Assembly (NCBI RefSeq): GCF_016427535.1
Contig: NZ_JAELXV010000010.1
Location: 1-64,000 of the forward strand
Direction of reading: 5' to 3'
DNA: 64,000 nucleotides
Source of the DNA: Hymenobacter sp. BT559
GTDB taxonomy: Bacteria; Bacteroidota; Bacteroidia; Cytophagales; Hymenobacteraceae
In this document: piece after piece, positions 1 through 64,000 of the stretch
Numbering within the stretch: position 1 is the stretch's first letter
How the letters are laid out: every line of letters begins with the position of its first letter
Made by a program: the position numbers and the translations under genes
The notes under the pieces: generated by a model
Seen by the model: only the letters and a program-made list of their open reading frames with translations
Told to the model about the DNA's origin: nothing
Database searches by the model: none

Positions 1-290
1 CGGGTGGACTGGTCATGGATGGGCGGGTCTAGTGCGGGTAGCTCCGCACTGGCGGCCACGTGGTGGACAAATTGCCACAGCTCCAGCGGGGCCAGCGCCA
101 CTTGGTCGCCCGTGAACCAGAGGTCGGGGCGAAATTCATCCAGGGCGCGGGCCAGGACAGGGGCCCGGGCGCGTTCCGGCAGGGTCGGAAAGTGGTGGAC
201 TAAGCGCGCTTGCAGGTAGTGCAGCACCTGGGCGCGTTGCGCAGCCGTCGCCTGCCGGTAGGGCAGGGGGGAGGCAGTGGGGGAAAGCAT
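1..290 (-). CDS. Hypothetical protein, 5' part only (runs off the left edge)
   Basis: An open minus-strand frame starts at the ATG at 290-288 (peptide MLSPTASPLPYRQ...) and stays open to base 1, giving 96 visible residues. Codon use is GC-rich at third positions, as in neighbouring genes, and the antisense frames look like shadows. No domain is recognised. The visible part is helical-looking with many His, Arg and Leu residues. It lies 84 bp downstream of another minus-strand gene and may be the third gene of a small operon. Function unknown; that it is a gene is moderately sure. Confidence 0.5.
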   Translation of the reverse strand, partial: MLSPTASPLPYRQATAAQRAQVLHYLQARLVHHFPTLPERARAPVLARALDEFRPDLWFTGDQVALAPLELWQFVHHVAASAELPALDPPIHDQST

Positions 291-374
291 AAATAGGAAG
301 TAGTAAAAGGACAGACGGGGGCCAGCCACTGGGGAGCCAGCCGCGGAGCAGTATTCGCTGAAGTAAGGGAGCCG

Positions 375-680
375 TTATGGCAGTACCGCGCCAGCGGCCG
401 GGGCAGGGCGCTCGCGCAGCCGCTCATCTGCCAACCAGGTAAGCAGGAGTTGCTGGGCTTCGGCTCGCAGGGCTTGGCGGCGCTCGCGCAGAACCTCCCG
501 GAGTGTGTCTGTAAAGGGGGCCCCCGTGGCGGAGGCGAGCATAATGGTCACCTGCCGGGTATGCGCGTGGAGCGTGACAGCAGTCAGTCCGGTGAGCTCC
601 AGCTGGGCGAGTTGGCGTAGTTGGCGCTTGGCCTGCTTCTGGGCGCGGCGTAGCAGCTGGAGGTCGCGACGGTAGCTCAT
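375..680 (-). CDS. Small hypothetical protein, 101 aa
   Basis: The start ATG (680-678) overlaps the stop of the upstream gene in an ATGA arrangement at 677-680, which points to translational coupling. The N-terminal third is strongly basic and helical (RRDLQLLRRAQKQAKRQLRQ), followed by a stretch that alternates like beta strands, then a second Arg-rich helix. No signal peptide or membrane segment is visible. I do not recognise a family. The coupling suggests that it works with, or binds, the product of the upstream gene. Confidence 0.55.
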   Translation of the reverse strand: MSYRRDLQLLRRAQKQAKRQLRQLAQLELTGLTAVTLHAHTRQVTIMLASATGAPFTDTLREVLRERRQALRAEAQQLLLTWLADERLRERPAPAAGAVLP

Positions 681-1135
681 CGTGCTCGCTGGCTAAGTAG
701 GTCGGCAACTGTTAGCGCGTCGGCCATTTGAAAGCTGGCGACAGCCCGGCGGTCGAACGTGCCGGCCCAGCGGTCGGACCTGTCGGGGAAGAAAGCACCG
801 GGTACCCAGGTTGGAGTGGGCTGGCACAGGCGGGAGCGGTGGCCACGGAAGCTGCCGGAACGCAACTCACGCAACGTGGTACCCGTGGCGAGGTCGCGGC
901 GCTGGCGGGCGGCTTCGGCTTGACGACGGGCGATTTCGGCTAGGACGTTTGCGCCCCAACGAGTTAGATGGGCGATATCGTTGCTTTCATGCACGAAATG
1001 GTTGGCCCGCAGTTGTTCCGCTTCGCTGAAAAGGGGGTGGCCGATGAGGGGCATTAGGACGTGCTGACGCAGCTCGCCCAGGGAGGGTTGGGGTACGCTA
1101 AAGAGCACACTCGTCCCAGTTACATGGTTCGCCAT
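677..1135 (-). CDS. Hypothetical protein, 152 aa
   Basis: The chosen start is the ATG at 1135 (MANHVTGTSVLF...). A GTG eleven codons upstream (1168) is in frame but would reach into the region ahead of the divergent gene. The protein is soluble, with a helical middle (LAEIARRQAEAARQRR) and an Arg/Pro-rich C-terminal half. No known domain is seen. It is the first gene of a probable three-gene minus-strand operon (677-1135, 375-680, 1-290), coupled to the second gene by a 4-bp overlap. Function unknown. Confidence 0.5.
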   Translation of the reverse strand: MANHVTGTSVLFSVPQPSLGELRQHVLMPLIGHPLFSEAEQLRANHFVHESNDIAHLTRWGANVLAEIARRQAEAARQRRDLATGTTLRELRSGSFRGHRSRLCQPTPTWVPGAFFPDRSDRWAGTFDRRAVASFQMADALTVADLLSQRAR

Positions 1136-1273
1136 GTATTTTTGGATTAGGGTTGACAAAAGACCCACCCGTAGTGCCTGCTCTTAACAGGTGCTATATC
1201 GGAGGCCATCTCTTGCTGGAGATGGCCTCTTTGGCTTACTTACAGATGGAGCTTCTAACTGAAGCGCTACAAA

Positions 1274-1360
1274 TGTACTACACAAATGCATTACAAAAAA
1301 AGCCAAATATTGTCATTTGTATCGCATTGCATTGCATAAGACTACCTTTGTACTACACAA
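1274..1360 (+). promoter_or_regulatory. Promoter with twin operator repeats ahead of the RHH gene
   Basis: A Bacteroidota-type -7 box TACCTTTG lies at 1343-1350, 21 bp before the ATG at 1372. The 12-mer TGTACTACACAA occurs twice in direct orientation, at 1274-1285 and 1349-1360. The second copy extends to TTGT-N5-ACAA, a small inverted repeat that covers the expected transcription start. Such a layout fits a repressor that binds as a dimer and shuts its own promoter. The obvious candidate is the ribbon-helix-helix protein encoded next; that link is inference. Confidence 0.55.
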
Positions 1361-1371
1361 TAGGACCACGA

Positions 1372-1536
1372 ATGAAAGCCAAGCCTGCTAAAGATGCGGC
1401 GCTAAACATGCGCTTACCAGCCGATTTGCTTGAAAAAGCGAAAACCCATGCTGAAAGCAAAGGCTTGAGTTTAGCAGCATTAGTCCGAATGCTACTTATT
1501 CAAGATATAGAAGCTAAAGCAACTCGTCAAACATGA
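1372..1536 (+). CDS. Ribbon-helix-helix (CopG/Arc-like) small DNA-binding protein, 54 aa
   Basis: An ATG at 1372 gives a 54-residue protein whose core has a short beta strand (LNMRLPADL, about residues 11-19), helix A (LEKAKTHAESKG) and helix B (SLAALVRMLL). This is the ribbon-helix-helix fold of Arc/MetJ/CopG repressors and of many antitoxins. The open frame runs further upstream, but those codons cross the promoter and repeats, so the late start is preferred. No toxin gene follows: the gene is closed at once by a perfect hairpin. It is probably a self-regulating repressor, or an orphan antitoxin-like protein. Confidence 0.65.
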   Translation: MKAKPAKDAALNMRLPADLLEKAKTHAESKGLSLAALVRMLLIQDIEAKATRQT

Positions 1537-1570
1537 GAAAGCCCAACCAATCGGTTGGGCTTTCTCATGT
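1531..1570 (+). terminator. Perfect hairpin terminator overlapping the stop codon
   Basis: Two perfectly complementary 18-base arms (1531-1548 and 1553-1570) enclose a 4-base loop; the stop codon at 1534-1536 lies inside the left arm. The upper stem is GC-rich, while the AT-rich foot (AGAAA/TTTCT) supplies the U-run-like part. It would work on either strand. Confidence 0.8.
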
Positions 1571-2020
1571 TTACAGAAGTAGTACGTTGATTATGGGGCC
1601 TTTATTGGACTAATTGCCGTTGGTAATCAAACGTTTATATCTCGTGCCAACCACCTGCTACAAGTGCAGGGTCGCGGCGATAGTTCAGCCTCACGCAAAC
1701 TGCCTAAACTCTCGAAGCTGCTACTATTACTAGCACTCCCAAAATGGTAGCTAATGAGGCGCCAAAAAACAGCGTTTCTGGGACTCTTAGAACCTTCCCT
1801 TCAGACCCCGTTATTCAGGCATTTCTTGGAGAAATCACCAACAAACTATTCAGTTACTTAAACAGGCCTTGTAAGTCAAGCACTTATGAGGCCTGTTTGT
1901 TTGCAGGTATACTATAGGGGCACTATTTGCTTCTTCAAGTAAGTGAAGCCGTCGCCATATCCTGCAAGTTTAACAGGCTAACAGCCCTGCGGTAAATGTA
2001 GTCATTGGGTGGGCTTGTCT
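1571..2020. other. Intergenic region with one hairpin, no supported gene
   Basis: No convincing gene lies in this 450-bp stretch. One plus-strand frame is open from about 1580 to 1750 but has no suitable start and no recognisable product; it could be a worn 3' end of an older gene. An inverted repeat at 1860-1898 (10-base arms AAACAGGCCT/AGGCCTGTTT with a further paired inner stem) sits downstream of the minus-strand kinase gene and could end its transcription. Confidence 0.5.
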
Positions 2021-5000
2021 TTACTCACGAAAAGTGACGGTGAAGGTTGTCCCGCCCCCTTCCTGGCTCTGCACCGTGATGGTGCCCCCGGCGTTTTCGA
2101 CTATGCGCTTGACCATATAGAGGCCCACCCCCGAACCTTCTACGTGGGTGTGCAGCCGCTGAAACAGGCCGAAGAGCTGTCGCTGTTGGGCCGCGCTCAG
2201 TCCCAGCCCGTTATCCCGCACCGTCAGCACCACGGCCCCCAGCTCGCGGGTAGCGCGCAGGGCAATGATGGGCACTCGGTCGGGAGCGCGGTATTTGACG
2301 GCATTGCTGAGCAGGTTGTACACCACCGAGCGTAGGTTTTTGGGGGCGAATAATACCTGAGTGTCGGGAGCAATGTCCACCGTGAGCTGCGCGTCGGCGG
2401 CCGTTAGTTGCGGCAGTAGGTCTAGGCGTACGTCGGCTACTACCGGCCCGAGGGGCACTTGCTCGGCCGGCAGGTTTTGGGCCTGCTGCAGGCGCGAAAT
2501 ATCGGTGAGTTGGTCAATGGTGAGCTTGAACCGCTCGATGGCCCCTTGCAGCAGCTGCAGCAGTTGGGCGGTTATTTCCTCGCTTTGCACCTGGGCAGGT
2601 AAAACATCATGCAGGGCCATAAGCAAGCCCTCAATGTTGGTGATGGGCGCTTTGAGGTCGTGCGAGGCCGTGTACACGAAGGTATCCAGGTCCACGTTGG
2701 TGCGCGTCAGGTGGACGTTGCTTTGGTGCAGTTCTTCGTTGGTCAGCTGCAGCGTGTGGTTGAGGGCCGCTAGCTCCTGGTTCAGCTCCTGCACTTGCTG
2801 GCGGGCGAGCACCTGCTCGGTGACCTCGGTGCCCACGGCAATCAGCCCCCAGGTGGTGCCGTGCTCGTCGTAGAGCGGATGGAAGCCGAAGTTGACGTAG
2901 GCCTGCGGGGGCAGGTCCAGGTGAGCCCGGTCGAGCATAATGGGGGCTTCGCGGACAAAAAATGGCTCGCCGGTGCGCAGCACGCCCGCCAGGATTTCCT
3001 CAAAGCCCTGCCCCGCCGTGTCGGGCACCGCTTCGAAGTAGGGTCGCCCCAGGGTCTGTGCCGCATTACGGCCCCAAATCAAGCCTACTGCCTGATTGGC
3101 CAGCTCGACTACCAGGCTAGGGCCGCGCAGGATGGCAATGGCCACGGGGGCCTGCTCGAAGATGCGGCGTAGCTCGCCCTGCTGGGCTTCGCGCTGTTGG
3201 CGGGCCAGGGTCTGCGCGGTGGCGTCGGTAGCAAACACCGACACGCCCACCGTTTGGTTGTTTTCGCGGTAGGGCTGGTACGTGAAGTTGAAATAACGGG
3301 TCTGGGGCGGTTGCCCGGCCTCCAGATTTAGCAGCACGGGCTCTTCCTGGCCTACGAAGGTTTCGCCCGACTGGTACACCCAGTCAAGGCGCGCCAGCGC
3401 CCCGCTGGCCTCGGCCAATGGGTGCACCTCAGCCAAGCGGTGGCCCCGTAATTCTTGCCCCGGAAAAAACTGCTGGTAGGCCGGGTTGACGTACTCAATG
3501 CGGTGCTCCGGCTCGCGCAGCAGCATGATGGCGGCCGGTGCTTGCTCGAAGGTTTGGAATAGGTCCTCGCGCTCTTGGGCTCGGCGCTGGGCGGCCGTCA
3601 GCAGGGCGGCTTGCATGGCTTCGGCCTGCTGGCGGGCTTGCACTTGCTCGGTCACGTCGTACACGAAGGTGGCTACGCCGGCTACGCGCCCCTGCTCGCG
3701 GTAGGGCTGGTAGGCAAGGGTTATAAAGCGCGGGCTGCCCGGCTGTAAGTTGGCCAGAGGCATTTCAGGTACCACCTGCATTTCGCCGGTGCGGTACACG
3801 CCATCCAGCAGGTCCACCAGGCCAGCCAGCTTCACCCGCGGGTACACTTCAGCAATGGAGTGGCCCTGGATAGGCCCGGCCCACTCCTCGGGCGGAAACA
3901 GCTCGGCAAAGGCGGGGTTGAAGTAGTCGATGCGGTGGTCGGGCTCGCGCAGCAGCACGATGGCCGCCGGCATTTGCTCGAAGAGCTGGTACACGTTCTG
4001 CCGCTCCTGCACCTGGCGCTGGGCCACGGCCAGCATAGCAGTTTGCAGGGTGTCGGCCTGGCGGCGGGCCAGCACCTTTTCCGTCTCGTCCACGGCAAAG
4101 GTCAGGATGCCCGTAATCTCGCCCTGCTCGTTGCGCAGGGGGTGGTAGCTGAAATCGACGTAGAGCGTCTGCGCCTGCTGGGTGGCCGCGTCGTGCAGCT
4201 GCACCGGAATCTCGCGGCCTAGGTAGGGCTTGCCGGTGCGGTACACGCGGTCGAGCAGGTCGATAAAGCCCTGGGCCACCAGCTCGGGCTGGGCCTCAGC
4301 CGTGGGTTGCCCTAGGGCGGCCCGATTGCCTACGAGGGTGCGGTAAATGTCGTTGGCAAAGGCAAAGCGGTGCTCGGGGCCCTCCAGCGTAGCAATGGCG
4401 GCGGGCACTTGCGCTAAGATTTGCCGCAGCTGCTGCCGCTGCCCGGCCAGCGCCTGGGTGCGCTGCTGCACGCGGGTTTCCAGTTCCTGGTTGAGCTGCT
4501 CGACCTGGCGGCGGGCCAGCACCTGCGCCGTGACGTCGTAGGAGAAATCCAGGATGCCGTAAATATGCCCTTCGGCATCGCGCAGCGGATGGTACGAGGT
4601 ATTGACGAACAGCGGACTAGCGTTGCCCGGCTGGTGCGGGGCGAGCTGCACTTCTACCTCGTAGGCCTGGATTACTTCGCCCGTGGTATACACCCGGTCG
4701 AACAGGGCAAAGAGGGCCTCGCCCACGGCCCCGGCAGAGGCCTCGCGCACGGGGCGGCCGAGCACGGCGGCGGCTGGCACGAAGCTTTCAAAGCGTGGAT
4801 TCACGAAAGTGAACACGTGGTCGGGCCCGGTATAGGTGGCCACCTGGGCCGGCAGCTGCTGCAGCACCTCGTAGAAGCGCTGCCATTGCGCCTCGGCTTC
4901 GGCCCGCGCGGCGCGCTCGCGGGCCTGGCTCTCGCGCAGGGCCTGCTCGACCTCGTGGTGCTCCTGCTCGGTCGAGGCGGTGAAGCTCACCAGCAGCAGC

Positions 5001-5338
5001 TCGCCCACGCGCTGGGCCGCGAGGCGGAAGTAGGCATCGTAGGCGCCGGGCTGGTGGTAGTTGGCGGCCAGGTGGCGCGGCTCGCCGCCGGCCAGGTACG
5101 CCGCGCAGTGAAAGGAAAAGCCGGCCTCGGGCTCGGTAAACTGCTGGCGGTACGTAACGGTGGGCTGGGCCGGCAAGCCGAGCAGGCGCTGGGCGGCGGG
5201 GTTGAGGTAGGCAAAGGAAAAATCTACCAGCTGCCCGGTGGCATCCAGCACGGGCAAGTAGCCTACTACGCCACTCACGGAGAGGTCCAGCAGGGCAGGC
5301 AGCAGCAGCTTGGCCGACGCTAGTGAAGAGAGGGGCAT
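2021..5338 (-). CDS. Multi-PAS sensor histidine kinase, 1105 aa
   Basis: A soluble kinase with six PAS-like sensor domains in a row (about residues 10-125, 150-285, 315-435, 450-570, 580-705 and 715-850), each with a GP/EP-x-H-x(4)-F/Y-N-P-type core, joined by coiled-coil linkers (RQQVEQLNQELETRVQQRTQ). The HisKA helix carries the phospho-acceptor His893 in SHDLKAPITN. The HATPase_c domain (about 995-1105) has an N box (NLLSNAVKY), a G1 box (DNGLGLS) and a G2 box (GSGVGLYMVKR). No signal peptide or membrane helix is visible, so it should sense an internal ligand, redox state or light. Last in a minus-strand row, 78 bp after a lone receiver protein that is a likely partner. Confidence 0.92.
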   Translation of the reverse strand: MPLSSLASAKLLLPALLDLSVSGVVGYLPVLDATGQLVDFSFAYLNPAAQRLLGLPAQPTVTYRQQFTEPEAGFSFHCAAYLAGGEPRHLAANYHQPGAYDAYFRLAAQRVGELLLVSFTASTEQEHHEVEQALRESQARERAARAEAEAQWQRFYEVLQQLPAQVATYTGPDHVFTFVNPRFESFVPAAAVLGRPVREASAGAVGEALFALFDRVYTTGEVIQAYEVEVQLAPHQPGNASPLFVNTSYHPLRDAEGHIYGILDFSYDVTAQVLARRQVEQLNQELETRVQQRTQALAGQRQQLRQILAQVPAAIATLEGPEHRFAFANDIYRTLVGNRAALGQPTAEAQPELVAQGFIDLLDRVYRTGKPYLGREIPVQLHDAATQQAQTLYVDFSYHPLRNEQGEITGILTFAVDETEKVLARRQADTLQTAMLAVAQRQVQERQNVYQLFEQMPAAIVLLREPDHRIDYFNPAFAELFPPEEWAGPIQGHSIAEVYPRVKLAGLVDLLDGVYRTGEMQVVPEMPLANLQPGSPRFITLAYQPYREQGRVAGVATFVYDVTEQVQARQQAEAMQAALLTAAQRRAQEREDLFQTFEQAPAAIMLLREPEHRIEYVNPAYQQFFPGQELRGHRLAEVHPLAEASGALARLDWVYQSGETFVGQEEPVLLNLEAGQPPQTRYFNFTYQPYRENNQTVGVSVFATDATAQTLARQQREAQQGELRRIFEQAPVAIAILRGPSLVVELANQAVGLIWGRNAAQTLGRPYFEAVPDTAGQGFEEILAGVLRTGEPFFVREAPIMLDRAHLDLPPQAYVNFGFHPLYDEHGTTWGLIAVGTEVTEQVLARQQVQELNQELAALNHTLQLTNEELHQSNVHLTRTNVDLDTFVYTASHDLKAPITNIEGLLMALHDVLPAQVQSEEITAQLLQLLQGAIERFKLTIDQLTDISRLQQAQNLPAEQVPLGPVVADVRLDLLPQLTAADAQLTVDIAPDTQVLFAPKNLRSVVYNLLSNAVKYRAPDRVPIIALRATRELGAVVLTVRDNGLGLSAAQQRQLFGLFQRLHTHVEGSGVGLYMVKRIVENAGGTITVQSQEGGGTTFTVTFRE

Positions 5339-5416
5339 AAAGCAGGGATGTTTTACTGGGGAGGTATTCAGCAGGTTGGACCCCTAGGCTTACCGCCGGG
5401 AGAGTGCCACGATTGT

Positions 5417-5845
5417 TTAGTTGGCCGCGAAGTGCTCGGCCAGCAGCGTCGTCACTTTCTCTCTGGTGAGGGGCTTGTTGAGAAAGCCGGTAATGGGCAG
5501 CTGCTCCACGCGGGCCTGGTCGAGCGGGTTGAGGGAGGTAGTGAGCATGGCCACCACGGTGTGCTGCCGCCGCTCGGGCGGGAGGGTGAAGTAGGCCTCC
5601 AAAAACGCCAGCCCGTTCATGATGGGCATGTTCATATCGAGCAAAATCAGCTCGGGGCAGCCCGGCCCGTCGGGAAGCAGGCAGCGCTCTTGTAAAATGC
5701 GCAGGGCTTCGGCCCCGTTTTCGGCTACGAGCACCTCCTTGGTTACCCGCATGGTGGTAAGCAGGAGTAGCTTATTAAGAAAATTGGTCGTGGTGTCGTC
5801 GTCCACGAGCAGCACGCCGTTGAGGATAGGAGTATTCAAAATCAA
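5417..5845 (-). CDS. Single-domain CheY-like response regulator, 142 aa
   Basis: This is a stand-alone receiver domain: the acidic triad DDD at 15-17, phospho-acceptor Asp70 in ILLDMNMP, Thr102 and Lys124 (FLNKP) are all present. There is no output domain, so it acts by protein contact or as a phosphate shuttle. No ATG precedes the core; the start is TTG at 5845 (or TTG at 5839), only 5 bp from the end of the upstream kinase gene. It lies between two multi-PAS kinase genes on the same strand and probably serves one or both. Confidence 0.9.
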   Translation of the reverse strand: MILNTPILNGVLLVDDDTTTNFLNKLLLLTTMRVTKEVLVAENGAEALRILQERCLLPDGPGCPELILLDMNMPIMNGLAFLEAYFTLPPERRQHTVVAMLTTSLNPLDQARVEQLPITGFLNKPLTREKVTTLLAEHFAAN

Positions 5846-5849
5846 GGAA

Positions 5850-8300
5850 TTAACTAGGAAACGTAACGGTAAAGGTGGCGCCCTCGCCGAGTTGGCTGGC
5901 TACCGCAATGCGGGCCCCGGCATTCTCAATCAGGCGCTTAATCATGTAGAGGCCCACGCCCGTGCCTTCCACGTGGGTGTGCAGCCGCTGGAAAGCCTGA
6001 AACAGCCGTTCCTGCTGGCTGGCGCTCATGCCCAGGCCGTTGTCCTGCACCGTGAGCACTACGGCGGCGGGCTGGCGCTCGGCCCGCACCGTTACCTGGG
6101 CCGGGCGGGCGGGGTCGTGGTACTTGAGGGCGTTGCTAAGCAGGTTGTAGACGATGGAGCGCAAATTGGCCGGGGCGAAGTGCAGGCCCAGCCCATCGGC
6201 AATGGCCACGTGCACCTGGGCCTGCGCCGCCGTCACCTCGGCCGCCAGGTCGGCCAGCACGGCGGCTACCAGCGGCCCTAGGGGCACTAGCTGCGCGGGG
6301 CCGGCCGGCGTCTGCTGCAAGCGAATCAACTCGGTGAGCTGCTCGATGGTGAGGCGGAAGCGGGCCACGGTGCCATCGAGCAGGTCTAGTAGCGGAGCCA
6401 CCAGCGACTGCTGCTGCACCTCCACGGGTAGCGTGTCGCGTAGCACGACCAGCAAGCCCTCCAGGTTAGTAATCGGCGACTTGAGGTCGTGCGAAGCCGT
6501 GTAGACAAAGGTGTCCAGATCGGCGTTGGTGCGGCGCAGCTGCTGGTTGGTTTGCTGCAAAGCCTGGTTGGCGCCGGTCAATTCTTCATTGAGTGCCTGC
6601 ACCTGCTGGCGGGCACTGACTTGCTCGGTCACGTCCACGGCCACGCAGGCGATGGCCGCCACCACGTCCTGCTCATCAAGCAGCGGCTGGTACACGAAGG
6701 TGTAGTAGCCGGGCTGGCCGGGTTGGTGGTAGGCCAGGCGGGCGGGCCGCTCCTGCTGGGAGTAGGGCTGCCCGGTGTGCCATACCTGGTCGAGCAGCTC
6801 GGCAATGCCCTGCCCTTGCAGCTCAGGCACGGCTTCCAGGTAGGGTCGGCCCAGCAGCTCGGTTGGCGCGTGGCCCAGGATGCGAGCCATCAGCGGGTTC
6901 ACTACTTCCAGCACATAGTCAGGGCCCCGTACCACGAACAGGGCCGTGGGCGACTGCTCGAACACGCTTTGCAGCAACTGGCGCTGGGCCTCGCGCTCCT
7001 GGCGGGCCAGTACCTGCTCGGTCACCTCCACCCCGAAGGCGAGCACGCCCCTAGGCTCGCCCTGGGCGTTGCGCAGTGGGGCGTAGGTGAGGTCGTAGTA
7101 GCCGAGCTGCTGCTGCCCCACCGACTGCGTGCGCCAAAGCGGGGTAGTGGGGCTGACCACCGGCGGCCCGCCGGCCCCGATGCGCCCGAGCATCTCGCCA
7201 AAGCCTTGAGCCACGGCATCGGGCTGCACCTCGGCTAGGGGGCGGCCTAGGGCGGGCTGGCCCCCCAGCAGGCGCTGGTAGTTGTGGTTGAGGAACGAAA
7301 AGCGTAGCTCCGGTCCGCTAAGCGTGGCAATGTAGGCGGGCGTCTGGCCCAAAATCTGATTGAGCAGCGCTTGCTGCTCGCCCAGCTCGCGGGTGCGCGC
7401 TCGCACGCGGGCTTCCAGCTCGGCATTGAGCTGCTCGACCTGCCGCCGCGCTAGCACGCTCGCGCTCACCTCGGTAGCTACCATCGTAATGCCGGTGATG
7501 CGCCCGTCAGTTTCGCGCAGCGGGTGGTACACGAAGTCCCAGTACACGGTGTCGCGCCGGCCCTCGCGGTCGATAATGGAAGGCAGCTCGTGGGCCACGT
7601 AGGGCTCGCCGGTGGCTAGCACGCCATCCAATAATTCCTCGAAGCCCTGGCCGGCCGCCTCGGGCAGCAGCTCGAAGAGCAGCGTGCCCACGGCTTGCGC
7701 CGGAGTGCGGCCCCAGAGGGCGCACACGGCCGGGTTGGCCATTTCAATCACGTAGCGCGGGCCGCGAAAGGTGGCAATGCCCACCGGGGCCTGCTCAAAC
7801 AAGTCGGCCAGTTGCCGGCGCTGGGCTTCCTGCTGGCGGCGGGCGCGCACCTGCTCCGTCACGTCGGTGGCGAAGGCGCTGATGCCCACCACCGTCCCCT
7901 GCTCGCGGATAGCCTGGTAAGTAAAGGTGAAGAACCGCTCCTCGGCCGGCTGGTCGGCGGTGGCCGCCAGCGCCACGGACTGCTCGGTGCCGTGGTAGGT
8001 AGTGCCGGTCTGGTACACGCCATCGAGCAGGGCCAGAATGCCCGTGGACACCAGCTCAGGCAGGGCCTCGGTCACCGGTAGGCCCAGCAGCTGGCGGCCC
8101 GGCAGCAGCCGCTGGTAGGCAGCGTTCAGGTATTCATAGTGGTGGGCGGGGCCGCGCAGCACGCACACGGCCGCCGGTGTGTCGTCGTAGAAGCGGTAGA
8201 GGGTCTGACGCTGGGCCAGCAGGCGCTGGGCATCAGCCAAGGCGGCAGCTGGAGAAATAGCCGACAAATCGGCCGAAAAAGAATCGGCGGGAGAAGCCAT
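5850..8300 (-). CDS. Multi-PAS sensor histidine kinase, 816 aa
   Basis: Four PAS-like domains (about residues 25-150, 165-290, 305-425 and 435-555) precede a HisKA helix with His604 (SHDLKSPITN) and an HATPase_c domain (about 700-816; N box NLLSNALKY, G1 DNGLGMS, G2 GTGVGLYMIKR). It is clearly a paralogue of the kinases on either side; the catalytic ends are nearly alike while the number of PAS units differs. No membrane segments are seen. The start is the ATG at 8300, and the stop lies 5 bp before the lone receiver gene, so the two are almost certainly co-transcribed. Confidence 0.92.
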   Translation of the reverse strand: MASPADSFSADLSAISPAAALADAQRLLAQRQTLYRFYDDTPAAVCVLRGPAHHYEYLNAAYQRLLPGRQLLGLPVTEALPELVSTGILALLDGVYQTGTTYHGTEQSVALAATADQPAEERFFTFTYQAIREQGTVVGISAFATDVTEQVRARRQQEAQRRQLADLFEQAPVGIATFRGPRYVIEMANPAVCALWGRTPAQAVGTLLFELLPEAAGQGFEELLDGVLATGEPYVAHELPSIIDREGRRDTVYWDFVYHPLRETDGRITGITMVATEVSASVLARRQVEQLNAELEARVRARTRELGEQQALLNQILGQTPAYIATLSGPELRFSFLNHNYQRLLGGQPALGRPLAEVQPDAVAQGFGEMLGRIGAGGPPVVSPTTPLWRTQSVGQQQLGYYDLTYAPLRNAQGEPRGVLAFGVEVTEQVLARQEREAQRQLLQSVFEQSPTALFVVRGPDYVLEVVNPLMARILGHAPTELLGRPYLEAVPELQGQGIAELLDQVWHTGQPYSQQERPARLAYHQPGQPGYYTFVYQPLLDEQDVVAAIACVAVDVTEQVSARQQVQALNEELTGANQALQQTNQQLRRTNADLDTFVYTASHDLKSPITNLEGLLVVLRDTLPVEVQQQSLVAPLLDLLDGTVARFRLTIEQLTELIRLQQTPAGPAQLVPLGPLVAAVLADLAAEVTAAQAQVHVAIADGLGLHFAPANLRSIVYNLLSNALKYHDPARPAQVTVRAERQPAAVVLTVQDNGLGMSASQQERLFQAFQRLHTHVEGTGVGLYMIKRLIENAGARIAVASQLGEGATFTVTFPS

Positions 8301-8558
8301 TGCGACACCGGGGGAAAGCCCTGAACGACAGATAAACCATCGCTGCTGACCGCGTTGCAGGAACGAGGACAGCGAGCAGCCGGTGCGTGGCGCGTAGGAT
8401 AAAAAACTAATTGGGTAGGACTAGCCAAAGATAGGGGCTGCCCGCCCCGCTAGCCCATCGGGAGTCAGAAAAGTTCCTGGGCTAAGTTGCCCCCTGCGCC
8501 GGCTGCCTACCGGCCAACTCGTTCTTGAAGTTTGACCTAGGGCACACCGGCCGCCGGC

Positions 8559-11180
8559 CTAGGCGGGAAACGTGAGGGTGAAGGTGGTACCCACCTCTAC
8601 CTGGCTTTCGACGGCGATGGTGCCGCCGCCATTCTCCACCAGGCGCTTGGTGATGTAGAGGCCCACGCCCGTGCCCTCCACGTGGGTGTGCAGGCGCTGA
8701 AACAGTCCGAATAATTGGCGCTGCTGTACCTCGCTTATGCCTAGGCCGTTGTCCTGCACTTGTACCACTACCCGCGGCCCAGTGCGGGCCGCGTGCACCC
8801 GTATCTGGCAGGGCCGGTCGAGGGCGCGGTACTTCACCGCGTTGCTGAGCAGGTTGTAGATGGCCGAGCGTAAGTTGGCCGGCGAGAAGGACACGACCAG
8901 TTCGGGCGCGACGTCGACCGTGAGCTGCGCCCCGGCGGCCACGATAAGCGGGGCCAAATCCAGGCGCACGGCCTCCACTACGGCCGCCAGGTGCACCGGC
9001 TCAGCCGGGCCGGCATGTACCAGCTGCAACCGGGAAATATCCGTGAGCTGGCCGATGGTGAACTGGAAGCGGGCCGTGGTCTGGGTTAGCAGGTCGAGCA
9101 GGTGGGCCACCAGCTCGTCCTGCTGCACGGCGGGGGGTAGGGTTTCGCGCAGGGCTAGGGTAATGCTTTCGATGTTGGTAATCGGGGCCTTAAGGTCGTG
9201 GGAGGCCGTGTAGACGAAGGTGTCCAAGTCCACGTTGGTACGCGTAAGCCGGGTGTTGCTTTCGTTCAACTCTTCGTTGGTGACCGTCAGCTCCTCGTTG
9301 ATGGCCGCTAGCTCCTCGTTGAGACCCTGCACCTGCTGGCGGGCCAGCACTTGGTCGGTGGCTTCCGTCCACATCACCACGACGCCATTCACGCGCTGGT
9401 TTTCATCGTGCAAAGGCTTAAAGATGACATTATAGTATCCTAAGGCTGGCAAGCCGGTGTGGGCGCGGGCCAACTTGATGGGCACTTCGCGCAGCACCAC
9501 GGCCTCGCCGGTGGCCAGGATGCCAGCCAGCATTTCTTCGAAGCCCTGGCCGGCCGAGCTGGGAATGGCCTCGAAGTGGGGGCGGCCCAGCACGTCGGCC
9601 ACCGCCACGCCCCAGATAATTTCGGCGTTCGCATTGGCCTGCTCGATAATAAACTGTGGGCCGCGCAGCACCACAATCGCCATCGGGGCCTGCGCAAAAA
9701 GGCGCTGCTGCGCTGCTTGCTGCGCTTGCAGCGCCTGGGTGCGCTGCTGCACGCGCGCCTCTAGCTCTTCGTTCAGGTGTCGCAACTGCCGCTGCGCCTC
9801 GCTCAAAGCCACGTTGGCCGACTGGTATTCCTCGTTGCTAGCTCGCAGCTCTTCGTTGATGGCGGCCAGTTCTTCGTTAAGCGTCTGTACCTGCTGGCGG
9901 GCCACTACCTGCTCGGTCACGTCCACGGCTACGCAGAGTACACCGCTCACCTGGCCGTCAACCTCGTAAAGCGGTTGGTAAACAAAGTTGAAATAAGTCG
10001 TGTGAAGCTGGCCATCACGCCGCAGCGTGGCGGGGGTTTCGGTGCCAATATACGACACCTGCGTGTGCAGCACCTGCCGCAGCAAGTCGTCAAAGCCCTG
10101 GCCTTGCAGCTCGGGCACGGCCTCCAGCAGCGGCCGGCCCAGGACCTGCGCCGGGGTGTAGCCCCAGAGCGCCGATATAACGGCGTTCACCGTCGTAATG
10201 CGCAGGTCCTCCCCCTCATATAAGCTAATGGCTACTGGGGCCTGCGTGATAAGGGCTTGCAGTTGGTTCCGCTCGCGCACGGCCTCGGCGCGGGCCGCTT
10301 CGAGCTGCTGGTTGAGCTGTTCGACCTGCTGGCGGGCCAGGACCTGCTCCGTAACGTCGATGGCCGACGTCAGCACGCCCGTGCGCTGCCCTTGCCCGTC
10401 GTAGCTCGGCTGATAGGTGATGTTAAAGTACCCCTGGTACGGCTGCCCGGCCCGGCGCAGGGAAACCAATTGCTCCTGCAAATAATGGGGCTCGCCCGTG
10501 CGCCAGACGGCGCCGAGTAGTTCCTCAAACCCCTGGCCGGCCAGCTCGGGCAGGGCCGTAAAGTGGGCCTGCCCCGCTACCTGCGCCAGGGACCGGTCCC
10601 AGAGCTGCGCCATGCGCGCGTTGGCGAACTCGATAACGTGGGTGGGGCCTTGCAGCAGGCTAATGGCCACGGGCGCTTGCTCAAACATGGCGTAGAGCGT
10701 CGCTTGCCGGGCTTCGGCGGCGGCCAGGGCGGCCTGCTCGCGGACCTGGCTCGCACGTAACGCCTCTTCCACCGCCGAGCGGGGCTGGTCGTTGGTGTCG
10801 GTGAAGCTGACGACCAGCACCTCCCCGCTGCGCTGCGCCGCGAGGTAGAAGTAGGCGTCGAGCCCGTCGTGCTGGTAATTAAACTGGTGCCGCTTGACCG
10901 TGGCCGCCTGGAACGCCTGGCAGTAAAAGTCGAACACGCCGGTGGGCCGGGCAGTGGGGTAAAGCGTCAGAAACGACTGCTCGGGCCGCTCCGGCAGCTG
11001 CAGCATCTGCTGGGCGGCGGCGTTGAGCCGCACGTAGGCCAGGTCTACTATCTCCACTTCATCGGCCGCAAACACGGGCTGGAAGAGGATAACGCCCGTC
11101 ATGGAGACGTTGAACAGCACTTCCAGCAGGTCTTCGGAAGCCGGCACGGGGGCTGGGTGCGCCGGAGTGTGAGCAGACAT
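8559..11180 (-). CDS. Multi-PAS sensor histidine kinase, 873 aa
   Basis: The ATG at 11180 (MSAHTPAHP) is preferred over an in-frame TTG three codons earlier. An N-terminal PAS-like domain and three more PAS units are separated by long coiled coils, one very long (LNEELAAINEELRASNEEY and onward). HisKA has His661 (SHDLKAPITN); the HATPase_c domain has NLLSNAVKY, DNGLGIS and GTGVGLYITKR boxes. No membrane helix. It is the first of three paralogous kinase genes on this strand, 258 bp ahead of the second, so it may have its own promoter. The signal sensed is unknown. Confidence 0.92.
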   Translation of the reverse strand: MSAHTPAHPAPVPASEDLLEVLFNVSMTGVILFQPVFAADEVEIVDLAYVRLNAAAQQMLQLPERPEQSFLTLYPTARPTGVFDFYCQAFQAATVKRHQFNYQHDGLDAYFYLAAQRSGEVLVVSFTDTNDQPRSAVEEALRASQVREQAALAAAEARQATLYAMFEQAPVAISLLQGPTHVIEFANARMAQLWDRSLAQVAGQAHFTALPELAGQGFEELLGAVWRTGEPHYLQEQLVSLRRAGQPYQGYFNITYQPSYDGQGQRTGVLTSAIDVTEQVLARQQVEQLNQQLEAARAEAVRERNQLQALITQAPVAISLYEGEDLRITTVNAVISALWGYTPAQVLGRPLLEAVPELQGQGFDDLLRQVLHTQVSYIGTETPATLRRDGQLHTTYFNFVYQPLYEVDGQVSGVLCVAVDVTEQVVARQQVQTLNEELAAINEELRASNEEYQSANVALSEAQRQLRHLNEELEARVQQRTQALQAQQAAQQRLFAQAPMAIVVLRGPQFIIEQANANAEIIWGVAVADVLGRPHFEAIPSSAGQGFEEMLAGILATGEAVVLREVPIKLARAHTGLPALGYYNVIFKPLHDENQRVNGVVVMWTEATDQVLARQQVQGLNEELAAINEELTVTNEELNESNTRLTRTNVDLDTFVYTASHDLKAPITNIESITLALRETLPPAVQQDELVAHLLDLLTQTTARFQFTIGQLTDISRLQLVHAGPAEPVHLAAVVEAVRLDLAPLIVAAGAQLTVDVAPELVVSFSPANLRSAIYNLLSNAVKYRALDRPCQIRVHAARTGPRVVVQVQDNGLGISEVQQRQLFGLFQRLHTHVEGTGVGLYITKRLVENGGGTIAVESQVEVGTTFTLTFPA

Positions 11181-11466
11181 AAGGCGCAAAAAACAACTAA
11201 TTAAGGGTGCTAAAGTACGGCCCTTAAATAGTTCTTTCGGAAACTACTTCTTGACCCAGCAAAAAGTGGGTTTTCGGTCTATCTAGCGGGGGTAGGGGAG
11301 GGGGTGTCGGAACTGCGCGCCTTTCGGACGCACTGTGAAGTTTCAAATTGTCAGTTTTTAGTGGCTCTCTTTACTGGCTAAACAACTTCACTTTTGTTAG
11401 CAGGATTACTTCAGGATTGAAAGCGTCTTTTGAGCTACCGGACAAAACGCTTTTACGCTATCAATC

Positions 11467-12144
11467 ATGAAATTACTCCTTGTCGAAGACGAAGCGGCCT
11501 TACGTACCACGCTGGTACCGGCGCTCGCCCAGAACGGCTATGTTGTGGAGGTAGCCATAAATTTTGCCCAGGCCTACGAAAAAATCAAGCTCTACCGCTA
11601 TGACTGCGTGCTGGTAGATTTGACCCTGCCCGATGGTGATGGTCTTGACCTGGTACGGTCCCTGAAGGCCGACGGCTCGCCGGCCGGGGTGCTCATCTTC
11701 ACCGCCCGCGACACGCTCGAAGACCGCATCACTGGCCTGGACTTAGGGGCCGACGATTATCTGGTTAAGCCCTTCCACCTGTCCGAATTGAATGCGCGAG
11801 TACGGGCCATCATTCGGCGGCGGCAATTTCAGGGGCAGCATCATATCGCATTTCGGGACCTCTTGGTCTGGCCCGAGCAGAATGAAGTCTTGGTGCACGG
11901 CGAAGCCCTGACGTTGACGCGTAAGGAGTACGATTTGCTACTTTATCTGCTAGCTAATCCCGGGCGAGTACTCACCAAAGAAGCCATTGCCGAGCACCTA
12001 TGCGGCGACCAGGTAGACGCGGCTGACTCGTTCGACTTCATCTACACCCACCTCAAAAACCTGCGCAAGAAGCTCCAGGAGCACGGGGCTGAGAACTATA
12101 TCCGTACCCTTTATGGGGTAGGCTATAAGCTCAACCTGGAGTAA
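11467..12144 (+). CDS. OmpR/PhoB-family response regulator, 225 aa
   Basis: A receiver domain (1-115) with the acidic pair ED at 7-8, phospho-acceptor Asp51 (VLVDLTLPDGDG), Thr79 and Lys101 (YLVKPF) is followed by a winged-helix DNA-binding domain (about 128-225) ending in the typical IRTLYGVGYKL strand. The gene is followed 14 bp later by its kinase. The pair lies beside an efflux operon and other envelope genes whose promoters share a sequence element, so this protein is the best local candidate for their activator (inference). Confidence 0.95.
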   Translation: MKLLLVEDEAALRTTLVPALAQNGYVVEVAINFAQAYEKIKLYRYDCVLVDLTLPDGDGLDLVRSLKADGSPAGVLIFTARDTLEDRITGLDLGADDYLVKPFHLSELNARVRAIIRRRQFQGQHHIAFRDLLVWPEQNEVLVHGEALTLTRKEYDLLLYLLANPGRVLTKEAIAEHLCGDQVDAADSFDFIYTHLKNLRKKLQEHGAENYIRTLYGVGYKLNLE

Positions 12145-12158
12145 AGGCCTAGTCACGC

Positions 12159-13427
12159 ATGAAGCTACTCGCCGCTACTACCCGCTACTACCTGCTGCTG
12201 ACGGCTGGCCTATTTGTGCTGGCCAGCGGCCTGCTGTACTTCGGCCTGGAGTGGGCCCTGCGGCACGAGGCTGATGAGCAGCTGCACAACGAGCGGCTGT
12301 ACGTACAACACCTGGCGGCGGGCGGCAAAAGTCTGCCGGCCAGCCTTTTTGCTTACCAGCTTAGCCGCAGTACCAGCCCCCGACTCACGGGCTTTAGCGA
12401 TACCCTGCTGCTCGACCCGGTGGAACAGGAGTTAGTGCCCTTCCGACAGCTGACGTTTCGGCTGCCGGCTACCCCTAGCCACGCCGCCGAGTGGCTCACG
12501 TTACGCAAGTCCCTAGTGGAAAGCCAGGATGTGCTGCGGGTAGTGCTGGGCGTGATGCTCGGCGCGCTGGCGCTGCTGCTGCTCGGCGTAGTGGGCCTGA
12601 ATCGTTGGCTGGCCAAGCGCCTGTGGGCGCCTTTTCAACATACGTTGACGCGGCTGCGGGCCTACGACCTGCACCGCCACCAGCCGCTGCATTTACCCTT
12701 GCCCGTCATCGTGGAGTTTGCGGAACTCAACCAAGCGCTTAATCAGCTGAGTGAGCGCCTAGTAGCAGACTACGAAAGCCTGCGCCAGTTTACCGAAAAT
12801 GCGGCCCACGAAACCCAGACGCCGCTGGCCATCATGCAGGCCAAGATGGAGCAGCTATTGCAAGCCCCCACGCTAGCTGAAGATGAGGCGACGATGACCT
12901 TACTGGGCGAGCTGCTTCAGGCCTCGCAACGCCTCTCGCGCCTGCACCAAGCCCTCACGCTGCTGAGCCGCCTTGAAAACCATCAGTTTGCTCCCGCCCA
13001 GGTGGTACCCGTTTACCTCGACCAGGTGCTGCGCGACCGCGTAGCCATGCTGGAGCCGTTACTCGAAGCCCGTAATCTGCACTTGACGCTGCACGTAGCG
13101 CCGAACCTGACTGCCCGCCCCCTACACCCTGGCCTGGCCGATTCGCTGGTGCACAACCTGCTGCAAAATGCCATCAAGCACAACTACCCCGACGGGGACA
13201 TTGCTGTGTCGCTAAGTCAGACGGCGCTCGAAGTCAGCAATACCGGGCCAGCTATCCTAGGTGACCCCACGCGGTTTTTTGAGCGCTTCCGCAAGCACAA
13301 TGCCGCTTCCGAATCCCCGGGCTTGGGTCTGAGCATCGTGCAACACATCTGCACCTTTTATAATTTCCGGGTGGGCTACGACTATGCTGCCAGTCCGGTG
13401 CGCCACACCCTGCGGGTTGAATTCTAG
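12159..13427 (+). CDS. Membrane sensor histidine kinase, 422 aa
   Basis: Two membrane helices (about residues 9-30 and 124-146) frame a short periplasmic domain of about 90 residues. A HAMP-like linker leads to HisKA with His217 in AAHETQTPLAIMQ, then HATPase_c with NLLQNAIKHN, a short G1 box (NTGPAI) and SPGLGLSIVQ. The G1 box lacks the usual DxGxG Asp, a pattern seen in a subset of Bacteroidota kinases of this size. It is co-transcribed with the OmpR-type regulator 14 bp upstream and should phosphorylate it. The small sensor domain suits an ion or an envelope signal; the exact signal is not visible. Confidence 0.93.
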   Translation: MKLLAATTRYYLLLTAGLFVLASGLLYFGLEWALRHEADEQLHNERLYVQHLAAGGKSLPASLFAYQLSRSTSPRLTGFSDTLLLDPVEQELVPFRQLTFRLPATPSHAAEWLTLRKSLVESQDVLRVVLGVMLGALALLLLGVVGLNRWLAKRLWAPFQHTLTRLRAYDLHRHQPLHLPLPVIVEFAELNQALNQLSERLVADYESLRQFTENAAHETQTPLAIMQAKMEQLLQAPTLAEDEATMTLLGELLQASQRLSRLHQALTLLSRLENHQFAPAQVVPVYLDQVLRDRVAMLEPLLEARNLHLTLHVAPNLTARPLHPGLADSLVHNLLQNAIKHNYPDGDIAVSLSQTALEVSNTGPAILGDPTRFFERFRKHNAASESPGLGLSIVQHICTFYNFRVGYDYAASPVRHTLRVEF

Positions 13428-13542
13428 CCGGCGTACTGCCAGCTTGCTGGACCGTCAGCGCCCTAAGCTGAGCGGTGGCCAGTACCGCTGGAAAAGGCGC
13501 ATTTATACGTCCAGTTCTTCCATTGCTGTTCATTAGCCAAGG

Positions 13543-14286
13543 ATGTCTATCCGCTTCTTCTTTGCCACTCTCCGGCGGCTGGCCCGTCGCCATCAGCTCC
13601 TCTGGTTGTTGCTGGCGGTTATTGTCGGGGCGGGGGGGCTGTTTGTGGAAGTAGCCCACGAGTTGCGTGAGGACCGGCTGCAACCCGACCATGGCTTTCC
13701 CTTCGACCGGCCTATTCTCAACTTCCTGCACCAGCATGAAGGCGACGGACGCTGCGCGCTGGCCGACCAGCTGAGCGCGCTGGGTGGCCCGGTGTGGCTG
13801 GCCGTGTACGCCCTGGCGGCCCTAGGCGCGGGGCTGCTAGCGCGCCGGCGGCGCTACGGGGCGCTGGTGTTTGCGGTGGGCGCGGTGGGCGGCACGATGG
13901 CTTTTAACCTGCTGGCCAAGTACCACTTCGACCGCCTGCGGCCCGACTTCTATCACCAGATATGCCACGAAGCCGTGCAGCAGCTGCCCGACCCGAGCTT
14001 TCCCAGCGGCCATACCATGGCGACGGTGGCGCTGGCCAGTACGCTGGGTATCGTGTGCTGGCGCACGCGCTGGCGCTGGGTGGCCTGGGGCGTAGGGCTG
14101 CTGTTTGCGCTGGGCGTGTCGTGGGCGCGCCTGTACCTGGCCGCGCACTACCCGTCCGACGTGCTGGCGGGTTGGTTGGCAACCGGGGCCTGGGTTGGGA
14201 CCTGGTACCTGGTGTCCTCACGCTACCTAGGAGAGGTGCGCCGCCTGGCGCAGCAGCTCTGGCAGGCCGCCCGGACCCGTGGCTAA
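13543..14286 (+). CDS. PAP2-family membrane phosphatase, 247 aa
   Basis: All three motifs of the PAP2/type-2 phosphatidic acid phosphatase family are present in order: KYHFDRLRP (K-x6-RP), PSGH, and R-x5-H-x3-D in ARLYLAAHYPSD. About six membrane helices surround them. Such enzymes remove phosphate from lipid phosphates such as undecaprenyl or phosphatidylglycerol phosphate on the outer face of the inner membrane. It lies 115 bp after the two-component kinase and may be the third gene of that operon. Its stop overlaps the stop of the convergent RND gene by 3 bp (14284-14286). Confidence 0.9.
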   Translation: MSIRFFFATLRRLARRHQLLWLLLAVIVGAGGLFVEVAHELREDRLQPDHGFPFDRPILNFLHQHEGDGRCALADQLSALGGPVWLAVYALAALGAGLLARRRRYGALVFAVGAVGGTMAFNLLAKYHFDRLRPDFYHQICHEAVQQLPDPSFPSGHTMATVALASTLGIVCWRTRWRWVAWGVGLLFALGVSWARLYLAAHYPSDVLAGWLATGAWVGTWYLVSSRYLGEVRRLAQQLWQAARTRG

Positions 14287-17200
14287 CTGACAGCTGTGGT
14301 CGGGTCGGTAGTCGTCACCGCTTCGGGGGGCCGCACGTGGTGATAAATTAGGCGCATGCCCGTGGGCAGTACGAACAGCAGCATGGGCAGGGCCACCACG
14401 AAGCCGCCAATCACGGCCACCGCTAGCGGCTGCTGCATCTGCGCGCCCAGGCCGATACCTAGGGCCAAGGGGGAGAGGGCCAAAATGGCCCCAATAGCCG
14501 TCATTAGCTTAGGCCGGATGCGCAAGGCAATGGCGTAGCGAATGGCCGTGTCCACGTCGCCGGTCTCGCGCAGCGATTCGTAGAACTGGTGCACCGTGAA
14601 GATGGCATTCTCCGCGATGATACCCACTATCATGATGATACCCGTGTAGCTGCTCACGTTCAGGGGGATACCGGCAAAAAATAGTCCCAGCAAACAGCCC
14701 GTAATGCCCATGACGGAGATGAAGAGAATAAGCAGCGAAACCAGCCACTCGCGAAATAGGAACAGCAGCACTACGAAGACCAACAAGCTAGCCGTTAGCA
14801 GAATAAGCTCCAGTTCCCGAAATGAGGCTTGCTGGTCGGCGTAGGCTCCGCCGTACACAATGGTGTAGCCGGGCGGCAGCACCACCTGCCGGTTCACCTG
14901 CTGCCGGATGCTTTGCACGGCCGTGCCCAGGTCGAGCCCGTCGAGGCGGGCCGTGACGATGGCCACCGACTTGAGGTCTTCGCGGCGCAGCTCCACGTTG
15001 CCGGGCTCCACGGCGATGGTAGCGAAGAAGGTGAGCGGTCGCACGCTGCCATTAGGCAGGAAAATGACCTGCTTTTGTAGCTGGGTCAAGCTATTGTGGT
15101 TGAAATCGACGAAACGCAGCAGCACCTGACGTAGCTGCTCGCCGTCCTGTACCTGCCCCACCTGCAAGCCGCCGAGCGAGCCCGCCTGCGCTGGCGAGAT
15201 GCTAGCTTGCGCCGTGCCATTACCCAGGATTTGGCCACCCACTAGGTTGCCGAGCTGGGTCTGAAAGTCGAGCGGCGTGAGGCCGTAGCGCGTGAGCTTG
15301 GCCACGTCGGGCCGGAACACGATGCTGGGACCGGAGGGTATCAGGCCGTTGTTGACGTCAGCCACGCCGGTTATTTTCTCCAGCACCTGGCCGGTTTGGT
15401 TGGAAAGCTTTTCGAGGGTGGCCTGGTCGTCGCCGAAGATTTTGATTTCGATGGGTTTGGCGCTGCTCATCAAGTCACCAAGCAGGTCGCTGATGCGCTG
15501 ACCGAAGTCCACGGTGAGGGCCGGCTCGCTGGCCTCGATGCGCTGGCGCAGCTGGGCAATGACCTCGGGCGTGCTGAGCTTATGGTCGCGCCGGAGCTGA
15601 ATGAGGTAGTCGCCGTACTCGGGTGGGCGGGTATCGAAAGCCAGGCCGATGCCGGTGCGCCGCGAGTAGCTCTCGATTTCGGGGTGCTTCGTAATAATAT
15701 CGCGCTCGACCTGGCGCAGCACGCGGTCGGTTTCGGCCTGGCTGGTGCCGGGCGGCATGTGGTAATCGAGTACGATGCTACCCTCATCGAGGTCGGGTAG
15801 AAAGCCCGTTTCGAGCTTGCCAGAAACCAGGTAGGCCCCGGCCAACAAGCCAACTACCAACAGCGTCGCCAGCAGTGGCCGGGCAAACAAGCCGGTGAGC
15901 CAACTGAGCTTGGCGGCCTGCTCCTGGGCCACGTTATGGTGGTCGGGGGCGTTTTTAGTGCCCCGGTAGCCGATGAGCAGGTGCAGCACCGGCAGCAAAA
16001 GCCAGGTCACTAGAAACGAGCAGACCATGGTAATCTGCATGGTATCCGAGAGCTCTTTGAAAAAGCTGCCCGCCAGCCCGCTCATTAGCCGGAAAGGAAA
16101 GTGGATGACGATGGTGCTCAGCGACGACGCCACCATGGCCGGAAACAGGCTGCGAATAGCCTCCCGCACTACCCGAATGTTGCTGTGGGTGGGGTTCTCC
16201 TCGTGCTGTCGGTATATCTGCTCGATGATGACGATGGCATCGTCAATAATCAACCCTACCGAGGCCGCAATGGCCCCCAGGGACATGATATCCAGCGTAA
16301 TGCCGAACAGGTAAAGCACCAGCAAAGTGAAGCAGACCGTGACTGGAATCGTGAGCAGCACCGCCAGGCTGGCCCGCCACGAGCGCAGGAATACTATCAT
16401 CACCAGGATAGCCAGCGCCAAACCCTCCACAATACTATGCAGCACGCTGTCAATGCTATCCGTCACAAACACCGACTGGTCGTAGTAGGGCTTGAGCGTC
16501 ATGCCGGGGGGTAGCAGGCGGCGCAGCTCGGCGGCCTTGGCGTGGGCGTCGCGGGCGAAAGTGGCCAGGTCTACGCCCTGCTGCTTCACCAGGTCGATGA
16601 GCACGGCGGCGTGGCCGTTGGCATTGATGAGCACGAACTCCTGCTGCTCCTGAATGTCCACCGTAGCCACGTCCTGCACGCGCACCACGCGGCCCGAGTC
16701 GGCGCGCACCACTACCTGCTTGAGGTCGTCGAGGGTACCTAGGCGGGTGTCGGTGAGGGTGAGGTAGAGCCGCCGAAAGCTGGCCAAATTGCCGGCCGAT
16801 TGCACGAAATTGGTGGTGGCAAACGCGGCTTGCAGCTGGGCCGACGTAATGCGCTGCCCCGCCAACTTAGCCGGGTCGGGAATGACGACGAACTCTTTAG
16901 CCTTGCCGCCGCGCACCACTACGTTGGAAGCGCCGGACACTTGCGAGAACAGCGGCCGGGCCAGCAGATTAGCCGCGTCGCGCAGGGCAATGGGCGAGCG
17001 CGAATTGCTTTCCAGCGAGTAGCCCAGCACTGGAAACAGCGACTGGTTCATGGCCTCGGTGGCAATGGTGACGCCAGCCGGCAGCAGCCCCTTTATCTCG
17101 TTTACGCGGCTTTCGAGCTGGGCCTTGGTGCTGTATACGTCTACATTCCAGTTCAGGAACACCTGAATCACGCACGAGCCCCGGCTGGTGCTGCTTTTCA

Positions 17201-17516
17201 CCACCGTCACGCCCTTCACCCGCTTCACGGCGGCTTCGAGCGGCTTGGTCACGGTTATCATCATTCGGTCGATGGGCTGCTGCCCGGCGTCGGCGATGAG
17301 CGTGATTTTGGGAAACGTAACCTCTGGAAACAACGCCGTCTGCATCCGCGAATACGCAAACAGCCCGACAGCCAGCAGCAGCAGGCCGATGAGCAAAATC
17401 GGCTTGCGGTAGGTCTGGAAGTAAGAGGTTTCGTCGGGGCTAGCCAGCATGGGCGTAGCTGGCTGGCGCCACCTAGGCGGCACGGGCGGCGGGGTAGGGG
17501 TGGTGGGCTCGCTCAT
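14283..17516 (-). CDS. RND efflux transporter, inner-membrane pump, 1077 aa
   Basis: Length and layout match the AcrB/CusA superfamily: an N-terminal helix, a large periplasmic porter half (about 60-365), helices 2-6, a second porter half and helices 8-12. TM4 holds the pair Asp425-Asp426 in GLIIDDAIVIIE, the proton-relay arrangement of HAE-type pumps rather than the heavy-metal type, although overall spacing looks CusA-like; the substrate is therefore uncertain. The start ATG overlaps the stop of the adaptor gene (17513-17516), so the two are translationally coupled. Third gene of a TolC-adaptor-pump operon. Confidence 0.93.
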   Translation of the reverse strand: MSEPTTPTPPPVPPRWRQPATPMLASPDETSYFQTYRKPILLIGLLLLAVGLFAYSRMQTALFPEVTFPKITLIADAGQQPIDRMMITVTKPLEAAVKRVKGVTVVKSSTSRGSCVIQVFLNWNVDVYSTKAQLESRVNEIKGLLPAGVTIATEAMNQSLFPVLGYSLESNSRSPIALRDAANLLARPLFSQVSGASNVVVRGGKAKEFVVIPDPAKLAGQRITSAQLQAAFATTNFVQSAGNLASFRRLYLTLTDTRLGTLDDLKQVVVRADSGRVVRVQDVATVDIQEQQEFVLINANGHAAVLIDLVKQQGVDLATFARDAHAKAAELRRLLPPGMTLKPYYDQSVFVTDSIDSVLHSIVEGLALAILVMIVFLRSWRASLAVLLTIPVTVCFTLLVLYLFGITLDIMSLGAIAASVGLIIDDAIVIIEQIYRQHEENPTHSNIRVVREAIRSLFPAMVASSLSTIVIHFPFRLMSGLAGSFFKELSDTMQITMVCSFLVTWLLLPVLHLLIGYRGTKNAPDHHNVAQEQAAKLSWLTGLFARPLLATLLVVGLLAGAYLVSGKLETGFLPDLDEGSIVLDYHMPPGTSQAETDRVLRQVERDIITKHPEIESYSRRTGIGLAFDTRPPEYGDYLIQLRRDHKLSTPEVIAQLRQRIEASEPALTVDFGQRISDLLGDLMSSAKPIEIKIFGDDQATLEKLSNQTGQVLEKITGVADVNNGLIPSGPSIVFRPDVAKLTRYGLTPLDFQTQLGNLVGGQILGNGTAQASISPAQAGSLGGLQVGQVQDGEQLRQVLLRFVDFNHNSLTQLQKQVIFLPNGSVRPLTFFATIAVEPGNVELRREDLKSVAIVTARLDGLDLGTAVQSIRQQVNRQVVLPPGYTIVYGGAYADQQASFRELELILLTASLLVFVVLLFLFREWLVSLLILFISVMGITGCLLGLFFAGIPLNVSSYTGIIMIVGIIAENAIFTVHQFYESLRETGDVDTAIRYAIALRIRPKLMTAIGAILALSPLALGIGLGAQMQQPLAVAVIGGFVVALPMLLFVLPTGMRLIYHHVRPPEAVTTTDPTTAVS

Positions 17517-18439
17517 CGGACCACTTTTACTTTAGCGGTGTCGGCCAACCCGTAATTGCCCGAGCTTAAAATTCGGTCTTTTGGCTGAAAAATCGGGCTT
17601 TTGATTTCCGTTTCGTCGGGCTGCTGCACACCCAGCGTTACGGGTACTTTGATGGCCGTGGAGTCGTTGACCAGCTTCATCACCCAGAAGTTGTGCAGCG
17701 TCTCGTCGGCCAGCACGCAGGGGGTAGGCAGGGTTTGGGCGTTGGGCCGCTTGGTTTGGGTGAGGCGCACCTGCACGATGAGGTTCTCGGGAATGACGCC
17801 CTGCGGGTTGGTCGGCCGCACCAGGTACACCTCCGATTGGCCGGGGCTGACGCTGGCCAGCGGGGCCAGTACCGTACCCGCGAGGCGGGTGCTGTCGGGT
17901 AGCACAATGGTGCAGCTGGGGTTGCCCTGGGCCAGGGCGTGGTACTCGTAGGGCAGGTTGAGCTGAAACACCAACTGGCTACTTTCGGCTACCGTGCACA
18001 GCGCCGTGCCTTCGAGCAGATAATCACCCGACTGCTGGATATTGAGCACGCTCACAATACCCGCCGACGGCGCCGTAACTGACACGAGCCCGAAGCCCTT
18101 GAGCGAGGGGTCGATGCGCTCGGCATCGTTGCCTAGGGCCCGGCGCTCCTTGGTTTCGAGCGAGAACAAGACCTGGCCCGCCCGTACGCGGTCGCCGAGG
18201 CGCACCCGCACGCCGGTGACGTAGCCGGCCACGGGGGCCGTCACGGTGCTTTTGCGGGGGTAGGTCGAGGTAGCCGGAAACGTGCGGTACTGCGTCAGCG
18301 ACTGCGTTTGCACGGTCACGACCTGCACTTGAGCGCGGGGCGGCGGGCCGGCCGCCTCTTCGTCGGGGGCAGCCCCGTGGCAGGCGGCGAGCAACAAGGC
18401 CGCCAGGACGAGGCAGCAGAAGCGGGATAGTAAAAGCAT
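17513..18439 (-). CDS. RND periplasmic adaptor lipoprotein (membrane fusion protein), 308 aa
   Basis: The start is taken at the ATG at 18439 because it opens a clean lipoprotein signal (MLLLSRFCCLVLAALLLAAC, lipobox Cys20); the open frame continues 18 codons upstream without a signal. A split biotinyl-lipoyl-like domain (GYVTGVRVRLGDRVRAGQ and AGIVSVLNIQQSGDYL) and a beta-barrel region follow, but the alpha-hairpin between the lipoyl halves is very short. It links the inner-membrane pump to the outer-membrane channel. It lies 28 bp after the TolC gene and overlaps the pump gene by 4 bp. Confidence 0.9.
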   Translation of the reverse strand: MLLLSRFCCLVLAALLLAACHGAAPDEEAAGPPPRAQVQVVTVQTQSLTQYRTFPATSTYPRKSTVTAPVAGYVTGVRVRLGDRVRAGQVLFSLETKERRALGNDAERIDPSLKGFGLVSVTAPSAGIVSVLNIQQSGDYLLEGTALCTVAESSQLVFQLNLPYEYHALAQGNPSCTIVLPDSTRLAGTVLAPLASVSPGQSEVYLVRPTNPQGVIPENLIVQVRLTQTKRPNAQTLPTPCVLADETLHNFWVMKLVNDSTAIKVPVTLGVQQPDETEIKSPIFQPKDRILSSGNYGLADTAKVKVVR

Positions 18440-18467
18440 ACGTTGAGTAGGAATCGCCGCGCGCCGG

Positions 18468-19808
18468 CTACCACGTCCAATAGTTATAGGCATTAATCAG
18501 CAGCAGGCGGTTGTTTTCCAGCAGCACCAGGTCGCGGGTAGCGGCCGAGAAGTTCTTGAGCACTTGCACGTAGCTCACCACCGAGAGCTGGCCGGCAATG
18601 ACCTCGCGCTTATAAGAGTCGAGCACTTGCCGGTAGCTGGCAATCTGCTCGCGGGCCAGACGCTGGCGCTCGTCTAGCTGGCGCAGCTCGTAGAGCAGGC
18701 GCTGCTGGCGCACGGGGTTCACGGTAGCAAAGTTTTGGCGGTAGGCACGGGTAGTTGCGAGCAGCACGCTGGTGCGGTCGCGGCTGAGCTGGCGCTGGCG
18801 CCCGTCGAAGAGGTAGACGCTGAACTGTAGCCCCGCACTCACCCCAAACCGCTGCGGAATGTCGGCAAAATTGACGGCTTCGAGCCCACCGTTGGCAAAG
18901 GCGTTGAGCACGGGCTTATAGCGCAACTCAAATACCCGCTGATTGGCGGCCAGCGTGAGGCTGTCGAGGCGGTAGCGGGTGGTGAAGCCCGACAGGCCTG
19001 GCGCGGGGCCCGTGCGGCGCAGCGGCAGGTCGGGCGCGGCCAGCTGCACCTCCGTGGTGTCGCCCAGCCCGCAGAGCACGTTGAGGTCAAGCAAATCACG
19101 GTGGTAGGCCGTGCGGTAAGTGTTAAGAAACAGCTCCTGCGTCTCGACCTCGATGGAAAGTAATGCGTAGTCCGACTGCTTGAGCAGGCTGGCGGCCACC
19201 AGCTTTTGCACCAGCAGCCGCTGCTTGCCGAGGATGCCGAGCAGTTCCCGCACGTAGGCGAGCTGGTCCAAATCCTGCCGGCAGAGGATGTATTGGTCGC
19301 CCACTAGCTTCTCTAGGTCGTGCAGTGAAAGCTGCGAGAGGTTTTGCTGGCTCAGGGCAAATCCCTGCGCCTGCTGGGCGTAGGCCTCGAAGCGTTTCTG
19401 ATTGAAGAGCGGCTGCGTGAGTTGGGCGTAGCCCTGGTAGAGCGCCCCGTTGCTCAGGGCCGCGTCGTAGCCCACGTAGTTGCTGCTGTTGTCGGCCGAG
19501 TAGCGCAGCGTGGTGCGACCGTTGTCGCGGGCCAGCACGGGTACGCCGGTATAGTTGCCCACCAGCGTACCCGTGGCCTTGGTGTAAAAGGCGCGCAGGC
19601 GCTCCGTTTCAAGCTGCACCGCCCGACCCTGGTTTTTGACATCGGCGCTCAGTGGGCTGTTTTGCTGCGCCTGGGCGAGGTAGTAGGCCAGGTCGCGGGT
19701 AGGGGTGGGCGGCACTTGGGCCGCCGCTGGCCGGCTCAGCAGCGCCAGCAAAGCCAGTAGCCAGCCCAGGCCCCGCCAATTGGTAGTGATGAAGGGATTT
19801 GCAGTCAT
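18468..19808 (-). CDS. TolC-family outer-membrane efflux channel, 446 aa
   Basis: A signal peptide (about residues 1-30, cleaved after RPAAAQ) is followed by two long helical repeats of the outer-membrane efflux protein family, each with the typical alternation of coiled-coil helices and short strands (for example LSQLSLHDLEKLVGDQYILC and QQRLLYELRQLDERQRLARE). First large gene of the efflux operon, followed at 28 bp by the adaptor gene. Transcription likely begins further upstream, before a 73-aa gene, at the shared element at 20111-20140. Confidence 0.88.
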   Translation of the reverse strand: MTANPFITTNWRGLGWLLALLALLSRPAAAQVPPTPTRDLAYYLAQAQQNSPLSADVKNQGRAVQLETERLRAFYTKATGTLVGNYTGVPVLARDNGRTTLRYSADNSSNYVGYDAALSNGALYQGYAQLTQPLFNQKRFEAYAQQAQGFALSQQNLSQLSLHDLEKLVGDQYILCRQDLDQLAYVRELLGILGKQRLLVQKLVAASLLKQSDYALLSIEVETQELFLNTYRTAYHRDLLDLNVLCGLGDTTEVQLAAPDLPLRRTGPAPGLSGFTTRYRLDSLTLAANQRVFELRYKPVLNAFANGGLEAVNFADIPQRFGVSAGLQFSVYLFDGRQRQLSRDRTSVLLATTRAYRQNFATVNPVRQQRLLYELRQLDERQRLAREQIASYRQVLDSYKREVIAGQLSVVSYVQVLKNFSAATRDLVLLENNRLLLINAYNYWTW

Positions 19809-19833
19809 ACAAGGCGAAAAACTAGCCGCGCAT

Positions 19834-20055
19834 TCAGGCGCGGCGCGGCCGGTTCAGTTCGATGCAGATGGCGCAGCGGGGCCGCGTGTCTGCTATCTGC
19901 CGCGGTTCATAGGTTTGCCAGTGGCCGCTACGCTGCACTTCCTGGCCCACCGGGCAATCGCTATCGTCGTGGTAGGGGTAGCGAACGGGCTTGGCAGCTG
20001 CCGTCGCACCCGCGGTACTAGGTGGGGGTAGGCGAAAAAAAGGCGACACTTTCAT
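19834..20055 (-). CDS. Small Cys-containing protein, 73 aa
   Basis: The ATG at 20055 (MKVSPFFRLPPPST) is preferred over an in-frame TTG three codons earlier. The C-terminal half has YPYHDDSDCPVGQEVQ, then RPRCAICIELN: a Cys, then a Cys-x2-Cys pair, with His residues near the first. Small Bacteroidota proteins of the type 'HxxxxC..G..I....R..C..C' look like this and may bind a metal, but no function is known. It lies 25 bp ahead of the TolC gene, so it is the likely first gene of the efflux operon. Confidence 0.6.
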   Translation of the reverse strand: MKVSPFFRLPPPSTAGATAAAKPVRYPYHDDSDCPVGQEVQRSGHWQTYEPRQIADTRPRCAICIELNRPRRA

Positions 20056-20110
20056 CAACAGCAACCAACAAGACCTTGATAACTAGCTGCATCGGTCTGC
20101 TAGCTGACCC

Positions 20111-20140
20111 GCAAGGTACCCGCCAATTCTGTGCACAATC
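20111..20140 (-). promoter_or_regulatory. Shared promoter element ahead of the efflux operon
   Basis: Read on the minus strand this is GATT-N5-CAGAATTGGCGGGTA-CC-TTGC. The same arrangement occurs in both arms of the inverted repeat at 23103-23241. Conserved positions are GATT, then five free bases, CAGAAT, a pyrimidine, a purine, GC, C/G and GGTA; the final TA begins a -7-like box. No good -33 box is present, so an activator is probably needed. It lies 56 bp upstream of the 73-aa gene that begins the efflux operon. Confidence 0.55.
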
Positions 20141-20166
20141 AGGAGTACTACTCGCCCTGAGAGCGG

Positions 20167-22587
20167 TTACTCGAAGCCGCCTCCTTCTTCCTGGTCGTTC
20201 TTGCGCTTGGCGCGGCTGTCCTGGTTTTGGCCAAAACGGTAAGTGAAGCCCAAAAACGCAATGCGCGATTCGCGCTTGAAGTGGCTGAACGTTGAGAAAT
20301 CAGCGCCATACGCGGTGAAGTCGTAGTGCAGTGTATTGAACACATCAGCTACGCGCAGCGTGAGCGTGCCCCGGTCGGCGAGCACGTTATACTTGGCCGC
20401 GAAGTCAATGTTGAAGTTAGCGCTGCGCGTACCCTGCGCCGAGTTGATGGGCGAGCGGTAGTTGAGAGCCAGCTGCGCGCCGAGCTTCTTGCTGATATTG
20501 AACGTGTTGTTTAGCCGGGCCGTGTACACCTGACTGGCCGTGTTGATGGGCGTACTGGCTACCCCGCCCTTGATGAGGCGGCGAAACGTGGAGGCTGTAA
20601 CGTTGGTTTTCCACCAAGGAGTAACAGGGGTAGCACCCACCAATTCCAAGCCGTAAGAGGTTTCCTGACCCAGGTTCTGGCGGGTGGTACTCGTAACTAC
20701 GTTACCCGTGAGCGGGTCAGTGATAACCTGCCGAAAGCCCTGCGCCGTGTTGGTTTCGAGGCGGTAAAATGCCGTGGTGCTCAGGCTGCGCCCCCCAGCA
20801 AAAGTGAGTTCATCGCCCAGCTCCACCGAGTGCACGTATTCGGGCAGCAGGGTGGGGTTGCCCGTTACCAGGTTGAGCTGGTCGGAACGGTCGGTGAAGG
20901 GGTTTAACTCGCTGGCGTCGGGCCGCTGGATGCGCTTGGTATAGCTCAGGCGCACCTGCTGGTCGCGAGGCAGGTCGTAGGTCAGCGCCGCGCTCGGAAA
21001 CAAGTCGAAGTAGTGCTGGCTAAAGGCGGGGCTACTGCCGGCCAGCTGGTTGCCGTTCAGGTTCGTTTTCTCGGCCCGCAGCCCTAGCTGGTAGCTGAAT
21101 TTCTGCCAGGCACTGGCGTAAATGCCGTAGGCCGCCTGCACGTACTGCTTATACAGAAAGCGGTTGGACGGGTCGAAGCCCAGGCCCGGCACGCTGCTGA
21201 AGCGGTAGTCGAGGTCGTACTGCCGCAGGCTGCTGCGGGCGCCCAGCTCAAAGCGGCTTTTCTCGCCCAGCGGGTGCACGTAGTCAACCTGGGCCGTGCC
21301 CTGGGTGGTGTGGTTGAGGGTACGCTGCTGCTGCGCGACCTGGCTATTATTCAGGTATAGAATGTTGGAGGCGACGTTGTTATCGGCCAGTAGTGGTGTG
21401 TACACCGCACTGGCCGTCAGTTCGCGGCCCTTGTACTTGTCCCACGTGTGGCGGTAGTCCAGCGTCACATCAGCCGAGCGGAAAGTGCCCGTGGTAGCGT
21501 TGCTGCGGTTGTTGGTGCCGGCCACCACCGGCTGGTCGCCGGCCGTTTGGTCGACCTGGCGCGAGCGCAGGGTTTCATCGGCTGTGAGCGGATTAAAGCG
21601 CGGCTGCACGGCCAGCGTGAGCGACTGCTCAGGCGTGAAGTCGTAGTCAAAGCCTAGGCGGGCGGCGTGCGAATTTTGGAGATTCACGCCCTGGCGGTCC
21701 TGGTGTAGCAAAAGGCTCACGCCGCCGGCCGCCGTGGTCTGGTCGAGCGTGCCGTTGATGCGGCGGCGGTCGCGCCGGTAGTCATACGAGCCGAAAAAAT
21801 TGGCCTTGCCCTTGCGGTAATTGAGGCTTAGCGAGCCGTTGGCCTTATCGCCCGTGCCGGCCGTGGCGCTCACCTGGCCGTTCAGCCCGTCGCGGCGCTC
21901 TTTTTTTAGGATGATGTTGAGAATGCCGCCCGCGCCGCTGGCATCGTAACGCGCCGAGGGATTGGTAATGACTTCCACGCTCTGGATGCTGCTGGCTGGA
22001 ATCTGGTCCAGCGTCGTGCCCGTGGGCTTACCATCAATAAAAATAGTGACGCCGCCTGAGCCCCGAATGCTGATGGCCCCGGTCTGGTCCACCGTTACGG
22101 AGGGCACATTTTGGAGTACATCAATGGCCGTGCCGCCCGTCACGGTCAGGTCTTTAGTCACGTCCACCACCTTCTTATCGAGGCCGCCGCTCACCACCGG
22201 GCGCTCGGCCGTCACTACTACGTCGGTGAGCTGGGTGGCCGCCGTGCGCAGGTGCAGCGTACCCAACGCCAGGGTCGGGGCGCTGGCCGTGAGCGCAATA
22301 ACTCGCCGCCCGGTACGGTAGCCCACGGCCGTTGCGCGCAAGATGTACTGGCCCAGCGGTAGCTGGGTTAGCTCAAAAACACCCGCCTCATCGGCCTGCG
22401 CCCCACCAACGAAAGTGGAATCGGCCCGGCGCAGCAGCACCACGCTGGCGAACGAAATGGGCTGATTGGTGCCCACTTCCTGCAACGTGCCTCGCACGGC
22501 TGCCTGCTGGGCCCAGGCCGTGGCCGAACTACTTACCCCAACTACTACCAACAGCCCCAGCCGCCATCCCCCGCGCAAGCCTAACAT
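20167..22587 (-). CDS. Outer-membrane beta-barrel receptor with carboxypeptidase-regulatory and plug domains, 806 aa
   Basis: A signal peptide (about 1-26, AWAQ end) is followed by a CarboxypepD_reg-like domain (about 28-110, VRGTLQEVGTNQPISFASVV), a TonB-type plug (about 125-220, with IDVLQNVPSVTVDQTGAISI and GGILNIILKK) and a long C-terminal beta barrel. This is the 'outer membrane beta-barrel family protein' relative of TonB-dependent receptors. Cargo is not evident. It lies 50 bp after a PepSY-like gene, so both probably share the promoter in the inverted repeat at 23.1 kb. Confidence 0.9.
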   Translation of the reverse strand: MLGLRGGWRLGLLVVVGVSSSATAWAQQAAVRGTLQEVGTNQPISFASVVLLRRADSTFVGGAQADEAGVFELTQLPLGQYILRATAVGYRTGRRVIALTASAPTLALGTLHLRTAATQLTDVVVTAERPVVSGGLDKKVVDVTKDLTVTGGTAIDVLQNVPSVTVDQTGAISIRGSGGVTIFIDGKPTGTTLDQIPASSIQSVEVITNPSARYDASGAGGILNIILKKERRDGLNGQVSATAGTGDKANGSLSLNYRKGKANFFGSYDYRRDRRRINGTLDQTTAAGGVSLLLHQDRQGVNLQNSHAARLGFDYDFTPEQSLTLAVQPRFNPLTADETLRSRQVDQTAGDQPVVAGTNNRSNATTGTFRSADVTLDYRHTWDKYKGRELTASAVYTPLLADNNVASNILYLNNSQVAQQQRTLNHTTQGTAQVDYVHPLGEKSRFELGARSSLRQYDLDYRFSSVPGLGFDPSNRFLYKQYVQAAYGIYASAWQKFSYQLGLRAEKTNLNGNQLAGSSPAFSQHYFDLFPSAALTYDLPRDQQVRLSYTKRIQRPDASELNPFTDRSDQLNLVTGNPTLLPEYVHSVELGDELTFAGGRSLSTTAFYRLETNTAQGFRQVITDPLTGNVVTSTTRQNLGQETSYGLELVGATPVTPWWKTNVTASTFRRLIKGGVASTPINTASQVYTARLNNTFNISKKLGAQLALNYRSPINSAQGTRSANFNIDFAAKYNVLADRGTLTLRVADVFNTLHYDFTAYGADFSTFSHFKRESRIAFLGFTYRFGQNQDSRAKRKNDQEEGGGFE

Positions 22588-22637
22588 TCTTCTAATCTCA
22601 AGTGAAAATTCTGGCCCCGTTAGCCAGCAAAAGCAGG

Positions 22638-23072
22638 TTATCGAGGGGCTACTTTGCCATCGGCAGTGAACAGCACATCCTGCTGCTTGCCACCCTTGGC
22701 TACTTCGGCCTCGTACACCGTAGTGCCGTCGGCCCTGGCGATGGTCGCCGCTTCGTTGACTTTATACGCTTTGTAGTCGCGGGCCAGGGTCGCGCGCACG
22801 GCGGCCGGCAATTCGCTGACTCGCAAGTCAGTTTCGGTTTCCTGCAACGCCCCGGCAGGCGTAATAACGGCCGACATTGTCTTACCGCCCAGTTGGAAGC
22901 CCGCCTCAAAATTAACGTCTTCCTTCTCCCAAGTCATGCGTTGAACCGTCGGAAACTTGGCTTTAAAAGTGGCCTTGACCGCGGCCGGCACTTGGGCAGC
23001 CGTCATTTTTTGGGCCTGGGCCGCCCCTACTAGCAGTAGGGTCGCCCCTAGCGTCAGCAACAAGGTTTTCAT
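22638..23072 (-). CDS. PepSY-like periplasmic protein, 144 aa
   Basis: The start is the ATG at 23072, which opens a signal peptide (MKTLLLTLGATLLLVGAAQA). The mature part has two copies of a PepSY-like (DUF2874-type) unit: VPAAVKATFKAKFPTVQRMT and LPAAVRATLARDYKAYKVNE, each followed by strands (FEAGFQLGGKTMSAVITPAG; YEAEVAKGGKQQDVLFTADG). Such small proteins are common in Bacteroidota near two-component systems and receptors. The gene is divergent from the PAP2 gene at 23304 and is followed at 50 bp by the receptor gene. Confidence 0.85.
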   Translation of the reverse strand: MKTLLLTLGATLLLVGAAQAQKMTAAQVPAAVKATFKAKFPTVQRMTWEKEDVNFEAGFQLGGKTMSAVITPAGALQETETDLRVSELPAAVRATLARDYKAYKVNEAATIARADGTTVYEAEVAKGGKQQDVLFTADGKVAPR

Positions 23073-23102
23073 AAAAGCAGATGGGGTAAGGTTCAACTTT
23101 CA

Positions 23103-23241
23103 GGCAAACCTACCGGCTGATTCTGGCGCTAATCTGGAGGAGTTGTTCTGACGCAAAATTTAGGTAAGTTATTGATTAGCTTAATGCTGACACTTTTTCG
23201 TCAGGGTCAGATTTTCGCCAGAATCGGCCGGTAGGTTTGCC
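23103..23241. promoter_or_regulatory. Mirror-image divergent promoters (34-base inverted repeat)
   Basis: The arms 23103-23136 and 23208-23241 are reverse complements at 31 of 34 positions. Each arm holds an outward-facing TAGGTTTG, a match to the Bacteroidota -7 box (TAnnTTTG), on the minus strand at 23105-23112 and the plus strand at 23232-23239. Both are preceded by GATT-N5-CAGAATC-R-GCCGG. A smaller inner inverted repeat (CTGACG at 23148-23153, CGTCAG at 23199-23204) lies between. The two promoters serve the PepSY/receptor operon and the PAP2/COG4705/propeller operon, and should answer to the same regulator. Confidence 0.75.
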
Positions 23242-23303
23242 ACTATGCTGCTTCCCGGCCGGGCGCCTGGTTCAGTAGTTCCCCTGCCTTTGGTCTTTGT
23301 CTG

Positions 23304-24119
23304 ATGCGGTTTTTTCTTTTTTTACAACTGAACGTCTGGTTATTGCTCGCTGGCGTAGCTACGCCGGCCCTGGCGCAGGTACCGGCTTCGGCGGCCGACA
23401 CTACCCACAAGTACGAAAACCCTACTGGGGTGCCCGCACCGGTCAAAAAACCCTTTCTGCAAAGCAAAGGCTTTAAGGCGGCCATCGTGCCGGCGGTGCT
23501 CATCGGCTATGGCATCAGCACCATCAACGGCCACGGCTTCTATTCCAGCTATGACCTCAAAAGCGATGTGAACCACGCCTTTGGGGCCGGCCGCCACACG
23601 CACGTCGACGACTTCCTGCAGTACGCGCCCTACCTCGAATTGGGCGGGGTATTGCTGGCGGGCGTCGAGAGCAAAAACGACCGCGTGAACCTGGGCTTAG
23701 TCATCCTCAAGGGCGAAGTCTTTATGCTAGCCAGCGTGTTTGCCGTCAAAAATTTAACCCACATTACCCGGCCCGACGGGTCCGATAACCTGTCGTTTCC
23801 GTCGGGGCATACGGCGCAGGCCTTTCTGGCCGCCAGCATCGTGCACACCGAGCTGCGCGACAAAAGCCAGTGGTACGGCATTGGGGCCTATGCCATCGCC
23901 ACGAGCGTGGGCGCCCTGCGCGTTATCAACGACAAGCACTGGGAATCGGACGTGTTTGCCGGGGCCGGCTTTGGCATCCTGTCTGCCCACCTGGCCTACC
24001 TCACCCACCGCAACCGCTGGGGCCGCAAGCCCTTGGGCAGCGCTGCGGCCTGGCACGTCACGCCACTTTACTACGGCGGCGCCACGGGGCTGACGCTGAG
24101 CTGGCACCCGACGCACTAA
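23304..24119 (+). CDS. PAP2-family phosphatase with signal peptide, 271 aa
   Basis: An N-terminal signal peptide (MRFFLFLQLNVWLLLAGVA, cleaved near ALAQV) is followed by a PAP2 core with KNLTHITRP (K-x6-RP), PSGH and LRVINDKHWESD (R-x5-H-x3-D). Unlike the 13.5-kb paralogue it is secreted or envelope-anchored with fewer clear helices. Probable role: removal of phosphate from lipid carriers in the envelope. First gene of a three-gene operon with the COG4705 membrane protein (46 bp) and the beta-propeller (26 bp), under the right arm of the mirror promoter. Confidence 0.9.
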   Translation: MRFFLFLQLNVWLLLAGVATPALAQVPASAADTTHKYENPTGVPAPVKKPFLQSKGFKAAIVPAVLIGYGISTINGHGFYSSYDLKSDVNHAFGAGRHTHVDDFLQYAPYLELGGVLLAGVESKNDRVNLGLVILKGEVFMLASVFAVKNLTHITRPDGSDNLSFPSGHTAQAFLAASIVHTELRDKSQWYGIGAYAIATSVGALRVINDKHWESDVFAGAGFGILSAHLAYLTHRNRWGRKPLGSAAAWHVTPLYYGGATGLTLSWHPTH

Positions 24120-24165
24120 GGGCGAGCCACTAGTGCCGCTGATAAATCCACCTAGCAAGCTTGTC

Positions 24166-24921
24166 ATGAAGAAGATACCTGAGGTTACGCTGCTGTTCTG
24201 GATAATGAAAATCTGCGCCACCACCCTGGGCGAAACCGGGGGCGACTTGCTGGCCCAAACCCTGAACGTGGGCTACGGCCTCAGCTCGCTGCTGTTTATC
24301 GGCTTTTTTCTGGTTACGCTGGCCGGGCAGCTGGCGGCCAAGCGCTACCTCCCGGCGCTGTACTGGGCCGTAATTCTGGCCACTAGCACGGCCGGCACCA
24401 CCATGTCCGACTACATGGACCGCACCCTCGGGCTGGGCTACGCCACGGGCACGGCCATGCTGGTCACTATTCTTATCGTGGTCCTAGGCGCGTGGCGATT
24501 GAGCGAAAAATCCTTGTCCGTCAGCGACATCACGACCCGCCGTGGTGAATGGTTCTATTGGACGGCCATCCTGTTTTCCAACACCCTAGGTACGGCCCTG
24601 GGCGATTTCCTGGCCGACGACTCGGGCCTGGGTTTTGGTGGCGGGGCCCTGCTTATTGGTAGCCTATTGGTACTGGTGATACTGGCGCACTACTTCACCC
24701 GCCTCTCGTCGGTGCTTTTGTTCTGGATTGCCTTCGTGCTTACCCGCCCATTTGGGGCCACGTTTGGCGATTTACTCACTAAGCCCGTCGCCAAAAACGG
24801 CCTGGGCTTTGGCACCCAAGGTTCGTCGCTCATTTTGCTCGGCCTCCTCGTGGCATTAATCATTTACGCCACTCTGCGGCCCCAACCGGCCGAGCCAGTT
24901 TCGGCCAAAGAGCCCGCTTAA
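24166..24921 (+). CDS. COG4705-type polytopic membrane protein, 251 aa
   Basis: The ATG at 24166 (MKKIPEVTLLFW) is chosen over an earlier in-frame start because it begins the conserved N-terminus. Four repeats of a membrane unit are visible, each with a motif of the kind TTLGETGGDLLAQ, TTMSDYMDRTLGLGY, NTLGTALGDFLADDSGLGF and PFGATFGDLLTKP, pairing an Asp with a following helix. This repeated T-x-G-D pattern defines the uncharacterised COG4705 membrane-anchored family, often found beside two-component systems. Transport is plausible but unproven. Confidence 0.85.
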   Translation: MKKIPEVTLLFWIMKICATTLGETGGDLLAQTLNVGYGLSSLLFIGFFLVTLAGQLAAKRYLPALYWAVILATSTAGTTMSDYMDRTLGLGYATGTAMLVTILIVVLGAWRLSEKSLSVSDITTRRGEWFYWTAILFSNTLGTALGDFLADDSGLGFGGGALLIGSLLVLVILAHYFTRLSSVLLFWIAFVLTRPFGATFGDLLTKPVAKNGLGFGTQGSSLILLGLLVALIIYATLRPQPAEPVSAKEPA

Positions 24922-24947
24922 TATTTCTGGCTTACCCCCCTCTACGA

Positions 24948-25985
24948 ATGAAAAACTTGTTTTTGGCCGCGCCACTGGCGTTCGCCCTGCTCGGCATCGC
25001 CCCTGCCGCCCCGGCCCAGACGGCTACTGCACCCTACCGCCTGCTCCGCACCATTCCCATTGGCGGTGAGGGTGGCTGGGATTTTCTGGAAGTGGACCCC
25101 GCTGGCGAGCGGCTCTACGTGGCGCACGGCACCCAAACCGACGTCATCGACCTCAAAACGAAGAAGCTGGTCGGCACTGTCCTCAACACGCCCGCTGCGC
25201 ACGGCATCGCCATCGTGCCCACCGCGAACCGCGGCTACGTGAGCTGCGGGCGCAACAACTACTGCGTAGAGTTTGACCTGAAAACGCTAAAAAACCTCGG
25301 CACCATCCCCACCGGCCCCAAGCCTGATGCGATGTTCTACGACGCGTTTTCTCAGCGCGTGTTTGCCTTCAGCAACGACGGGGGGAAGAGCACCGTCTTG
25401 GACGCCAACACTGGCAAAGCTGTGGGTATGGCCGAGTTAGGCGGCGACGTAGAAGTACCCGCCACCGACGGCAAGGGCCACATTTTTGTAAATCTCGAAG
25501 ATAAGAGTGAGGTCATTGAGTTCGATGCTAAAACTCTGGCCGTGCTGCACCGCCACTCGCTAGCCCCCGGCGCGGAGCCCACCGGCCTAGCGTTCGACGC
25601 TAAAAACAACCGTCTCTTCAGCGCTTGTGCCAACGAAAAACTAGTGGTTACTGACGGTAAAACCGGTCGGCAGGTAGCCGTACTGCCCATCGGCAAGGGA
25701 GTAGACGGGGCGGCCTTCGACCCTACGACGGGCAACGTTGTGACCACCAACGGTGGCGACGGCACGCTCACCGTCATCCACCAGGACACGCCCGATAAGT
25801 ACCGCGTGGTGGCCACCGTGCCCACCGCTAAAGGAGCCCGCACCGTGGCCGAAGACCCCACAAACCACCACCTCTACACCTGCACCGCCGACCTCGGCCC
25901 CACCCCGGCCGCCACTACTGAGAACCCGAAGCCCCGGCCCAGCATCCTGCCCGGCACGTTCCGGGTACTGGAGTTTGGGAGGTAA
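24948..25985 (+). CDS. YncE-like beta-propeller protein, secreted, 345 aa
   Basis: A signal peptide (about 1-23, APAQ end) precedes about seven propeller blades with the repeated pattern of strands and 'G.aFD..tgnvvttng.dgtltvi' turns typical of the YVTN/YncE family (WDFLEVDPAGERLYVAHGT, VDGAAFDPTTGNVVTTNGGD). Such proteins are periplasmic and bind ligands or DNA, or have no known role. Third gene of the PAP2/COG4705 operon, followed by a terminator at 26018-26060. It is distinct from the second propeller protein at 52.4-53.8 kb. Confidence 0.85.
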   Translation: MKNLFLAAPLAFALLGIAPAAPAQTATAPYRLLRTIPIGGEGGWDFLEVDPAGERLYVAHGTQTDVIDLKTKKLVGTVLNTPAAHGIAIVPTANRGYVSCGRNNYCVEFDLKTLKNLGTIPTGPKPDAMFYDAFSQRVFAFSNDGGKSTVLDANTGKAVGMAELGGDVEVPATDGKGHIFVNLEDKSEVIEFDAKTLAVLHRHSLAPGAEPTGLAFDAKNNRLFSACANEKLVVTDGKTGRQVAVLPIGKGVDGAAFDPTTGNVVTTNGGDGTLTVIHQDTPDKYRVVATVPTAKGARTVAEDPTNHHLYTCTADLGPTPAATTENPKPRPSILPGTFRVLEFGR

Positions 25986-26017
25986 CGGTTGATAAGTTAT
26001 TGTTGCCTACGTGCTAA

Positions 26018-26060
26018 GCCCTGGTCGGTCCCGCCAACGAGAACCGGCCAGGGCCTTTTG
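26018..26060 (+). terminator. Rho-independent terminator after the propeller gene
   Basis: 12-base arms (26018-26029 and 26043-26054) pair with one G-U wobble around a 13-base loop and are followed by CTTTTGCTTT. It separates the propeller operon from the EamA gene. Confidence 0.75.
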
Positions 26061-26086
26061 CTTTACTCTTGCCTAACTACTTGACT

Positions 26087-26545
26087 ATGTGGTGGATTTA
26101 TGCTTTGCTCTCGGCCGTGTTTGCTGCACTCACCGCCATACTAGCCAAAATTGGCATTAAGGGCGTTGATTCTAATTTGGCAACGGCCATCCGCACGGTA
26201 GTCATTCTGCTGTTAGCCTGGGGCATCGTGTACTTCCAGGGCGGCCTGGAGAAAATCCACCTACTTACTCGTACCAATCTTATTTTTCTGGGCTTGTCAG
26301 GCGTAGCCACCGGCTTGTCGTGGATATTTTATTTCCGCGCTTTACAGCTGGGCAAGGTTTCGCAGGTGGCCCCTGTCGATAAGCGCAGCGTGGCCATCGC
26401 CATCGTGCTATCGGTCGTATTCCTGGGCGAAAAGCTGACTTGGCACGCCGGCGTGGGCGCGCTACTCATTATCAGCGGCACCTTGGTGCTAATTTGGGGT
26501 AAGCTCGGCTCACTATCAGGAGCAGGCAGGAAAGCTGTGTTTTGA
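26087..26545 (+). CDS. Single-unit EamA/DMT-type transporter, 152 aa
   Basis: The ATG at 26087 (MWWIYALLSAVFAALTAILA) starts directly in the first helix; an earlier TTG in frame is less likely. Five hydrophobic helices, a basic turn and the closing signature SVVFLGEKLTWHAGVGALLI mark one EamA repeat, half the size of usual ten-helix DMT carriers, so it should work as a dimer. Substrate unknown. It has its own unit, downstream of a terminator, and is the last chromosome-like gene before the accessory island. Confidence 0.85.
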   Translation: MWWIYALLSAVFAALTAILAKIGIKGVDSNLATAIRTVVILLLAWGIVYFQGGLEKIHLLTRTNLIFLGLSGVATGLSWIFYFRALQLGKVSQVAPVDKRSVAIAIVLSVVFLGEKLTWHAGVGALLIISGTLVLIWGKLGSLSGAGRKAVF

Positions 26546-26881
26546 GAACCCAGTCGTGTAATGCCGAGTTTACAACGTTTATTAAACGAAGAACAGCTTA
26601 ACATTATAAGCTCATCAAGCAGTTATTAAAGAGGCGTGTCTGTTGCAGAACTCGAACACTTATTTCGATAAGCGGTCGTGGCTAGTAAGAAGACATGCAA
26701 AAAGCATCTTCGTCAGGTTGAAGGCCTGATTTGGTTACTAGTAGCCGCACGCCAAGTCCTCGGCTGAGTTCTACAACAGCCACGGGCCCTTATTGGATGG
26801 TTTTGGAGGATGCCTTTCCAGTGTGTAGAGGCCCTTTTTTGGGCCGTATTTTCCTGACCCTTATTGGAGTATCTTCAGGGC
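26546..26881. other. Intergenic region left of the island, with short repeats
   Basis: No supported gene. The 11-mer CCCTTATTGGA occurs twice in direct orientation (26787-26797 and 26858-26868), 14 bp before the recombinase start in the second case, and a short inverted repeat with arms CGTTTA/TAAACG lies at 26576-26588. The half-site TTAAACG is shared with the palindrome at 44669-44686. These could be binding or exchange sites for the serine recombinase that follows; no function is shown. Confidence 0.35.
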
Positions 26882-27478
26882 ATGACAACCGTCGCCCTCT
26901 ACGCTCGTGTCTCGACCAAGGATAAAGGTCAGAGTACCGAAAACCAACTGCCCGAACTGCGGCGCTTTGCCCAGGCCCACGGCTATAGTGTCTACAAGGA
27001 GTACGTGGAGCAGGAGTCGGGTGGGACGGGAAAGCGCTCCGAGTTTCAGGCCCTCTTTGCGGATGCGCACCAACGACGTTTCGACTTAGTGCTATTCTGG
27101 AGCCTGGACCGTTTCAGTAGAGAAGGCGCGTTGCCCACCTTACAATACCTGAATCAACTGCAAGGCTGGGGCGTGGGCTACAAGTCGCTCACGGAGCAAT
27201 ACCTCGATTCGGTCGGCCTGTTTCAGGAGGCTATTATCTCCCTGCTGGCTACGCTGGCCAAGCAAGAGCGCGTCCGCCTCAGCGAGCGCACGAAAGCCGG
27301 CATGGCCCGGCGCCGGGCCGAGGGCGCGCAGATAGGACCGCCCGCCAAGAGTGCGGCGGTCATTGAGCAGATCCGCACGTTGAAAGCGACTGGCTTGTCT
27401 AACTACGCTATCAGCAAAGCGCTCAGCCTCTCAGCCAGCACCGTGGCCAAGTATGTGACAGGGCAGGGGGCGACCTGA
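26882..27478 (+). CDS. Serine recombinase (resolvase/invertase type), 198 aa
   Basis: The ATG at 26882 (MTTVALYARVS) is preferred; the open frame extends six codons upstream without an ATG. The nucleophile is Ser11 in YARVSTKDKGQ; the catalytic domain also has WSLDRFSREG and the E-helix region QERVRLSERTKAGM. A C-terminal helix-turn-helix (about 165-193, GLSNYAISKALSLSASTVAKY) makes it a complete small resolvase/invertase. It lies at the left edge of the accessory region, with two more serine recombinases at the right edge (43.9-45.4 kb). Confidence 0.93.
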   Translation: MTTVALYARVSTKDKGQSTENQLPELRRFAQAHGYSVYKEYVEQESGGTGKRSEFQALFADAHQRRFDLVLFWSLDRFSREGALPTLQYLNQLQGWGVGYKSLTEQYLDSVGLFQEAIISLLATLAKQERVRLSERTKAGMARRRAEGAQIGPPAKSAAVIEQIRTLKATGLSNYAISKALSLSASTVAKYVTGQGAT

Positions 27479-27503
27479 AGTAGTACCGCCTTACCTCGCT
27501 CGG

Positions 27504-28109
27504 TCAATCACACTTCATACAACCGCGTAAGCCCGACGCCTGGGCTTCGCGCTGGCTCATGACTAAGGTCTGATAGGTGCACCGGCGCATGGCGGCGCAG
27601 GACTCCGTGCTATGGTACACTTCGGTGCGTCCGTTGCCGCAGACGTACACTTTCGGGCCGGTTGTCACTTTGGGAGCTACTCGGCGAATCGTTGCCGAGT
27701 GAGCCGGCGCAACGGTCGAAGCAGCCAAAGGGGAGAGGCTGCTATAAGTCTCCCCGCCCGCTGCGGCTATCTCCGGCCAGTCTACGTCGGCCGTTACGGC
27801 TTCTTGCGTCTCCACTAGATAGTCGGACTTGACGTAACCACGAGCCTGTGCTACCTGGATCTGACTCCACCCATCCGCCCGTTCTTGCAGGAGTTGCACC
27901 CGGCTCGCTCCCGCAATCGTGGCCGCGGCCCCCGCGGTGGTAGTAGGGGAGGAGCGCAGGGTGAGCGAGGTCGCATTTACGTAGCGATACGAACTGGTAG
28001 GTGCCTGTTCTAGGGTAGGCGACTGACGCAGGCTATCCGCCGGCGCAACTTGTGCGAACCCCCAGGCGGGTACCAAGCAAGCAGTCCAAAGTAGTAGTAA
28101 TTTAATCAT
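27504..28109 (-). CDS. Secreted SH3-domain protein with Cys-rich tail, 201 aa
   Basis: The ATG at 28109 (MIKLLLLWTACLVPAWGFAQ) opens a signal peptide; the longer frame adds eight residues with no merit. An SH3_3-type domain (about 42-98, NATSLTLRSSPTTTAGAAAT...GYVKSDYL) is followed by a linker and a tail with VYVCGNGRTEVYHSTESCAA, MRRCTYQ and GCMKCD: five Cys and one His, probably a metal or disulfide module. Bacterial SH3 domains often bind the cell wall. Convergent with the recombinase gene (26 bp apart). Role in the island unknown. Confidence 0.75.
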   Translation of the reverse strand: MIKLLLLWTACLVPAWGFAQVAPADSLRQSPTLEQAPTSSYRYVNATSLTLRSSPTTTAGAAATIAGASRVQLLQERADGWSQIQVAQARGYVKSDYLVETQEAVTADVDWPEIAAAGGETYSSLSPLAASTVAPAHSATIRRVAPKVTTGPKVYVCGNGRTEVYHSTESCAAMRRCTYQTLVMSQREAQASGLRGCMKCD

Positions 28110-28511
28110 ATAGTTGATTGGTATAAGCTGCAAGATAGCGAGTTATCCCCCATTAAAGGACAGGTATAAGTGCGCCTGCATCGGTCTGCGAGTGGGTCTA
28201 CCCAGTAGAGAAGCTAGGCAATCACTTGACCGCCTTTGCGGACTTTACCGGTAAGAGGCTAGGAAGGAGCAGGGAGTAGCAGCTAATGCAGCACTAGCTG
28301 CTACTCCCCAGCGGTTTCCGAGCAGTTGCTTGTCCAGAAGTACCGCCTCAACCTGCCTTCCGCAGTCGACCTGCCAGCGCTTATTCAACCAGAACAAGCC
28401 CACTGGTCCGAGTAGCTACGCTACTTGGCTTTCGCGTCTACCAGGGGGGGCGAGGGGCTAGGCTCCGCCGTAGCTTTGTGGAAGACCCCGCTCATGGGGG
28501 CGCGTATCCGA
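28110..28511. other. Intergenic region with a perfect hairpin and a possible gene remnant
   Basis: Perfect 14-base arms at 28272-28285 and 28295-28308 form a hairpin between divergent genes, a place where a terminator would not be expected. A plus-strand stretch from 28320 to the stop at 28413-28415 (reading EQLLVQKYRLNLPSAVDL...) looks like the last 31 codons of a protein with no intact upstream part, perhaps the tail of a deleted gene. The -7 box of the MazG gene lies at 28471-28478. Confidence 0.45.
28471..28478 (+). promoter_or_regulatory. -7 box TAGCTTTG of the MazG/nuclease-helicase operon
   Basis: An exact match to TAnnTTTG lies 33 bp before the chosen ATG at 28512, which supports that start over an earlier in-frame one at 28425. 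No good -33 box is visible upstream. Confidence 0.5.
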
Positions 28512-28844
28512 ATGGCTGATCCGATTCAAGAAGTACTCGTAGCCTTGCGCCAGTTCCGGGACGAGCGGGACTGGGCGCAGTTCCATAATGCCAAGGATTT
28601 GGCGCTGGCCCTGGGAGTAGAGGCGGGCGAACTCAACGAGCAGTTCCTCTGGAAAGCCGCCGCCGAGGCCAATCCAGCGCGAGTGAAAGAGGAACTGGCC
28701 GACGTGTTGCTCTACGCCTTCCAGTTGGCTGACCACTATGGCTGGGACATCCGCGCGCTCATGCTGGAAAAGATGGCCCGCAACGCCGAAAAGTATCCCG
28801 TCAGCAAAGCCCGGGGTAACGCCACTAAATACGACGCGCGCTAA
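28512..28844 (+). CDS. MazG-like NTP pyrophosphohydrolase, 110 aa
   Basis: All-alpha NTP-PPase of the MazG-like family, as short as the house-cleaning single-domain type. Metal-binding acids are Glu37 and Glu40 (GVEAGELNE) and Glu61 and Asp64 (EELADVLLYAFQL), the E-x2-E ... E-x2-D pattern of the family. It would hydrolyse nucleoside triphosphates to monophosphate and pyrophosphate. The start at 28512 follows a -7 box; the longer frame is poor. Its stop lies 8 bp before the nuclease-helicase gene, so the two are one operon, which suggests a nucleotide-depletion role in defence (inference). Confidence 0.88.
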   Translation: MADPIQEVLVALRQFRDERDWAQFHNAKDLALALGVEAGELNEQFLWKAAAEANPARVKEELADVLLYAFQLADHYGWDIRALMLEKMARNAEKYPVSKARGNATKYDAR

Positions 28845-28852
28845 CGCAGCCC

Positions 28853-30709
28853 ATGATTGTCTACCAAAAAACCAAAGCCGCGTTTCGGGAGGATGTCTTC
28901 TCCAACAACGTGGAGAACATCATTCAGGAACAGGTGCTCCAGAAGTTGGGTAAGCGCACGGGCCAACCCGAAATCAACTCCTGGCGCAACTCCCTGCAGT
29001 ACATGGATCGGGTGCTGAGCGACAGTCAAATCCCGGAGGATAGCGGCGTTGGCATTGAGTACCAGCTGCCGTACTCGGGGCTGCGCATCGACTTCGTGCT
29101 CACCGGCCAGGACGAGGCGGGTACCGACAAAGCCATCATCATTGAGCTCAAGCAGTGGTCGGAAGCCACGGCCACCGATGATGATGGCATCGTGACGACC
29201 TTTCTGGGCCGCGGGATTCAGGAAGTCAACCACCCCTCTTACCAGGCGTGGTCCTACGCGGCCTACCTCGAGGGCTTCAACGAAACGGTCTACGCGGAGC
29301 ACATCAAGCTGCTCCCGTGCGCTTATCTGCATAACCACCCCGACAATGGGGAGCTGACCAGCAGCCAGTACACCGGCTACGTCGAGAAAGCCCCGTTGTT
29401 CTTCAAATCGGATGCGGCCAAGCTACGCGACTTCATCCGGCAGCACGTCCAGCGCGGCGACCACTCGGGCATCATGTACCGCATCGAGGGCGGGCGCATT
29501 CGGCCCAGTAAGCAGCTGGCCGAAGCGCTGGCTGGCTTGCTGAAGGGCAAGCCGGAGTTCATTCTACTCGATGAACAGAAGGTAGTATACGAAACGGCCC
29601 GCAAGCTGGCGGCCAAGGCGACGAACGAGACCAAGCAGGTGCTAATCGTGCGCGGCGGCCCGGGCACGGGCAAAACGGTGGTGGCTATCAACCTGCTGGT
29701 CGCCCTGACTAAACAGGCGCTGAATACCAAGTACGTCAGCAAAAACTCCGCACCCCGGCACGTCTACAAGCGCAAGCTCACCGGTACCATTCGAGGGTCG
29801 CGCTTCGACTCGCTGTTCGTGGGGTCTGGCGCCTTTATCAATACGCCCGCCAACACGTTCGACGTCCTGCTGGTCGACGAGGCCCACCGGCTCAATGAGC
29901 TCTCCGGCATGTACGGCAACCTGGGAGAAAACCAGGTCAAGGAACTGATTGCCTCGGCCCGCTGCACTATCTTCTTTCTAGATGAGGACCAGCGCGTGGC
30001 CGTGCAGGATATCGGCAGCGAGGACGAGATCCGGCATTGGGCGCTGCAGGTGGGGGCGCAGGTCCATGTCAAGGAGCTGCACGCGCAATTCCGGTGCAAT
30101 GGCTCGGATGCCTACATGGCCTGGCTCGACAACGTCTTAGCTATCCGCGAGACGGCAAATCCGACGCTCGAGGCCGATGACTACGATTTTCGCGTCGTGG
30201 ACTCTCCCGACGAGTTGCAGCAGCTTATCTACGCGAAAAACAAGGTGAACAACCGTGCCCGCATGGCCGCGGGCTACTGCTGGAAGTGGACCAGCAAAAA
30301 GGATGCGGCGCAAATGGATTTTCAGCTTTCGCCTACTTTCCGGCACCGCTGGAATCTAGCAAAGTACGGCAACCACTGGATTAACGAACCCGACTCCGTG
30401 ACGGAAATCGGCTGTATCCACACCACCCAAGGACTAGAGCTGGACTATATTGGCGTCATTATCGGCCCTGATTTGGTGGTACGCGCCGGGGAAGTCGTGA
30501 CGGACGCGATGGCCCGCGATCAGTACGATACGACCGTCAAAGGCCGCAAGCGGTTATTGGCCACGGCTGAGGGGCGGGAACTGCTCGACCTAGTCATCAA
30601 GAATACCTACCGGACCCTGTTGACGCGGGCGATGAAGGGCTGTTACGTCTATTGCACGGACCCGGAAACAGCGGCTTATTTACGTCGGCGAATGACGCAG
30701 CCTGCCTAA
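28853..30709 (+). CDS. PD-(D/E)XK nuclease fused to DUF2075-type superfamily 1 helicase/NTPase, 618 aa
   Basis: The N-terminal part has a nuclease core with Asp80 (RIDFVL) and Glu98-x-Lys100 (IIELKQW), the D...ExK signature of the PD-(D/E)XK fold. The second half is a P-loop NTPase of the DUF2075 family: Walker A GGPGTGKT (Lys274), Walker B LLVDEAH (Asp342-Glu343), a UvrD-like HTTQGLELDYIGVII motif and YRTLLTRAMKG near the end (motif VI). It should move along nucleic acid and cut it. With the MazG-like gene 8 bp upstream it forms a two-gene unit typical of defence islands; no direct evidence of its target. Confidence 0.85.
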   Translation: MIVYQKTKAAFREDVFSNNVENIIQEQVLQKLGKRTGQPEINSWRNSLQYMDRVLSDSQIPEDSGVGIEYQLPYSGLRIDFVLTGQDEAGTDKAIIIELKQWSEATATDDDGIVTTFLGRGIQEVNHPSYQAWSYAAYLEGFNETVYAEHIKLLPCAYLHNHPDNGELTSSQYTGYVEKAPLFFKSDAAKLRDFIRQHVQRGDHSGIMYRIEGGRIRPSKQLAEALAGLLKGKPEFILLDEQKVVYETARKLAAKATNETKQVLIVRGGPGTGKTVVAINLLVALTKQALNTKYVSKNSAPRHVYKRKLTGTIRGSRFDSLFVGSGAFINTPANTFDVLLVDEAHRLNELSGMYGNLGENQVKELIASARCTIFFLDEDQRVAVQDIGSEDEIRHWALQVGAQVHVKELHAQFRCNGSDAYMAWLDNVLAIRETANPTLEADDYDFRVVDSPDELQQLIYAKNKVNNRARMAAGYCWKWTSKKDAAQMDFQLSPTFRHRWNLAKYGNHWINEPDSVTEIGCIHTTQGLELDYIGVIIGPDLVVRAGEVVTDAMARDQYDTTVKGRKRLLATAEGRELLDLVIKNTYRTLLTRAMKGCYVYCTDPETAAYLRRRMTQPA

Positions 30710-30870
30710 GCAGGGAGACCCTTACCGGCTGGGCTCTCTGCGGCAACGCTGGCACCTACTCTTCCTAGCTAAGCAGGTTTGGCTATCTTGTCACTTTTAG
30801 GCGTGAGGCAGGTCAATAGACAGGACTCGTTATCCTGTACTAGCAGGGGTAGTCAGTTAGCTTTACACGC

Positions 30871-32037
30871 ATGCCGCCACTCGCCGGTGATCAGCTGATC
30901 GCCACTATCCTCAAGCACGATAACAAGACCACTAGCTACAAAATAGCGCTTCTGCGGGCGCTCAATGATTTAGTCCTCTCGTACCCCGGTCTGGCGCAGT
31001 ACAACCAATCGGTGGCGGTTCCGCTGGTCCGTCTAGCCGAATTGTGGGTGGCTTATTACTGGCCCTTCATGGATGAGCAGCAGCCCATCTACCAAGGGGC
31101 CCGGGCTCAACGTGGCGCTAGTCAACGCCACGACGTGAGTTTCCGCCCTGCGCTAACCCACTTGCGCGCGGAGTGGCAGCGCGCGCTGTTGCTGGTTCCC
31201 GAAGCTGCGGATGGCTTCTTCCTGCTCACCGAGATGCGTACGCCGCGCCGGCGGGCGACCTATCCAGCCTCTTTAGTTCGCGCCTATAATCAAGCCATTG
31301 CCGCCATCGCCACGGCGATTAAAATGCCTATCCGTTACGCGGGGCCTGCTCAGTGGAGCATCTTCCCGCTGCCTACACAGCTCCAGCAGTTGCCCCCTGC
31401 AACGCTGGCGCTGCCCGGTAGCCTGCCTACGGATATGTGCGTGCTGATCACTGCTTCCTTATGGCAGGCCTTCCACCGCCTCTCCCTCTACGTCGAAGCA
31501 CTATGCATTCACGAGTGGAGTCTCTTTACGGAAGGGGTTGCTCAAGTGTCAACTGACGCTACGACCCGCGGGGCTATCTACACGCTGCTGACCGCTCGCC
31601 CAGATAATCGCCGACCACTTACGTGGGAGCGCAACCAAATCGACATTTTGTTGCAGGAACACGTCGTGTTTACTTGTCCCTGGACGCAAAAGCTCCTGAC
31701 GCAGCCGCAACACTACGACTTAGACCATCTCGTGCCGCTCTCCCTCTATCCCATCAATGAACTCTGGAATCTGCTGCCCGTCGACCGCGAGTTCAACCAG
31801 CGAACAAAGCGCGACCGCGTGCCTTCGGCTCAGCGATTAGCTAGTGCGGTGCCCCATTTCACGAGTGCGTATGCGAATTACCTAGCAGCGCCTGTCCTCA
31901 ATCAAGCTATTCGAGCCGATGCAGCGCTACGATTTACTGGCCTTCAGAACACCATGGATTTCCCCGGGCAGCTTGCCCAACATACCGCTAGCTTCATTAC
32001 CGATATAGCTACTTCTCGTTATGCTACGCGCTTTTAG
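30871..32037 (+). CDS. HNH endonuclease domain protein, 388 aa
   Basis: The C-terminal third carries an HNH (beta-beta-alpha-metal) core: Asp285-His286 in YDLDHLVPLS, Asn300 in NLLPV and Asn309 in FNQRTKRD. The N-terminal part has a conserved-looking opening (HDNKTTSYKIALLRALND) as seen in several HNH-type defence nucleases, and a long helical middle with no known domain. A -7-like box TAGCTTTA lies at 30858-30865, only six bases before the ATG, so the mRNA may be nearly leaderless. Separated by 161 bp and a weak hairpin (30710-30741) from the nuclease-helicase gene; likely an independent defence gene. Confidence 0.78.
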   Translation: MPPLAGDQLIATILKHDNKTTSYKIALLRALNDLVLSYPGLAQYNQSVAVPLVRLAELWVAYYWPFMDEQQPIYQGARAQRGASQRHDVSFRPALTHLRAEWQRALLLVPEAADGFFLLTEMRTPRRRATYPASLVRAYNQAIAAIATAIKMPIRYAGPAQWSIFPLPTQLQQLPPATLALPGSLPTDMCVLITASLWQAFHRLSLYVEALCIHEWSLFTEGVAQVSTDATTRGAIYTLLTARPDNRRPLTWERNQIDILLQEHVVFTCPWTQKLLTQPQHYDLDHLVPLSLYPINELWNLLPVDREFNQRTKRDRVPSAQRLASAVPHFTSAYANYLAAPVLNQAIRADAALRFTGLQNTMDFPGQLAQHTASFITDIATSRYATRF

Positions 32038-32172
32038 CGATACCTGATTTTAACTAAGGTTAGCTAAAATAGCAACGTCTTTAATTTATTAAAATTAACT
32101 TTATTCCTGTTAGTTATATAGCATAAATTAAAGTGATACTTTAATTTAAAAAATGCAAGCTACCTCAGGTGC

Positions 32173-32203
32173 TTTGCCTCACTTACCAAATACCCTATCT
32201 TTG
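32173..32203 (+). promoter_or_regulatory. Strong Bacteroidota promoter (TTTG-N19-TATCTTTG)
   Basis: A -33 box TTTG at 32173-32176 and a -7 box TATCTTTG at 32196-32203 stand 19 bp apart, the consensus spacing. This is the best promoter match in the window. Transcription would start near 32210 and run through two hairpin-forming stretches to the terminator at 32473-32505. Confidence 0.75.
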
Positions 32204-32330
32204 CTTGGCACGTCGGGGTTAGCCCCCGAGACCCATGCGCTGTTACAAAGAGAAGCCCCAAGGTCTCGCGAACCAAGGGGCTTCAAGAAGTTCGGGGGAG
32301 ATTCGGCCACCCCTTTACTTCATCGGCAAA

Positions 32331-32468
32331 ATGAAAAAGGAACGTGCAAAATCGGAGTTTGAGCTTGGGCTTAAACTCCGCATGTCAGATAAGCTTGCAT
32401 TGCGGCTTCTCTGGCTTCTAATGGGAGGAACTGCTATCGCGGCGGGCTTCTCTCATTGGGTTAAGTAG
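32331..32468 (+). CDS. Putative small membrane protein, 45 aa
   Basis: The ATG at 32331 gives a basic N-terminus (MKKERAKSEFELGLKLRMSD) and one hydrophobic helix (LLWLLMGGTAIAAGFSHW), a layout like many small membrane proteins. It is the only frame of note between a strong promoter and a terminator. Upstream in the leader, GAAGCCCC (32252-32259) can pair with GGGGCTTC (32277-32284). It may be translated, or the transcript itself may be the product. A type I toxin is possible, but no antisense RNA promoter was found. Confidence 0.4.
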   Translation: MKKERAKSEFELGLKLRMSDKLALRLLWLLMGGTAIAAGFSHWVK

Positions 32469-32472
32469 GACT

Positions 32473-32505
32473 TGGGCCGTGCCGGAAGGTGCGGCCCTTG
32501 TTTTT
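32473..32505 (+). terminator. Terminator of the short transcription unit
   Basis: A GC-rich stem (GGGCCG at 32474-32479 with CGGCCC at 32492-32497, extended inward by GCC/GGT around GGAA) is followed by TTGTTTTT. Strong intrinsic terminator. Confidence 0.85.
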
Positions 32506-32716
32506 ACACTGCAAAGTAACGTAACACAAGGAAAAGAAGGTGCAGTCACCAAAATTTAATTTTAGTAACTAGCTCATTCTCAATTGTGGCACTTTAACAC
32601 AAAATGTGGCAATTTGTGGCAGACGGTGACATACAAAGTATATCTCGCCCGCAACAAAACGGCTTCCGTTTGCCCAACTGGTAATTTTGACATAGTGGAT
32701 AGGAGTCTTACTAAAA

Positions 32717-33517
32717 CTAGCCAAGCTTTTTCCCGCAGTGCGGACAATAAGTGAAGCTGTTGGTGTCGGTAGATGGCTCCTGCAAATGCTCACTAAATCC
32801 GGAAGCAAGGATACCCGTGGGAATAGCAAATAGGCCTAAGCCAAGTACGGCGATAATACTACTGAGCACTTTACCCGCTGGCGTAATTGGGAAGACATCA
32901 CCATACCCCACAGTGGTGAGCGTGGCCACCCCCCACCACATCGTGTCGGGAATGCTGCCAAATTTATCAGGTTGCGCCTCACTCTCGATGGCGTACATTA
33001 AGGTGGAGACCAGTAGGAGCATCACCCCAATGACACCCATTGCCACGAGTAATTCCGTCCGCTTGCGCCGAATGACATGCTCAATCAGGTGAAGAGCTTT
33101 GACGTAGCGGGCTACCTTGAGTACTCGTACCACGCGCAACAGTCGAGCTAATCGCAAGTTCAACCCGCCGAAGGCCAGGAAGAACGGCAAGACGGCCAGT
33201 AAGTCAATCAAGGCTAGCGGCGTCAACATAAAGCGCAGCCGGCCACGCCATGGTTGCTGGTAACGCGGGTCTTCTACACAGGACCATACCCGCGCCAAGT
33301 ACTCTAGGGTAAACACATAAAGTGACACGAGTTCTACTCCCACGAACAAGGCGTGATACTGTTGGTCCAACACCTTTACCGAATCGAGTACTACGGCGGT
33401 AGCATTGAGACTGACCAACGTGAGCAGGATACCATCCAGCACTCGCTCAGCCGGCGTTTGGCCCCCATCGTGGTAGTCTAGCAACTGGTGGAGAAAAGAG
33501 CGGAACGTAACGAGCAT
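32717..33517 (-). CDS. Voltage-gated potassium channel homologue with zinc-ribbon tail, 266 aa
   Basis: Six membrane helices in the order of Kv-type subunits. S4 carries basic residues every third place (Arg122, 125, 128, 131, Lys134, Arg137). The pore loop has the K+ selectivity filter TVGYGD (202-207). The last residues are CPHCGKKLG, a C-x2-C half zinc-ribbon that may bind metal or be a tail tag. The ATG at 33517 (MLVTFRSFLHQL) is chosen; the 60 extra residues of the longer frame look non-coding. Divergent from the Hxs locus. About the size of KvAP-like channels. Confidence 0.85.
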   Translation of the reverse strand: MLVTFRSFLHQLLDYHDGGQTPAERVLDGILLTLVSLNATAVVLDSVKVLDQQYHALFVGVELVSLYVFTLEYLARVWSCVEDPRYQQPWRGRLRFMLTPLALIDLLAVLPFFLAFGGLNLRLARLLRVVRVLKVARYVKALHLIEHVIRRKRTELLVAMGVIGVMLLLVSTLMYAIESEAQPDKFGSIPDTMWWGVATLTTVGYGDVFPITPAGKVLSSIIAVLGLGLFAIPTGILASGFSEHLQEPSTDTNSFTYCPHCGKKLG

Positions 33518-33735
33518 AGGGAAGTAGCTAAAAATAGAGTACGGTTCGAAGGTAAGCCACACAGTGTCTGCGTTATGTCTACTAGCAAGCGTAAAGCTCG
33601 GGTGGCGTGCTACTTGCCTAGTACAATTATTAGGCTTACTTAGATATTTTTCATAATGCCTTTGCAGTAAGCTAACTAAGCTGAAACATTTAAGCAAAAG
33701 CCACTACATTTAGCCTTCCCTATCTACTCCCCACT

Positions 33736-34446
33736 ATGGAAGACAACTTAGACCACATTGAAACTGGCCGCAACAATCTTTTCACGAAGACCCTGCTCAT
33801 TCTGTATACCGGGCTACTGGCTTTTACCAATAGCCACGCGCACGCCGCGACGCCTACTAAGGGCACTGTGCTGCCACTGGATGAGGACTTCGTTACGCGG
33901 CTGCGCCGCATGCGCTACAAGCCGCAACTTGTGCTTAAGCTGAATCGGGCGAATCCTTTAGCTAGCAAAGCGATGATGCACACGTCGCACCGCTCGCACA
34001 GCTCCCATAGTTCACACTACTCGTCCTCTGGGGGGCATAGTTCCCATTCTTCGCACAGTTCCCATAGTTCGCACTACTCGTCCTCAAACTACTCACCTTC
34101 CTCGGGTAGCAGCAGTACGCCCTCTTATTCCTCTCCATCCTACTCCAGTCCGTCTCTCACGACCCCAACCCTGTCGACGCCCCATCGGTCCAGTACGCCA
34201 ACTACTACCTATCCCTCTATCAACACGACTCCTCATGCGCTAGGTGACCGGGTCCTGAAGCTTGGCGACCGTGGCTTGGATGTCACGGCCTTGCAACAGC
34301 TGCTCATTAGCGTCGGCTACGAGGTGAGCGCAAACGGGGTCTTTGGCTTAGCTACCAACGCAGCCGTGAAAGATTTTCAAGCGGCCCATCAGCTTCCCGC
34401 CGATGGGATAGTAGGTCCGCAGACCATTAGCGCGTTACAGGAATAA
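33736..34446 (+). CDS. hxsA: His-Xaa-Ser repeat protein HxsA with peptidoglycan-binding domain, 236 aa
   Basis: A long signal peptide (hydrophobic 18-31, cleaved near HAHAA), a basic segment (48-70), a core of two blocks of five His-Xaa-Ser triplets (His82 to Ser96 and His101 to Ser115, each ending HYS), a Ser/Thr/Pro-rich linker (120-165) and a PG_binding_1 domain (about 172-236, GDRGLDVTALQQLL...DGIVGPQTISAL). This is the substrate protein of the His-Xaa-Ser system, predicted to be modified on the repeat by the two radical SAM enzymes encoded downstream and then exported to the wall. The modification is unknown. It lies 6 bp ahead of hxsD. Confidence 0.88.
   Translation: MEDNLDHIETGRNNLFTKTLLILYTGLLAFTNSHAHAATPTKGTVLPLDEDFVTRLRRMRYKPQLVLKLNRANPLASKAMMHTSHRSHSSHSSHYSSSGGHSSHSSHSSHSSHYSSSNYSPSSGSSSTPSYSSPSYSSPSLTTPTLSTPHRSSTPTTTYPSINTTPHALGDRVLKLGDRGLDVTALQQLLISVGYEVSANGVFGLATNAAVKDFQAAHQLPADGIVGPQTISALQE
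33997..34086 (+). repeat. 57-bp tandem duplication in the HxsA core
   Basis: The 33-base stretch at 33997-34029 recurs at 34054-34086 with three changes, mostly silent, an offset of 57 bp. It encodes the HSS-HSS-HYS-SS block. The repeat unit was probably gained by slippage or recombination, so the number of His-Xaa-Ser triplets may vary between strains. Confidence 0.8.
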
Positions 34447-34452
34447 GGTGCT

Positions 34453-34824
34453 ATGCAGGTACAACTACTATCCAACGGACTAGAGGTGGTAGTGGACGCC
34501 CAAACTTTCAGCGAGGCGACACTGCACAAATGCTTTTACTGGTACACCCGCGATTATCAGGTAACTATTCAGCCGGGCATCAACCACCAGACGCAGGTGC
34601 GGCTGGTGGCGAAAGAGCACGTAGCAGTTGACGTCACGGCGCTCCAGCACCAAGTGCACAACGACTTACTAGACTTTCGCCTGCGCGAGTTGATTGCCGA
34701 GGAAACACGCCCCATCCGCGAACTGCTCGTGGCGAAAGCCTTCGCCCACTACGCCCCGCCGCAGCCCTTAACGGCTCCCATCTCCGACCCAGTGGGCTTC
34801 CATCCCCTAGCTCCCGCGCCCTGA
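34453..34824 (+). CDS. hxsD: His-Xaa-Ser system protein HxsD, 123 aa
   Basis: A short protein with an N-terminal beta-rich region and a helix near the middle reading VHNDLLDFRLRELIAEETR, a close match to the LLNDYxLRE signature of the HxsD family. It ends in a Pro-rich tail. It is thought to help the radical SAM enzymes recognise HxsA; its biochemical role is unknown. The gene lies 6 bp after hxsA, and its stop overlaps the hxsB start by one base (34824), so translation is coupled. Confidence 0.85.
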   Translation: MQVQLLSNGLEVVVDAQTFSEATLHKCFYWYTRDYQVTIQPGINHQTQVRLVAKEHVAVDVTALQHQVHNDLLDFRLRELIAEETRPIRELLVAKAFAHYAPPQPLTAPISDPVGFHPLAPAP

Positions 34825-36314
34825 TGCAGCCCACGCTTGAGCGCGCAACGCGCAAATTCAAGGACCTGGCGGTTTACGCTCCCGCTGGGTCCTACACCCT
34901 ACTGCCCTTCCGCTTCCACGTGCTCACACCCGAGAAGGAGTTGCTGGTAAGCGAAGTCGGTGACTACTTGCTGGTACCCCGGGGTACGGTGGCCCGCGTT
35001 GTGGGGCGGCAGTTGACGTATGCCGAGGAGCCGGACCTGTACGCCGACCTGCTGGCGGGCTTCTTTATTACGGATTCCCCGGAGCTACCACTCTTGGACG
35101 TGCTGGCCACGCGCTACCGGACGAAGAAGGCGTTTCTAGAACACTTCACGGCCCTGCACATCTTCGTCGTCACGCTCCGGTGCGAGCATACCTGCCACTA
35201 TTGTCAGGTGTCGCGCGTCACGGCCGATAAGAACGCCTTCAATATGGCGCGCCACCACCTCGATCAGGGCATTGCGCACATGATGCGTTCGCCTAATCCG
35301 CACGTGACGATGGAGTTTCAGGGTGGAGAAGCGCTGCTCGCCTTTGAGGTCATTCAATACGGGGTGGAGGAAGCCGAGCGGCTCGCCGTGCGCCACGATA
35401 AGCAGATCACCTTCGTTATTTGTACGAATCTAGCCGTACTCACCGACGAAATACTCCTCTACTGCCAGCAGCATAACATCTTACTCTCTACCTCGCTGGA
35501 TGGTCCCGCTTTTATTCATAACGCCAACCGGCACCGCCCCAAGCGCAATAGCTACGAGCTGACCATCCAGGGGATTGCCCGGGCGCGGGAAGTCGTGGGC
35601 TACGACCGCGTGTCAGCCTTGATGACGACCTCGACCTTGTCGCTGGAGCATCCGCTGGCTATTGTCGATGAGTACGTGGCGCAGGGCTTTGCCAACGTGT
35701 TTCTGCGGCCCATCTCGCCCTATGGCTTTGCCCTGCGGCACGACCGCAAGAACAAGTACGCCACTGATGCCTTCCTGACGTTCTACAAAACGGCCCTAGC
35801 GCATATCCTCGATTACAATTTCCGGGGGCACTTTCTGCGCGAGGATTATGCCACCATCATTCTACGCAAAATTCTGACGCCTTTTTCCGTCGGCTACGTA
35901 GACTTGCAATCGCCTGCCGGACTGGTCAATAGCGTGGTAGTATTCAACTACGATGGCGCCGTGTATGCCTCGGATGAGGCGCGCATGCTGGCCGAAATGG
36001 GCGATGTGACCTTTAAGCTGGGGCACCTCGATACGCACGCCTACGAAGAGCTCTTCTACGGACCAAAAGCCCGCGAGATTGCCGGCGCCTGGGCCAATGA
36101 GGCGCTGGCCGGGTGCTCGGAGTGTGCCTTTCAACCCTACTGTGGCGCTGATCCCGTGCTGCACCACGCCACACAGGGAGATATGTACGGGCACCGGCCA
36201 ACGAGCGTGTTCTGTCAGAAAAATATGGAAATCATTCGCTACCTGTTCGAATTGATGGATGCCGATCCGCGCATTGAAGCCATTTTTCGGAGTTGGGTAG
36301 CTGACTTTACTTAA
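34824..36314 (+). CDS. hxsB: His-Xaa-Ser system radical SAM maturase HxsB, 496 aa
   Basis: The radical SAM cluster motif C-x3-C-x2-C is at Cys120, Cys124 and Cys127 (RCEHTCHYC), followed by EFQGGEALL (GGE motif). A C-terminal SPASM-like region has Cys431, Cys434, Cys440 (CSECAFQPYCG) and a later Cys in SVFCQKN, for extra iron-sulfur clusters as in peptide-modifying radical SAM enzymes. The first 110 residues are a peptide-recognition-like domain. It should act with HxsC on HxsA. It sits in a tight hxsA-D-B-C order. Confidence 0.9.
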   Translation: MQPTLERATRKFKDLAVYAPAGSYTLLPFRFHVLTPEKELLVSEVGDYLLVPRGTVARVVGRQLTYAEEPDLYADLLAGFFITDSPELPLLDVLATRYRTKKAFLEHFTALHIFVVTLRCEHTCHYCQVSRVTADKNAFNMARHHLDQGIAHMMRSPNPHVTMEFQGGEALLAFEVIQYGVEEAERLAVRHDKQITFVICTNLAVLTDEILLYCQQHNILLSTSLDGPAFIHNANRHRPKRNSYELTIQGIARAREVVGYDRVSALMTTSTLSLEHPLAIVDEYVAQGFANVFLRPISPYGFALRHDRKNKYATDAFLTFYKTALAHILDYNFRGHFLREDYATIILRKILTPFSVGYVDLQSPAGLVNSVVVFNYDGAVYASDEARMLAEMGDVTFKLGHLDTHAYEELFYGPKAREIAGAWANEALAGCSECAFQPYCGADPVLHHATQGDMYGHRPTSVFCQKNMEIIRYLFELMDADPRIEAIFRSWVADFT

Positions 36315-36323
36315 CCGCTTCTC

Positions 36324-37478
36324 ATGCTGCGTTTACGTGGAATTGCTCATCAATTCGAGCAGCCCCTAGTCGGAACTATCACCCGGCACACAGGAAACAC
36401 CGGTCCTACGCACTTCTTAGTGCAGGAGGCGGGAATTACCTGCCCGGTCACCGACACTTATGGGGCGGTGCTGACCGAAGCCCCGGCCTTACCAGCGGCA
36501 TGGACGGGTCCCGGCCTTACCCACCTGCTCAATAGTGAGCAGTTGGCGGAAGGCGACGTCGTCTCCCTGGCCCCGTCGGGACAGCTTATCCGGCAGTACC
36601 GGGCTGACTCGGCCCAGAACTTCCTGCTGGCTACCGAACGCTGCAATAGCAATTGTCTGATGTGTTCGCAGCCCCCAAAGGACCGCGACGATACGGGCTA
36701 TCTGCTTCAGCTCTACCGGCAAGTTATCCCACTAATTCCGAACTCCTGTCCCGAATTAGGTATTACGGGGGGCGAGCCTACCCTATTGGGCGACGGCTTC
36801 TGGGAACTGCTGCAGCTCTGCAAGCAGCACCTGCCCACGACGGAACTGCACTGCCTGACGAACGGGCGCAGCTTTGCTTGGCGAGAGTTTACGCAGCGGC
36901 TCGGCGAGCTGTCCATGCCCCAGTTGATGTTAGGCATCCCACTCTACGCGGATCACGCACCGCTGCACGACTATGTCGTCCAGGCTAAAGGAGCCTTTGA
37001 CCAAACCGTGCGGGGACTGCACGAACTCGCGGCCATTGGGCAACGAGTGGAGATTCGCGTCGTGGTGCACCGCCTCACCGTCCCGCGGCTCGGCAAGCTG
37101 GCCCGGTTCATCTACCGCAACTTTCCCTTTGTCGAGCATATCACCTTCATGGGCCTGGAAAACACGGGGTATACGCCCCATAACCGGGACAAGCTCTGGC
37201 TGGACCCGGTGGACTATGTGCCGGAGTTGACTGACGCCGTCGAGTTCCTGGCCGCGCACCAGCTACACGTTTCCATTTACAACCATCAGCTCTGCTTACT
37301 ACCCGACCAGTTGTGGCAATTTGCCCGGCGCTCTATTTCGGACTGGAAAAACGTGTATTTGCCTTCCTGTGAAGGGTGTGGCGTGAAGGAGCTGTGCGGC
37401 GGCTTTTTTGCTTCCTGTGGCACCCTGCACAGCCGCGGAATTCAGGCACTAGCGGCCATGCCATCCTTGATAAATTAA
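36324..37478 (+). CDS. hxsC: His-Xaa-Ser system radical SAM maturase HxsC, 384 aa
   Basis: The cluster motif is Cys107, Cys111 and Cys114 (RCNSNCLMC), followed by the GITGGEPTLLGDG motif. A Cys-rich end (CEGCGVKELCGG, ASCG) may bind a second cluster. Like HxsB it has an N-terminal region of about 100 residues before the radical SAM barrel. The pairing of two different radical SAM proteins next to HxsA and HxsD is the hallmark of this system. It lies 9 bp after hxsB. Confidence 0.9.
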   Translation: MLRLRGIAHQFEQPLVGTITRHTGNTGPTHFLVQEAGITCPVTDTYGAVLTEAPALPAAWTGPGLTHLLNSEQLAEGDVVSLAPSGQLIRQYRADSAQNFLLATERCNSNCLMCSQPPKDRDDTGYLLQLYRQVIPLIPNSCPELGITGGEPTLLGDGFWELLQLCKQHLPTTELHCLTNGRSFAWREFTQRLGELSMPQLMLGIPLYADHAPLHDYVVQAKGAFDQTVRGLHELAAIGQRVEIRVVVHRLTVPRLGKLARFIYRNFPFVEHITFMGLENTGYTPHNRDKLWLDPVDYVPELTDAVEFLAAHQLHVSIYNHQLCLLPDQLWQFARRSISDWKNVYLPSCEGCGVKELCGGFFASCGTLHSRGIQALAAMPSLIN

Positions 37479-37498
37479 AAACTAAGTAGTTGCTATCT

Positions 37499-38416
37499 AT
37501 GCTCAAACAATTACCCCTTCTTACGTTATTTATCGGGTTCGCGCTACCCGGAATTGCTCAGCGCAAAGCAACCGCTCCCCCCATTCCCCCGGCTGATACC
37601 GTCTATTTTGATAGAGATTGGGAGCGTACTACCCTGCCGGAAGACCGCAGCTACGCTCGAGTCGCTCATCACGCCAAGGATGGTAAAACCATCGGTACGG
37701 TACGAGATTTTTACTACCCCTCCTGGAAAAAGCAGTGGGAAGGAAAGCTGACGCAGGAGCAGCCGGACCAGCCGCACGGACTCTGTACTAGTTGGTATGA
37801 AGCAGGTGGCCTGGAGTCACGCGGAACTTACGCCCAAGGAAAATTGCAGACCGAGCCACAACGATGGGCAGAAGATGGACATCTGATTACGTGCCGCTTC
37901 ACTTATCAAGAGGCGTTAGCGCTGAGCACGGGCAAGTTGCACTCGTACTACAATGACGGAAGCAGCCGCCAAGTATTTCCGGTGGACTTACCCGCCAATA
38001 CGGCGGGCGTCGTTTACCGGTTAGACATTCGGGATGAAGGTGCCCCCCTCATCTCGTGGGATAGTGCGCTCGCCTTAGGGGCGGCGTACTTCAGCCCGAC
38101 GACAACCTTAGCCAGTATGCTGAGCACCGGTGCGCGTTCCTTAAGCCAGGGGGCAACTGCAAGTCCGGTAGCTAGCACGAAGTGCCACTGGTATATCGTG
38201 CCGGACCTAGCCGCCGCGCAAGAATTTATGCAGACCAAGGGGACTATCTCGGGCAAGCCTTGCTATCGGCAAGCCGCTAACATCTGCGCAGAAACCCGCG
38301 AGATTTTACTAGCGCCAAACACGCGCCGTATCTACATCTGCGTCAACAATGATAATGACATCACTGCTGCTACGGCAACAGTTAGTGTTTCAGCGCTTGT
38401 GAAGAGTTGTGATTAG
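37499..38416 (+). CDS. Secreted hypothetical protein, last gene of the Hxs locus, 305 aa
   Basis: The ATG at 37499 starts a signal peptide (MLKQLPLLTLFIGFALPGIA); a TTG three codons earlier is less likely. The middle (about 80-120) has a MORN/YwqK-like run (GKLTQEQPDQPHGLCTSWYE, GGLESRGTYAQGKL). Four to five Cys residues near the end (CHWYIVP, CYRQAANIC, YICVNN, KSCD) could form disulfides. It lies 20 bp after hxsC in the same direction, so it is likely part of the locus; a role in handling exported HxsA is a guess. Confidence 0.65.
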   Translation: MLKQLPLLTLFIGFALPGIAQRKATAPPIPPADTVYFDRDWERTTLPEDRSYARVAHHAKDGKTIGTVRDFYYPSWKKQWEGKLTQEQPDQPHGLCTSWYEAGGLESRGTYAQGKLQTEPQRWAEDGHLITCRFTYQEALALSTGKLHSYYNDGSSRQVFPVDLPANTAGVVYRLDIRDEGAPLISWDSALALGAAYFSPTTTLASMLSTGARSLSQGATASPVASTKCHWYIVPDLAAAQEFMQTKGTISGKPCYRQAANICAETREILLAPNTRRIYICVNNDNDITAATATVSVSALVKSCD

Positions 38417-38997
38417 CAAGAAACCACCTAAGACTATTTAAGCTCAATCAAACCAATCACCTAATCTACTAATAAGGAAATTTTGTCTTTACTCCCAACA
38501 AGCTCGCTGAGATGCCGAGCATAAGCATATGGGCGAAAAAAATACTTTCTTAGTCAACTTTATTTTAGGTAATTTCATGCTCAAGGATTGATACCTGGTC
38601 TTTGAATACTAATAATCAATACTTTATCAATATTTGTCACAAATAAAAGTAGCAAAATTTTACACATTGCTTGGAGCCTTTTCAGGTACGATTATTTGAA
38701 ACGTACAAATGTTCTCCTAAGGCTTCATCATACACTGATACTTTGTCTCAGTACACAAGGTCTCATGGTTAGTAATAGCTACCTTGAGACCTTTTGCAAT
38801 ACAATGGCTGCGCCTACTAGTAGCTCAAACTGCCACATACCAACCCGCTAGTAATGACACTAAGCACGAAGGCGTGAGAAAGCAAACGGATGTTTTTCAT
38901 AGTTATATCTATATTCGACTTATAAATAATCTTATTAAGTGGCAGGACATTCGCTACTTAGCTTGGCATCTTAAGAAGATATAAATAACTGACCTTT
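38417..38997. other. AT-rich intergenic region before the conflict locus
   Basis: GC content drops sharply here and stays low to 43.9 kb. A hairpin with perfect 9-base arms (38757-38765, 38785-38793) followed by TT may be a terminator or part of a short RNA. A 66-codon frame at 38784-38984 overlaps that hairpin and has no support as a gene. No clear promoter match was found, although TACTTTG-like boxes occur at several sites. Confidence 0.4.
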
Positions 38998-39696
38998 ATG
39001 GAGCTTTCAAGTAAAGATGTTGTAGCGCTTATGCGTGAAAAAGGCGTAGAATACCTATACCATGCTAATACAGTACGTACGACCTGCACTTTTTTCCGCA
39101 CAGGCCATCTACTGGCCCGTGGCTCAGTGCACGAAAGGAGTTTGGACCAAACTACCCAACCTTCGGATAGGCTAGATAGAAAACTTGGGATATGGTATGA
39201 TTTATTTTTCGATTCCTGCGATATTCACGCAAGAAGCAGTAATTACAATAAGTATGGGCCAGTATTATTATGCTTCGACTTATCGTTACTAGAACAGGAT
39301 TGGGCACCTACTGTATGGATGACAAAAGACAATCCCATACGTTGGAGCACGGACACACCATCCAACGAGCGTTGGTTCAATTCTTTTGAAGAACTACAAA
39401 CCAGATACGACAGGTATGCTTTTCAGCAACACTGTGTACTAAGGAATGTAGGCGGCAGTGTTCGAATGCTTCCTTATTTAAAGAAAATCGTATTAGATAA
39501 CCCTAAAAGGGCTAGACCAAACGCAGCAAGCGTTGATCGATTCAGTGAGGCGGTTGGTGCACTTAACAATGCCTTACGTGCAGGAGGTTTATTTGAAAAG
39601 GGAATAACCTTTAATAACAGGCCTTGCACATGCGGTTGTGTATCAAGCTACGCAAGTATGACAGAAGAGAAACTTGACAAGCTCTTTGGCAGCTAG
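38998..39696 (+). CDS. Unrecognised protein upstream of the ABC-3C locus, 232 aa
   Basis: The layout recalls ADP-ribosyltransferase-like folds such as DarT: YLYHAN near the N-terminus, a helix-loop with GHLLARGSVHERSL, then LGIWYDLFFDSCDIHAR and YGPVLLCFDLSLL. No catalytic Glu can be assigned, so this is a weak structural guess. The C-terminal region has a tight cluster CTCGC (Cys near 217-221) that may bind zinc. It has low GC like the genes after it, 236 bp away. It is separated from them by a hairpin, so it may be an independent toxin-like gene or an accessory effector. Confidence 0.6.
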   Translation: MELSSKDVVALMREKGVEYLYHANTVRTTCTFFRTGHLLARGSVHERSLDQTTQPSDRLDRKLGIWYDLFFDSCDIHARSSNYNKYGPVLLCFDLSLLEQDWAPTVWMTKDNPIRWSTDTPSNERWFNSFEELQTRYDRYAFQQHCVLRNVGGSVRMLPYLKKIVLDNPKRARPNAASVDRFSEAVGALNNALRAGGLFEKGITFNNRPCTCGCVSSYASMTEEKLDKLFGS

Positions 39697-39704
39697 CGCA
39701 AAAG

Positions 39705-39744
39705 GTTGATCATTTTGCAAACGCTCGTGCTTAAAATGACCAAC
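39705..39744 (+). terminator. Hairpin after the unrecognised gene
   Basis: 12-base arms (39705-39716 and 39733-39744) pair with one G-T type mismatch; the inner arm ends in a T-run (CATTTT). It lies nine bases past the stop at 39696. A second, imperfect inverted repeat lies at about 39827-39885 between this gene and the next. Confidence 0.5.
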
Positions 39745-39932
39745 TAGCCTCGCCCCTGTCTTAGCCTTAACCGAACGACTATCTGAAGCCGTGAAGAAAT
39801 ACGTTGCCAACTACTATATGGAGATAGGGGGCTTATTTTATATGCTCAACGAATGGTCGTTATCGCTTTCATATAGAATGCCCCTTACTTGATACAGACA
39901 GTCTTAACTTTATTTTCAACAACGACTTTGAT

Positions 39933-41051
39933 ATGCTAGTTGTACCGACTCAGTTTGCTCCTGTACCTGTTGCACCCCCTTGGCCTGGCGGCAATCTAAA
40001 CAGGCTAATGGGGCCAGGAGCCTACATAGAACCTATAAAAAGGCTTAGCATTTTCTCTCCGGAAGAATTTGAAATATTTGTGCTACAATGGGTTGAAGGC
40101 CATGTGTCACAAAAGTATAGTGAAGTTCAATGGCGTGGAGGTGCCGGGGATAAGGGGAGAGACGTAGTTGGCTGGCTTAATCATTCAAATTCGCCCGTCA
40201 GAGAGTGTGATATCTACCAATGCAAACATTATGATACACCGGTTACACCCGAGGATATTTGGAAGGAACTCGCCAAAGTATGTTATTTTTCATTTATAGG
40301 AGATTATCCTATACCAAATAACTACTATATAGTCACGTGCAAAGGAGTTGGCAATTCGCTACAAGATTTGATTGACAAACCGTCAAATCTTAAAAAAGAA
40401 CTTATTGACAAGTGGGACAAAAAATGTGTAGGTAAAGTTGGAAAAAATATACCGGGTAAGTTGGTTGGCCCGCTAAAAGATTGGGTAGACAACTTTGATT
40501 TTTCAATCGTTAAGACACTAAGCCCAAGCCGTCTTATTACAGAACATTCAAATACTAGATTTCACCCATATGTATTTGGCATAACAGTAAAAGCTCGACC
40601 AACGCCAATTACTCCACCTGCGAATATAGACGATAAGAAAGAAGTAAGGTATATCAAATGTATACTTGAAGCATATGGAGAACATGCTAATATAAAACCA
40701 TTTAAAATTGAGAGTTTTAGCGCTTATCCTATGCTTAAAAAGCATTTTGAGAACTCTCGTATTAGTTTTTATTCGGTTGAAACGTTAAAAGAGTTTGTTA
40801 GAGATAATTTTCCCGATAACAGTCATTTTGACTCTTTGCTAACAGACTTCGAAAGAGGCACTTTTCATTCTTTTTGTCGCCCTTGCAATACAGGTTTCGA
40901 AAGAATGATAAATGTATGTGACAGTGCTGTACAACTCGCTGTCGATAGTAGCATTCTAAAACCACAACTTACGCCCGATGATCGTGCTGGCATGTGTCAC
41001 CATTTAGTCAACGAAGGGCGCATTCAATCTTGGGTTCAAAATGGTAGATGA
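39933..41051 (+). CDS. ABC-three component system effector with Mrr-like nuclease domain, 372 aa
   Basis: Residues about 45-130 form a restriction-endonuclease-like domain: FSPEEFEIFVLQWVEGH, then Asp77 in GAGDKGRDVVG and Gln96-x-Lys98 in YQCKHY, the D-x18-QxK form of PD-(D/E)XK used by Mrr-type enzymes. The C-terminal 220 residues match the arrangement of effectors in ABC-three component conflict systems (CTD that docks on the other parts). The gene overlaps the next one by 11 bp. The nuclease is expected to be held in check until the ATPase detects an invader; this is known for the family as a prediction, not seen here. Confidence 0.8.
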   Translation: MLVVPTQFAPVPVAPPWPGGNLNRLMGPGAYIEPIKRLSIFSPEEFEIFVLQWVEGHVSQKYSEVQWRGGAGDKGRDVVGWLNHSNSPVRECDIYQCKHYDTPVTPEDIWKELAKVCYFSFIGDYPIPNNYYIVTCKGVGNSLQDLIDKPSNLKKELIDKWDKKCVGKVGKNIPGKLVGPLKDWVDNFDFSIVKTLSPSRLITEHSNTRFHPYVFGITVKARPTPITPPANIDDKKEVRYIKCILEAYGEHANIKPFKIESFSAYPMLKKHFENSRISFYSVETLKEFVRDNFPDNSHFDSLLTDFERGTFHSFCRPCNTGFERMINVCDSAVQLAVDSSILKPQLTPDDRAGMCHHLVNEGRIQSWVQNGR

Positions 41052-41520
41052 AGCAAAGCTAGAACGCCCATTTAACCATCCTGTTGAGGTCGGTATAAGG
41101 CTACTCTATATACTTAATGTTTTTCACCCACGCTCATTTGACATAAAGCATCTACTCTATATGGACTATTTGCTTGTCCACTCAGCAGATGCCGGGGGAC
41201 CATCTAGCCTCCACGCTGCAATGCCCTATAGAACTGGTGAATGGCTGGTGAGAAGAAAAATATTAGAAGCAGGATTAGCGTTGATGTTTTCTAAAGAATT
41301 ACTCAGCAAGCATTTGTCTAATGATGGCATCACTTTCAGCGCCTCTCCTTTAACAAAGCATTTTCTCAAGCACCTGAAATCGGAATATGCTTTGGGCCTA
41401 TACACAAGAGCCGAATGGCTAAAACTTAAATTTGATAATATGAATTCAAATCAAATCAATGAGTTCATGAAATTAAATTTAACCTCTTGGGGCAACGAAT
41501 TTAAAGCCATTCAATATTAA
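41041..41520 (+). CDS. ABC-three component system middle component, 159 aa
   Basis: A small, mostly helical protein beginning FNHPVEVGIRLLYILNVFHP with a run DIKHLLYMDYLLVHS, typical of the MC2-type middle component, which forms a winged-helix-like bridge between effector and ATPase. It starts inside the effector gene (ATG 41041, effector stop 41049-41051) and ends 11 bp before the ATPase gene, so the three are translated together. No catalytic residues are expected. Confidence 0.8.
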   Translation: MVDEAKLERPFNHPVEVGIRLLYILNVFHPRSFDIKHLLYMDYLLVHSADAGGPSSLHAAMPYRTGEWLVRRKILEAGLALMFSKELLSKHLSNDGITFSASPLTKHFLKHLKSEYALGLYTRAEWLKLKFDNMNSNQINEFMKLNLTSWGNEFKAIQY

Positions 41521-41531
41521 GGAGTAAAGGC

Positions 41532-43394
41532 ATGGAATTAGTTAACAGAGATAATATCGGCTTTCAAATTAAGCGAATTATTGCAACAGGTGCGGATGTC
41601 CCACAAGCTAGTCTTGAATTTTCCGATGGCCTCAATGTTATAACTGGCGCATCTAATACAGGTAAAACTTATATATTTCAAGCAATTAATTTCCTATTAG
41701 GTGGCAATGATTGGCCCAAGGAAACCCCTGAAAGCAAAAACTACGATACGCTTTATCTTGAAATAGAGAATAGCTTATATGGCCCTATCTTGATTAAAAG
41801 AGAATTCGCAGATACTAATCCTATAATTTATTATTCAACTTTTAATCAATTAGCAGATAGAAATCAGCTAGTAGGAAAAATACTTCCCAAAAAAAGTAGT
41901 GAAAAAGCAGGTTTATCATTAGCTGATTTCATACTATCTATATGTGGCGCAGAATCTGTGCGCGCTAAAAGTAATCAAAATAACAAAACCGTAGCTGTTT
42001 CTTTTAGAACAATACGGCATTTCTTTATTGTAAGCGAAACGGAGATACTCGAAGAAGGATCTCCAACATGGCTGGGTCAAAATACCACGAAGACCTTATC
42101 AACTTCATTATTTAAATTCCTGCTATCCGGACAAGATGATTCTGGACTTAAGAAAATCAAGGATGAAAAAGTCTTTACAAGTAATAATGCTAAATACAAT
42201 CTACTATCAGAGCTAATTGAAACCACTTCTATAGAGTTAGCATCTTTAGCAAAAGAAGGGGATAACAAAGATACGGAAAGCAAGATTAAAGCTAAATCAG
42301 AGGAACTTGAGTATAATTTAAATCAAACTTCTTCATTAGAATTAGAGCGCAGAGAATTATCGCAACAGGCTAACAGCATTGAATCTGAAATCACACTACG
42401 AGTTGAGCTTCTCAACAGATTCAAAGTATTAAAACAGCACTACGAATCAGATATTAAGCGTCTAGACTTTATAAGCGAAGGAAGTTACTTAATTGAACAA
42501 CTAGAATTTACAAGCTGCCCTTTCTGCTTTAATCCATTAACCGCGTACGCCCGTCATGAGGCATGCATAGCAAATTCAATTGCACCTGAAGTATTATATA
42601 ATTCATGCAAGAGTGAATTTGAAAAACTAACCGCACAGTTACAGGACTTACAAGACACTATCAAGCAGGTGGATAGGGAGCATGAAGCATTAACTGCCAA
42701 CCTTCTTTCACTTACTCGTTCATTCAAATTAGCTGCGCTATTGATATCAGATACTTTTATTCCTAAAATAAAAGAATTACAGTCTGAAATACAATTTCTT
42801 CAGCAACAACATTCTGCTTCCATTTTATATGAATCCACTGAGAACCGATTAAATAGCTTAATCGAAATGCGTAAGCAGTGCGCTCCTCAATCGAAGGAAA
42901 AGCCCAACAAGCAGAATGAAAACAAAGAGTTACCAGTAGATGAAGTCAATGAATTTTGCACGGAGACGCAATCACTATTGAAGTCATGGGGTATAAGCGA
43001 TGGTCCTGTTACATTTAATTATAACACCATTGATATTACAATAAATGGAAAAGACCGCAAAGCTGATGGCAAAGGGCTTAGAGCAATTACCCGTTCTGCC
43101 TTTATGGTTTCTCTTATGAAATATTGCAAGCGAAAATCACTACCACACACTCGAATGTTAATACTTGATTCGCCAATCACAAATTATAGAGAAAATTCTA
43201 AAAAATATGAGGATATTAATCGAATCCAAAATTATATATTTCGTGAATTATCACGTGACTTCGCTAGTGACCAAATAATTGTCTTTGAAAACAAAGAACC
43301 ATTATTACCAAAGGGGGAGAAAATCAATATTATCAATTTTGGCAGTAATCCTGAAACAGACCGACCAGGATTCTTTCCCACCTTATCTTATTAA
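41532..43394 (+). CDS. ABC-three component system SMC-like ATPase, 620 aa
   Basis: Walker A is GASNTGKT (39-46, Lys45). A long coiled coil (about 215-440) is broken at its tip by Cys329-x2-Cys332 (CPFC), like the Rad50 zinc hook. The C-terminal head has MLILDSPITNYREN (Asp546) with Ser where ABC ATPases usually have a catalytic Glu, the form typical of the ABC-3C group. The protein is expected to sense nucleic acid or phage products and release the effector. AT-rich codon use differs from the flanking chromosome, a sign of recent transfer. Confidence 0.85.
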   Translation: MELVNRDNIGFQIKRIIATGADVPQASLEFSDGLNVITGASNTGKTYIFQAINFLLGGNDWPKETPESKNYDTLYLEIENSLYGPILIKREFADTNPIIYYSTFNQLADRNQLVGKILPKKSSEKAGLSLADFILSICGAESVRAKSNQNNKTVAVSFRTIRHFFIVSETEILEEGSPTWLGQNTTKTLSTSLFKFLLSGQDDSGLKKIKDEKVFTSNNAKYNLLSELIETTSIELASLAKEGDNKDTESKIKAKSEELEYNLNQTSSLELERRELSQQANSIESEITLRVELLNRFKVLKQHYESDIKRLDFISEGSYLIEQLEFTSCPFCFNPLTAYARHEACIANSIAPEVLYNSCKSEFEKLTAQLQDLQDTIKQVDREHEALTANLLSLTRSFKLAALLISDTFIPKIKELQSEIQFLQQQHSASILYESTENRLNSLIEMRKQCAPQSKEKPNKQNENKELPVDEVNEFCTETQSLLKSWGISDGPVTFNYNTIDITINGKDRKADGKGLRAITRSAFMVSLMKYCKRKSLPHTRMLILDSPITNYRENSKKYEDINRIQNYIFRELSRDFASDQIIVFENKEPLLPKGEKINIINFGSNPETDRPGFFPTLSY

Positions 43395-43966
43395 ATATTC
43401 AATATATATAAAGTCGCTTCGCATATTCATACCATTCTATTCTGTCAAACATTATAAGTCCTAAAAATAAGTAAATATCACTTTTGTATGGTAAGAAAGC
43501 ATGCCATACTTCAATTGTGAGATGTATAGGAAAGCATACTTATTATGTTTCGCAATACGGTCGTTTTAGCTGACACTTTACTAGGCTGGGAAATGCACTA
43601 CTAAGAAGCACCTTTTACGTCCCATTTTCTTGTCTCACAAAACAATGGCTCATTATATTTTAGGCGGTTGACTCAATGAGGCAGAGCCATTAAGTCCCAA
43701 TAGACTCGTGTTAGTACAGCAGGCTAACAGTTCATTTTAGAGAATTCAAAAAAGCTATCGCTACCTAGCAAGGGTTTTGCTATTATTAGAATACTAAATA
43801 GATCTTATTTTACACACGTTAAACGTCCATTCAACTCAAGTGGCATCTTGAGCGCAACAAACTGACAATTAGAAGGGCTAACGGCTTTCAGCGTGGCAGT
43901 CCTGTTTTAGGAACGGTTGAGTTTTTTTATATCTTATAAAGGAAGCCTTGCTACACGTACAATAGC
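43395..43966. other. AT-rich gap holding a degenerate copy of the recombinase palindrome
   Basis: No gene is supported in these 572 bp. At 43818-43835 the sequence GTTAAACGTCCATTCAAC matches the palindrome at 44669-44686 in 15 of 18 positions. The two sites flank the minus-strand recombinase gene. The rest appears to be non-coding debris between the conflict locus and the recombinases. Confidence 0.5.
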
Positions 43967-44629
43967 TTACCGGGCCGGTTTGGGCAGTAAACGCTGCACG
44001 CCCATAGGGTGGAATGCCTTCCCGTGCCGCGTGCGGTACCCTGACTGGTTAAGCTGCTCGGCGATAGCGCGCAGCGTGGCTCCCGTGGCCCGCAGCAACG
44101 CAGCCAGTTGCGCGGCTTGCCGGTTATTCAAATTCTCTTGCGCATTCTGGGTCATCGCGGCCCAAGATTTCTCGCGCGCGGCCTGGGTCAAATTAGCCGG
44201 GGTACCTAATTGCACTCCGCGAGCCTTCTTAGCGGCAAGCGCATCCCGAGTCCGAGTAGAGATGGCCGACGCCTCTTTCTGGGCCACTGCCGCCAGGATG
44301 TGCAAGGTGAACTCATCGGCCGCCGGCAGGTCGACCGCTTGAAAGCGCACCCGACCTTCCATAAGGGTAGCGAGAAAAGCCACGTTCCGAGCGAGGCGGT
44401 CCAACTTGGCCACCAGTAGTACCGCCCCCTCCCGCTGGGCCTGGGCAATCGCCGCCGCTAATTGGGGTCGCTCGTTTTTCTTGCCACTCTCGATTTCTAG
44501 AAAGGTGGCCACCAGTTGCGCGTCGCCACGCAAGAAATTCTGTACCGCTGCCTGCTGGGCTTCGAGCCCAAGACCGGACTGGCCCTGGCGGACGGTACTC
44601 ACCCGGAAGTAGGCGACAAACTTGGTCAT
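43967..44629 (-). CDS. Serine recombinase, 220 aa
   Basis: A resolvase catalytic domain with Ser11 in YFRVSTVRQGQSG, LVAKLDRLARN and an E-helix region STRTRDALAAKKARGVQLGT. The C-terminal part (about 180-215, LRATGATLRAIAEQLNQSGY) is a Recombinase-type helical DNA-binding unit. Start ATG at 44629. It is divergent from a paralogous gene at 44735 with which it shares the GLGLEAQQAAV and ALAAKKARG motifs. The 105-bp gap holds a perfect 18-bp palindrome. Confidence 0.93.
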   Translation of the reverse strand: MTKFVAYFRVSTVRQGQSGLGLEAQQAAVQNFLRGDAQLVATFLEIESGKKNERPQLAAAIAQAQREGAVLLVAKLDRLARNVAFLATLMEGRVRFQAVDLPAADEFTLHILAAVAQKEASAISTRTRDALAAKKARGVQLGTPANLTQAAREKSWAAMTQNAQENLNNRQAAQLAALLRATGATLRAIAEQLNQSGYRTRHGKAFHPMGVQRLLPKPAR

Positions 44630-44668
44630 TGGTACAAAACTACCCTACTTTTCCTGTTTGTCACAAAA

Positions 44669-44686
44669 GTTAAACGTACGTTTAAC
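44669..44686. promoter_or_regulatory. Perfect 18-bp palindrome between divergent recombinase genes
   Basis: GTTAAACGTACGTTTAAC is fully self-complementary and lies midway between the starts at 44629 and 44735. It could be a recombinase binding or crossover site, or an operator shared by both genes. A 15/18 match lies at 43818-43835. The half-site TTAAACG also occurs at 26582-26588, left of the island. Confidence 0.65.
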
Positions 44687-44734
44687 AAATGACTATAAGG
44701 GCTATCTTCGCTTCAAATCACGATTTGGTCTGTC

Positions 44735-45433
44735 ATGTCTGCCTATTTTGCCTACTACCGCGTCTCGACCCAGAAGCAAGGAGCCTCTGGGCTCGGGCTC
44801 GAAGCGCAGCAAGCCGCGGTGGTCAGCTTCCTGAAAGGCGGCCAGCCGCAAGGCGAGTATATCGAGGTCGAGAGTGGCAAGAAGAATCAGCGGCCCCAAC
44901 TGCTCGCGGCCATGGCGGCGGCTCGCGCCGCCGGTGGGGTGCTGCTCATTGCCAAGCTCGACCGACTCAGTCGCAATGCCAGTTTCATCTTTGCCCTACG
45001 TGACTCGGGGGTGGATTTCGTGTGCTGCGACATGCCCGATGCGAACACCCTTACGGTGGGTCTCTTCGCCGTGCTCGCCCAGCACGAGCGCGAGACTATC
45101 TCGAAGCGCACCAAAGATGCACTTGCCGCCAAGAAGGCGCGGGGTGCGCAGTTGGGTACGCCAGCTAATCTGACAGCTGCGGCGCGAGAGCAGAGTCTGC
45201 TCGTGCGACGAGCCCACCTGCAGCAGCACCCGGGCTTGCGGCAAACGGCGGCTTTTATTGCCTCCCGCCGGGCGCAGGGGGTGAGCTTTCGGCAGCTGGC
45301 GGGGGAATTGAATGCCCTCGGCTTTATGGCCCCACGTGGGGGGACCTTCAATCAGAAGCAAGTGCAACGCCTCTATGAGCGCTTACCAGTAGCTGATAAG
45401 CGCAGTACGAGTGACCTATATAATACTGAGTGA
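44735..45433 (+). CDS. Serine recombinase, 232 aa
   Basis: A second small serine recombinase with Ser11 in YYRVSTQKQGASG, LIAKLDRLSRN and SKRTKDALAAKKARG. The C-terminal half ends with a helix-turn-helix-like run (QLAGELNALGFMAPRGGTFN). It is a paralogue of the divergent gene at 43967-44629, with about half its catalytic domain residues the same by eye. Together they mark the right edge of the accessory region. Confidence 0.93.
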   Translation: MSAYFAYYRVSTQKQGASGLGLEAQQAAVVSFLKGGQPQGEYIEVESGKKNQRPQLLAAMAAARAAGGVLLIAKLDRLSRNASFIFALRDSGVDFVCCDMPDANTLTVGLFAVLAQHERETISKRTKDALAAKKARGAQLGTPANLTAAAREQSLLVRRAHLQQHPGLRQTAAFIASRRAQGVSFRQLAGELNALGFMAPRGGTFNQKQVQRLYERLPVADKRSTSDLYNTE

Positions 45434-45664
45434 CGAGACCTAATTCGGTCGGTGCCCAGAAGTAGAAATCGGTAGCACTGCCCTTCACTTACCGCTACCC
45501 ATTCTGAATGGCCTAAAGCCACTTATTTCACTCACTGAAGAGAGGCTTTATACTATTAAGTAGTAAGCCGGTAGTTAGCGCAAAAACACAAAAGACTGCT
45601 ACTTAAGTAAAGCACTTTCTAATCATTCTCCTACTGAATCAAAGGATAAGGAGTAGCTGCCCGA

Positions 45665-47320
45665 TTATTCGTTGAGATACTGGTGAACGAACTTGATAGC
45701 CATGCTGCCTTCGCCCACGGCCGAGGCCACGCGGGCCATGGCGCCGGCGCGACCGTCGCCGGCGGCAAACAGGCCGGGTACGCAGGTTTCGAGCAAGTAG
45801 GGCTCGCGGTCTTTCTTCCAGGACTCTTTGTAGCGTAGGTCGCTCACGAGGTCGCGGCCGGTGAGGAGGTAGCCTTTGGGGTCGCAAATGGCGAGGTGAC
45901 AAATCCACTCGGTGCTGGGCTTGGCCCCGATGAAGATAAATAGCGCCCGCGCCGGGTGCTTTTCGGGTGCTTGGCCGTCGCGCTGCACCACTACGGCCTC
46001 CAGCGACTGGCCCCCGCAGGCTTCTATAATCTGCGTGTGGGGCAGAATCTCGATGTTGGGCGTCTGGCTGATTTGCGTAATCAGGTAGGCCGACATACTG
46101 GCTTCCAGCGTGGCGCCTCGAATGACGAGGAACACCCGCGCGGCATACGTAGCGAGGTACATGGCGGCTTGGCCCGCCGAATTGCCCCCGCCCACGATGT
46201 AAACCGGCTGGCCCGCGCAGCTGCGCGCCTCGGTGCGGGCGGCCCCGTAGTACACGCCGGCCCCACTCAGGCGGTCGAGGCCCGGCGCGTCGAGCTTGCG
46301 GTAGCTGACACCCGTTGTTAGAACTACGGCGCGGGCGCGGATAGTAGTGTCGTCGCTCATTGTCAATACCTTGTAGCCATCTTGCACGCACAAGTCCAAT
46401 ACTTCCTGCGGGGCCATAAATTCGGCACCTAGGCGAATGGCTTGTGACCAGGCGCGGTGCGCCAGTTCGGAACCATTGAGGCCAGTGGGAAACCCCAGGT
46501 AATTCTCGATGCGCGACGAGGCGCCTGCCTGCCCGCCGGGCGTTTGCCGCTCGATAATGAGCGTTTTCAGCCCCTCCGACGCGCCGTACACGGCCGCCGC
46601 CAGCCCGGCCGGCCCGGCCCCGATAACGACCACATCGTAGAGTTCTTGCTGGGCCGCAACCAATAGCCCGAGGTGCCGGGCCAGGTCGAGCTTGTCGGGC
46701 TGGGCCACTACCCGCCCATCAGGGCAGATAACAACGGGTAGCTCATCAACTGTGAACTCCGTGGTGGCCAGCAGGGTAGCGGCTTCTGCGTCCTTTTCAA
46801 TATCGAGCCACTGGTATCCCACCAGGTAGCCGCTCAGAAAATCCTTGAGCTCGTGCGAGAGCGGCGACCACTGAAACCCAATGAGGCGCAGGCCCGCAAA
46901 CCGCGGCCGATAGGTGGCTTGCCAACTCGCCAGCAAGTCGTGCAGCACCGGGTATAGCAGCTGCTCGGGCGGGTCCCAGGGCTTGAGCAGGTAGTAATCG
47001 AGTTGGGCCGAATTAATGGCTTGAATGGCCGCCGCGGTATCGGCATAGGCCGTGAGGAGCGCCCGTTTGGCCTCGGGGAAAAGCGCCAGCGCATGCGCGA
47101 GTACTTCCACGCCTTCAACCTCGGGCATGCGCTGGTCGGCTAGCACCAGAGCCAGCGGCTCGGCGCGGGCGCGCAATTCGTCAAGGGTCGTTAGGGCTTC
47201 TGGGCCCGAGTTGGCGCTCAGAATGCGGTAATCCTGCCGAAACTCGCGGCGCAGGTCGTGGCTGATGGCCGCGAGCACTTGCGGGTCGTCGTCAACTACC
47301 AAGATGGCGGGCTTTTTCAT
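45665..47320 (-). CDS. Receiver domain fused to glutaredoxin-like and thioredoxin-reductase-like domains, 551 aa
   Basis: Three parts: a receiver (1-125; DDD at 10-12, phospho-acceptor Asp62 in LVLADQRMP, with Thr and Lys in TAYAD and YLLKPWD); a glutaredoxin/thioredoxin-like linker (about 145-228, ELKDFLSGYLVGYQWLDIEK and ELPVVICPDG) without CxxC; and a FAD/NAD(P)H reductase (about 232-551; VIGAGPAGLAAA, VGGGNSAGQAAMY). The place of the redox-active CxxC of thioredoxin reductase has GAARTEAR, so electrons must go elsewhere. A phospho-switched flavin reductase is inferred. The likely partner kinase is at 48555. Confidence 0.88.
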   Translation of the reverse strand: MKKPAILVVDDDPQVLAAISHDLRREFRQDYRILSANSGPEALTTLDELRARAEPLALVLADQRMPEVEGVEVLAHALALFPEAKRALLTAYADTAAAIQAINSAQLDYYLLKPWDPPEQLLYPVLHDLLASWQATYRPRFAGLRLIGFQWSPLSHELKDFLSGYLVGYQWLDIEKDAEAATLLATTEFTVDELPVVICPDGRVVAQPDKLDLARHLGLLVAAQQELYDVVVIGAGPAGLAAAVYGASEGLKTLIIERQTPGGQAGASSRIENYLGFPTGLNGSELAHRAWSQAIRLGAEFMAPQEVLDLCVQDGYKVLTMSDDTTIRARAVVLTTGVSYRKLDAPGLDRLSGAGVYYGAARTEARSCAGQPVYIVGGGNSAGQAAMYLATYAARVFLVIRGATLEASMSAYLITQISQTPNIEILPHTQIIEACGGQSLEAVVVQRDGQAPEKHPARALFIFIGAKPSTEWICHLAICDPKGYLLTGRDLVSDLRYKESWKKDREPYLLETCVPGLFAAGDGRAGAMARVASAVGEGSMAIKFVHQYLNE

Positions 47321-47365
47321 GAATCAGGTGAGGGCTAAGGGTTCGTTTGCTACTGGGGCTACCGA

Positions 47366-48391
47366 TTAGCTAACGGGATAAGTAGTGCCCGTGAGCTGCT
47401 CGCTAAGAGCCCACAGGCGGTCGGCATTCGCGGTATCTACTGCATAGGGCATAACCCCAGTCATAGCGCGAGGGGCAACGGAACTATCTGGGGTATAGAT
47501 AGTCGCAATGTCATTGTCTTCGCAATACACCCCACCTAGGCCAGCCAGCTGCGGGCTAGTGGCGCACCACACGCTGGTTGACGCGCCCTGGGCCACGGTT
47601 TTCAAACCCCGGTCGGGGTCCAGCACGATGTTGCCGGCCTCATCCACGGCGCCCATCTGCCGCAGTTGTTCCGGCGTGACGTACTTGCTTAGCCCCGTGC
47701 CCGCAATACTGCCCGGATGCAGCGAAAAAGCCCGAATGCCCGCTGCTTGCCCGCGTTGGTCTAGACCCCGCGCAAAAAGCACGTTGGCAGTTTTCGACTG
47801 GCCATAGGCAACCCAGGGGTCGTAGGCGTGGCGCTCGAAATTAGGGTCGTCGAACAAAACCGGCGAGAGGCGATGCCCCCGGGAGGAAACCGCCACCACC
47901 CGCGCCCCCTGCGCTTGCACCAGGGCCGGCCAAAGGCGGCCGGTTAGCTGGAAGTGTCCGAGGTGATTGGTAGCCAGCTGTGATTCGTACCCGCGGGCAT
48001 CGCGGGCGAGGGGATTAGCCATGATGCCCGCGCTGAGTACCAGCAAGTGCAGTGGCCGCCCACTGCTCAAAAACCGGGCGGCTAGGGCATCAATTAAAGC
48101 GGGGTCGAGCAAATCCAGTGTTTCCACCTCGACGCCAGCTAGGTCTTGCATGGCCTGAGCTGCGCGGGCTGGGTCGCGGGCCGGCACGATAACATGGGCA
48201 CCGGCGCCGTGCAAGGCCCGCACAGTTTCCAGGCCGAGGCCGGCGTAGCCCCCGGTCACGAGGACCACCCGGCCAGTGAGGTCGCGACCCCGAATAACGT
48301 CGGCAGCAGTGCTGGCAGCGGCAAAGCCTGAACCTAGGGGCTGCTGCGGGGTAGGTTGATAATCAGGGGCAAAAACAGACGAATCAGGCAT
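47366..48391 (-). CDS. Short-chain dehydrogenase/reductase, 341 aa
   Basis: The NAD(P)-binding motif TGGYAGLG is near residue 43-50, the NNAG-type motif is replaced by LSAG, and the active-site pair Tyr-x3-Lys is in YGQSK at about 206-210. The overall form is that of the WW-domain-oxidoreductase/retinol-dehydrogenase-like SDRs. Substrate unknown. It lies between a two-component fusion and its probable kinase on the same strand, 45 bp ahead of the former, perhaps in one operon. Confidence 0.88.
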   Translation of the reverse strand: MPDSSVFAPDYQPTPQQPLGSGFAAASTAADVIRGRDLTGRVVLVTGGYAGLGLETVRALHGAGAHVIVPARDPARAAQAMQDLAGVEVETLDLLDPALIDALAARFLSSGRPLHLLVLSAGIMANPLARDARGYESQLATNHLGHFQLTGRLWPALVQAQGARVVAVSSRGHRLSPVLFDDPNFERHAYDPWVAYGQSKTANVLFARGLDQRGQAAGIRAFSLHPGSIAGTGLSKYVTPEQLRQMGAVDEAGNIVLDPDRGLKTVAQGASTSVWCATSPQLAGLGGVYCEDNDIATIYTPDSSVAPRAMTGVMPYAVDTANADRLWALSEQLTGTTYPVS

Positions 48392-48554
48392 ATAAAAAAG
48401 TAGCAGATAAGTAGCTGATGAACAAGGCTATTTTAAGTATTGCCACTAGCATCAGTATCTGAAGGGCCAAGACCCCTAGGGCGACTCACTGGATGCGAAT
48501 GGCTCGCTTCAGCGTCTGATAATGAGCAGAGTGAAAGCACCTCGGGGAGGAGGG

Positions 48555-49949
48555 CTAGCCAATGGGCAGCCAAGCGGTGAATTCGGTGCGCCCCGGCTCA
48601 GAGGAGACTTCCAGCCGCCCGCCATGCTCCTGCACAATGCGCCGGGCAATGTCTAGGCCTAGGCCACTGCCCTCGCCCAGGGGCTTGGTGGTGTAGAAGG
48701 GCTCGAACAGGTGCGCCAATACCTCGGGCGTGATGCCGCTGCCATTGTCTTGCACCCCAACCACCAGGCAGGTTCCGCACTGCTCGACGCGCACTGTCAA
48801 TTCCCCGCCAGCGGCGGGCAGCGCATCCAACGCATTGTCAATCAAATTAGTCCAGACTTGGTTAAGACTGGCGGCTTGGCCTATTATTAGCGGCAGTTCA
48901 GGGGCATAATCGCGGGTGAGGTGCACGTTTTTTTCGCGTAGTGCGTGCGCAAATAAGTGGAGCGTGCTGTCGAGCCCGGTGGTCACGGCCAGTTTGTCTG
49001 GGCCCGTGGCGCGGTCCATGTGCGAGTAGGTTTTCACGTCGCCCACCAGCGTGCTAATGCGCCGGGCAGCCTCGCTGATGTCGCGGGTGAGGCGCGCGGC
49101 CGTCAGGTGCCCGCTGAGCCAGGTAAAGGCGGCGGGCCGGGCGCGGGCCGGCAGCTGGGCCGCCAGCGGGGCTAGGTCCGCCACCCCCATGCCGGCATCT
49201 AGCAAGCCCGTGGCCAAGCTATAGCCATCGGGGCAGCCTAGCGTTTCGAGCCAGGTAGCTAGCTCGTCTTCGCGGTCAGCAGCTTGCAGGGCCGACAAGG
49301 GCGGGGGCAGTTCCGCCGGCAGTACGGCCAGCGCCGTGATGGCTGCCACCGTTTCGGCAGGCGGACAAGTAGCTAATAGCTCAATCAATTGCGCCGGAGC
49401 AACTTGCAACGCGGTAGTAAGCGAAGCCGCCGCCCGGCTGATGGCCGCGGCTGGGTTGTTTAGCTCGTGCGAGAGGCCGGCCGAGAGCTTACCCAGGGCC
49501 CGGAGCTTATCGTCGCGCTCTTGCGTGCGCACTAAGTCGCGCGCCCGGTCATTCATGATGCCAACCAGGCGTTGCACCAGTTCGGGACTTACCTGCTCTA
49601 GCGCTGAAAAGTGATGGTGAGGCAGCTCATACAACACCGTTTCGCCCACGGCCACGCCCTGCGCCGGAAAGAACTGGAGCCGAGAATACGGCAATAGCCC
49701 CCCCACATCGCCGACTACTAGCCGAAACCCTCGGGCACTGGGGTTGCCCGGTAGCTGAGTATAGGTGCCGCCTCGCACTACGGCCAGCAGCTTATCGGCG
49801 GGGGCGCCTGCCAGCACTACCGTTTCACCGTCGGCATACTGGCGCAATTCGCCCGCTTGCAGTAGCCAGGCAAGCACCTCGGGGGGCAGGCCCCGAAATG
49901 CGGTGATGCGGTCAAGGGCACTAGGGTCGGCGGGCAATAGCTGAGCCAT
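48555..49949 (-). CDS. Histidine kinase with N-terminal cyclic-nucleotide-binding domain, 464 aa
   Basis: The ATG at 49949 (MAQLLPADPSALD) is preferred; the longer frame adds 15 residues. A cNMP/CAP-ED-like sensor domain (about 1-120, FRGLPPEVLAWLLQAGELRQ...) precedes HisKA with His161 in LSHELNNPAAAI and HATPase_c with NLIDNALDAL, DNGSGI and GEGSGLGLDIARR. Cytoplasmic. The gene is 31 bp after a UBP zinc-finger gene and close to the receiver-reductase fusion. The genes together look like a redox or nucleotide signalling set. Confidence 0.9.
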   Translation of the reverse strand: MAQLLPADPSALDRITAFRGLPPEVLAWLLQAGELRQYADGETVVLAGAPADKLLAVVRGGTYTQLPGNPSARGFRLVVGDVGGLLPYSRLQFFPAQGVAVGETVLYELPHHHFSALEQVSPELVQRLVGIMNDRARDLVRTQERDDKLRALGKLSAGLSHELNNPAAAISRAAASLTTALQVAPAQLIELLATCPPAETVAAITALAVLPAELPPPLSALQAADREDELATWLETLGCPDGYSLATGLLDAGMGVADLAPLAAQLPARARPAAFTWLSGHLTAARLTRDISEAARRISTLVGDVKTYSHMDRATGPDKLAVTTGLDSTLHLFAHALREKNVHLTRDYAPELPLIIGQAASLNQVWTNLIDNALDALPAAGGELTVRVEQCGTCLVVGVQDNGSGITPEVLAHLFEPFYTTKPLGEGSGLGLDIARRIVQEHGGRLEVSSEPGRTEFTAWLPIG

Positions 49950-49980
49950 ATGAGTGCGAACGAAACGACTGCCCGACAGC

Positions 49981-50253
49981 CTAGTACTCTGCAAACTCTT
50001 GGTCGGGGTAGCAATAGACCCAATATTCGCCGGGCTCGGCGGAGCTTACTACCGGGTGCTGGGTGGCGTGGAAATGCTTGGTAGCGTGCGTGTTTTTGGA
50101 CTGGTCGCAGCAGCCGACGTGGCCGCACTCCTGGCACACGCGCAGGTGCACCCAGGTGTCGCCTAGGGCCACGCATTCGGGGCAGACGTGCTGAGGGGCG
50201 GTTTTCAGGTGCGCCACATCGAGCGCTGATAAGTGGGAGCAAACAGAGGCCAT
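49981..50253 (-). CDS. UBP-type zinc-finger protein, 90 aa
   Basis: The ATG at 50253 (MASVCSHLSALD) begins the domain. The zinc-ligand pattern is visible: C-x-H near the start, CPEC, CQECGHVGCCD and a run of His (THATKHFHATQHPVV). This matches the ubiquitin-hydrolase zinc finger (ZnF-UBP), which in bacteria stands alone next to signalling and redox genes; ligand unknown. First gene of an operon with the cNMP-domain kinase (31 bp). An FNR-type box lies upstream at 50343-50356. Confidence 0.88.
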   Translation of the reverse strand: MASVCSHLSALDVAHLKTAPQHVCPECVALGDTWVHLRVCQECGHVGCCDQSKNTHATKHFHATQHPVVSSAEPGEYWVYCYPDQEFAEY

Positions 50254-50311
50254 AGCAAAAGCGTAAAAAGTAAGGTAGTGAGAGGCCGGGCCTAAGCCAC
50301 CAGGCACTGCG

Positions 50312-50356
50312 CAAAGGTGTCGGTGTGCTTACCCCCCACTCATTGACTTTTATCAA
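50312..50356 (-). promoter_or_regulatory. FNR-type box and -7 box ahead of the UBP gene
   Basis: TTGACTTTTATCAA at 50343-50356 fits the FNR consensus (TTGAT-N4-ATCAA, here TTGAY-N4-RTCAA). On the minus strand a -7 box CACCTTTG follows at 50319-50312, with 23 bases between. The box is centred about 41.5 bases before the expected start, the class II activator position. The same arrangement precedes the pirin gene at 57899-57943. Confidence 0.75.
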
Positions 50357-50401
50357 GAAAGGCTATTCCTCAAGCAGGTTGAGGAGTTGCGGCGCTTTCA
50401 C

Positions 50402-50613
50402 CTACTGACACGGCTTGCCCTGCGTTTCGGCCACAGCTGCCCAAATAGTGGTTGTGTCGCCACTGTTAGTCCAAATAGCCAGTGCCCGGTGGTCCGAGCC
50501 AGGTAGCTCGGCCACGATGGCATCGGTATAGAAGCGGTGTAGGCCAAACCGGCTCCTGCTGTAGCCAACCGATGTACAATGCCGGCCCCAATGCCGCGGC
50601 TTCCAGCATACTC
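50402..50613 (-). pseudogene. Frameshifted remnant of a short-chain dehydrogenase
   Basis: Read on the minus strand, a frame gives GSRGIGAGIVHRLATAGA, the TGxxxGIG-type nucleotide-binding helix of an SDR, then after a shift of frame AIVAELPGSDHRALAIWTNS and a region like the second SDR strand, ending in a stop at 50404-50402. Neither frame alone makes a whole domain and the rest of the enzyme is absent. It seems to be a decayed 5' fragment, lying between the TlpA-type gene and the UBP promoter. Confidence 0.7.
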
Positions 50614-50684
50614 CGGCTAGCAGATAGGACGGTGTAAGAACGCGCTAACGCTCCTTGCCCACCGGGGCAGGGGTGCTGGCTTCC

Positions 50685-51830
50685 TTACTTAGCGGCGGGT
50701 AGCAGTTCAGTCAACTTTTTGGTGAGGGCCTCACCAGTGAGGTTGGTAGCCACAATGCGGCCTTGCGGGTCGATGAGAAAATTCTGCGGTACCGCCACTA
50801 CGCCGTAGCTGCGGGCAGCTTCATTGTGCATGCCTTTCAGGTCCGAGGCCTGAGGCCAGGTCAACCCATCATAGCGGATGGCTTTTAGCCAGGCAGCCCG
50901 CTGCTTTTCATTGTCTACTGATATACTTAGTATCATGAATCCCTGCGCTTTATAGGTAGCGTAGGTTTTGACTAAGTGCGGGTTTTCGGCCCGGCAGGGC
51001 TTGCACCATGAGGCCCAGAAATCGACCAGCACGTAGTGGCCGCGCCAGTCGGCTAGGCGCACTAGCTTACCCGTAGAATCGGGCTGGCTGAAAGCAGGCG
51101 CGGGGGTGCCCACGCCGATTTGCCGCAGCTTTTCAACTTTTTGCTGCGCCAGCTGCCCGAGCGCCGAGTTTCGTACGCTGGGCGCTAGGCCTTCGTATAG
51201 GGCAACATAGCCATCGGGTTTGGGCAACAGGCCATCGTACTCTTCCAGCACGAGCAGGCTAAATATTGCTGTTGGATGGGCTTTGATATAGGCGGCGTAC
51301 AAGTCTTGGCGTTGCTGCAAAAACGGCGCAGCCTGCACCGCCACCCGGTGTTGCAGGGCCGTATCGGGGCGCTCAGTGTTTGCCTGGGCGTAAAAAGGCT
51401 GGTAGATGCCGTTCAGGCGGTCTTGCACCGGTTTCAATTGCGTCCGAAACTGTTGGTTTTCGCGGTTGAGAGGGGTACCGCTCACGGTAGCGCCGCTCAC
51501 TGCGCCAAGTCCGGCTACGGTGATGCTGCCCGGCTCTAGGTACAGGGTTACGGCCGTTGCCTCAGCCACCGTGCCCGCCTGCGGTAGCGTGAGCCGGGCT
51601 TTGACTGGCACCGCCACCCGGCCCTTAAACTGAAAATGGCCATTGGTTACACGGGCGGAATCGAACTGAGTTTTAGCGTTGATAATGTAGCGTAGGTAAG
51701 CCATCTTAGCTCGGCTGGCGGGTAGATTACCCGTCACGATGTAGCCAGTGGGCAAGGCAGTTTTGGGTTTTGGCTGCGTACCAGCCAGCAAAGAACTGGT
51801 AACTGCTAAACCTAAGCAAGCGAATTTCAT
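50685..51830 (-). CDS. TlpA-type thiol-disulfide oxidoreductase with DUF4369-like domain, 381 aa
   Basis: A weak signal peptide (MKFACLGLAVTSSLLAG) leads to a beta-rich DUF4369-like region (about 25-135), a helical linker, and a thioredoxin-fold AhpC/TSA/TlpA domain (about 240-381) with the active site Cys276-Lys-Pro-Cys279 in WASWCKPC. It should act in the periplasm as a disulfide reductase, as is common for this domain pairing in Bacteroidota. Start ATG at 51830. Single gene, with a possible partner at 51877. Confidence 0.9.
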   Translation of the reverse strand: MKFACLGLAVTSSLLAGTQPKPKTALPTGYIVTGNLPASRAKMAYLRYIINAKTQFDSARVTNGHFQFKGRVAVPVKARLTLPQAGTVAEATAVTLYLEPGSITVAGLGAVSGATVSGTPLNRENQQFRTQLKPVQDRLNGIYQPFYAQANTERPDTALQHRVAVQAAPFLQQRQDLYAAYIKAHPTAIFSLLVLEEYDGLLPKPDGYVALYEGLAPSVRNSALGQLAQQKVEKLRQIGVGTPAPAFSQPDSTGKLVRLADWRGHYVLVDFWASWCKPCRAENPHLVKTYATYKAQGFMILSISVDNEKQRAAWLKAIRYDGLTWPQASDLKGMHNEAARSYGVVAVPQNFLIDPQGRIVATNLTGEALTKKLTELLPAAK

Positions 51831-51876
51831 GTAAGTAGTTGGCTAATAAAGCAAAAGCGAGAGGAGCATCTTGGCG

Positions 51877-52308
51877 CTAATGCACTGACCTGCGCGCTGG
51901 GGTTGCTTGCTGGCCGTGCAGCCAGGAAATGGTCGGGCCCTCATCGATAAATGCCGCGGCCTGGTAATAGCGATTGGTCGGGTGGGCCAGGATGGGTAGC
52001 ACGACGTCGGTGTAATGCACCAAGTGGGACGGGAAAACCAAGTGCGCGCTGTAGATGGCTTCTGACGAGCTGAAGGCTGAGGCCACAAGCGGGCAAAACT
52101 CCTCCACCAGCCACTGGGCTTGGCGGGCACAATTGGGCGGGCAGCGCCGCACATCGAGCAGCCAAAAGGGGCAGTTGTAGTGCCTAGCCTTTTGCAGCAG
52201 GTAGTGATAACCAGTTTTGAAGTCGGTGTCGGTGCGCATTTGCTGTATCCAGCGAGCCACTAGCACGTGCTCCTGCGGCCGGTATGAAACGTCTAGGAAG
52301 TGCTGCAT
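51877..52308 (-). CDS. Hypothetical protein, 143 aa
   Basis: The ATG at 52308 (MQHFLDVSYRPQEH) is chosen; the same frame runs on upstream to 52911 but there it is a shadow of the beta-propeller gene. Recognisable features are FWLLDVRRCPPN, then QWLVEEFCPLVASAF, a pattern of strand and helix seen in many short Hymenobacter proteins of unknown role. No signal or membrane part. Located between the thioredoxin and propeller genes on the same strand. Confidence 0.65.
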   Translation of the reverse strand: MQHFLDVSYRPQEHVLVARWIQQMRTDTDFKTGYHYLLQKARHYNCPFWLLDVRRCPPNCARQAQWLVEEFCPLVASAFSSSEAIYSAHLVFPSHLVHYTDVVLPILAHPTNRYYQAAAFIDEGPTISWLHGQQATPARRSVH

Positions 52309-52367
52309 AGCAGGTTTTGGGCAGGGTACAAGTGTTCGGTGAGGAGGACACTCGCGAATTGACGGCG

Positions 52368-53774
52368 CTACTCGCTGAGCAGTACTGGGGTGCTGCCCGC
52401 CGCCTTGGGGGCCACTACTACCCGCTGATAGGGTTTGCTTGCGGTAGCTAGGTCCACATTTTGCACGGCTTGCACGGGGCCTAAGGTCTGGCTCATGGCG
52501 CCGCCTTTGGCATCGGTGTGCACCGTGAGCAGGGGGTAGTCGCGGGAATACGGGGCCTGCGTGGCGCGGCTGAGGTACACGTCGTAGTCGGTATCGGGCT
52601 GGAGATGGGCCAGCGAAAAAGACACGAGGTCGACCAAACCTTCGGAGCGCGTGACTAGCGAGCCAGCCGCCGCACCCGGCTGCGTGGGCTTCAACTGGCG
52701 CACCACGGCCGGCTGGTCTACCAACTGACGACCTAGGGCCGTAGCGGCTGGGACGCCGGCTAGCACGGCATTGGGCACGTAAACCAGCGCCATCGGCGCC
52801 TGACCGATTTTGCCTTTGCCGATTACCCGGTTGGTCGCCGTGTTGATGGCCACCACCGAGTCGGCGTTTTCCAGGCCCAGGTACACGCGGCTGGCATCGC
52901 CCGAGGCCCAAATACCATGCGGCAGCGCCCCCACCGGAATGGTGGCCAGTTGCTTGAAGCCGGGCTCGCGGGAGTACACTTTCACCACGTTTTCACCGCC
53001 CACTGTCACGTAGGCAACTTTTCCCAGGCCCGTTTCCAGGGTCGTGACGTGGTTGGTGATGGGGCCGGTATCGAGCACGCCCACGATGCGCAACTCCTTC
53101 ACATCCAGCACTGACACCTTACCCACGTCCTTGTGCGTAAACCAGGCCTGCTTGCCGTCCTTGCTGGCGAAGATGTTGGGAGAAAAGGGGCTGACGACCG
53201 GAATGCGCTTGATGATTTTGTATGTAGCCACGTCTACCACTGCTAGCTCGGGCGAGAAGCTAGAGCACACGAAAGCCAGCTTATTGTCGGGACTAAAGGC
53301 CACCATGCCGGGGCCGTTGGCCACTTGCACGCGGCGCGTTTCACGCATGGTGGCCACATCAATAACCGAGAGGTAGTCTTCGCCGCGTACCGTCACCCAG
53401 ACCTCCTTGCCATCGGGGCGGAAGGTAGGTTCGTGCGGGGCGCGGCCCACATACACGCTGCCCTTAATGGCGTTGGTGGCCGGGTCGATAAAGGTGACGT
53501 TGTTCGAGCCAATGGATACCACGGCCAGCGTCTTATGGTCGGGTGCGGCACCCATGCCGTGCACCATCACCTGGCCTTTATAGAGTGGCGTCAGCACATC
53601 AGGCTGGGGCTTGCCTAGGATAATCTGGCCTAGCAGCTTGTTGTCGGCTGGGTCAATAACTGAGACGGTATTCGAAATCTGGTCGGCCGTGTACACCCGG
53701 TCGCGGTGGCTCACAGCCTGGGCGTGGGTGGCGAGGGCGCTGGTCAGCAGCAGCCCAGAAAGTGTGTATTTCAT
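52368..53774 (-). CDS. Secreted YncE-like beta-propeller protein, 468 aa
   Basis: The start is the ATG at 53774 (MKYTLSGLLLTSALATHAQA), a signal peptide; the 35 extra residues of the longer frame look spurious. A seven-bladed YVTN-type propeller (about 25-355) repeats VSVIDPADNK, VTFIDPATNA, LSVIDVATMR, LAVVDVATYK and so on, followed by a C-terminal beta-sandwich of about 100 residues. It lies 10 bp after a DUF305 gene and is likely co-transcribed. DUF305/propeller pairs are often found with copper or stress genes; here the role is open. Confidence 0.85.
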   Translation of the reverse strand: MKYTLSGLLLTSALATHAQAVSHRDRVYTADQISNTVSVIDPADNKLLGQIILGKPQPDVLTPLYKGQVMVHGMGAAPDHKTLAVVSIGSNNVTFIDPATNAIKGSVYVGRAPHEPTFRPDGKEVWVTVRGEDYLSVIDVATMRETRRVQVANGPGMVAFSPDNKLAFVCSSFSPELAVVDVATYKIIKRIPVVSPFSPNIFASKDGKQAWFTHKDVGKVSVLDVKELRIVGVLDTGPITNHVTTLETGLGKVAYVTVGGENVVKVYSREPGFKQLATIPVGALPHGIWASGDASRVYLGLENADSVVAINTATNRVIGKGKIGQAPMALVYVPNAVLAGVPAATALGRQLVDQPAVVRQLKPTQPGAAAGSLVTRSEGLVDLVSFSLAHLQPDTDYDVYLSRATQAPYSRDYPLLTVHTDAKGGAMSQTLGPVQAVQNVDLATASKPYQRVVVAPKAAGSTPVLLSE

Positions 53775-53784
53775 AAGCAAGAAC

Positions 53785-54261
53785 TTAGTGGTGAGGAGTC
53801 GGCGCGGCGCTGGTAGTGGCGGGCCGGTGCTTGCGCAGCCAAGCCTGCATCTGCTGAATCTCGACCTGTTGCTCGGCAATAATGCTCTGGGCCAGCCGGC
53901 GCAGTTCGGGGTCTTTGCCGTAGAGGAGTTGCAGGCGGGCCATGTCCACGGCGCCCTGGTGGTGAGGTGCCATCATGGCCGCGAAGCTGGCGTCGATATC
54001 AGTAGGCGACACGCCACCCATCTGGTGCATCCCGTTGTCCATCACGGTCATTGCCGAATCCATCTGCTGGTGAAAAGCCGCCGCAGGCGAGCCAGGGGGT
54101 AGGGCGGGCATCACCATGCCACTCATCGCGAGCATGGCCTGTGAAGAGTGGCTTTTTGCCGCCGGTATGCCGTGGTGCTCATGCGTTTGGGCTTGTGCTG
54201 CCGCCACTAGCGTAGCAGCCAGCAGCGCAAGCAGCGGTAGGTATGTTAGGGTGAGCTTCAT
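53785..54261 (-). CDS. DUF305-family secreted protein, 158 aa
   Basis: The ATG at 54261 (MKLTLTYLPLLALLAATLVA) starts a signal peptide; an in-frame TTG lies two codons earlier. The ferritin-like DUF305 core has FAAMMAPHHQGAVDMARLQL and LRRLAQSIIAEQQVEIQQMQ; the mature N-terminus is rich in His and Met (HEHHG, MSGMVMPAL), as in copper-linked members. Probably binds metal in the periplasm. Ten bp before the propeller gene in the same operon. Confidence 0.88.
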   Translation of the reverse strand: MKLTLTYLPLLALLAATLVAAAQAQTHEHHGIPAAKSHSSQAMLAMSGMVMPALPPGSPAAAFHQQMDSAMTVMDNGMHQMGGVSPTDIDASFAAMMAPHHQGAVDMARLQLLYGKDPELRRLAQSIIAEQQVEIQQMQAWLRKHRPATTSAAPTPHH

Positions 54262-54340
54262 ATACAATGCGTTTAGACAGGGGTAGGCGATGAACCATGT
54301 GCTAGTTGCACCCCCCTAGGGGAGTTACCCGGTGGCTGGC

Positions 54341-54793
54341 CTACCGGTTGCGGACTGCTGGGGGTGGCCCAACTACTTCATCGCCCACCTCGGCCGAAGC
54401 CCGGGCAAATGCTTCCATGTCGGGCGGTGTGGTGGGGGGTAGGCCCGATGGGTCGGCCGCGGTGCCCGCCGCTTTGATGAGTTGGGCAAAGCCACTGGGC
54501 GAGGCGACTACTAGCCCCCGCGACTGCGCCGGGCCACTCACGACGGCATGGATAGTACCGCGCGGGATGAAGAAGTTTTCGCCCGGTTGCACGACTACTA
54601 CGCCCGCTTCGGTGTGCACGCTAAACTCGCCTTCCAGCACAAACAAGTGCTCGGAATACATGGTGTGGCGGTGCATCGGCGTGGCTACCTCGGGCTGAAA
54701 AGTGCCCTCAATGAGGTCGTAGCGGCCTTCGGTCGTTTCGTGGTCGGCCAGAATGCGCGTGAGGGTGCCCAAAAGCCAGAAAGACTGGTTCAT
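54341..54793 (-). CDS. Cupin-domain protein, 150 aa
   Basis: A single cupin barrel with metal-ligand motifs PMHRHTMYSEHLFVLEGE (HxH...E) and PGENFFIPRGTIHAV (PxG...H). This is the size of small quercetinase-like cupins. Metal and substrate unknown. Transcribed away from the propeller operon; the 132-bp upstream gap contains a strong hairpin. Confidence 0.85.
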   Translation of the reverse strand: MNQSFWLLGTLTRILADHETTEGRYDLIEGTFQPEVATPMHRHTMYSEHLFVLEGEFSVHTEAGVVVVQPGENFFIPRGTIHAVVSGPAQSRGLVVASPSGFAQLIKAAGTAADPSGLPPTTPPDMEAFARASAEVGDEVVGPPPAVRNR

Positions 54794-54855
54794 GAATTAG
54801 AACTGATAGGTTAGTAAAGAGAGCACCGCGAACGGGCGCCTTACCCCTGTATCAA

Positions 54856-54899
54856 CAGCCCCTGCCTTCTACCCTAACTTGGGTAAAAAGCAGGGGCTG
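54856..54899 (-). terminator. Hairpin after the esterase gene
   Basis: Perfect 10-base arms (54856-54865 and 54890-54899) with an inner TACCC/GGGTA stem sit 26 bases past the end of the minus-strand esterase gene. No T-run follows, so it may be a transcription pause or mRNA end signal rather than a classic terminator. Confidence 0.6.
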
Positions 54900-54924
54900 A
54901 AGGAGTCGAAAGCAAAGCGGGAGT

Positions 54925-55896
54925 CTAGCCGAGGTACTTCTTGAGTTCGGCCGCCGCGTGCACAAATAGCGACTTGACGGCCGGTACCTCAGCTAGGGCG
55001 TTGAGCAGGCCGAAGTCGTGAATCATGCCGTTGTAGCGGATGGTAGTGGCGGGCACGCCGGCTTCGCTGAGCTGGCGGCCGTAGGCTTCGCCCTCGTCGC
55101 GCAGAATGTCGTTTTCGGCTACCTGAATGAGAGCCGGGGGGAGACCGGCCAGTTGCTCGGAAGTCGCGTTGAGAGGCGACGCGTAGATTTCCTGGCGCTG
55201 CGCGGGGTCGGTGGTATAGGTGCTCCACATCCACTTCATGAGCGGTGCAGTGAGGAACCGGTCCTGGCCATACAACTCAAACGACTCGGTGCTAAAAGCC
55301 GCGCTGGTCACGGGCCACATCAGGATTTGCAGCTTGATGCGCGGCCCACCTTTCTCCTTGGCCATGAGGCAGGTTACGGCCGTCATATTGCCGCCCACGC
55401 TGTTGCCGACGATAGCTAGGCTCTGGCCGTCCACGTTGATTTCGGCACCATTTTCTGCTACCCACTTGGTGGCGGCGTAGATTTCGTTGATGGCTTGCGG
55501 GTACTGCGCATCGGGGCTAGGCGTGTAGTCCACGAATACGGCCACGTAGCCCGAAGCCACCACTAGGTCGCGTACCATGCGCTGGTGGGTGGGGAAGTCG
55601 CCGAGCACCCAGCCACCGCCATGAATGAAGATGAACACGGGCAACACCGTACCAGCGGTGCTGGAGGGGCGCACGATGTGCAGGGGTATCGTGTAGCCGT
55701 CCTGCTCGATGGTGCGTTGCGTGGTTTCCACGCCCGAGAGGTCCACCTTCACCGAAGCTTGCGCGCCAGCCAGCACCTGGCGGGCGTCGGGCACGGGCAG
55801 CGTTTCGAGGCCGGGGCCACCGGTATTCAGGGCTTTGAGAAACTCAGTGACTTGTGGGTCAATATGCTGGTCGGTGGCAAAAGGAGAGGCTTGCAT
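54925..55896 (-). CDS. Alpha/beta hydrolase of the hormone-sensitive-lipase type, 323 aa
   Basis: The oxyanion-hole motif is HGGGW (92-96). The nucleophile is Ser166 in GNSVGG, and the other triad members are likely Asp263 (ENDILRDEG) and His293 (GMIHDFG). Length and motifs fit the HSL-like family of esterases. No signal peptide, so cytoplasmic. Next to a group of small redox and detox genes on the same strand; natural substrate unknown. Confidence 0.92.
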   Translation of the reverse strand: MQASPFATDQHIDPQVTEFLKALNTGGPGLETLPVPDARQVLAGAQASVKVDLSGVETTQRTIEQDGYTIPLHIVRPSSTAGTVLPVFIFIHGGGWVLGDFPTHQRMVRDLVVASGYVAVFVDYTPSPDAQYPQAINEIYAATKWVAENGAEINVDGQSLAIVGNSVGGNMTAVTCLMAKEKGGPRIKLQILMWPVTSAAFSTESFELYGQDRFLTAPLMKWMWSTYTTDPAQRQEIYASPLNATSEQLAGLPPALIQVAENDILRDEGEAYGRQLSEAGVPATTIRYNGMIHDFGLLNALAEVPAVKSLFVHAAAELKKYLG

Positions 55897-55971
55897 AGGC
55901 TTGGCAAATTATGGATTGTGCGCTTAATGGCACATGGTGAAAAAGAAACAGCGTAGTAGAGTGGCCCGCCG

Positions 55972-56571
55972 TTACGCCGGAAACCGGGCCAGATTAGTGC
56001 CCGACAGCGGGCCGGGAAACTGCTGAAAGCGGCCGCCCGTGGCCAACCCGCCCAAGTCGATGCCGGCAAAGCCCATGGCGTCGAGCAAGTGCATGACTTC
56101 CGCTTTGGCCGAAGCGTCGTCGCCGGAAATGAAGATGACCCGCTTTCCTACTCCCTCGCTAGGGTCGAGGGCCAAAATGGCCGCTCCCATAGCGTTAAAG
56201 CCCTTTACGACGCGGGCGCCGGGGGCTTGCTCGGCCACGATTTCGGAGGACGTTTTTGGGCCTAGGTCCAGCGCTTTGAAGTCGGGGAAATGAATGGCGT
56301 TGGTCGTGTCTACGACCACCTGGTTTTGCCAGGCGGGCACGTGGGCCAGCACGTCGGCCACAGCATCCCACGGCACCGACAGCAGCACGAGGTCGGCCTG
56401 CACGGCTTCTTCGACCGTGCCAGCTCGCACGCCCGGCCCTAGGGTCGCTGCCAACTCGGTGAGGGCGGCCGGCCCCGATTTGCTACTGATGACAACTTCA
56501 AAGCCCGCTTTGGCCGCGTGGCGAACAAACGCCTGGGCAATGTTGCCCGCGCCGATAGTTCCTATTTTCAT
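55972..56571 (-). CDS. NAD(P)-binding F420-reductase-like oxidoreductase, 199 aa
   Basis: The ATG at 56571 (MKIGTIGAGNIAQAF) begins the Rossmann fold; the longer frame is poor. GTIGAGNIAQA is the dinucleotide motif, VISSKSGP binds the phosphate of NADPH in relatives, and VVDTTNAIHF and VVKGFNAMG are typical of NADPH-dependent F420 reductase-like proteins. A bare domain of about 200 residues; the true substrate is not evident. It lies 75 bp before the esterase gene. Confidence 0.85.
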   Translation of the reverse strand: MKIGTIGAGNIAQAFVRHAAKAGFEVVISSKSGPAALTELAATLGPGVRAGTVEEAVQADLVLLSVPWDAVADVLAHVPAWQNQVVVDTTNAIHFPDFKALDLGPKTSSEIVAEQAPGARVVKGFNAMGAAILALDPSEGVGKRVIFISGDDASAKAEVMHLLDAMGFAGIDLGGLATGGRFQQFPGPLSGTNLARFPA

Positions 56572-56620
56572 AGAGTTTGGGATGAGGTGAAATGTAAGTA
56601 TTTGAAGAAAAGCGGAGTGC

Positions 56621-56938
56621 CTAGTGCGCGCCGGCGGGCCGGTAGCCGGGGGCGACCAGCCGGTACCAATCGGGGTGCTGATGGATGTAGCGCGCCACAA
56701 ACGGGCACAGCGGAATGATAGTCAGGTGGCGCTTGTCGGCCTGGTGCAGCACCTTTTCCACGAGGGCGCTGCCTACCCCCTGGCCTTGCAGGGCGGGGGG
56801 GACTTCGGTGTGTATCAGGCTTAGGTACTGGAGATGCAACTGGTACTGTACCAAAGCAGTAGCGTCCGCCACTTCCAGCTCAAATTGCTGGTCGTAGGTG
56901 TTGTCTACCAGGGGTATGGCTTGATAGGCGGGGTTCAT
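56621..56938 (-). CDS. GNAT-family N-acetyltransferase, 105 aa
   Basis: A short acetyltransferase with the acetyl-CoA-binding motif QGQGVGSALVEKVLHQA (about 54-70) and an end like IIPLCPFVARYIHQHP, the YjdJ/NATD1-like small GNAT type. The start ATG overlaps the pirin stop by 4 bp (56935-56938), so it is translated with pirin. Substrate unknown. Confidence 0.9.
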   Translation of the reverse strand: MNPAYQAIPLVDNTYDQQFELEVADATALVQYQLHLQYLSLIHTEVPPALQGQGVGSALVEKVLHQADKRHLTIIPLCPFVARYIHQHPDWYRLVAPGYRPAGAH

Positions 56939-57852
56939 AGCAGGGTGATGCGGGTGGATAAGTCCTGCGGTGACGTGACGACTTCGTACTTGATTTGCCC
57001 GTACTCGCCAGCGAAAAAATCTTCGTAAGCCATCGCTATTTCCGCGTGGCTGTTCATCACGAAGGGCCCTTGGGCCACCATGGGCTCGGGTATCGGCTCG
57101 CCGCCGAATACCAGCACGCTGACCGGCTCGATACTAGGATTGGTGAAAATGATAGGGCCAACTTCCGCACCAAACAGCACCAACTCGCTTTGGCCATACG
57201 ACTGGCCATTAAGCCGTACCGACTCGGCCGGGACAAAGGCGGCGTAGTCCAGGCCTATTTTGGTAGCTAGGGTAAACGTGGCCTTAGGGTTGAGTTGCAA
57301 GAGGTACAAGAACTGCGGGCTGCTGGTGGGCACCGGCGAGGTGGCATCGCCCAGCGCCCCGAGCAGCACCCGGAGGCTACCAGCTACCTCGGGTAGCAGC
57401 ACTTCGGGCACCGCCGTCGAGTGCAGGGCCAGGTAGTCGGGGGCTTCTGCTTTGTGGCGGGCGGGCAGGTTTAGCCAGAACTGGAGCGCGTGCAGCACGC
57501 CGCCTTTAGCTTGAAAATCCAGGCTGGGGTTTTCGTCGTGTAGCACGCCCCGGCCGGCCTTCATCCACTGCGCGCCGCCGGCCACTACCACGCCGTGGTG
57601 GCCGGCGCTATCGTAGTGCTCCAGGGCGCCGCTCAGCACGTAGGTGAAAGTGGCAATGCCCCGGTGCGGGTGGGCCGTTTCGCCGGTGGGCGCCTTGGGC
57701 ACCTGGGGCTCGAACCGGGTGGGGTACACGTGGTCAAGGAAAACGAATGGGCCTACGGCTGCCACCATGCGGCTGGGCAGCAGCCGGTTGACGAGTAGCT
57801 TGCCCACTTTAGCATTGGTGCCCCCAACCTGCGCAATGATGGATTTGGCCAT
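56935..57852 (-). CDS. Pirin-family protein, 305 aa
   Basis: Two cupin barrels; the N-terminal one has the metal set His61, His63 (HPHRG), His105 and Glu107 (LHDENPS), as in bacterial pirins (quercetin 2,3-dioxygenase-like). The second half (pirin_C) includes VFGGEPIPEPMVAQGPFVMN. It is coupled to the GNAT gene downstream. An FNR-type box upstream (57930-57943), centred 41.5 bases before the expected start, suggests control by a Crp/Fnr protein, two of which are encoded next. Confidence 0.92.
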   Translation of the reverse strand: MAKSIIAQVGGTNAKVGKLLVNRLLPSRMVAAVGPFVFLDHVYPTRFEPQVPKAPTGETAHPHRGIATFTYVLSGALEHYDSAGHHGVVVAGGAQWMKAGRGVLHDENPSLDFQAKGGVLHALQFWLNLPARHKAEAPDYLALHSTAVPEVLLPEVAGSLRVLLGALGDATSPVPTSSPQFLYLLQLNPKATFTLATKIGLDYAAFVPAESVRLNGQSYGQSELVLFGAEVGPIIFTNPSIEPVSVLVFGGEPIPEPMVAQGPFVMNSHAEIAMAYEDFFAGEYGQIKYEVVTSPQDLSTRITLL

Positions 57853-57898
57853 GGCGTGCGTGCTAGTTTGCAGGGCCTATACTGGAGCGCTGCTGTTG

Positions 57899-57943
57899 CA
57901 AAGGTGGTCAGTTGGGTGAGGGCGTTTCGTTGACTTATATCAA
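57899..57943 (-). promoter_or_regulatory. FNR-type box and -7 box ahead of the pirin gene
   Basis: TTGACTTATATCAA at 57930-57943 and, on the minus strand, CACCTTTG at 57906-57899, again 23 bases apart, as before the UBP gene. The box overlaps the stop codon of the Crp/Fnr gene at 57940. Matching spacing and sequence at two separate promoters argues against chance. Confidence 0.75.
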
Positions 57944-58551
57944 GAAAGCACCTCGGCGAGTGGGGTTTTTACCGCCAGCTGCCGCATGCGAATGCGGCTC
58001 AGGGTTTCGGGCAAAATGCCGAGGTACGACGCAATCAGGTGTTGGCAAAAGCGGTGCTCGTAGTTAGGGTGCTGCGCCCGAAACGCGACGTAGCGCTCCT
58101 CGGCCGTTCTGGAGATGGTGGCCTCCAAGCGCTTCTGGGTGGCAATGCTTTGGCGCCGGTTTACGCCCCGCATCAGCTCGGCCCAGGCGGGCACGGTTCT
58201 GAGCAACTCTTGCATTTGGGCGTGCGTTATCAGCAGCAAGCTGCTATCTTCCACTGCCTCCAAGTAATAGCGCGATGGCGTGAGCAAAACCCAGCTTTCC
58301 CGGTCGCCTACCCAGCAGTTTTCGACCCCTAGGCTGAGCACGTGCTCGCTGCCTTTATCGCCCACGCTGTATAGGCGCAGCGCGCCCGTCAGCACAAAGA
58401 CCAGGTGCTTGCAAATTTCACCCGCTCGCACCAAAAAGGCCTTTTTCTTCAGATTTTTGGGCATAAACGCGGCGCAGATACGCGCAAAATCTGCGTCGGA
58501 AACGGGGGTAGTACTACCAGCGTCGAGGTACGTGCGGAAGGAGGTATGCAT
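57940..58551 (-). CDS. Crp/Fnr-family transcriptional regulator, 203 aa
   Basis: The ATG at 58551 (MHTSFRTYLDAG) is preferred over a GTG three codons upstream. An N-terminal cyclic-nucleotide-like barrel (about 30-120, FLVRAGEICKHLVFVLTG) joins a C-terminal helix-turn-helix whose recognition helix reads LPETLSRIR. The E-x2-S-R order is that of FNR, which reads TTGAT half-sites. No N-terminal Cys set for an iron-sulfur cluster is present, so it is not an oxygen-sensing FNR in the usual way. It is a good candidate for binding the boxes at 50343 and 57930. Confidence 0.9.
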   Translation of the reverse strand: MHTSFRTYLDAGSTTPVSDADFARICAAFMPKNLKKKAFLVRAGEICKHLVFVLTGALRLYSVGDKGSEHVLSLGVENCWVGDRESWVLLTPSRYYLEAVEDSSLLLITHAQMQELLRTVPAWAELMRGVNRRQSIATQKRLEATISRTAEERYVAFRAQHPNYEHRFCQHLIASYLGILPETLSRIRMRQLAVKTPLAEVLS

Positions 58552-58607
58552 CGGTATCACTATAAGGGTTAGAAGCAGACCTAGGCGCTTTGCAAGCGGC
58601 GTCCAGG

Positions 58608-59216
58608 TCAGAAATCGTCCCTTTCAGCCGTAGCCGGGGCGAGTGGTAGCTTGGCCCGAATGCGGCTCAGGGTTTCGGGTGAAATGCCGAGGTAAGAGGC
58701 AATCATGAGCTGCGAAAACCGTTGCACATAAGTAGGATGCTGGGCAATGAAGGCAGCGTAGCGCTCCTCGGCCGAGCACGAAATGGCATCGTGCAGGCGC
58801 TTTTGCGTCGCAATGGCATTGCGCTCGTCTTGGATGCGCACCAGCTCGGCTACCAGCGGCACGGTGCGCACGAGGTGCTGGGCTTGAGGGCAATTGACGA
58901 GCAGGAGCTGCGAGTCTTCCAGAGCCTCGATATAGTAGGGCGACGGGGTGAGCTGCGACCAGCTTTCCCGGTCGCCTATCCACATGTTTTCTACCCCCAG
59001 TACGTGAATGTGCTTGTTGCCGCGCGCATCTACTGAGTAGAGTCGTAACGCGCCCTGCACCACAAACGCCTGATATTGACACACTTCGCCTGCCCGCAAC
59101 AGAAATTGCTTCTTCTGAAGTTTATAGGGTAACAGCTCGGCCGTAACCAGGTCAAAATCAGCATTGGAAATAGTGGAGCAGGTTTGCTGGTCGATGTAGT
59201 CGCGGAGAACCTGCAT
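58608..59216 (-). CDS. Crp/Fnr-family transcriptional regulator, 202 aa
   Basis: The ATG at 59216 (MQVLRDYIDQQTC) is chosen; the 23 extra residues of the longer frame look unlike the family. It is a paralogue of the gene 56 bp downstream: the same barrel (FLLRAGEVCQYQAFVVQG) and a recognition helix SPETLSRIRAKL. Divergent from the sigma-54 regulator gene at 59548, with a palindromic site between. No cofactor ligands are evident; the effector may be a nucleotide or a redox or small-molecule ligand. Confidence 0.9.
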   Translation of the reverse strand: MQVLRDYIDQQTCSTISNADFDLVTAELLPYKLQKKQFLLRAGEVCQYQAFVVQGALRLYSVDARGNKHIHVLGVENMWIGDRESWSQLTPSPYYIEALEDSQLLLVNCPQAQHLVRTVPLVAELVRIQDERNAIATQKRLHDAISCSAEERYAAFIAQHPTYVQRFSQLMIASYLGISPETLSRIRAKLPLAPATAERDDF

Positions 59217-59547
59217 AACATGAGCGAAAAAGGCGGAGAATCTATAGTCACTTGGCAGGTTGCCAAATGGGTGCCAATAGCCCAATCTAAATTGGTTGTT
59301 ATCCTAAAAACCCTTAAAAAACAGCTACTTAACAATGACAAAATGCAAGTTTTAAGTACGTGGAAAATTCTCCATCGTGTTGGATTATCCAATATATTGG
59401 AGATTTTTTTGGATAAATGTTCTATGAAATTCAGCTTCGCAGCCTACCTTACATCAGCTAGGTGTCCTAGCCAACAAGTCCGGCTACCACGCCTTCTAAA
59501 CTTCCCGGTCGCTTAGGCAGCCACTTGCTACCCCTGCCCAATCGCAC
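59217..59547. promoter_or_regulatory. Divergent regulatory region with palindrome at 59388-59401
   Basis: TCCAATATATTGGA at 59388-59401 is a perfect 14-bp palindrome, and TTGGATTATCCAA at 59380-59392 is a second, overlapping one; TTGGAT recurs at 59409-59414. These lie between the Crp/Fnr gene and the sigma-54-type regulator and may be operators. The region is AT-rich and non-coding; no -12/-24 sigma-54 promoter was found. Confidence 0.45.
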
Positions 59548-62055
59548 ATGCCCGCACCCGCCGAACCTGCCGCCCTCGCTCTCATTGTAGAAGACGAGTT
59601 TCTGATTGCCAATGACCTAGGTGACATCCTGGAAGCGGCGGGCTACCAAGTGCTGGGATTGGCTGAATCGGGTGCGGAGGCGCGGGCGATGGTGGCCGAA
59701 ACGCGGCCTAGCGTGGTCTTGCTCGATATCTTTTTGAAAGGCGAAGAGACGGGTATTGAGCTGGCGCACTGGCTGAATGAGCAGCACATTCCCTTCGTGT
59801 TTCTGTCGGCTAACCTCACCGACGACGTGCTGGCGGCGGCAAAAGTGACCGAGCCGTACGGCTTCCTCAACAAGCCCTTTCGCGAGCGCGACGTGCTCGC
59901 GGCTCTTGAAATAGCCCGCTACCGCCACGCCCACAGCCAGGAGGCCAAGCTGCGCCAGCAGCAGCAAACCCAGATAGCTGTGAACGAGGCCATTGCCACG
60001 CTGCACGACCGTGAGCAGCTGTGCCGCGCCATCGCCACGCAGGTAAATCAGTCCGTGCCCATCAACGTGCTCAATCTGTGCCTGAGCCAGCCCGAAGAGC
60101 AGATTTTTTACTGGATGCTGCTGCGCCGCACGCCCCAGGGTACGTTTGAGCGGGTGCGCTTACCGGAGCTACTGGGTCCCGATACGCCTTCGGAACGGCT
60201 AAGTATGCTCGCTCACCCCACGGCCGCCGAGCTAGGCGAGCGGCGGGGCATTTTTAGCGGACCGGATTTTGAGGCTTTGAGCCAAGAGTTCAGCATGGCC
60301 CGGGCGGTGGGCGAGACCTTCGGGGTGCAATCCATGGCGTTTTTCCCGGTGGTGTTGCAGCAGCGCACGTTTACCAGCCTGCAATTTGGTACCACGGCCG
60401 CCGCTGGGTTTTCGACCGATGACTACGCCGCCATCAGTCTCATCATTCCGCAGATTGCGCTGGCGCTGGATAACTTGCTGGCCTACGAAGAGTTGGAAAG
60501 CCGGCGGCTGATTAAGGCCACCGAGCTAACCGTGGCCAGCGCCTTCCGCAACGGCCGCAACATTGCCGAAATAGCGCCTCATGTCGCGGCGGCCATCAGC
60601 GAGTTGCTGCCCATCAACCTGCTCAGCTTCTACCGGGTAGGGCGCGTGTTGCGCCACCCCAGCGCGATGGATGCCACCGTCGGCAACCAAGACGGCCATT
60701 TTCAACTCCTGCCCTTGGAAGCCATGCCCTTGCCCGACAGTACAGAAGAGGCAGCCCGACTTTTAGACGGTATGGATGCCTGGCTGCGACAGCCGCTGCT
60801 CAACGTAGGGGAGGCCGCCGCGCAAGCTCGCGACCTAAACCCCGTGACCCGCTACTACGGCAACCTGCTCCAGCTTAAGTCTTCTATGTCGGTGCCCATC
60901 CGGCTCAAAGACCAGCCCGCCATCCTGCTCATCGTGGCCAGTAAGGCGGCCTACGCGTTTACAACGAAAGACCTGCAACTCCTGCAAGAGTTGGCTGAGC
61001 AGCTCGCCGTGGCCCTAGACAATCTACTGGCCTACGAGCGCATCCGGCTGCTGAGCGAGCAGCTGGAGCAGGAAAATACCTACCTCAGCGAGGAACTGAA
61101 AACCAGCCACAACTTCGAAGAAATCATTGGCACGAGCCCCGCGCTGCTGGCCGTGCTGCGGGGGGTAGGGCAGGTGGCACCCACCGATGCCACCGTGCTG
61201 CTGCTGGGCGAAACTGGCACTGGCAAAGAGCTCATTGCCCGCGCCGTGCACGACCGTTCGCCGCGCAGCGCCCGCACGATGGTGAAGGTAAATTGCGCCG
61301 CTTTACCCCCGCAACTCATGGAATCGGAGCTATTTGGCCACGAAAAAGGCAGCTACACCGGCGCCACCGAGCGGCGCATCGGCAAGTTTGAGCTAGCGCA
61401 CGGCAGTACCCTTTTTCTGGACGAAATCGGCGAGCTGCCCTTAGAGCTGCAAGCCAAACTGCTGCGAGCTCTCCAGGAAAAAGAGATTGAGCGCCTAGGT
61501 GGTAAAGGACCGCTCCGGGTAGATGTGCGCATTATCGCGGCTACCAACCGCGAGCTGGCCACAGAAGTGGCTACTGGCCGCTTCCGCGCTGACCTCTACT
61601 ACCGGCTCAACGTGTTTCCGCTGGAGTTGCCGCCGCTCCGCACCCGCCCCGACGACCTGCTGCCCCTCGCCACCTATTTTCTGCGTAAGCTCAGCCAGAA
61701 GCTCGGCAAGCCCTTTACGAGCATTGCCAACGCTTCCCTACAGCAAATTCAGCACTACGCCTGGCCGGGCAACATCCGGGAACTGGAAAACGTGTTGGAG
61801 CGGGCCGCCATTCTGTCCGCCCCCCCGACGCTTGTACTCGCCGCGCCTCTGGTGTCCAGCGTCCCGCCCCGCCAGCAGGTGAAGCCCATGCAAGACACCA
61901 TGCGCGAGACTATTATGGCCGCCCTCACCCAAACCAACTACCGTATCCGCGGGTCGCGCGGGGCCGCCGTGCTGCTAGGCGTGAAGGCCACTACACTGGA
62001 AGCCCGCATGAAAAAGCTCGGTATTCCCTCGCGCAAGGAAAGCCGCACCGATTAG
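59548..62055 (+). CDS. Sigma-54 interaction response regulator with GAF domains, 835 aa
   Basis: The receiver domain (1-130) has Asp60 in [14 protein letters not shown] and Lys in FLNKPF. Two GAF-like domains (about 145-310 and 325-500) follow. The AAA+ core (about 530-755) has Walker A GETGTGKE (Lys560) and GSYTGA (601-606), a variant of the GAFTGA sigma-54 loop. The end carries a Fis-type helix-turn-helix (about 785-830, [20 protein letters not shown]). It activates sigma-54 promoters in response to phosphorylation and GAF ligands. Convergent with the TPR kinase, stops 7 bp apart; that kinase is a likely partner. Confidence 0.93.
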
Positions 62056-62062
62056 CAATGAC

Positions 62063-64000
62063 CTAGGCCACAGCTTCGGCATAAACAGGCTTTTTGCTCG
62101 TGTCAAATTGCAGGCTGAGGCACACACCGTCGGCCGTGCTCATGGTCAGTTGACCGTCAATCTGGCGGCTCAAACCCTTAATAATGACCATACCCAAGCT
62201 GCGGCTACGCTTCAAGTCAAAGCCCGGTGGCAAACCCACCCCATCGTCGGAGATGGTGAGCTGGTAGTGCTGCGGCGCCAGGCAAGCCAGGCCGACTGTG
62301 AGCGTGCCGCGTCGCGGCGGTGGAAAGGCATGCTTAAGTGCATTGGTCACGGCCTCGTTGATAATGAGCCCTAGGGGCGTTGCCACCGTGGTTTCCAGCT
62401 CAATAGGGGCCAGCTCTAGCTTCGTTTGTACTGACTGCTGGCGGTCAAAAGACTGTACTAGGTATGTCACGATTTCGCGACTGTACTCAGCCATGTTCAC
62501 GCGGCCAATGTTGTCGGTTTGATAAAGCTTTTGGTGAAGCAGGGCCATCACCTGCACCCGGTTCTGGCTCTCGCGGATGGCGGCCATCGCCTGCGGGTCG
62601 AGCAAGTGGCGCGACTGAGTTGCCAGCAAGCTGCTCACCACTTGCAGGTTGTTCTTCACCCGGTGGTGGATTTCCTTGAGCATCCAATCCTTTTCTACCA
62701 GCAACTCCTGCCGCTCTCCTAGCAGTTGGTCCTTCTCCCTCAGCACCTGTTCCAGTTCCTCATTCTTGCGACTGGTTTGCGCCTGCTGAGCTTCCAGCGC
62801 ATGTTGCTTTTGCTCCAGCAAGTGGGCGCTGCGCTGCTTGAGGCGGTAGCGGTTGTAGCCTAGCCCCAACACCAAAACCAGTAGGGCCGCCCCCCCCAGC
62901 ATGGCGTTGCGCTGCAACTCGCGCTGCCCAATGGTTAGCTGCTGCACTTGGTTTTGCTTGGTCAGCAAGGCAATGCTCTGCTCACGCTTTTCAGTGTCGA
63001 ATTGCACCTGCAAGGCGGCCATTTGCTTGCTGTTCTTCTCACTGAAAATGCTGTCGTTGATGGCTTTGTAGCGCTTGTAGTACGCAATGGCAGAAGGCAA
63101 ATTTCCTTGGGCTGAATCGACTTTATACAGGAGTAAGCAAGCGTGCGCCAAGCTGTTGCGGGTAAGCACTACCTGGCCCGCCGCTAATGATTTGGTAAGG
63201 TAAGAGCGCGCTTTGGCGTACTGCTTGGTAGCCAAGTAGCAAGCCCCCAAGGTTAGGTAGGCCCCGTGCAGCACCCGGGTGTTATCAACAACATTCTTGC
63301 TCTTGAGGTAGGATTCTATTTGCTGGCAATGGGCAGTAGCCAAGTCATACTGTTTGGTACGCAGGTAGCAACTCACCAGCCCTTGGGCTACCGCTAAGCG
63401 AGCGTAATCATCCTGGGGTGGATATGCCTTGCTCTTGGCAAGAATCAGCGCCAGCGCCGCTTGAGGCTGGTTTTTGGCCAGCAAGATTCGGGCAATAGTA
63501 GAGGTCAGCCCCAGCGCCGTTTGGCTGTAGTGGTTGGCTTCCGCGCTACGCAACGCCAGCCGATAGTACTGAAGTATCTTTTCTCGCTCGTCGAACTGCT
63601 GGTATACAGCGCCCACCCGCATATAATAGGTGCACAGCAGCAGGGTGTCTTGGCTGCGCTTGGCACTCGCTACGGCCGCCAGCGCGTATTGGAGCGCGTC
63701 TTTGTAATTGCCCAGGGCATCGTTGGTGGCGGCTAGTAGGTCGAGAGAAGAATGCTGCTTACGGTAGCCGGCCGCTTTATAGAGGGCCAGGCTGCGCAGC
63801 AGTTCTTCTCGCGCCCGTGCGGGCTTACCCTGCATCAAGTAGGCATCCGCTAGTTCTCGCAGCACCCGGGCCTCCTGCACCTGGTCACGCACAGCCCCAA
63901 ACAGCCGGATAGCCTGCTCGAAATATCGAATCCGCTGCGGGTGGAGCGCCATCGACTTCTCATAGGTTTCGCTGAGTAGGTACCAGCCAATGGCTTCCCG
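62063..64000 (-). CDS. TPR-repeat sensor histidine kinase (HisKA_2 type), truncated by the window edge
   Basis: The frame is open to base 64000 and continues TPR-like (AIGWYLLSETYEKSMALHP), so the ATG at 63952 is probably internal; 645 residues are visible. About eight TPR units (to about residue 330) sense by protein contact, then one membrane helix (about 345-365, GGAALLVLVLGLGYNRYR), a coiled coil, and a HisKA_2 dimer helix with His445 in EIHHRVKNNLQVVSSLL. The HATPase domain has NEAVTNALKHAF, SDDGVGLPPGF and RSLGMVII. Such TPR kinases with short cytoplasmic ends are common in Bacteroidota. Likely partner of the sigma-54 regulator. Confidence 0.88.
   Translation of the reverse strand, partial: REAIGWYLLSETYEKSMALHPQRIRYFEQAIRLFGAVRDQVQEARVLRELADAYLMQGKPARAREELLRSLALYKAAGYRKQHSSLDLLAATNDALGNYKDALQYALAAVASAKRSQDTLLLCTYYMRVGAVYQQFDEREKILQYYRLALRSAEANHYSQTALGLTSTIARILLAKNQPQAALALILAKSKAYPPQDDYARLAVAQGLVSCYLRTKQYDLATAHCQQIESYLKSKNVVDNTRVLHGAYLTLGACYLATKQYAKARSYLTKSLAAGQVVLTRNSLAHACLLLYKVDSAQGNLPSAIAYYKRYKAINDSIFSEKNSKQMAALQVQFDTEKREQSIALLTKQNQVQQLTIGQRELQRNAMLGGAALLVLVLGLGYNRYRLKQRSAHLLEQKQHALEAQQAQTSRKNEELEQVLREKDQLLGERQELLVEKDWMLKEIHHRVKNNLQVVSSLLATQSRHLLDPQAMAAIRESQNRVQVMALLHQKLYQTDNIGRVNMAEYSREIVTYLVQSFDRQQSVQTKLELAPIELETTVATPLGLIINEAVTNALKHAFPPPRRGTLTVGLACLAPQHYQLTISDDGVGLPPGFDLKRSRSLGMVIIKGLSRQIDGQLTMSTADGVCLSLQFDTSKKPVYAEAVA

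Follow-up and report, generated by a model that had tools for sequence, protein, structure and literature searches.

A probably plasmid-borne His-Xaa-Ser radical SAM locus in Hymenobacter and its lineage-specific secreted neighbour

Introduction

What do two radical SAM enzymes do to a protein made of His-Xaa-Ser (HxS) repeats, and does the secreted protein encoded just downstream of them belong to the same system? These questions are raised by a locus of Hymenobacter sp. BT559, which we analyzed within a stretch of 64,000 nucleotides of contig NZ_JAELXV010000010.1 (hereafter the window). The His-Xaa-Ser (Hxs) system was reportedly described by Haft and Basu, and its family models predate this decade. 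A first, sequence-only reading of the locus had stated that the chemistry of the system has not been worked out, and our search of the open-access literature agrees with it, with no chemical characterisation of Hxs among the records listed. The locus proves to be an authentic member of this known, chemically unsolved bacterial system.

Results

The Hxs locus and its probable plasmid setting

The four Hxs genes are tightly spaced between positions 33736 and 37478 (Table 1), with gaps of 6, -1, 9, and 20 bp along the series hxsA, hxsD, hxsB, hxsC, and fifth gene. The sequence-only reading had described a complete set in tight order. All the open reading frames are indeed in place, and HxsB (581.6 bits to TIGR03978, cut-off 370), HxsC (378.6 bits to TIGR03977, cut-off 267.9), and HxsD (61.3 bits to TIGR03976, cut-off 50) pass the thresholds of NCBIfam. 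HxsA remains below its own (Table 1), but it has the repeats, a PG_binding_1 domain, and the expected gene position.

Table 1. Features of the Hxs locus, in coordinates of the window.
Feature	Coordinates	Strand	Description and evidence
ion channel gene	32717..33697	-	voltage-gated type, motif TVGYGD; Ion_trans 8.2e-28
hxsA	33736..34446	+	236 aa; TIGR03979 84.5 bits (cut-off 121.65), PG_binding_1, repeats vs shuffles
hxsD	34453..34824	+	small partner; TIGR03976, AlphaFold2 model, fold lists
hxsB	34824..36314	+	radical SAM maturase; TIGR03978, Cys columns; 1-base overlap with hxsD
hxsC	36324..37478	+	second radical SAM maturase; TIGR03977, Cys columns
fifth gene	37499..38416	+	secreted Cys-containing protein; weak MORN_2-like stretch

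The contig carries Rep3, ParA-type, and relaxase genes; in all likelihood it is a mobilizable plasmid of Hymenobacter. An overlap of its ends, as in a closed circle, was looked for at six lengths and not found. Between positions 26000 and 46000 there was no Rfam match at gathering scores. The promoter scan gave 7 sites against a shuffle mean of 4.4, and the terminator scan 3 sites against 6.7. Near the locus, PADLOC identified Lamassu genes (39933-43394), a single case of defence-like neighbours. The open reading frame at 38998-39696, which by eye resembled DUF4433/DarT, had no Pfam match and was discarded as a relative.

HxsA carries a regular repeat array

HxsA has a signal-like N-terminus, an HxS region (residues 82-152), and a C-terminal peptidoglycan-binding domain (residues 180-234). 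The latter had been noticed from the sequence and corresponds to Pfam PG_binding_1 (E 1.3e-17). The array comprises 11 HxS tripeptides, including two runs of five with a period of 3. When residues 79-160 were shuffled 20,000 times, a run of 5 never occurred and a count of 11 occurred twice. Among the 58 long HxsA that were scanned, the one of the window included, 50 have PG_binding_1. Since 36 of the 97 HxsA have less than 150 aa and are too short for this domain, the Hxs system can do without wall binding. A crude hydropathy test found an N-terminal hydrophobic segment in 66 of the 97, and the starts of several HxsA were probably wrongly called. In the 95 unique HxsA, 548 of the 551 pairs of His three residues apart have Ser at i+2, a frequency inflated by the admission of proteins to the set on at least three HxS tripeptides, while position i+1 is occupied by 18 residue types.

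Hxs loci recur on mobile elements

The genome collection contains at least 566 HxsB loci, of which we read the best 80. Across 105 loci the gene order is A-D-B-C or D-B-C-A, the sole exception being A-D-C-B in L195. We found hxsC in 104 loci and hxsD in 98, and 97 loci encode a repeat protein on the strand of hxsB; the loci with missing partner genes are mostly at contig ends. At an E-value of 1e-30 or better, HxsB matches 410 plasmid records and two phage records. The HxsB alignment retrieved 15 Hxs loci in viral contigs, and the three that we checked have genes for phage tails or heads next to them; a scan of viral contigs with the HxsB sequence alone gave none, and one with HxsC gave 3. In a phylum-wide sample, HxsB was found at E 1e-60 in one of 395 genomes, that of the window itself.

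The maturases and the predicted chemistry

HxsB has the CX3CX2C motif at C120, C124, and C127, and HxsC at C107, C111, and C114. Four further conserved Cys follow in each (C431, C434, C440, and C464 in HxsB; C324, C349, C352, and C358 in HxsC), and all seven are kept in nearly all rows of the alignments (106 for HxsB, 105 for HxsC). We read the four further Cys of HxsB as a putative single auxiliary cluster. HxsD is predicted to have a ferredoxin-like alpha/beta fold. Its AlphaFold2 model, built from 51 of 89 HxsD sequences (the one of the window counted besides the 89), has a mean pLDDT of 90.6 and the order beta-beta-alpha-beta-beta-alpha-alpha. Many of the rows listed in a fold search (best Z 6.8) are ferredoxin-like or of the RNA polymerase Rpb11/L-type. 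Foldseek matches to the model were weak, with E-values no better than 0.018, and the sequence of HxsD matched no solved structure. HxsD was also considered as a possible RiPP recognition element with a PqqD-like winged helix; the listed fold matches, which are weak, included no PqqD-like chain.

PapB is a thioether-forming enzyme, and HxsB scores 87.7 bits against its profile, above the score to YhhB (70.6 bits, E 1.1e-19, cut-off 445), with 25 of 45 families listed. The scores to GrrM/OscB, FxsB, and XyeB are likewise far below their cut-offs, and HxsB is far under the cut-off of every cyclophane-former profile among the 25 of 45 families listed. The HxS spacing itself corresponds to that of three-residue His cyclophanes (triceptides). 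According to a review (PMC11002830), these have an i/i+2 cyclophane geometry, the bond being C4(Phe)-Cbeta(Ser) for MscB and C2(His)-Cbeta(Ala) or C2(His)-Cbeta(Arg) for HaaB and YhhB. Drawn from the repeat spacing, our leading prediction is a putative C2(His)-Cbeta(Ser) crosslink in HxsA, with which 2 H would be lost per HxS unit.

The two enzymes might instead alter Ser alone, into formylglycine or a dehydro residue, in the manner of anaerobic sulfatase maturases, with His serving as metal ligands. HxsB reaches 73.4 bits against the profile of these maturases, the HxsB profile in turn picks up solved structures of theirs with an E-value of 4.1e-19, and two enzymes could perform two different changes. 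But the cut-off of that profile is 349.45, and a change of Ser alone would leave unexplained the strict His-Ser spacing at i and i+2 around a free middle residue, so we hold this alternative to be unlikely. As HxsB scores higher to PapB, about equally to the sulfatase maturase, and far under the cyclophane cut-offs, a chemistry other than the crosslink is possible.

The fifth gene is a lineage-specific neighbour

A secreted Cys-containing protein, encoded 20 bp past hxsC, had been proposed as a possible new part of the system. The description was accurate: the gene, starting at ATG 37499 or TTG 37490, encodes a protein with 7 Cys and, as judged by eye, a signal-like hydrophobic N-terminal segment. 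Its MORN_2-like stretch scores 15.4 bits (cut-off 29.6), its best match among solved structures has an E-value of 0.086, and its structure model (three sequences, mean pLDDT 55) is unusable. A partial relative in L110 (52.9 bits) shares the C-terminal region only, followed by other sequence.

The proposed role fares less well. Strong matches to the fifth gene were found in 60 of 204 Hymenobacteraceae genomes, 54 of which lack Hxs, and none of the 101 Hxs loci outside the family has a full-length copy, a distribution that rules it out as a general Hxs component. The family is also present on at least 16 Hymenobacter plasmids, which account for 16 of the 17 plasmid records harboring it. Within the family, the survey of Hxs loci that had been suggested placed the gene at most 2.5 kb from Hxs in six of eight loci, so it is not absent from all other Hxs loci, the outcome that had been named as speaking against its being a part. 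Random placement on the six contigs with both would give around 0.5 pairs within 3 kb. Being common without Hxs, yet so close to it in six of the eight family loci, the fifth gene is best seen as a secreted neighbour specific to this lineage; it is not a general component of Hxs nor, in our reading, a core maturation part.

Two accounts of this proximity have to be weighed. The gene could be a true Hxs component in Hymenobacteraceae only, e.g., an outer-surface partner of HxsA. The excess of close pairs argues for this, as does the gene tree, where the Hxs-linked copies lie outside a tight clade of 28 rows in which no copy adjoins Hxs. However, position and orientation relative to Hxs vary among the family loci, and two of the six linked loci (G008 and G080) carry a longer form, with DUF1036 in the G080 copy. 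The gene is away from Hxs in G053, the Hxs genome G179 has no match to it, and four Hxs genomes hold an additional copy of the 28-row clade distant from Hxs. Together with the 54 genomes devoid of Hxs, this makes a family-specific component improbable. The other account is that the two adjoin merely as Hymenobacter plasmid cargo in shared insertion regions. We find this rather probable, given the plasmid records and a tyrosine-recombinase-like family found in 11 of 26 clustered stretches (one member checked), but the two lie much closer together than they would if placed at random on the contigs concerned.

Channels, nucleases, and TerY-P modules recur next to Hxs in Bacteroidales

The ion channel gene of the window is divergent from hxsA, with 38 bp in between, and is a possible Hxs partner. 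Ion channels also occur at other Hxs loci, and the close subfamily (at least 56% identity) is present in four of the eight Hxs genomes of Hymenobacteraceae against five of the 196 others (Fisher 1.2e-4). An obligate partnership is not supported, the subfamily being far from Hxs in G053 and around 22 kb off in G114. In 27 Bacteroidales genomes, 10 of 35 ion channels, 9 of 48 non-specific nucleases, and 6 of 7 TerY_C genes of TerY-P modules lie within Hxs loci, where 0.2, 0.2, and 0.04 were expected, respectively. These Bacteroidales neighbours recur in more Hxs loci than the fifth gene and provide a lead to the role of the modified HxsA. Among the papers listed by the literature search, three mention TerY together with radical SAM and none pairs TerY-P with Hxs. 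In the window, Pfam scans of neighbours of the locus from 26864 to 45433 gave no TerY-P kinase, VWA, or PP2C; the Lamassu genes were scanned with PADLOC only, and the open reading frames 27504-28133, 32235-32468, and 38784-38984 were outside the scan.

A location in defence islands was also considered. PADLOC (E 1e-10) was run on 133 flank proteins of 18 of the 27 Bacteroidales loci and on 119 proteins of contig C1 of the same genomes. Both sets excluded open reading frames longer than 900 aa, four loci had fewer controls (3 for 8, 1 for 8, and 7 for 8 in two loci), and the genomes of L141 and L173, in which contig C1 was too short, were not used. There were 18 families in the flanks and 50 in the controls (25 of the 50 listed). 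Matches thus occur in both, and as the output counts families and not proteins, we claim no general enrichment of defence genes and discarded this reading.

Discussion

We give about even chances to the explanation that Hxs is a RiPP-type maturation cassette, His-Ser cyclophane steps included, travelling as cargo on a mobilizable plasmid. HxsA, bearing a putative N-terminal export signal, would stay in the cytoplasm long enough for HxsB and HxsC, aided by HxsD, to act on its array. Both enzymes have a SAM-cluster motif and the Cys of a putative single auxiliary cluster. They would link His(i) to Ser(i+2), the positions conserved in the array, and the likeliest products are three-residue cyclophanes with C2(His)-Cbeta(Ser) bonds, forming a rigid array of rings. 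HxsA would then be exported and bound to peptidoglycan by the C-terminal domain that we identified. The modified array may finally act at the cell envelope, and mobile elements, in whose varied contexts we find the cassette, may reuse it with different partners.

What the array does there can be read in two ways. It may handle metals: the modified His-rich array would bind Cu or Zn at the wall, in a metal response that also involves the fifth protein. The His-rich repeats fit this, and so do the neighbours of fifth-gene relatives without adjacent Hxs, which include a multicopper oxidase family (12 of 20 stretches) and a DUF2231 family (11 of 20), both named by Pfam on one member per family. 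TerY-P modules, which adjoin Hxs in some Bacteroidales, have moreover been proposed as metal-sensing switches (PMC11090510). Yet the copper neighbours belong to fifth-gene copies that lack Hxs, and no metal transporter or metal regulator was recognised among the neighbour clusters shared by three or more Hxs loci, a weak argument based on sequence starts and few Pfam scans. Metal handling is thus a minority possibility in our view. Alternatively, and this is a long shot, the wall-bound array stapled by His-Ser cyclophane rings could be an envelope sensor that mobile elements couple to outputs, namely the K+-type channel, the secreted nuclease, and the TerY-P switch in Bacteroidales and perhaps a channel in Hymenobacter. 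If true, Hxs would represent a new kind of response to envelope stress or phages, with a radical-SAM-modified protein at its base.

Among known systems, the triceptides (XncB, OscB, MscB, YxdB, HaaB, and YhhB) have an aromatic residue or His at i and its partner at i+2, as in HxsA, and PMC11002830 provides precedents for C2(His)-Cbeta and C4(Phe)-Cbeta(Ser) bonds. In contrast to them, Hxs has two different radical SAM enzymes with four invariant further Cys each, its repeat array is on a secreted wall-binding protein, and the profile scores of HxsB are far under the cut-offs of cyclophane formers. In seven Bacteroidales loci, the genes of the TerY-P triad (a TerY-like VWA protein, a PP2C phosphatase, and a kinase with a zinc ribbon) closely precede hxsA in the same orientation. 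With the Hxs system as described, the window shares the paired radical SAM enzymes HxsB and HxsC, the small HxsD, the HxS-repeat protein HxsA, and the gene order; it differs by an HxsA under the TIGR03979 cut-off and by the lineage-specific secreted neighbour and the divergent ion channel alongside.

The Hxs locus of the window and its probable plasmid setting

The Hxs system was reportedly described by Haft and Basu. On the forward strand of the window, the genes of the repeat protein (hxsA), its small partner (hxsD) and the two radical SAM maturases (hxsB and hxsC) follow one another in this order with intergenic gaps of 6, -1 and 9 bp, in agreement with the tightly ordered set of four genes reported by the sequence-only reading. 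The window proteins exceeded the NCBIfam cut-off by 212 bits (HxsB), 111 bits (HxsC) and 11 bits (HxsD), and HxsA scored 84.5 bits against its model, below the cut-off of 121.65. This HxsA has a signal-like N-terminus (judged by eye), 11 HxS tripeptides and a PG_binding_1 domain at its C-terminal end, which confirms the wall-binding domain claimed for it. The confidently predicted model of HxsD (pLDDT 90.6) has a ferredoxin-like or Rpb11-like arrangement, with weak best matches in fold comparison (Z <=6.8).

The full contig has 102,134 bases, the first 64,000 of which are in the window. Its genes for a Rep3-type initiator, a ParA-type ATPase and a MobA/VirD2-type relaxase indicate that it is most probably a mobilizable plasmid; its ends showed no circular overlap at the lengths tested. 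The Hxs locus lies in a stretch bounded by serine recombinase genes that also encodes a MazG-like protein, a Schlafen-group-3-type helicase, an HNH protein, an ion channel and a Lamassu set. The genes of the first three proteins occur together again in stretch L077 of the Hymenobacteraceae genome G200, near a relative of the fifth gene (the secreted Cys-containing protein gene downstream of hxsC in the window); G200 has no HxsB above the cut-off.

Positions of the features around the Hxs locus and of the fifth gene in Hymenobacteraceae
Feature	Stretch or genome	Position	Strand	Remark
Serine recombinase gene	window	26864-27478		one end of the stretch holding Hxs and Lamassu
MazG-like, helicase and HNH genes	window	28425-32037
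MazG-like, helicase and HNH genes	L077 (G200)	130-3870
Fifth gene	window	37499-38416	+	20 bp after hxsC
Lamassu set LmuA-LmuC-LmuB	window	39933-43394	+	PADLOC: LmuA 9.4e-99, LmuC 8.6e-48, LmuB 1.5e-140
Serine recombinase genes	window	43967-44629 and 44735-45433		other end of the stretch; divergent pair, similar proteins
Fifth gene	G114	6 bp after hxsC
Fifth gene	G050	~650 bp after hxsC
Fifth gene	G115	~620 bp before hxsA
Fifth gene	G080	~290 bp before hxsA		divergent
Fifth gene	G008	~2.5 kb before hxsA

Spread and composition of the cassette

Hxs is a mobile system. At E <=1e-30, HxsB matched 410 plasmid records (317 from Klebsiella; 326 typed as conjugative) and two phage records, including Leptospira phage LE1. 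A further 15 loci with an HxsB match came from viral contigs: the cassette adjoins tail-sheath and other tail or connector genes in L198, and has a terminase small subunit and a major head protein nearby in L186 and a tail protein in L187 (two further neighbour proteins scanned, in L187 and L188, had no match). HxsB was above the cut-off in 8 of 204 Hymenobacteraceae genomes, with a single copy in the genome of the window, and this genome was the only one of 395 in an even phylum sample to have a match at E 1e-60. In the Leptospira elements L095 and L096, the gene after hxsC is annotated as 'mobilome CxxCx(11)CxxC protein'.

To describe the cassette, we used 105 loci, a set that is skewed toward relatives of the window and includes near-duplicates. 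Genome contigs contributed the 80 best of at least 566 loci, viral contigs 15, and annotated plasmid or phage stretches the remaining 10. HxsC was present in 104 loci and HxsD in 98; 97 encode a repeat protein with three or more HxS on the same strand as hxsB. Missing genes were mostly at contig ends, the exceptions being L131 and L136, which lack hxsA, and L196, which lacks hxsD. The gene order is A-D-B-C, with D-B-C-A in several loci (proteobacteria, cyanobacteria and others) and A-D-C-B in L195. HxsA has two forms, one shorter than 150 aa (36/97) and one longer, up to ~340 aa. We scanned 58 long proteins with Pfam (that of the window and 57 others, four near-identical ones being left out) and found PG_binding_1 in 50 and TonB_C in one. 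By eye, an HxsA whose C-terminus resembles TonB_C rather than a peptidoglycan-binding domain is assigned to L169 (2758-3549). Tandem pairs of repeat proteins lie upstream of hxsD in L147 (1685-3453) and L172 (6121-7697).

The fifth gene is a lineage-specific neighbour

The fifth gene had been proposed as a possible new part of the system, and a survey of Hxs loci supports a local association only. Near Hxs it was found in six of the eight Hymenobacteraceae loci, that of the window and five others, whereas random placement would be expected to bring the two within 3 kb in about 0.5 of the six contigs. In G053 the gene is not near Hxs, and no match was obtained in G179, where Hxs sits at the end of a contig. 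Yet none of the 101 loci outside the family had a full-length copy in the flanks covered (up to 8 kb per side, often less); one of them, L110, has a partial relative. Matches at E 1e-3 occur in 106 of the 204 family genomes, and 54 of the 60 with matches at E <=1e-60 are without Hxs. Among plasmid records, 17 carry the gene at E 1e-6 (16 Hymenobacter and one Adhaeribacter). Among 20 stretches surrounding copies that do not adjoin Hxs, 12 contain a multicopper oxidase family and 11 a DUF2231 family. A tree of 41 rows, where long branches make placements unsure, groups 28 copies in a tight clade that excludes the Hxs-linked copies; no member of this clade adjoins Hxs, though four stem from Hxs genomes. 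Because of this distribution, we concluded that the fifth gene is a lineage-specific neighbour and not a core part of Hxs; it is perhaps an accessory.

Channels, nucleases and TerY-P modules near Hxs

Other neighbours carry more weight than the fifth gene, namely channels, nucleases and TerY-P modules (kinase, VWA protein and PP2C phosphatase, sometimes with a TerY_C gene). The Hxs loci of the 27 Bacteroidales genomes that have the system contain 10 of their 35 Ion_trans genes and 9 of their 48 Endonuclease_NS genes, where the share of sequence would predict 0.18 and 0.24. Genes were assigned to loci by reading contig coordinates; as the genomes are related and their sizes rounded, the significance of these figures is overstated. 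Several of these Endonuclease_NS proteins have a signal-like start (by eye). Pfam analysis of 133 flank proteins from 18 Bacteroidales loci gave Ion_trans (8), Endonuclease_NS (6), PP2C_2 (6), VWA (6) and Pkinase (5); among 119 control proteins, all five were absent from the families with at least two members (the best 25 of 152 by number). The channel is directly downstream of hxsC in L146, L157, L164 and L169 (the last judged from distance). A TVGYGD channel was found in 13 of 113 loci, including the window and L036, a count in which four Hymenobacteraceae loci, none channel-bearing, were entered twice; L124 is the only such locus from outside Bacteroidales and Hymenobacter.

Seven Bacteroidales loci (L144, L146, L148, L165, L172, L176 and L179) have a kinase, a VWA protein, a PP2C phosphatase and at least one uncharacterised protein upstream of hxsA on the same strand, the run overlapping or separated by short gaps; the assignment combines clustering and gene order in the seven with Pfam scans of members from L148 and L165 and of six of these loci. 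TerY_C was above the cut-off in 7 of the 27 genomes, one copy each, and inside the Hxs locus in six of these, G602 being the exception. It lies upstream of the kinase in five loci and overlaps the kinase end in L179; the genome of L172 has no TerY_C above the cut-off.

Flank proteins of L144, L146, L149, L165 and L172 appear by eye to share an uncharacterised start domain; in Pfam, the L172 member had no match and two others matched TPR only. Thermonuclease-like proteins with a signal-like start occur near Hxs in L097, L106, L167, L168 and L182, three of which are from Methylobacter or Methylomonas.

Function and chemistry

We take Hxs to be a system that matures an envelope protein and is carried by mobile elements. 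A role in envelope stress or phage response is speculative, a testable extension of this reading. One study describes TerY-P modules as phosphorylation switches that sense metals, and related modules as acting against phages (PMC11090510). PADLOC revealed no general defence enrichment in Bacteroidales Hxs flanks relative to controls. The literature matches listed, from a search with subscription papers mostly outside it, contained neither Hxs chemistry nor a pairing of Hxs with TerY-P, in line with the claim that the chemistry has not been worked out. Hxs appears in a Pseudomonas genome listing (PMC8446631), and a network study assigns HxsB and HxsC to clusters but gives no chemistry (PMC9062424).

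The repeats themselves suggest a candidate. Counting all His pairs spaced by three in 95 unique HxsA, whatever the residues between, we found Ser at i+2 in 548 of 551 pairs and 18 residue types at i+1; the choice of proteins with at least three HxS inflates the former figure, though the difference between the two positions still holds. HxsB and HxsC each retain the three radical-SAM Cys and four further Cys, which we read as one putative auxiliary cluster each. Profile similarity of HxsB was 8.1e-25 to PapB, 1.8e-20 to a sulfatase maturase and 1.1e-19 to YhhB. The leading possibility is that a His-Ser cyclophane would form between i and i+2 of HxsA; we infer it and do not present it as a result, because the similarity to YhhB is shared with PapB and the sulfatase maturase, all far under the cut-off. 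A review describes radical-SAM crosslinks that join residues i and i+2; among its examples, MscB links Phe C4 to Ser Cbeta, and HaaB and YhhB link His C2 to the Cbeta of Ala or Arg (PMC11002830). Compared with these triceptide-type crosslinks, one between His(i) and Ser(i+2) of HxsA would unite the His C2 precedent of HaaB and YhhB with the Ser Cbeta precedent of MscB.
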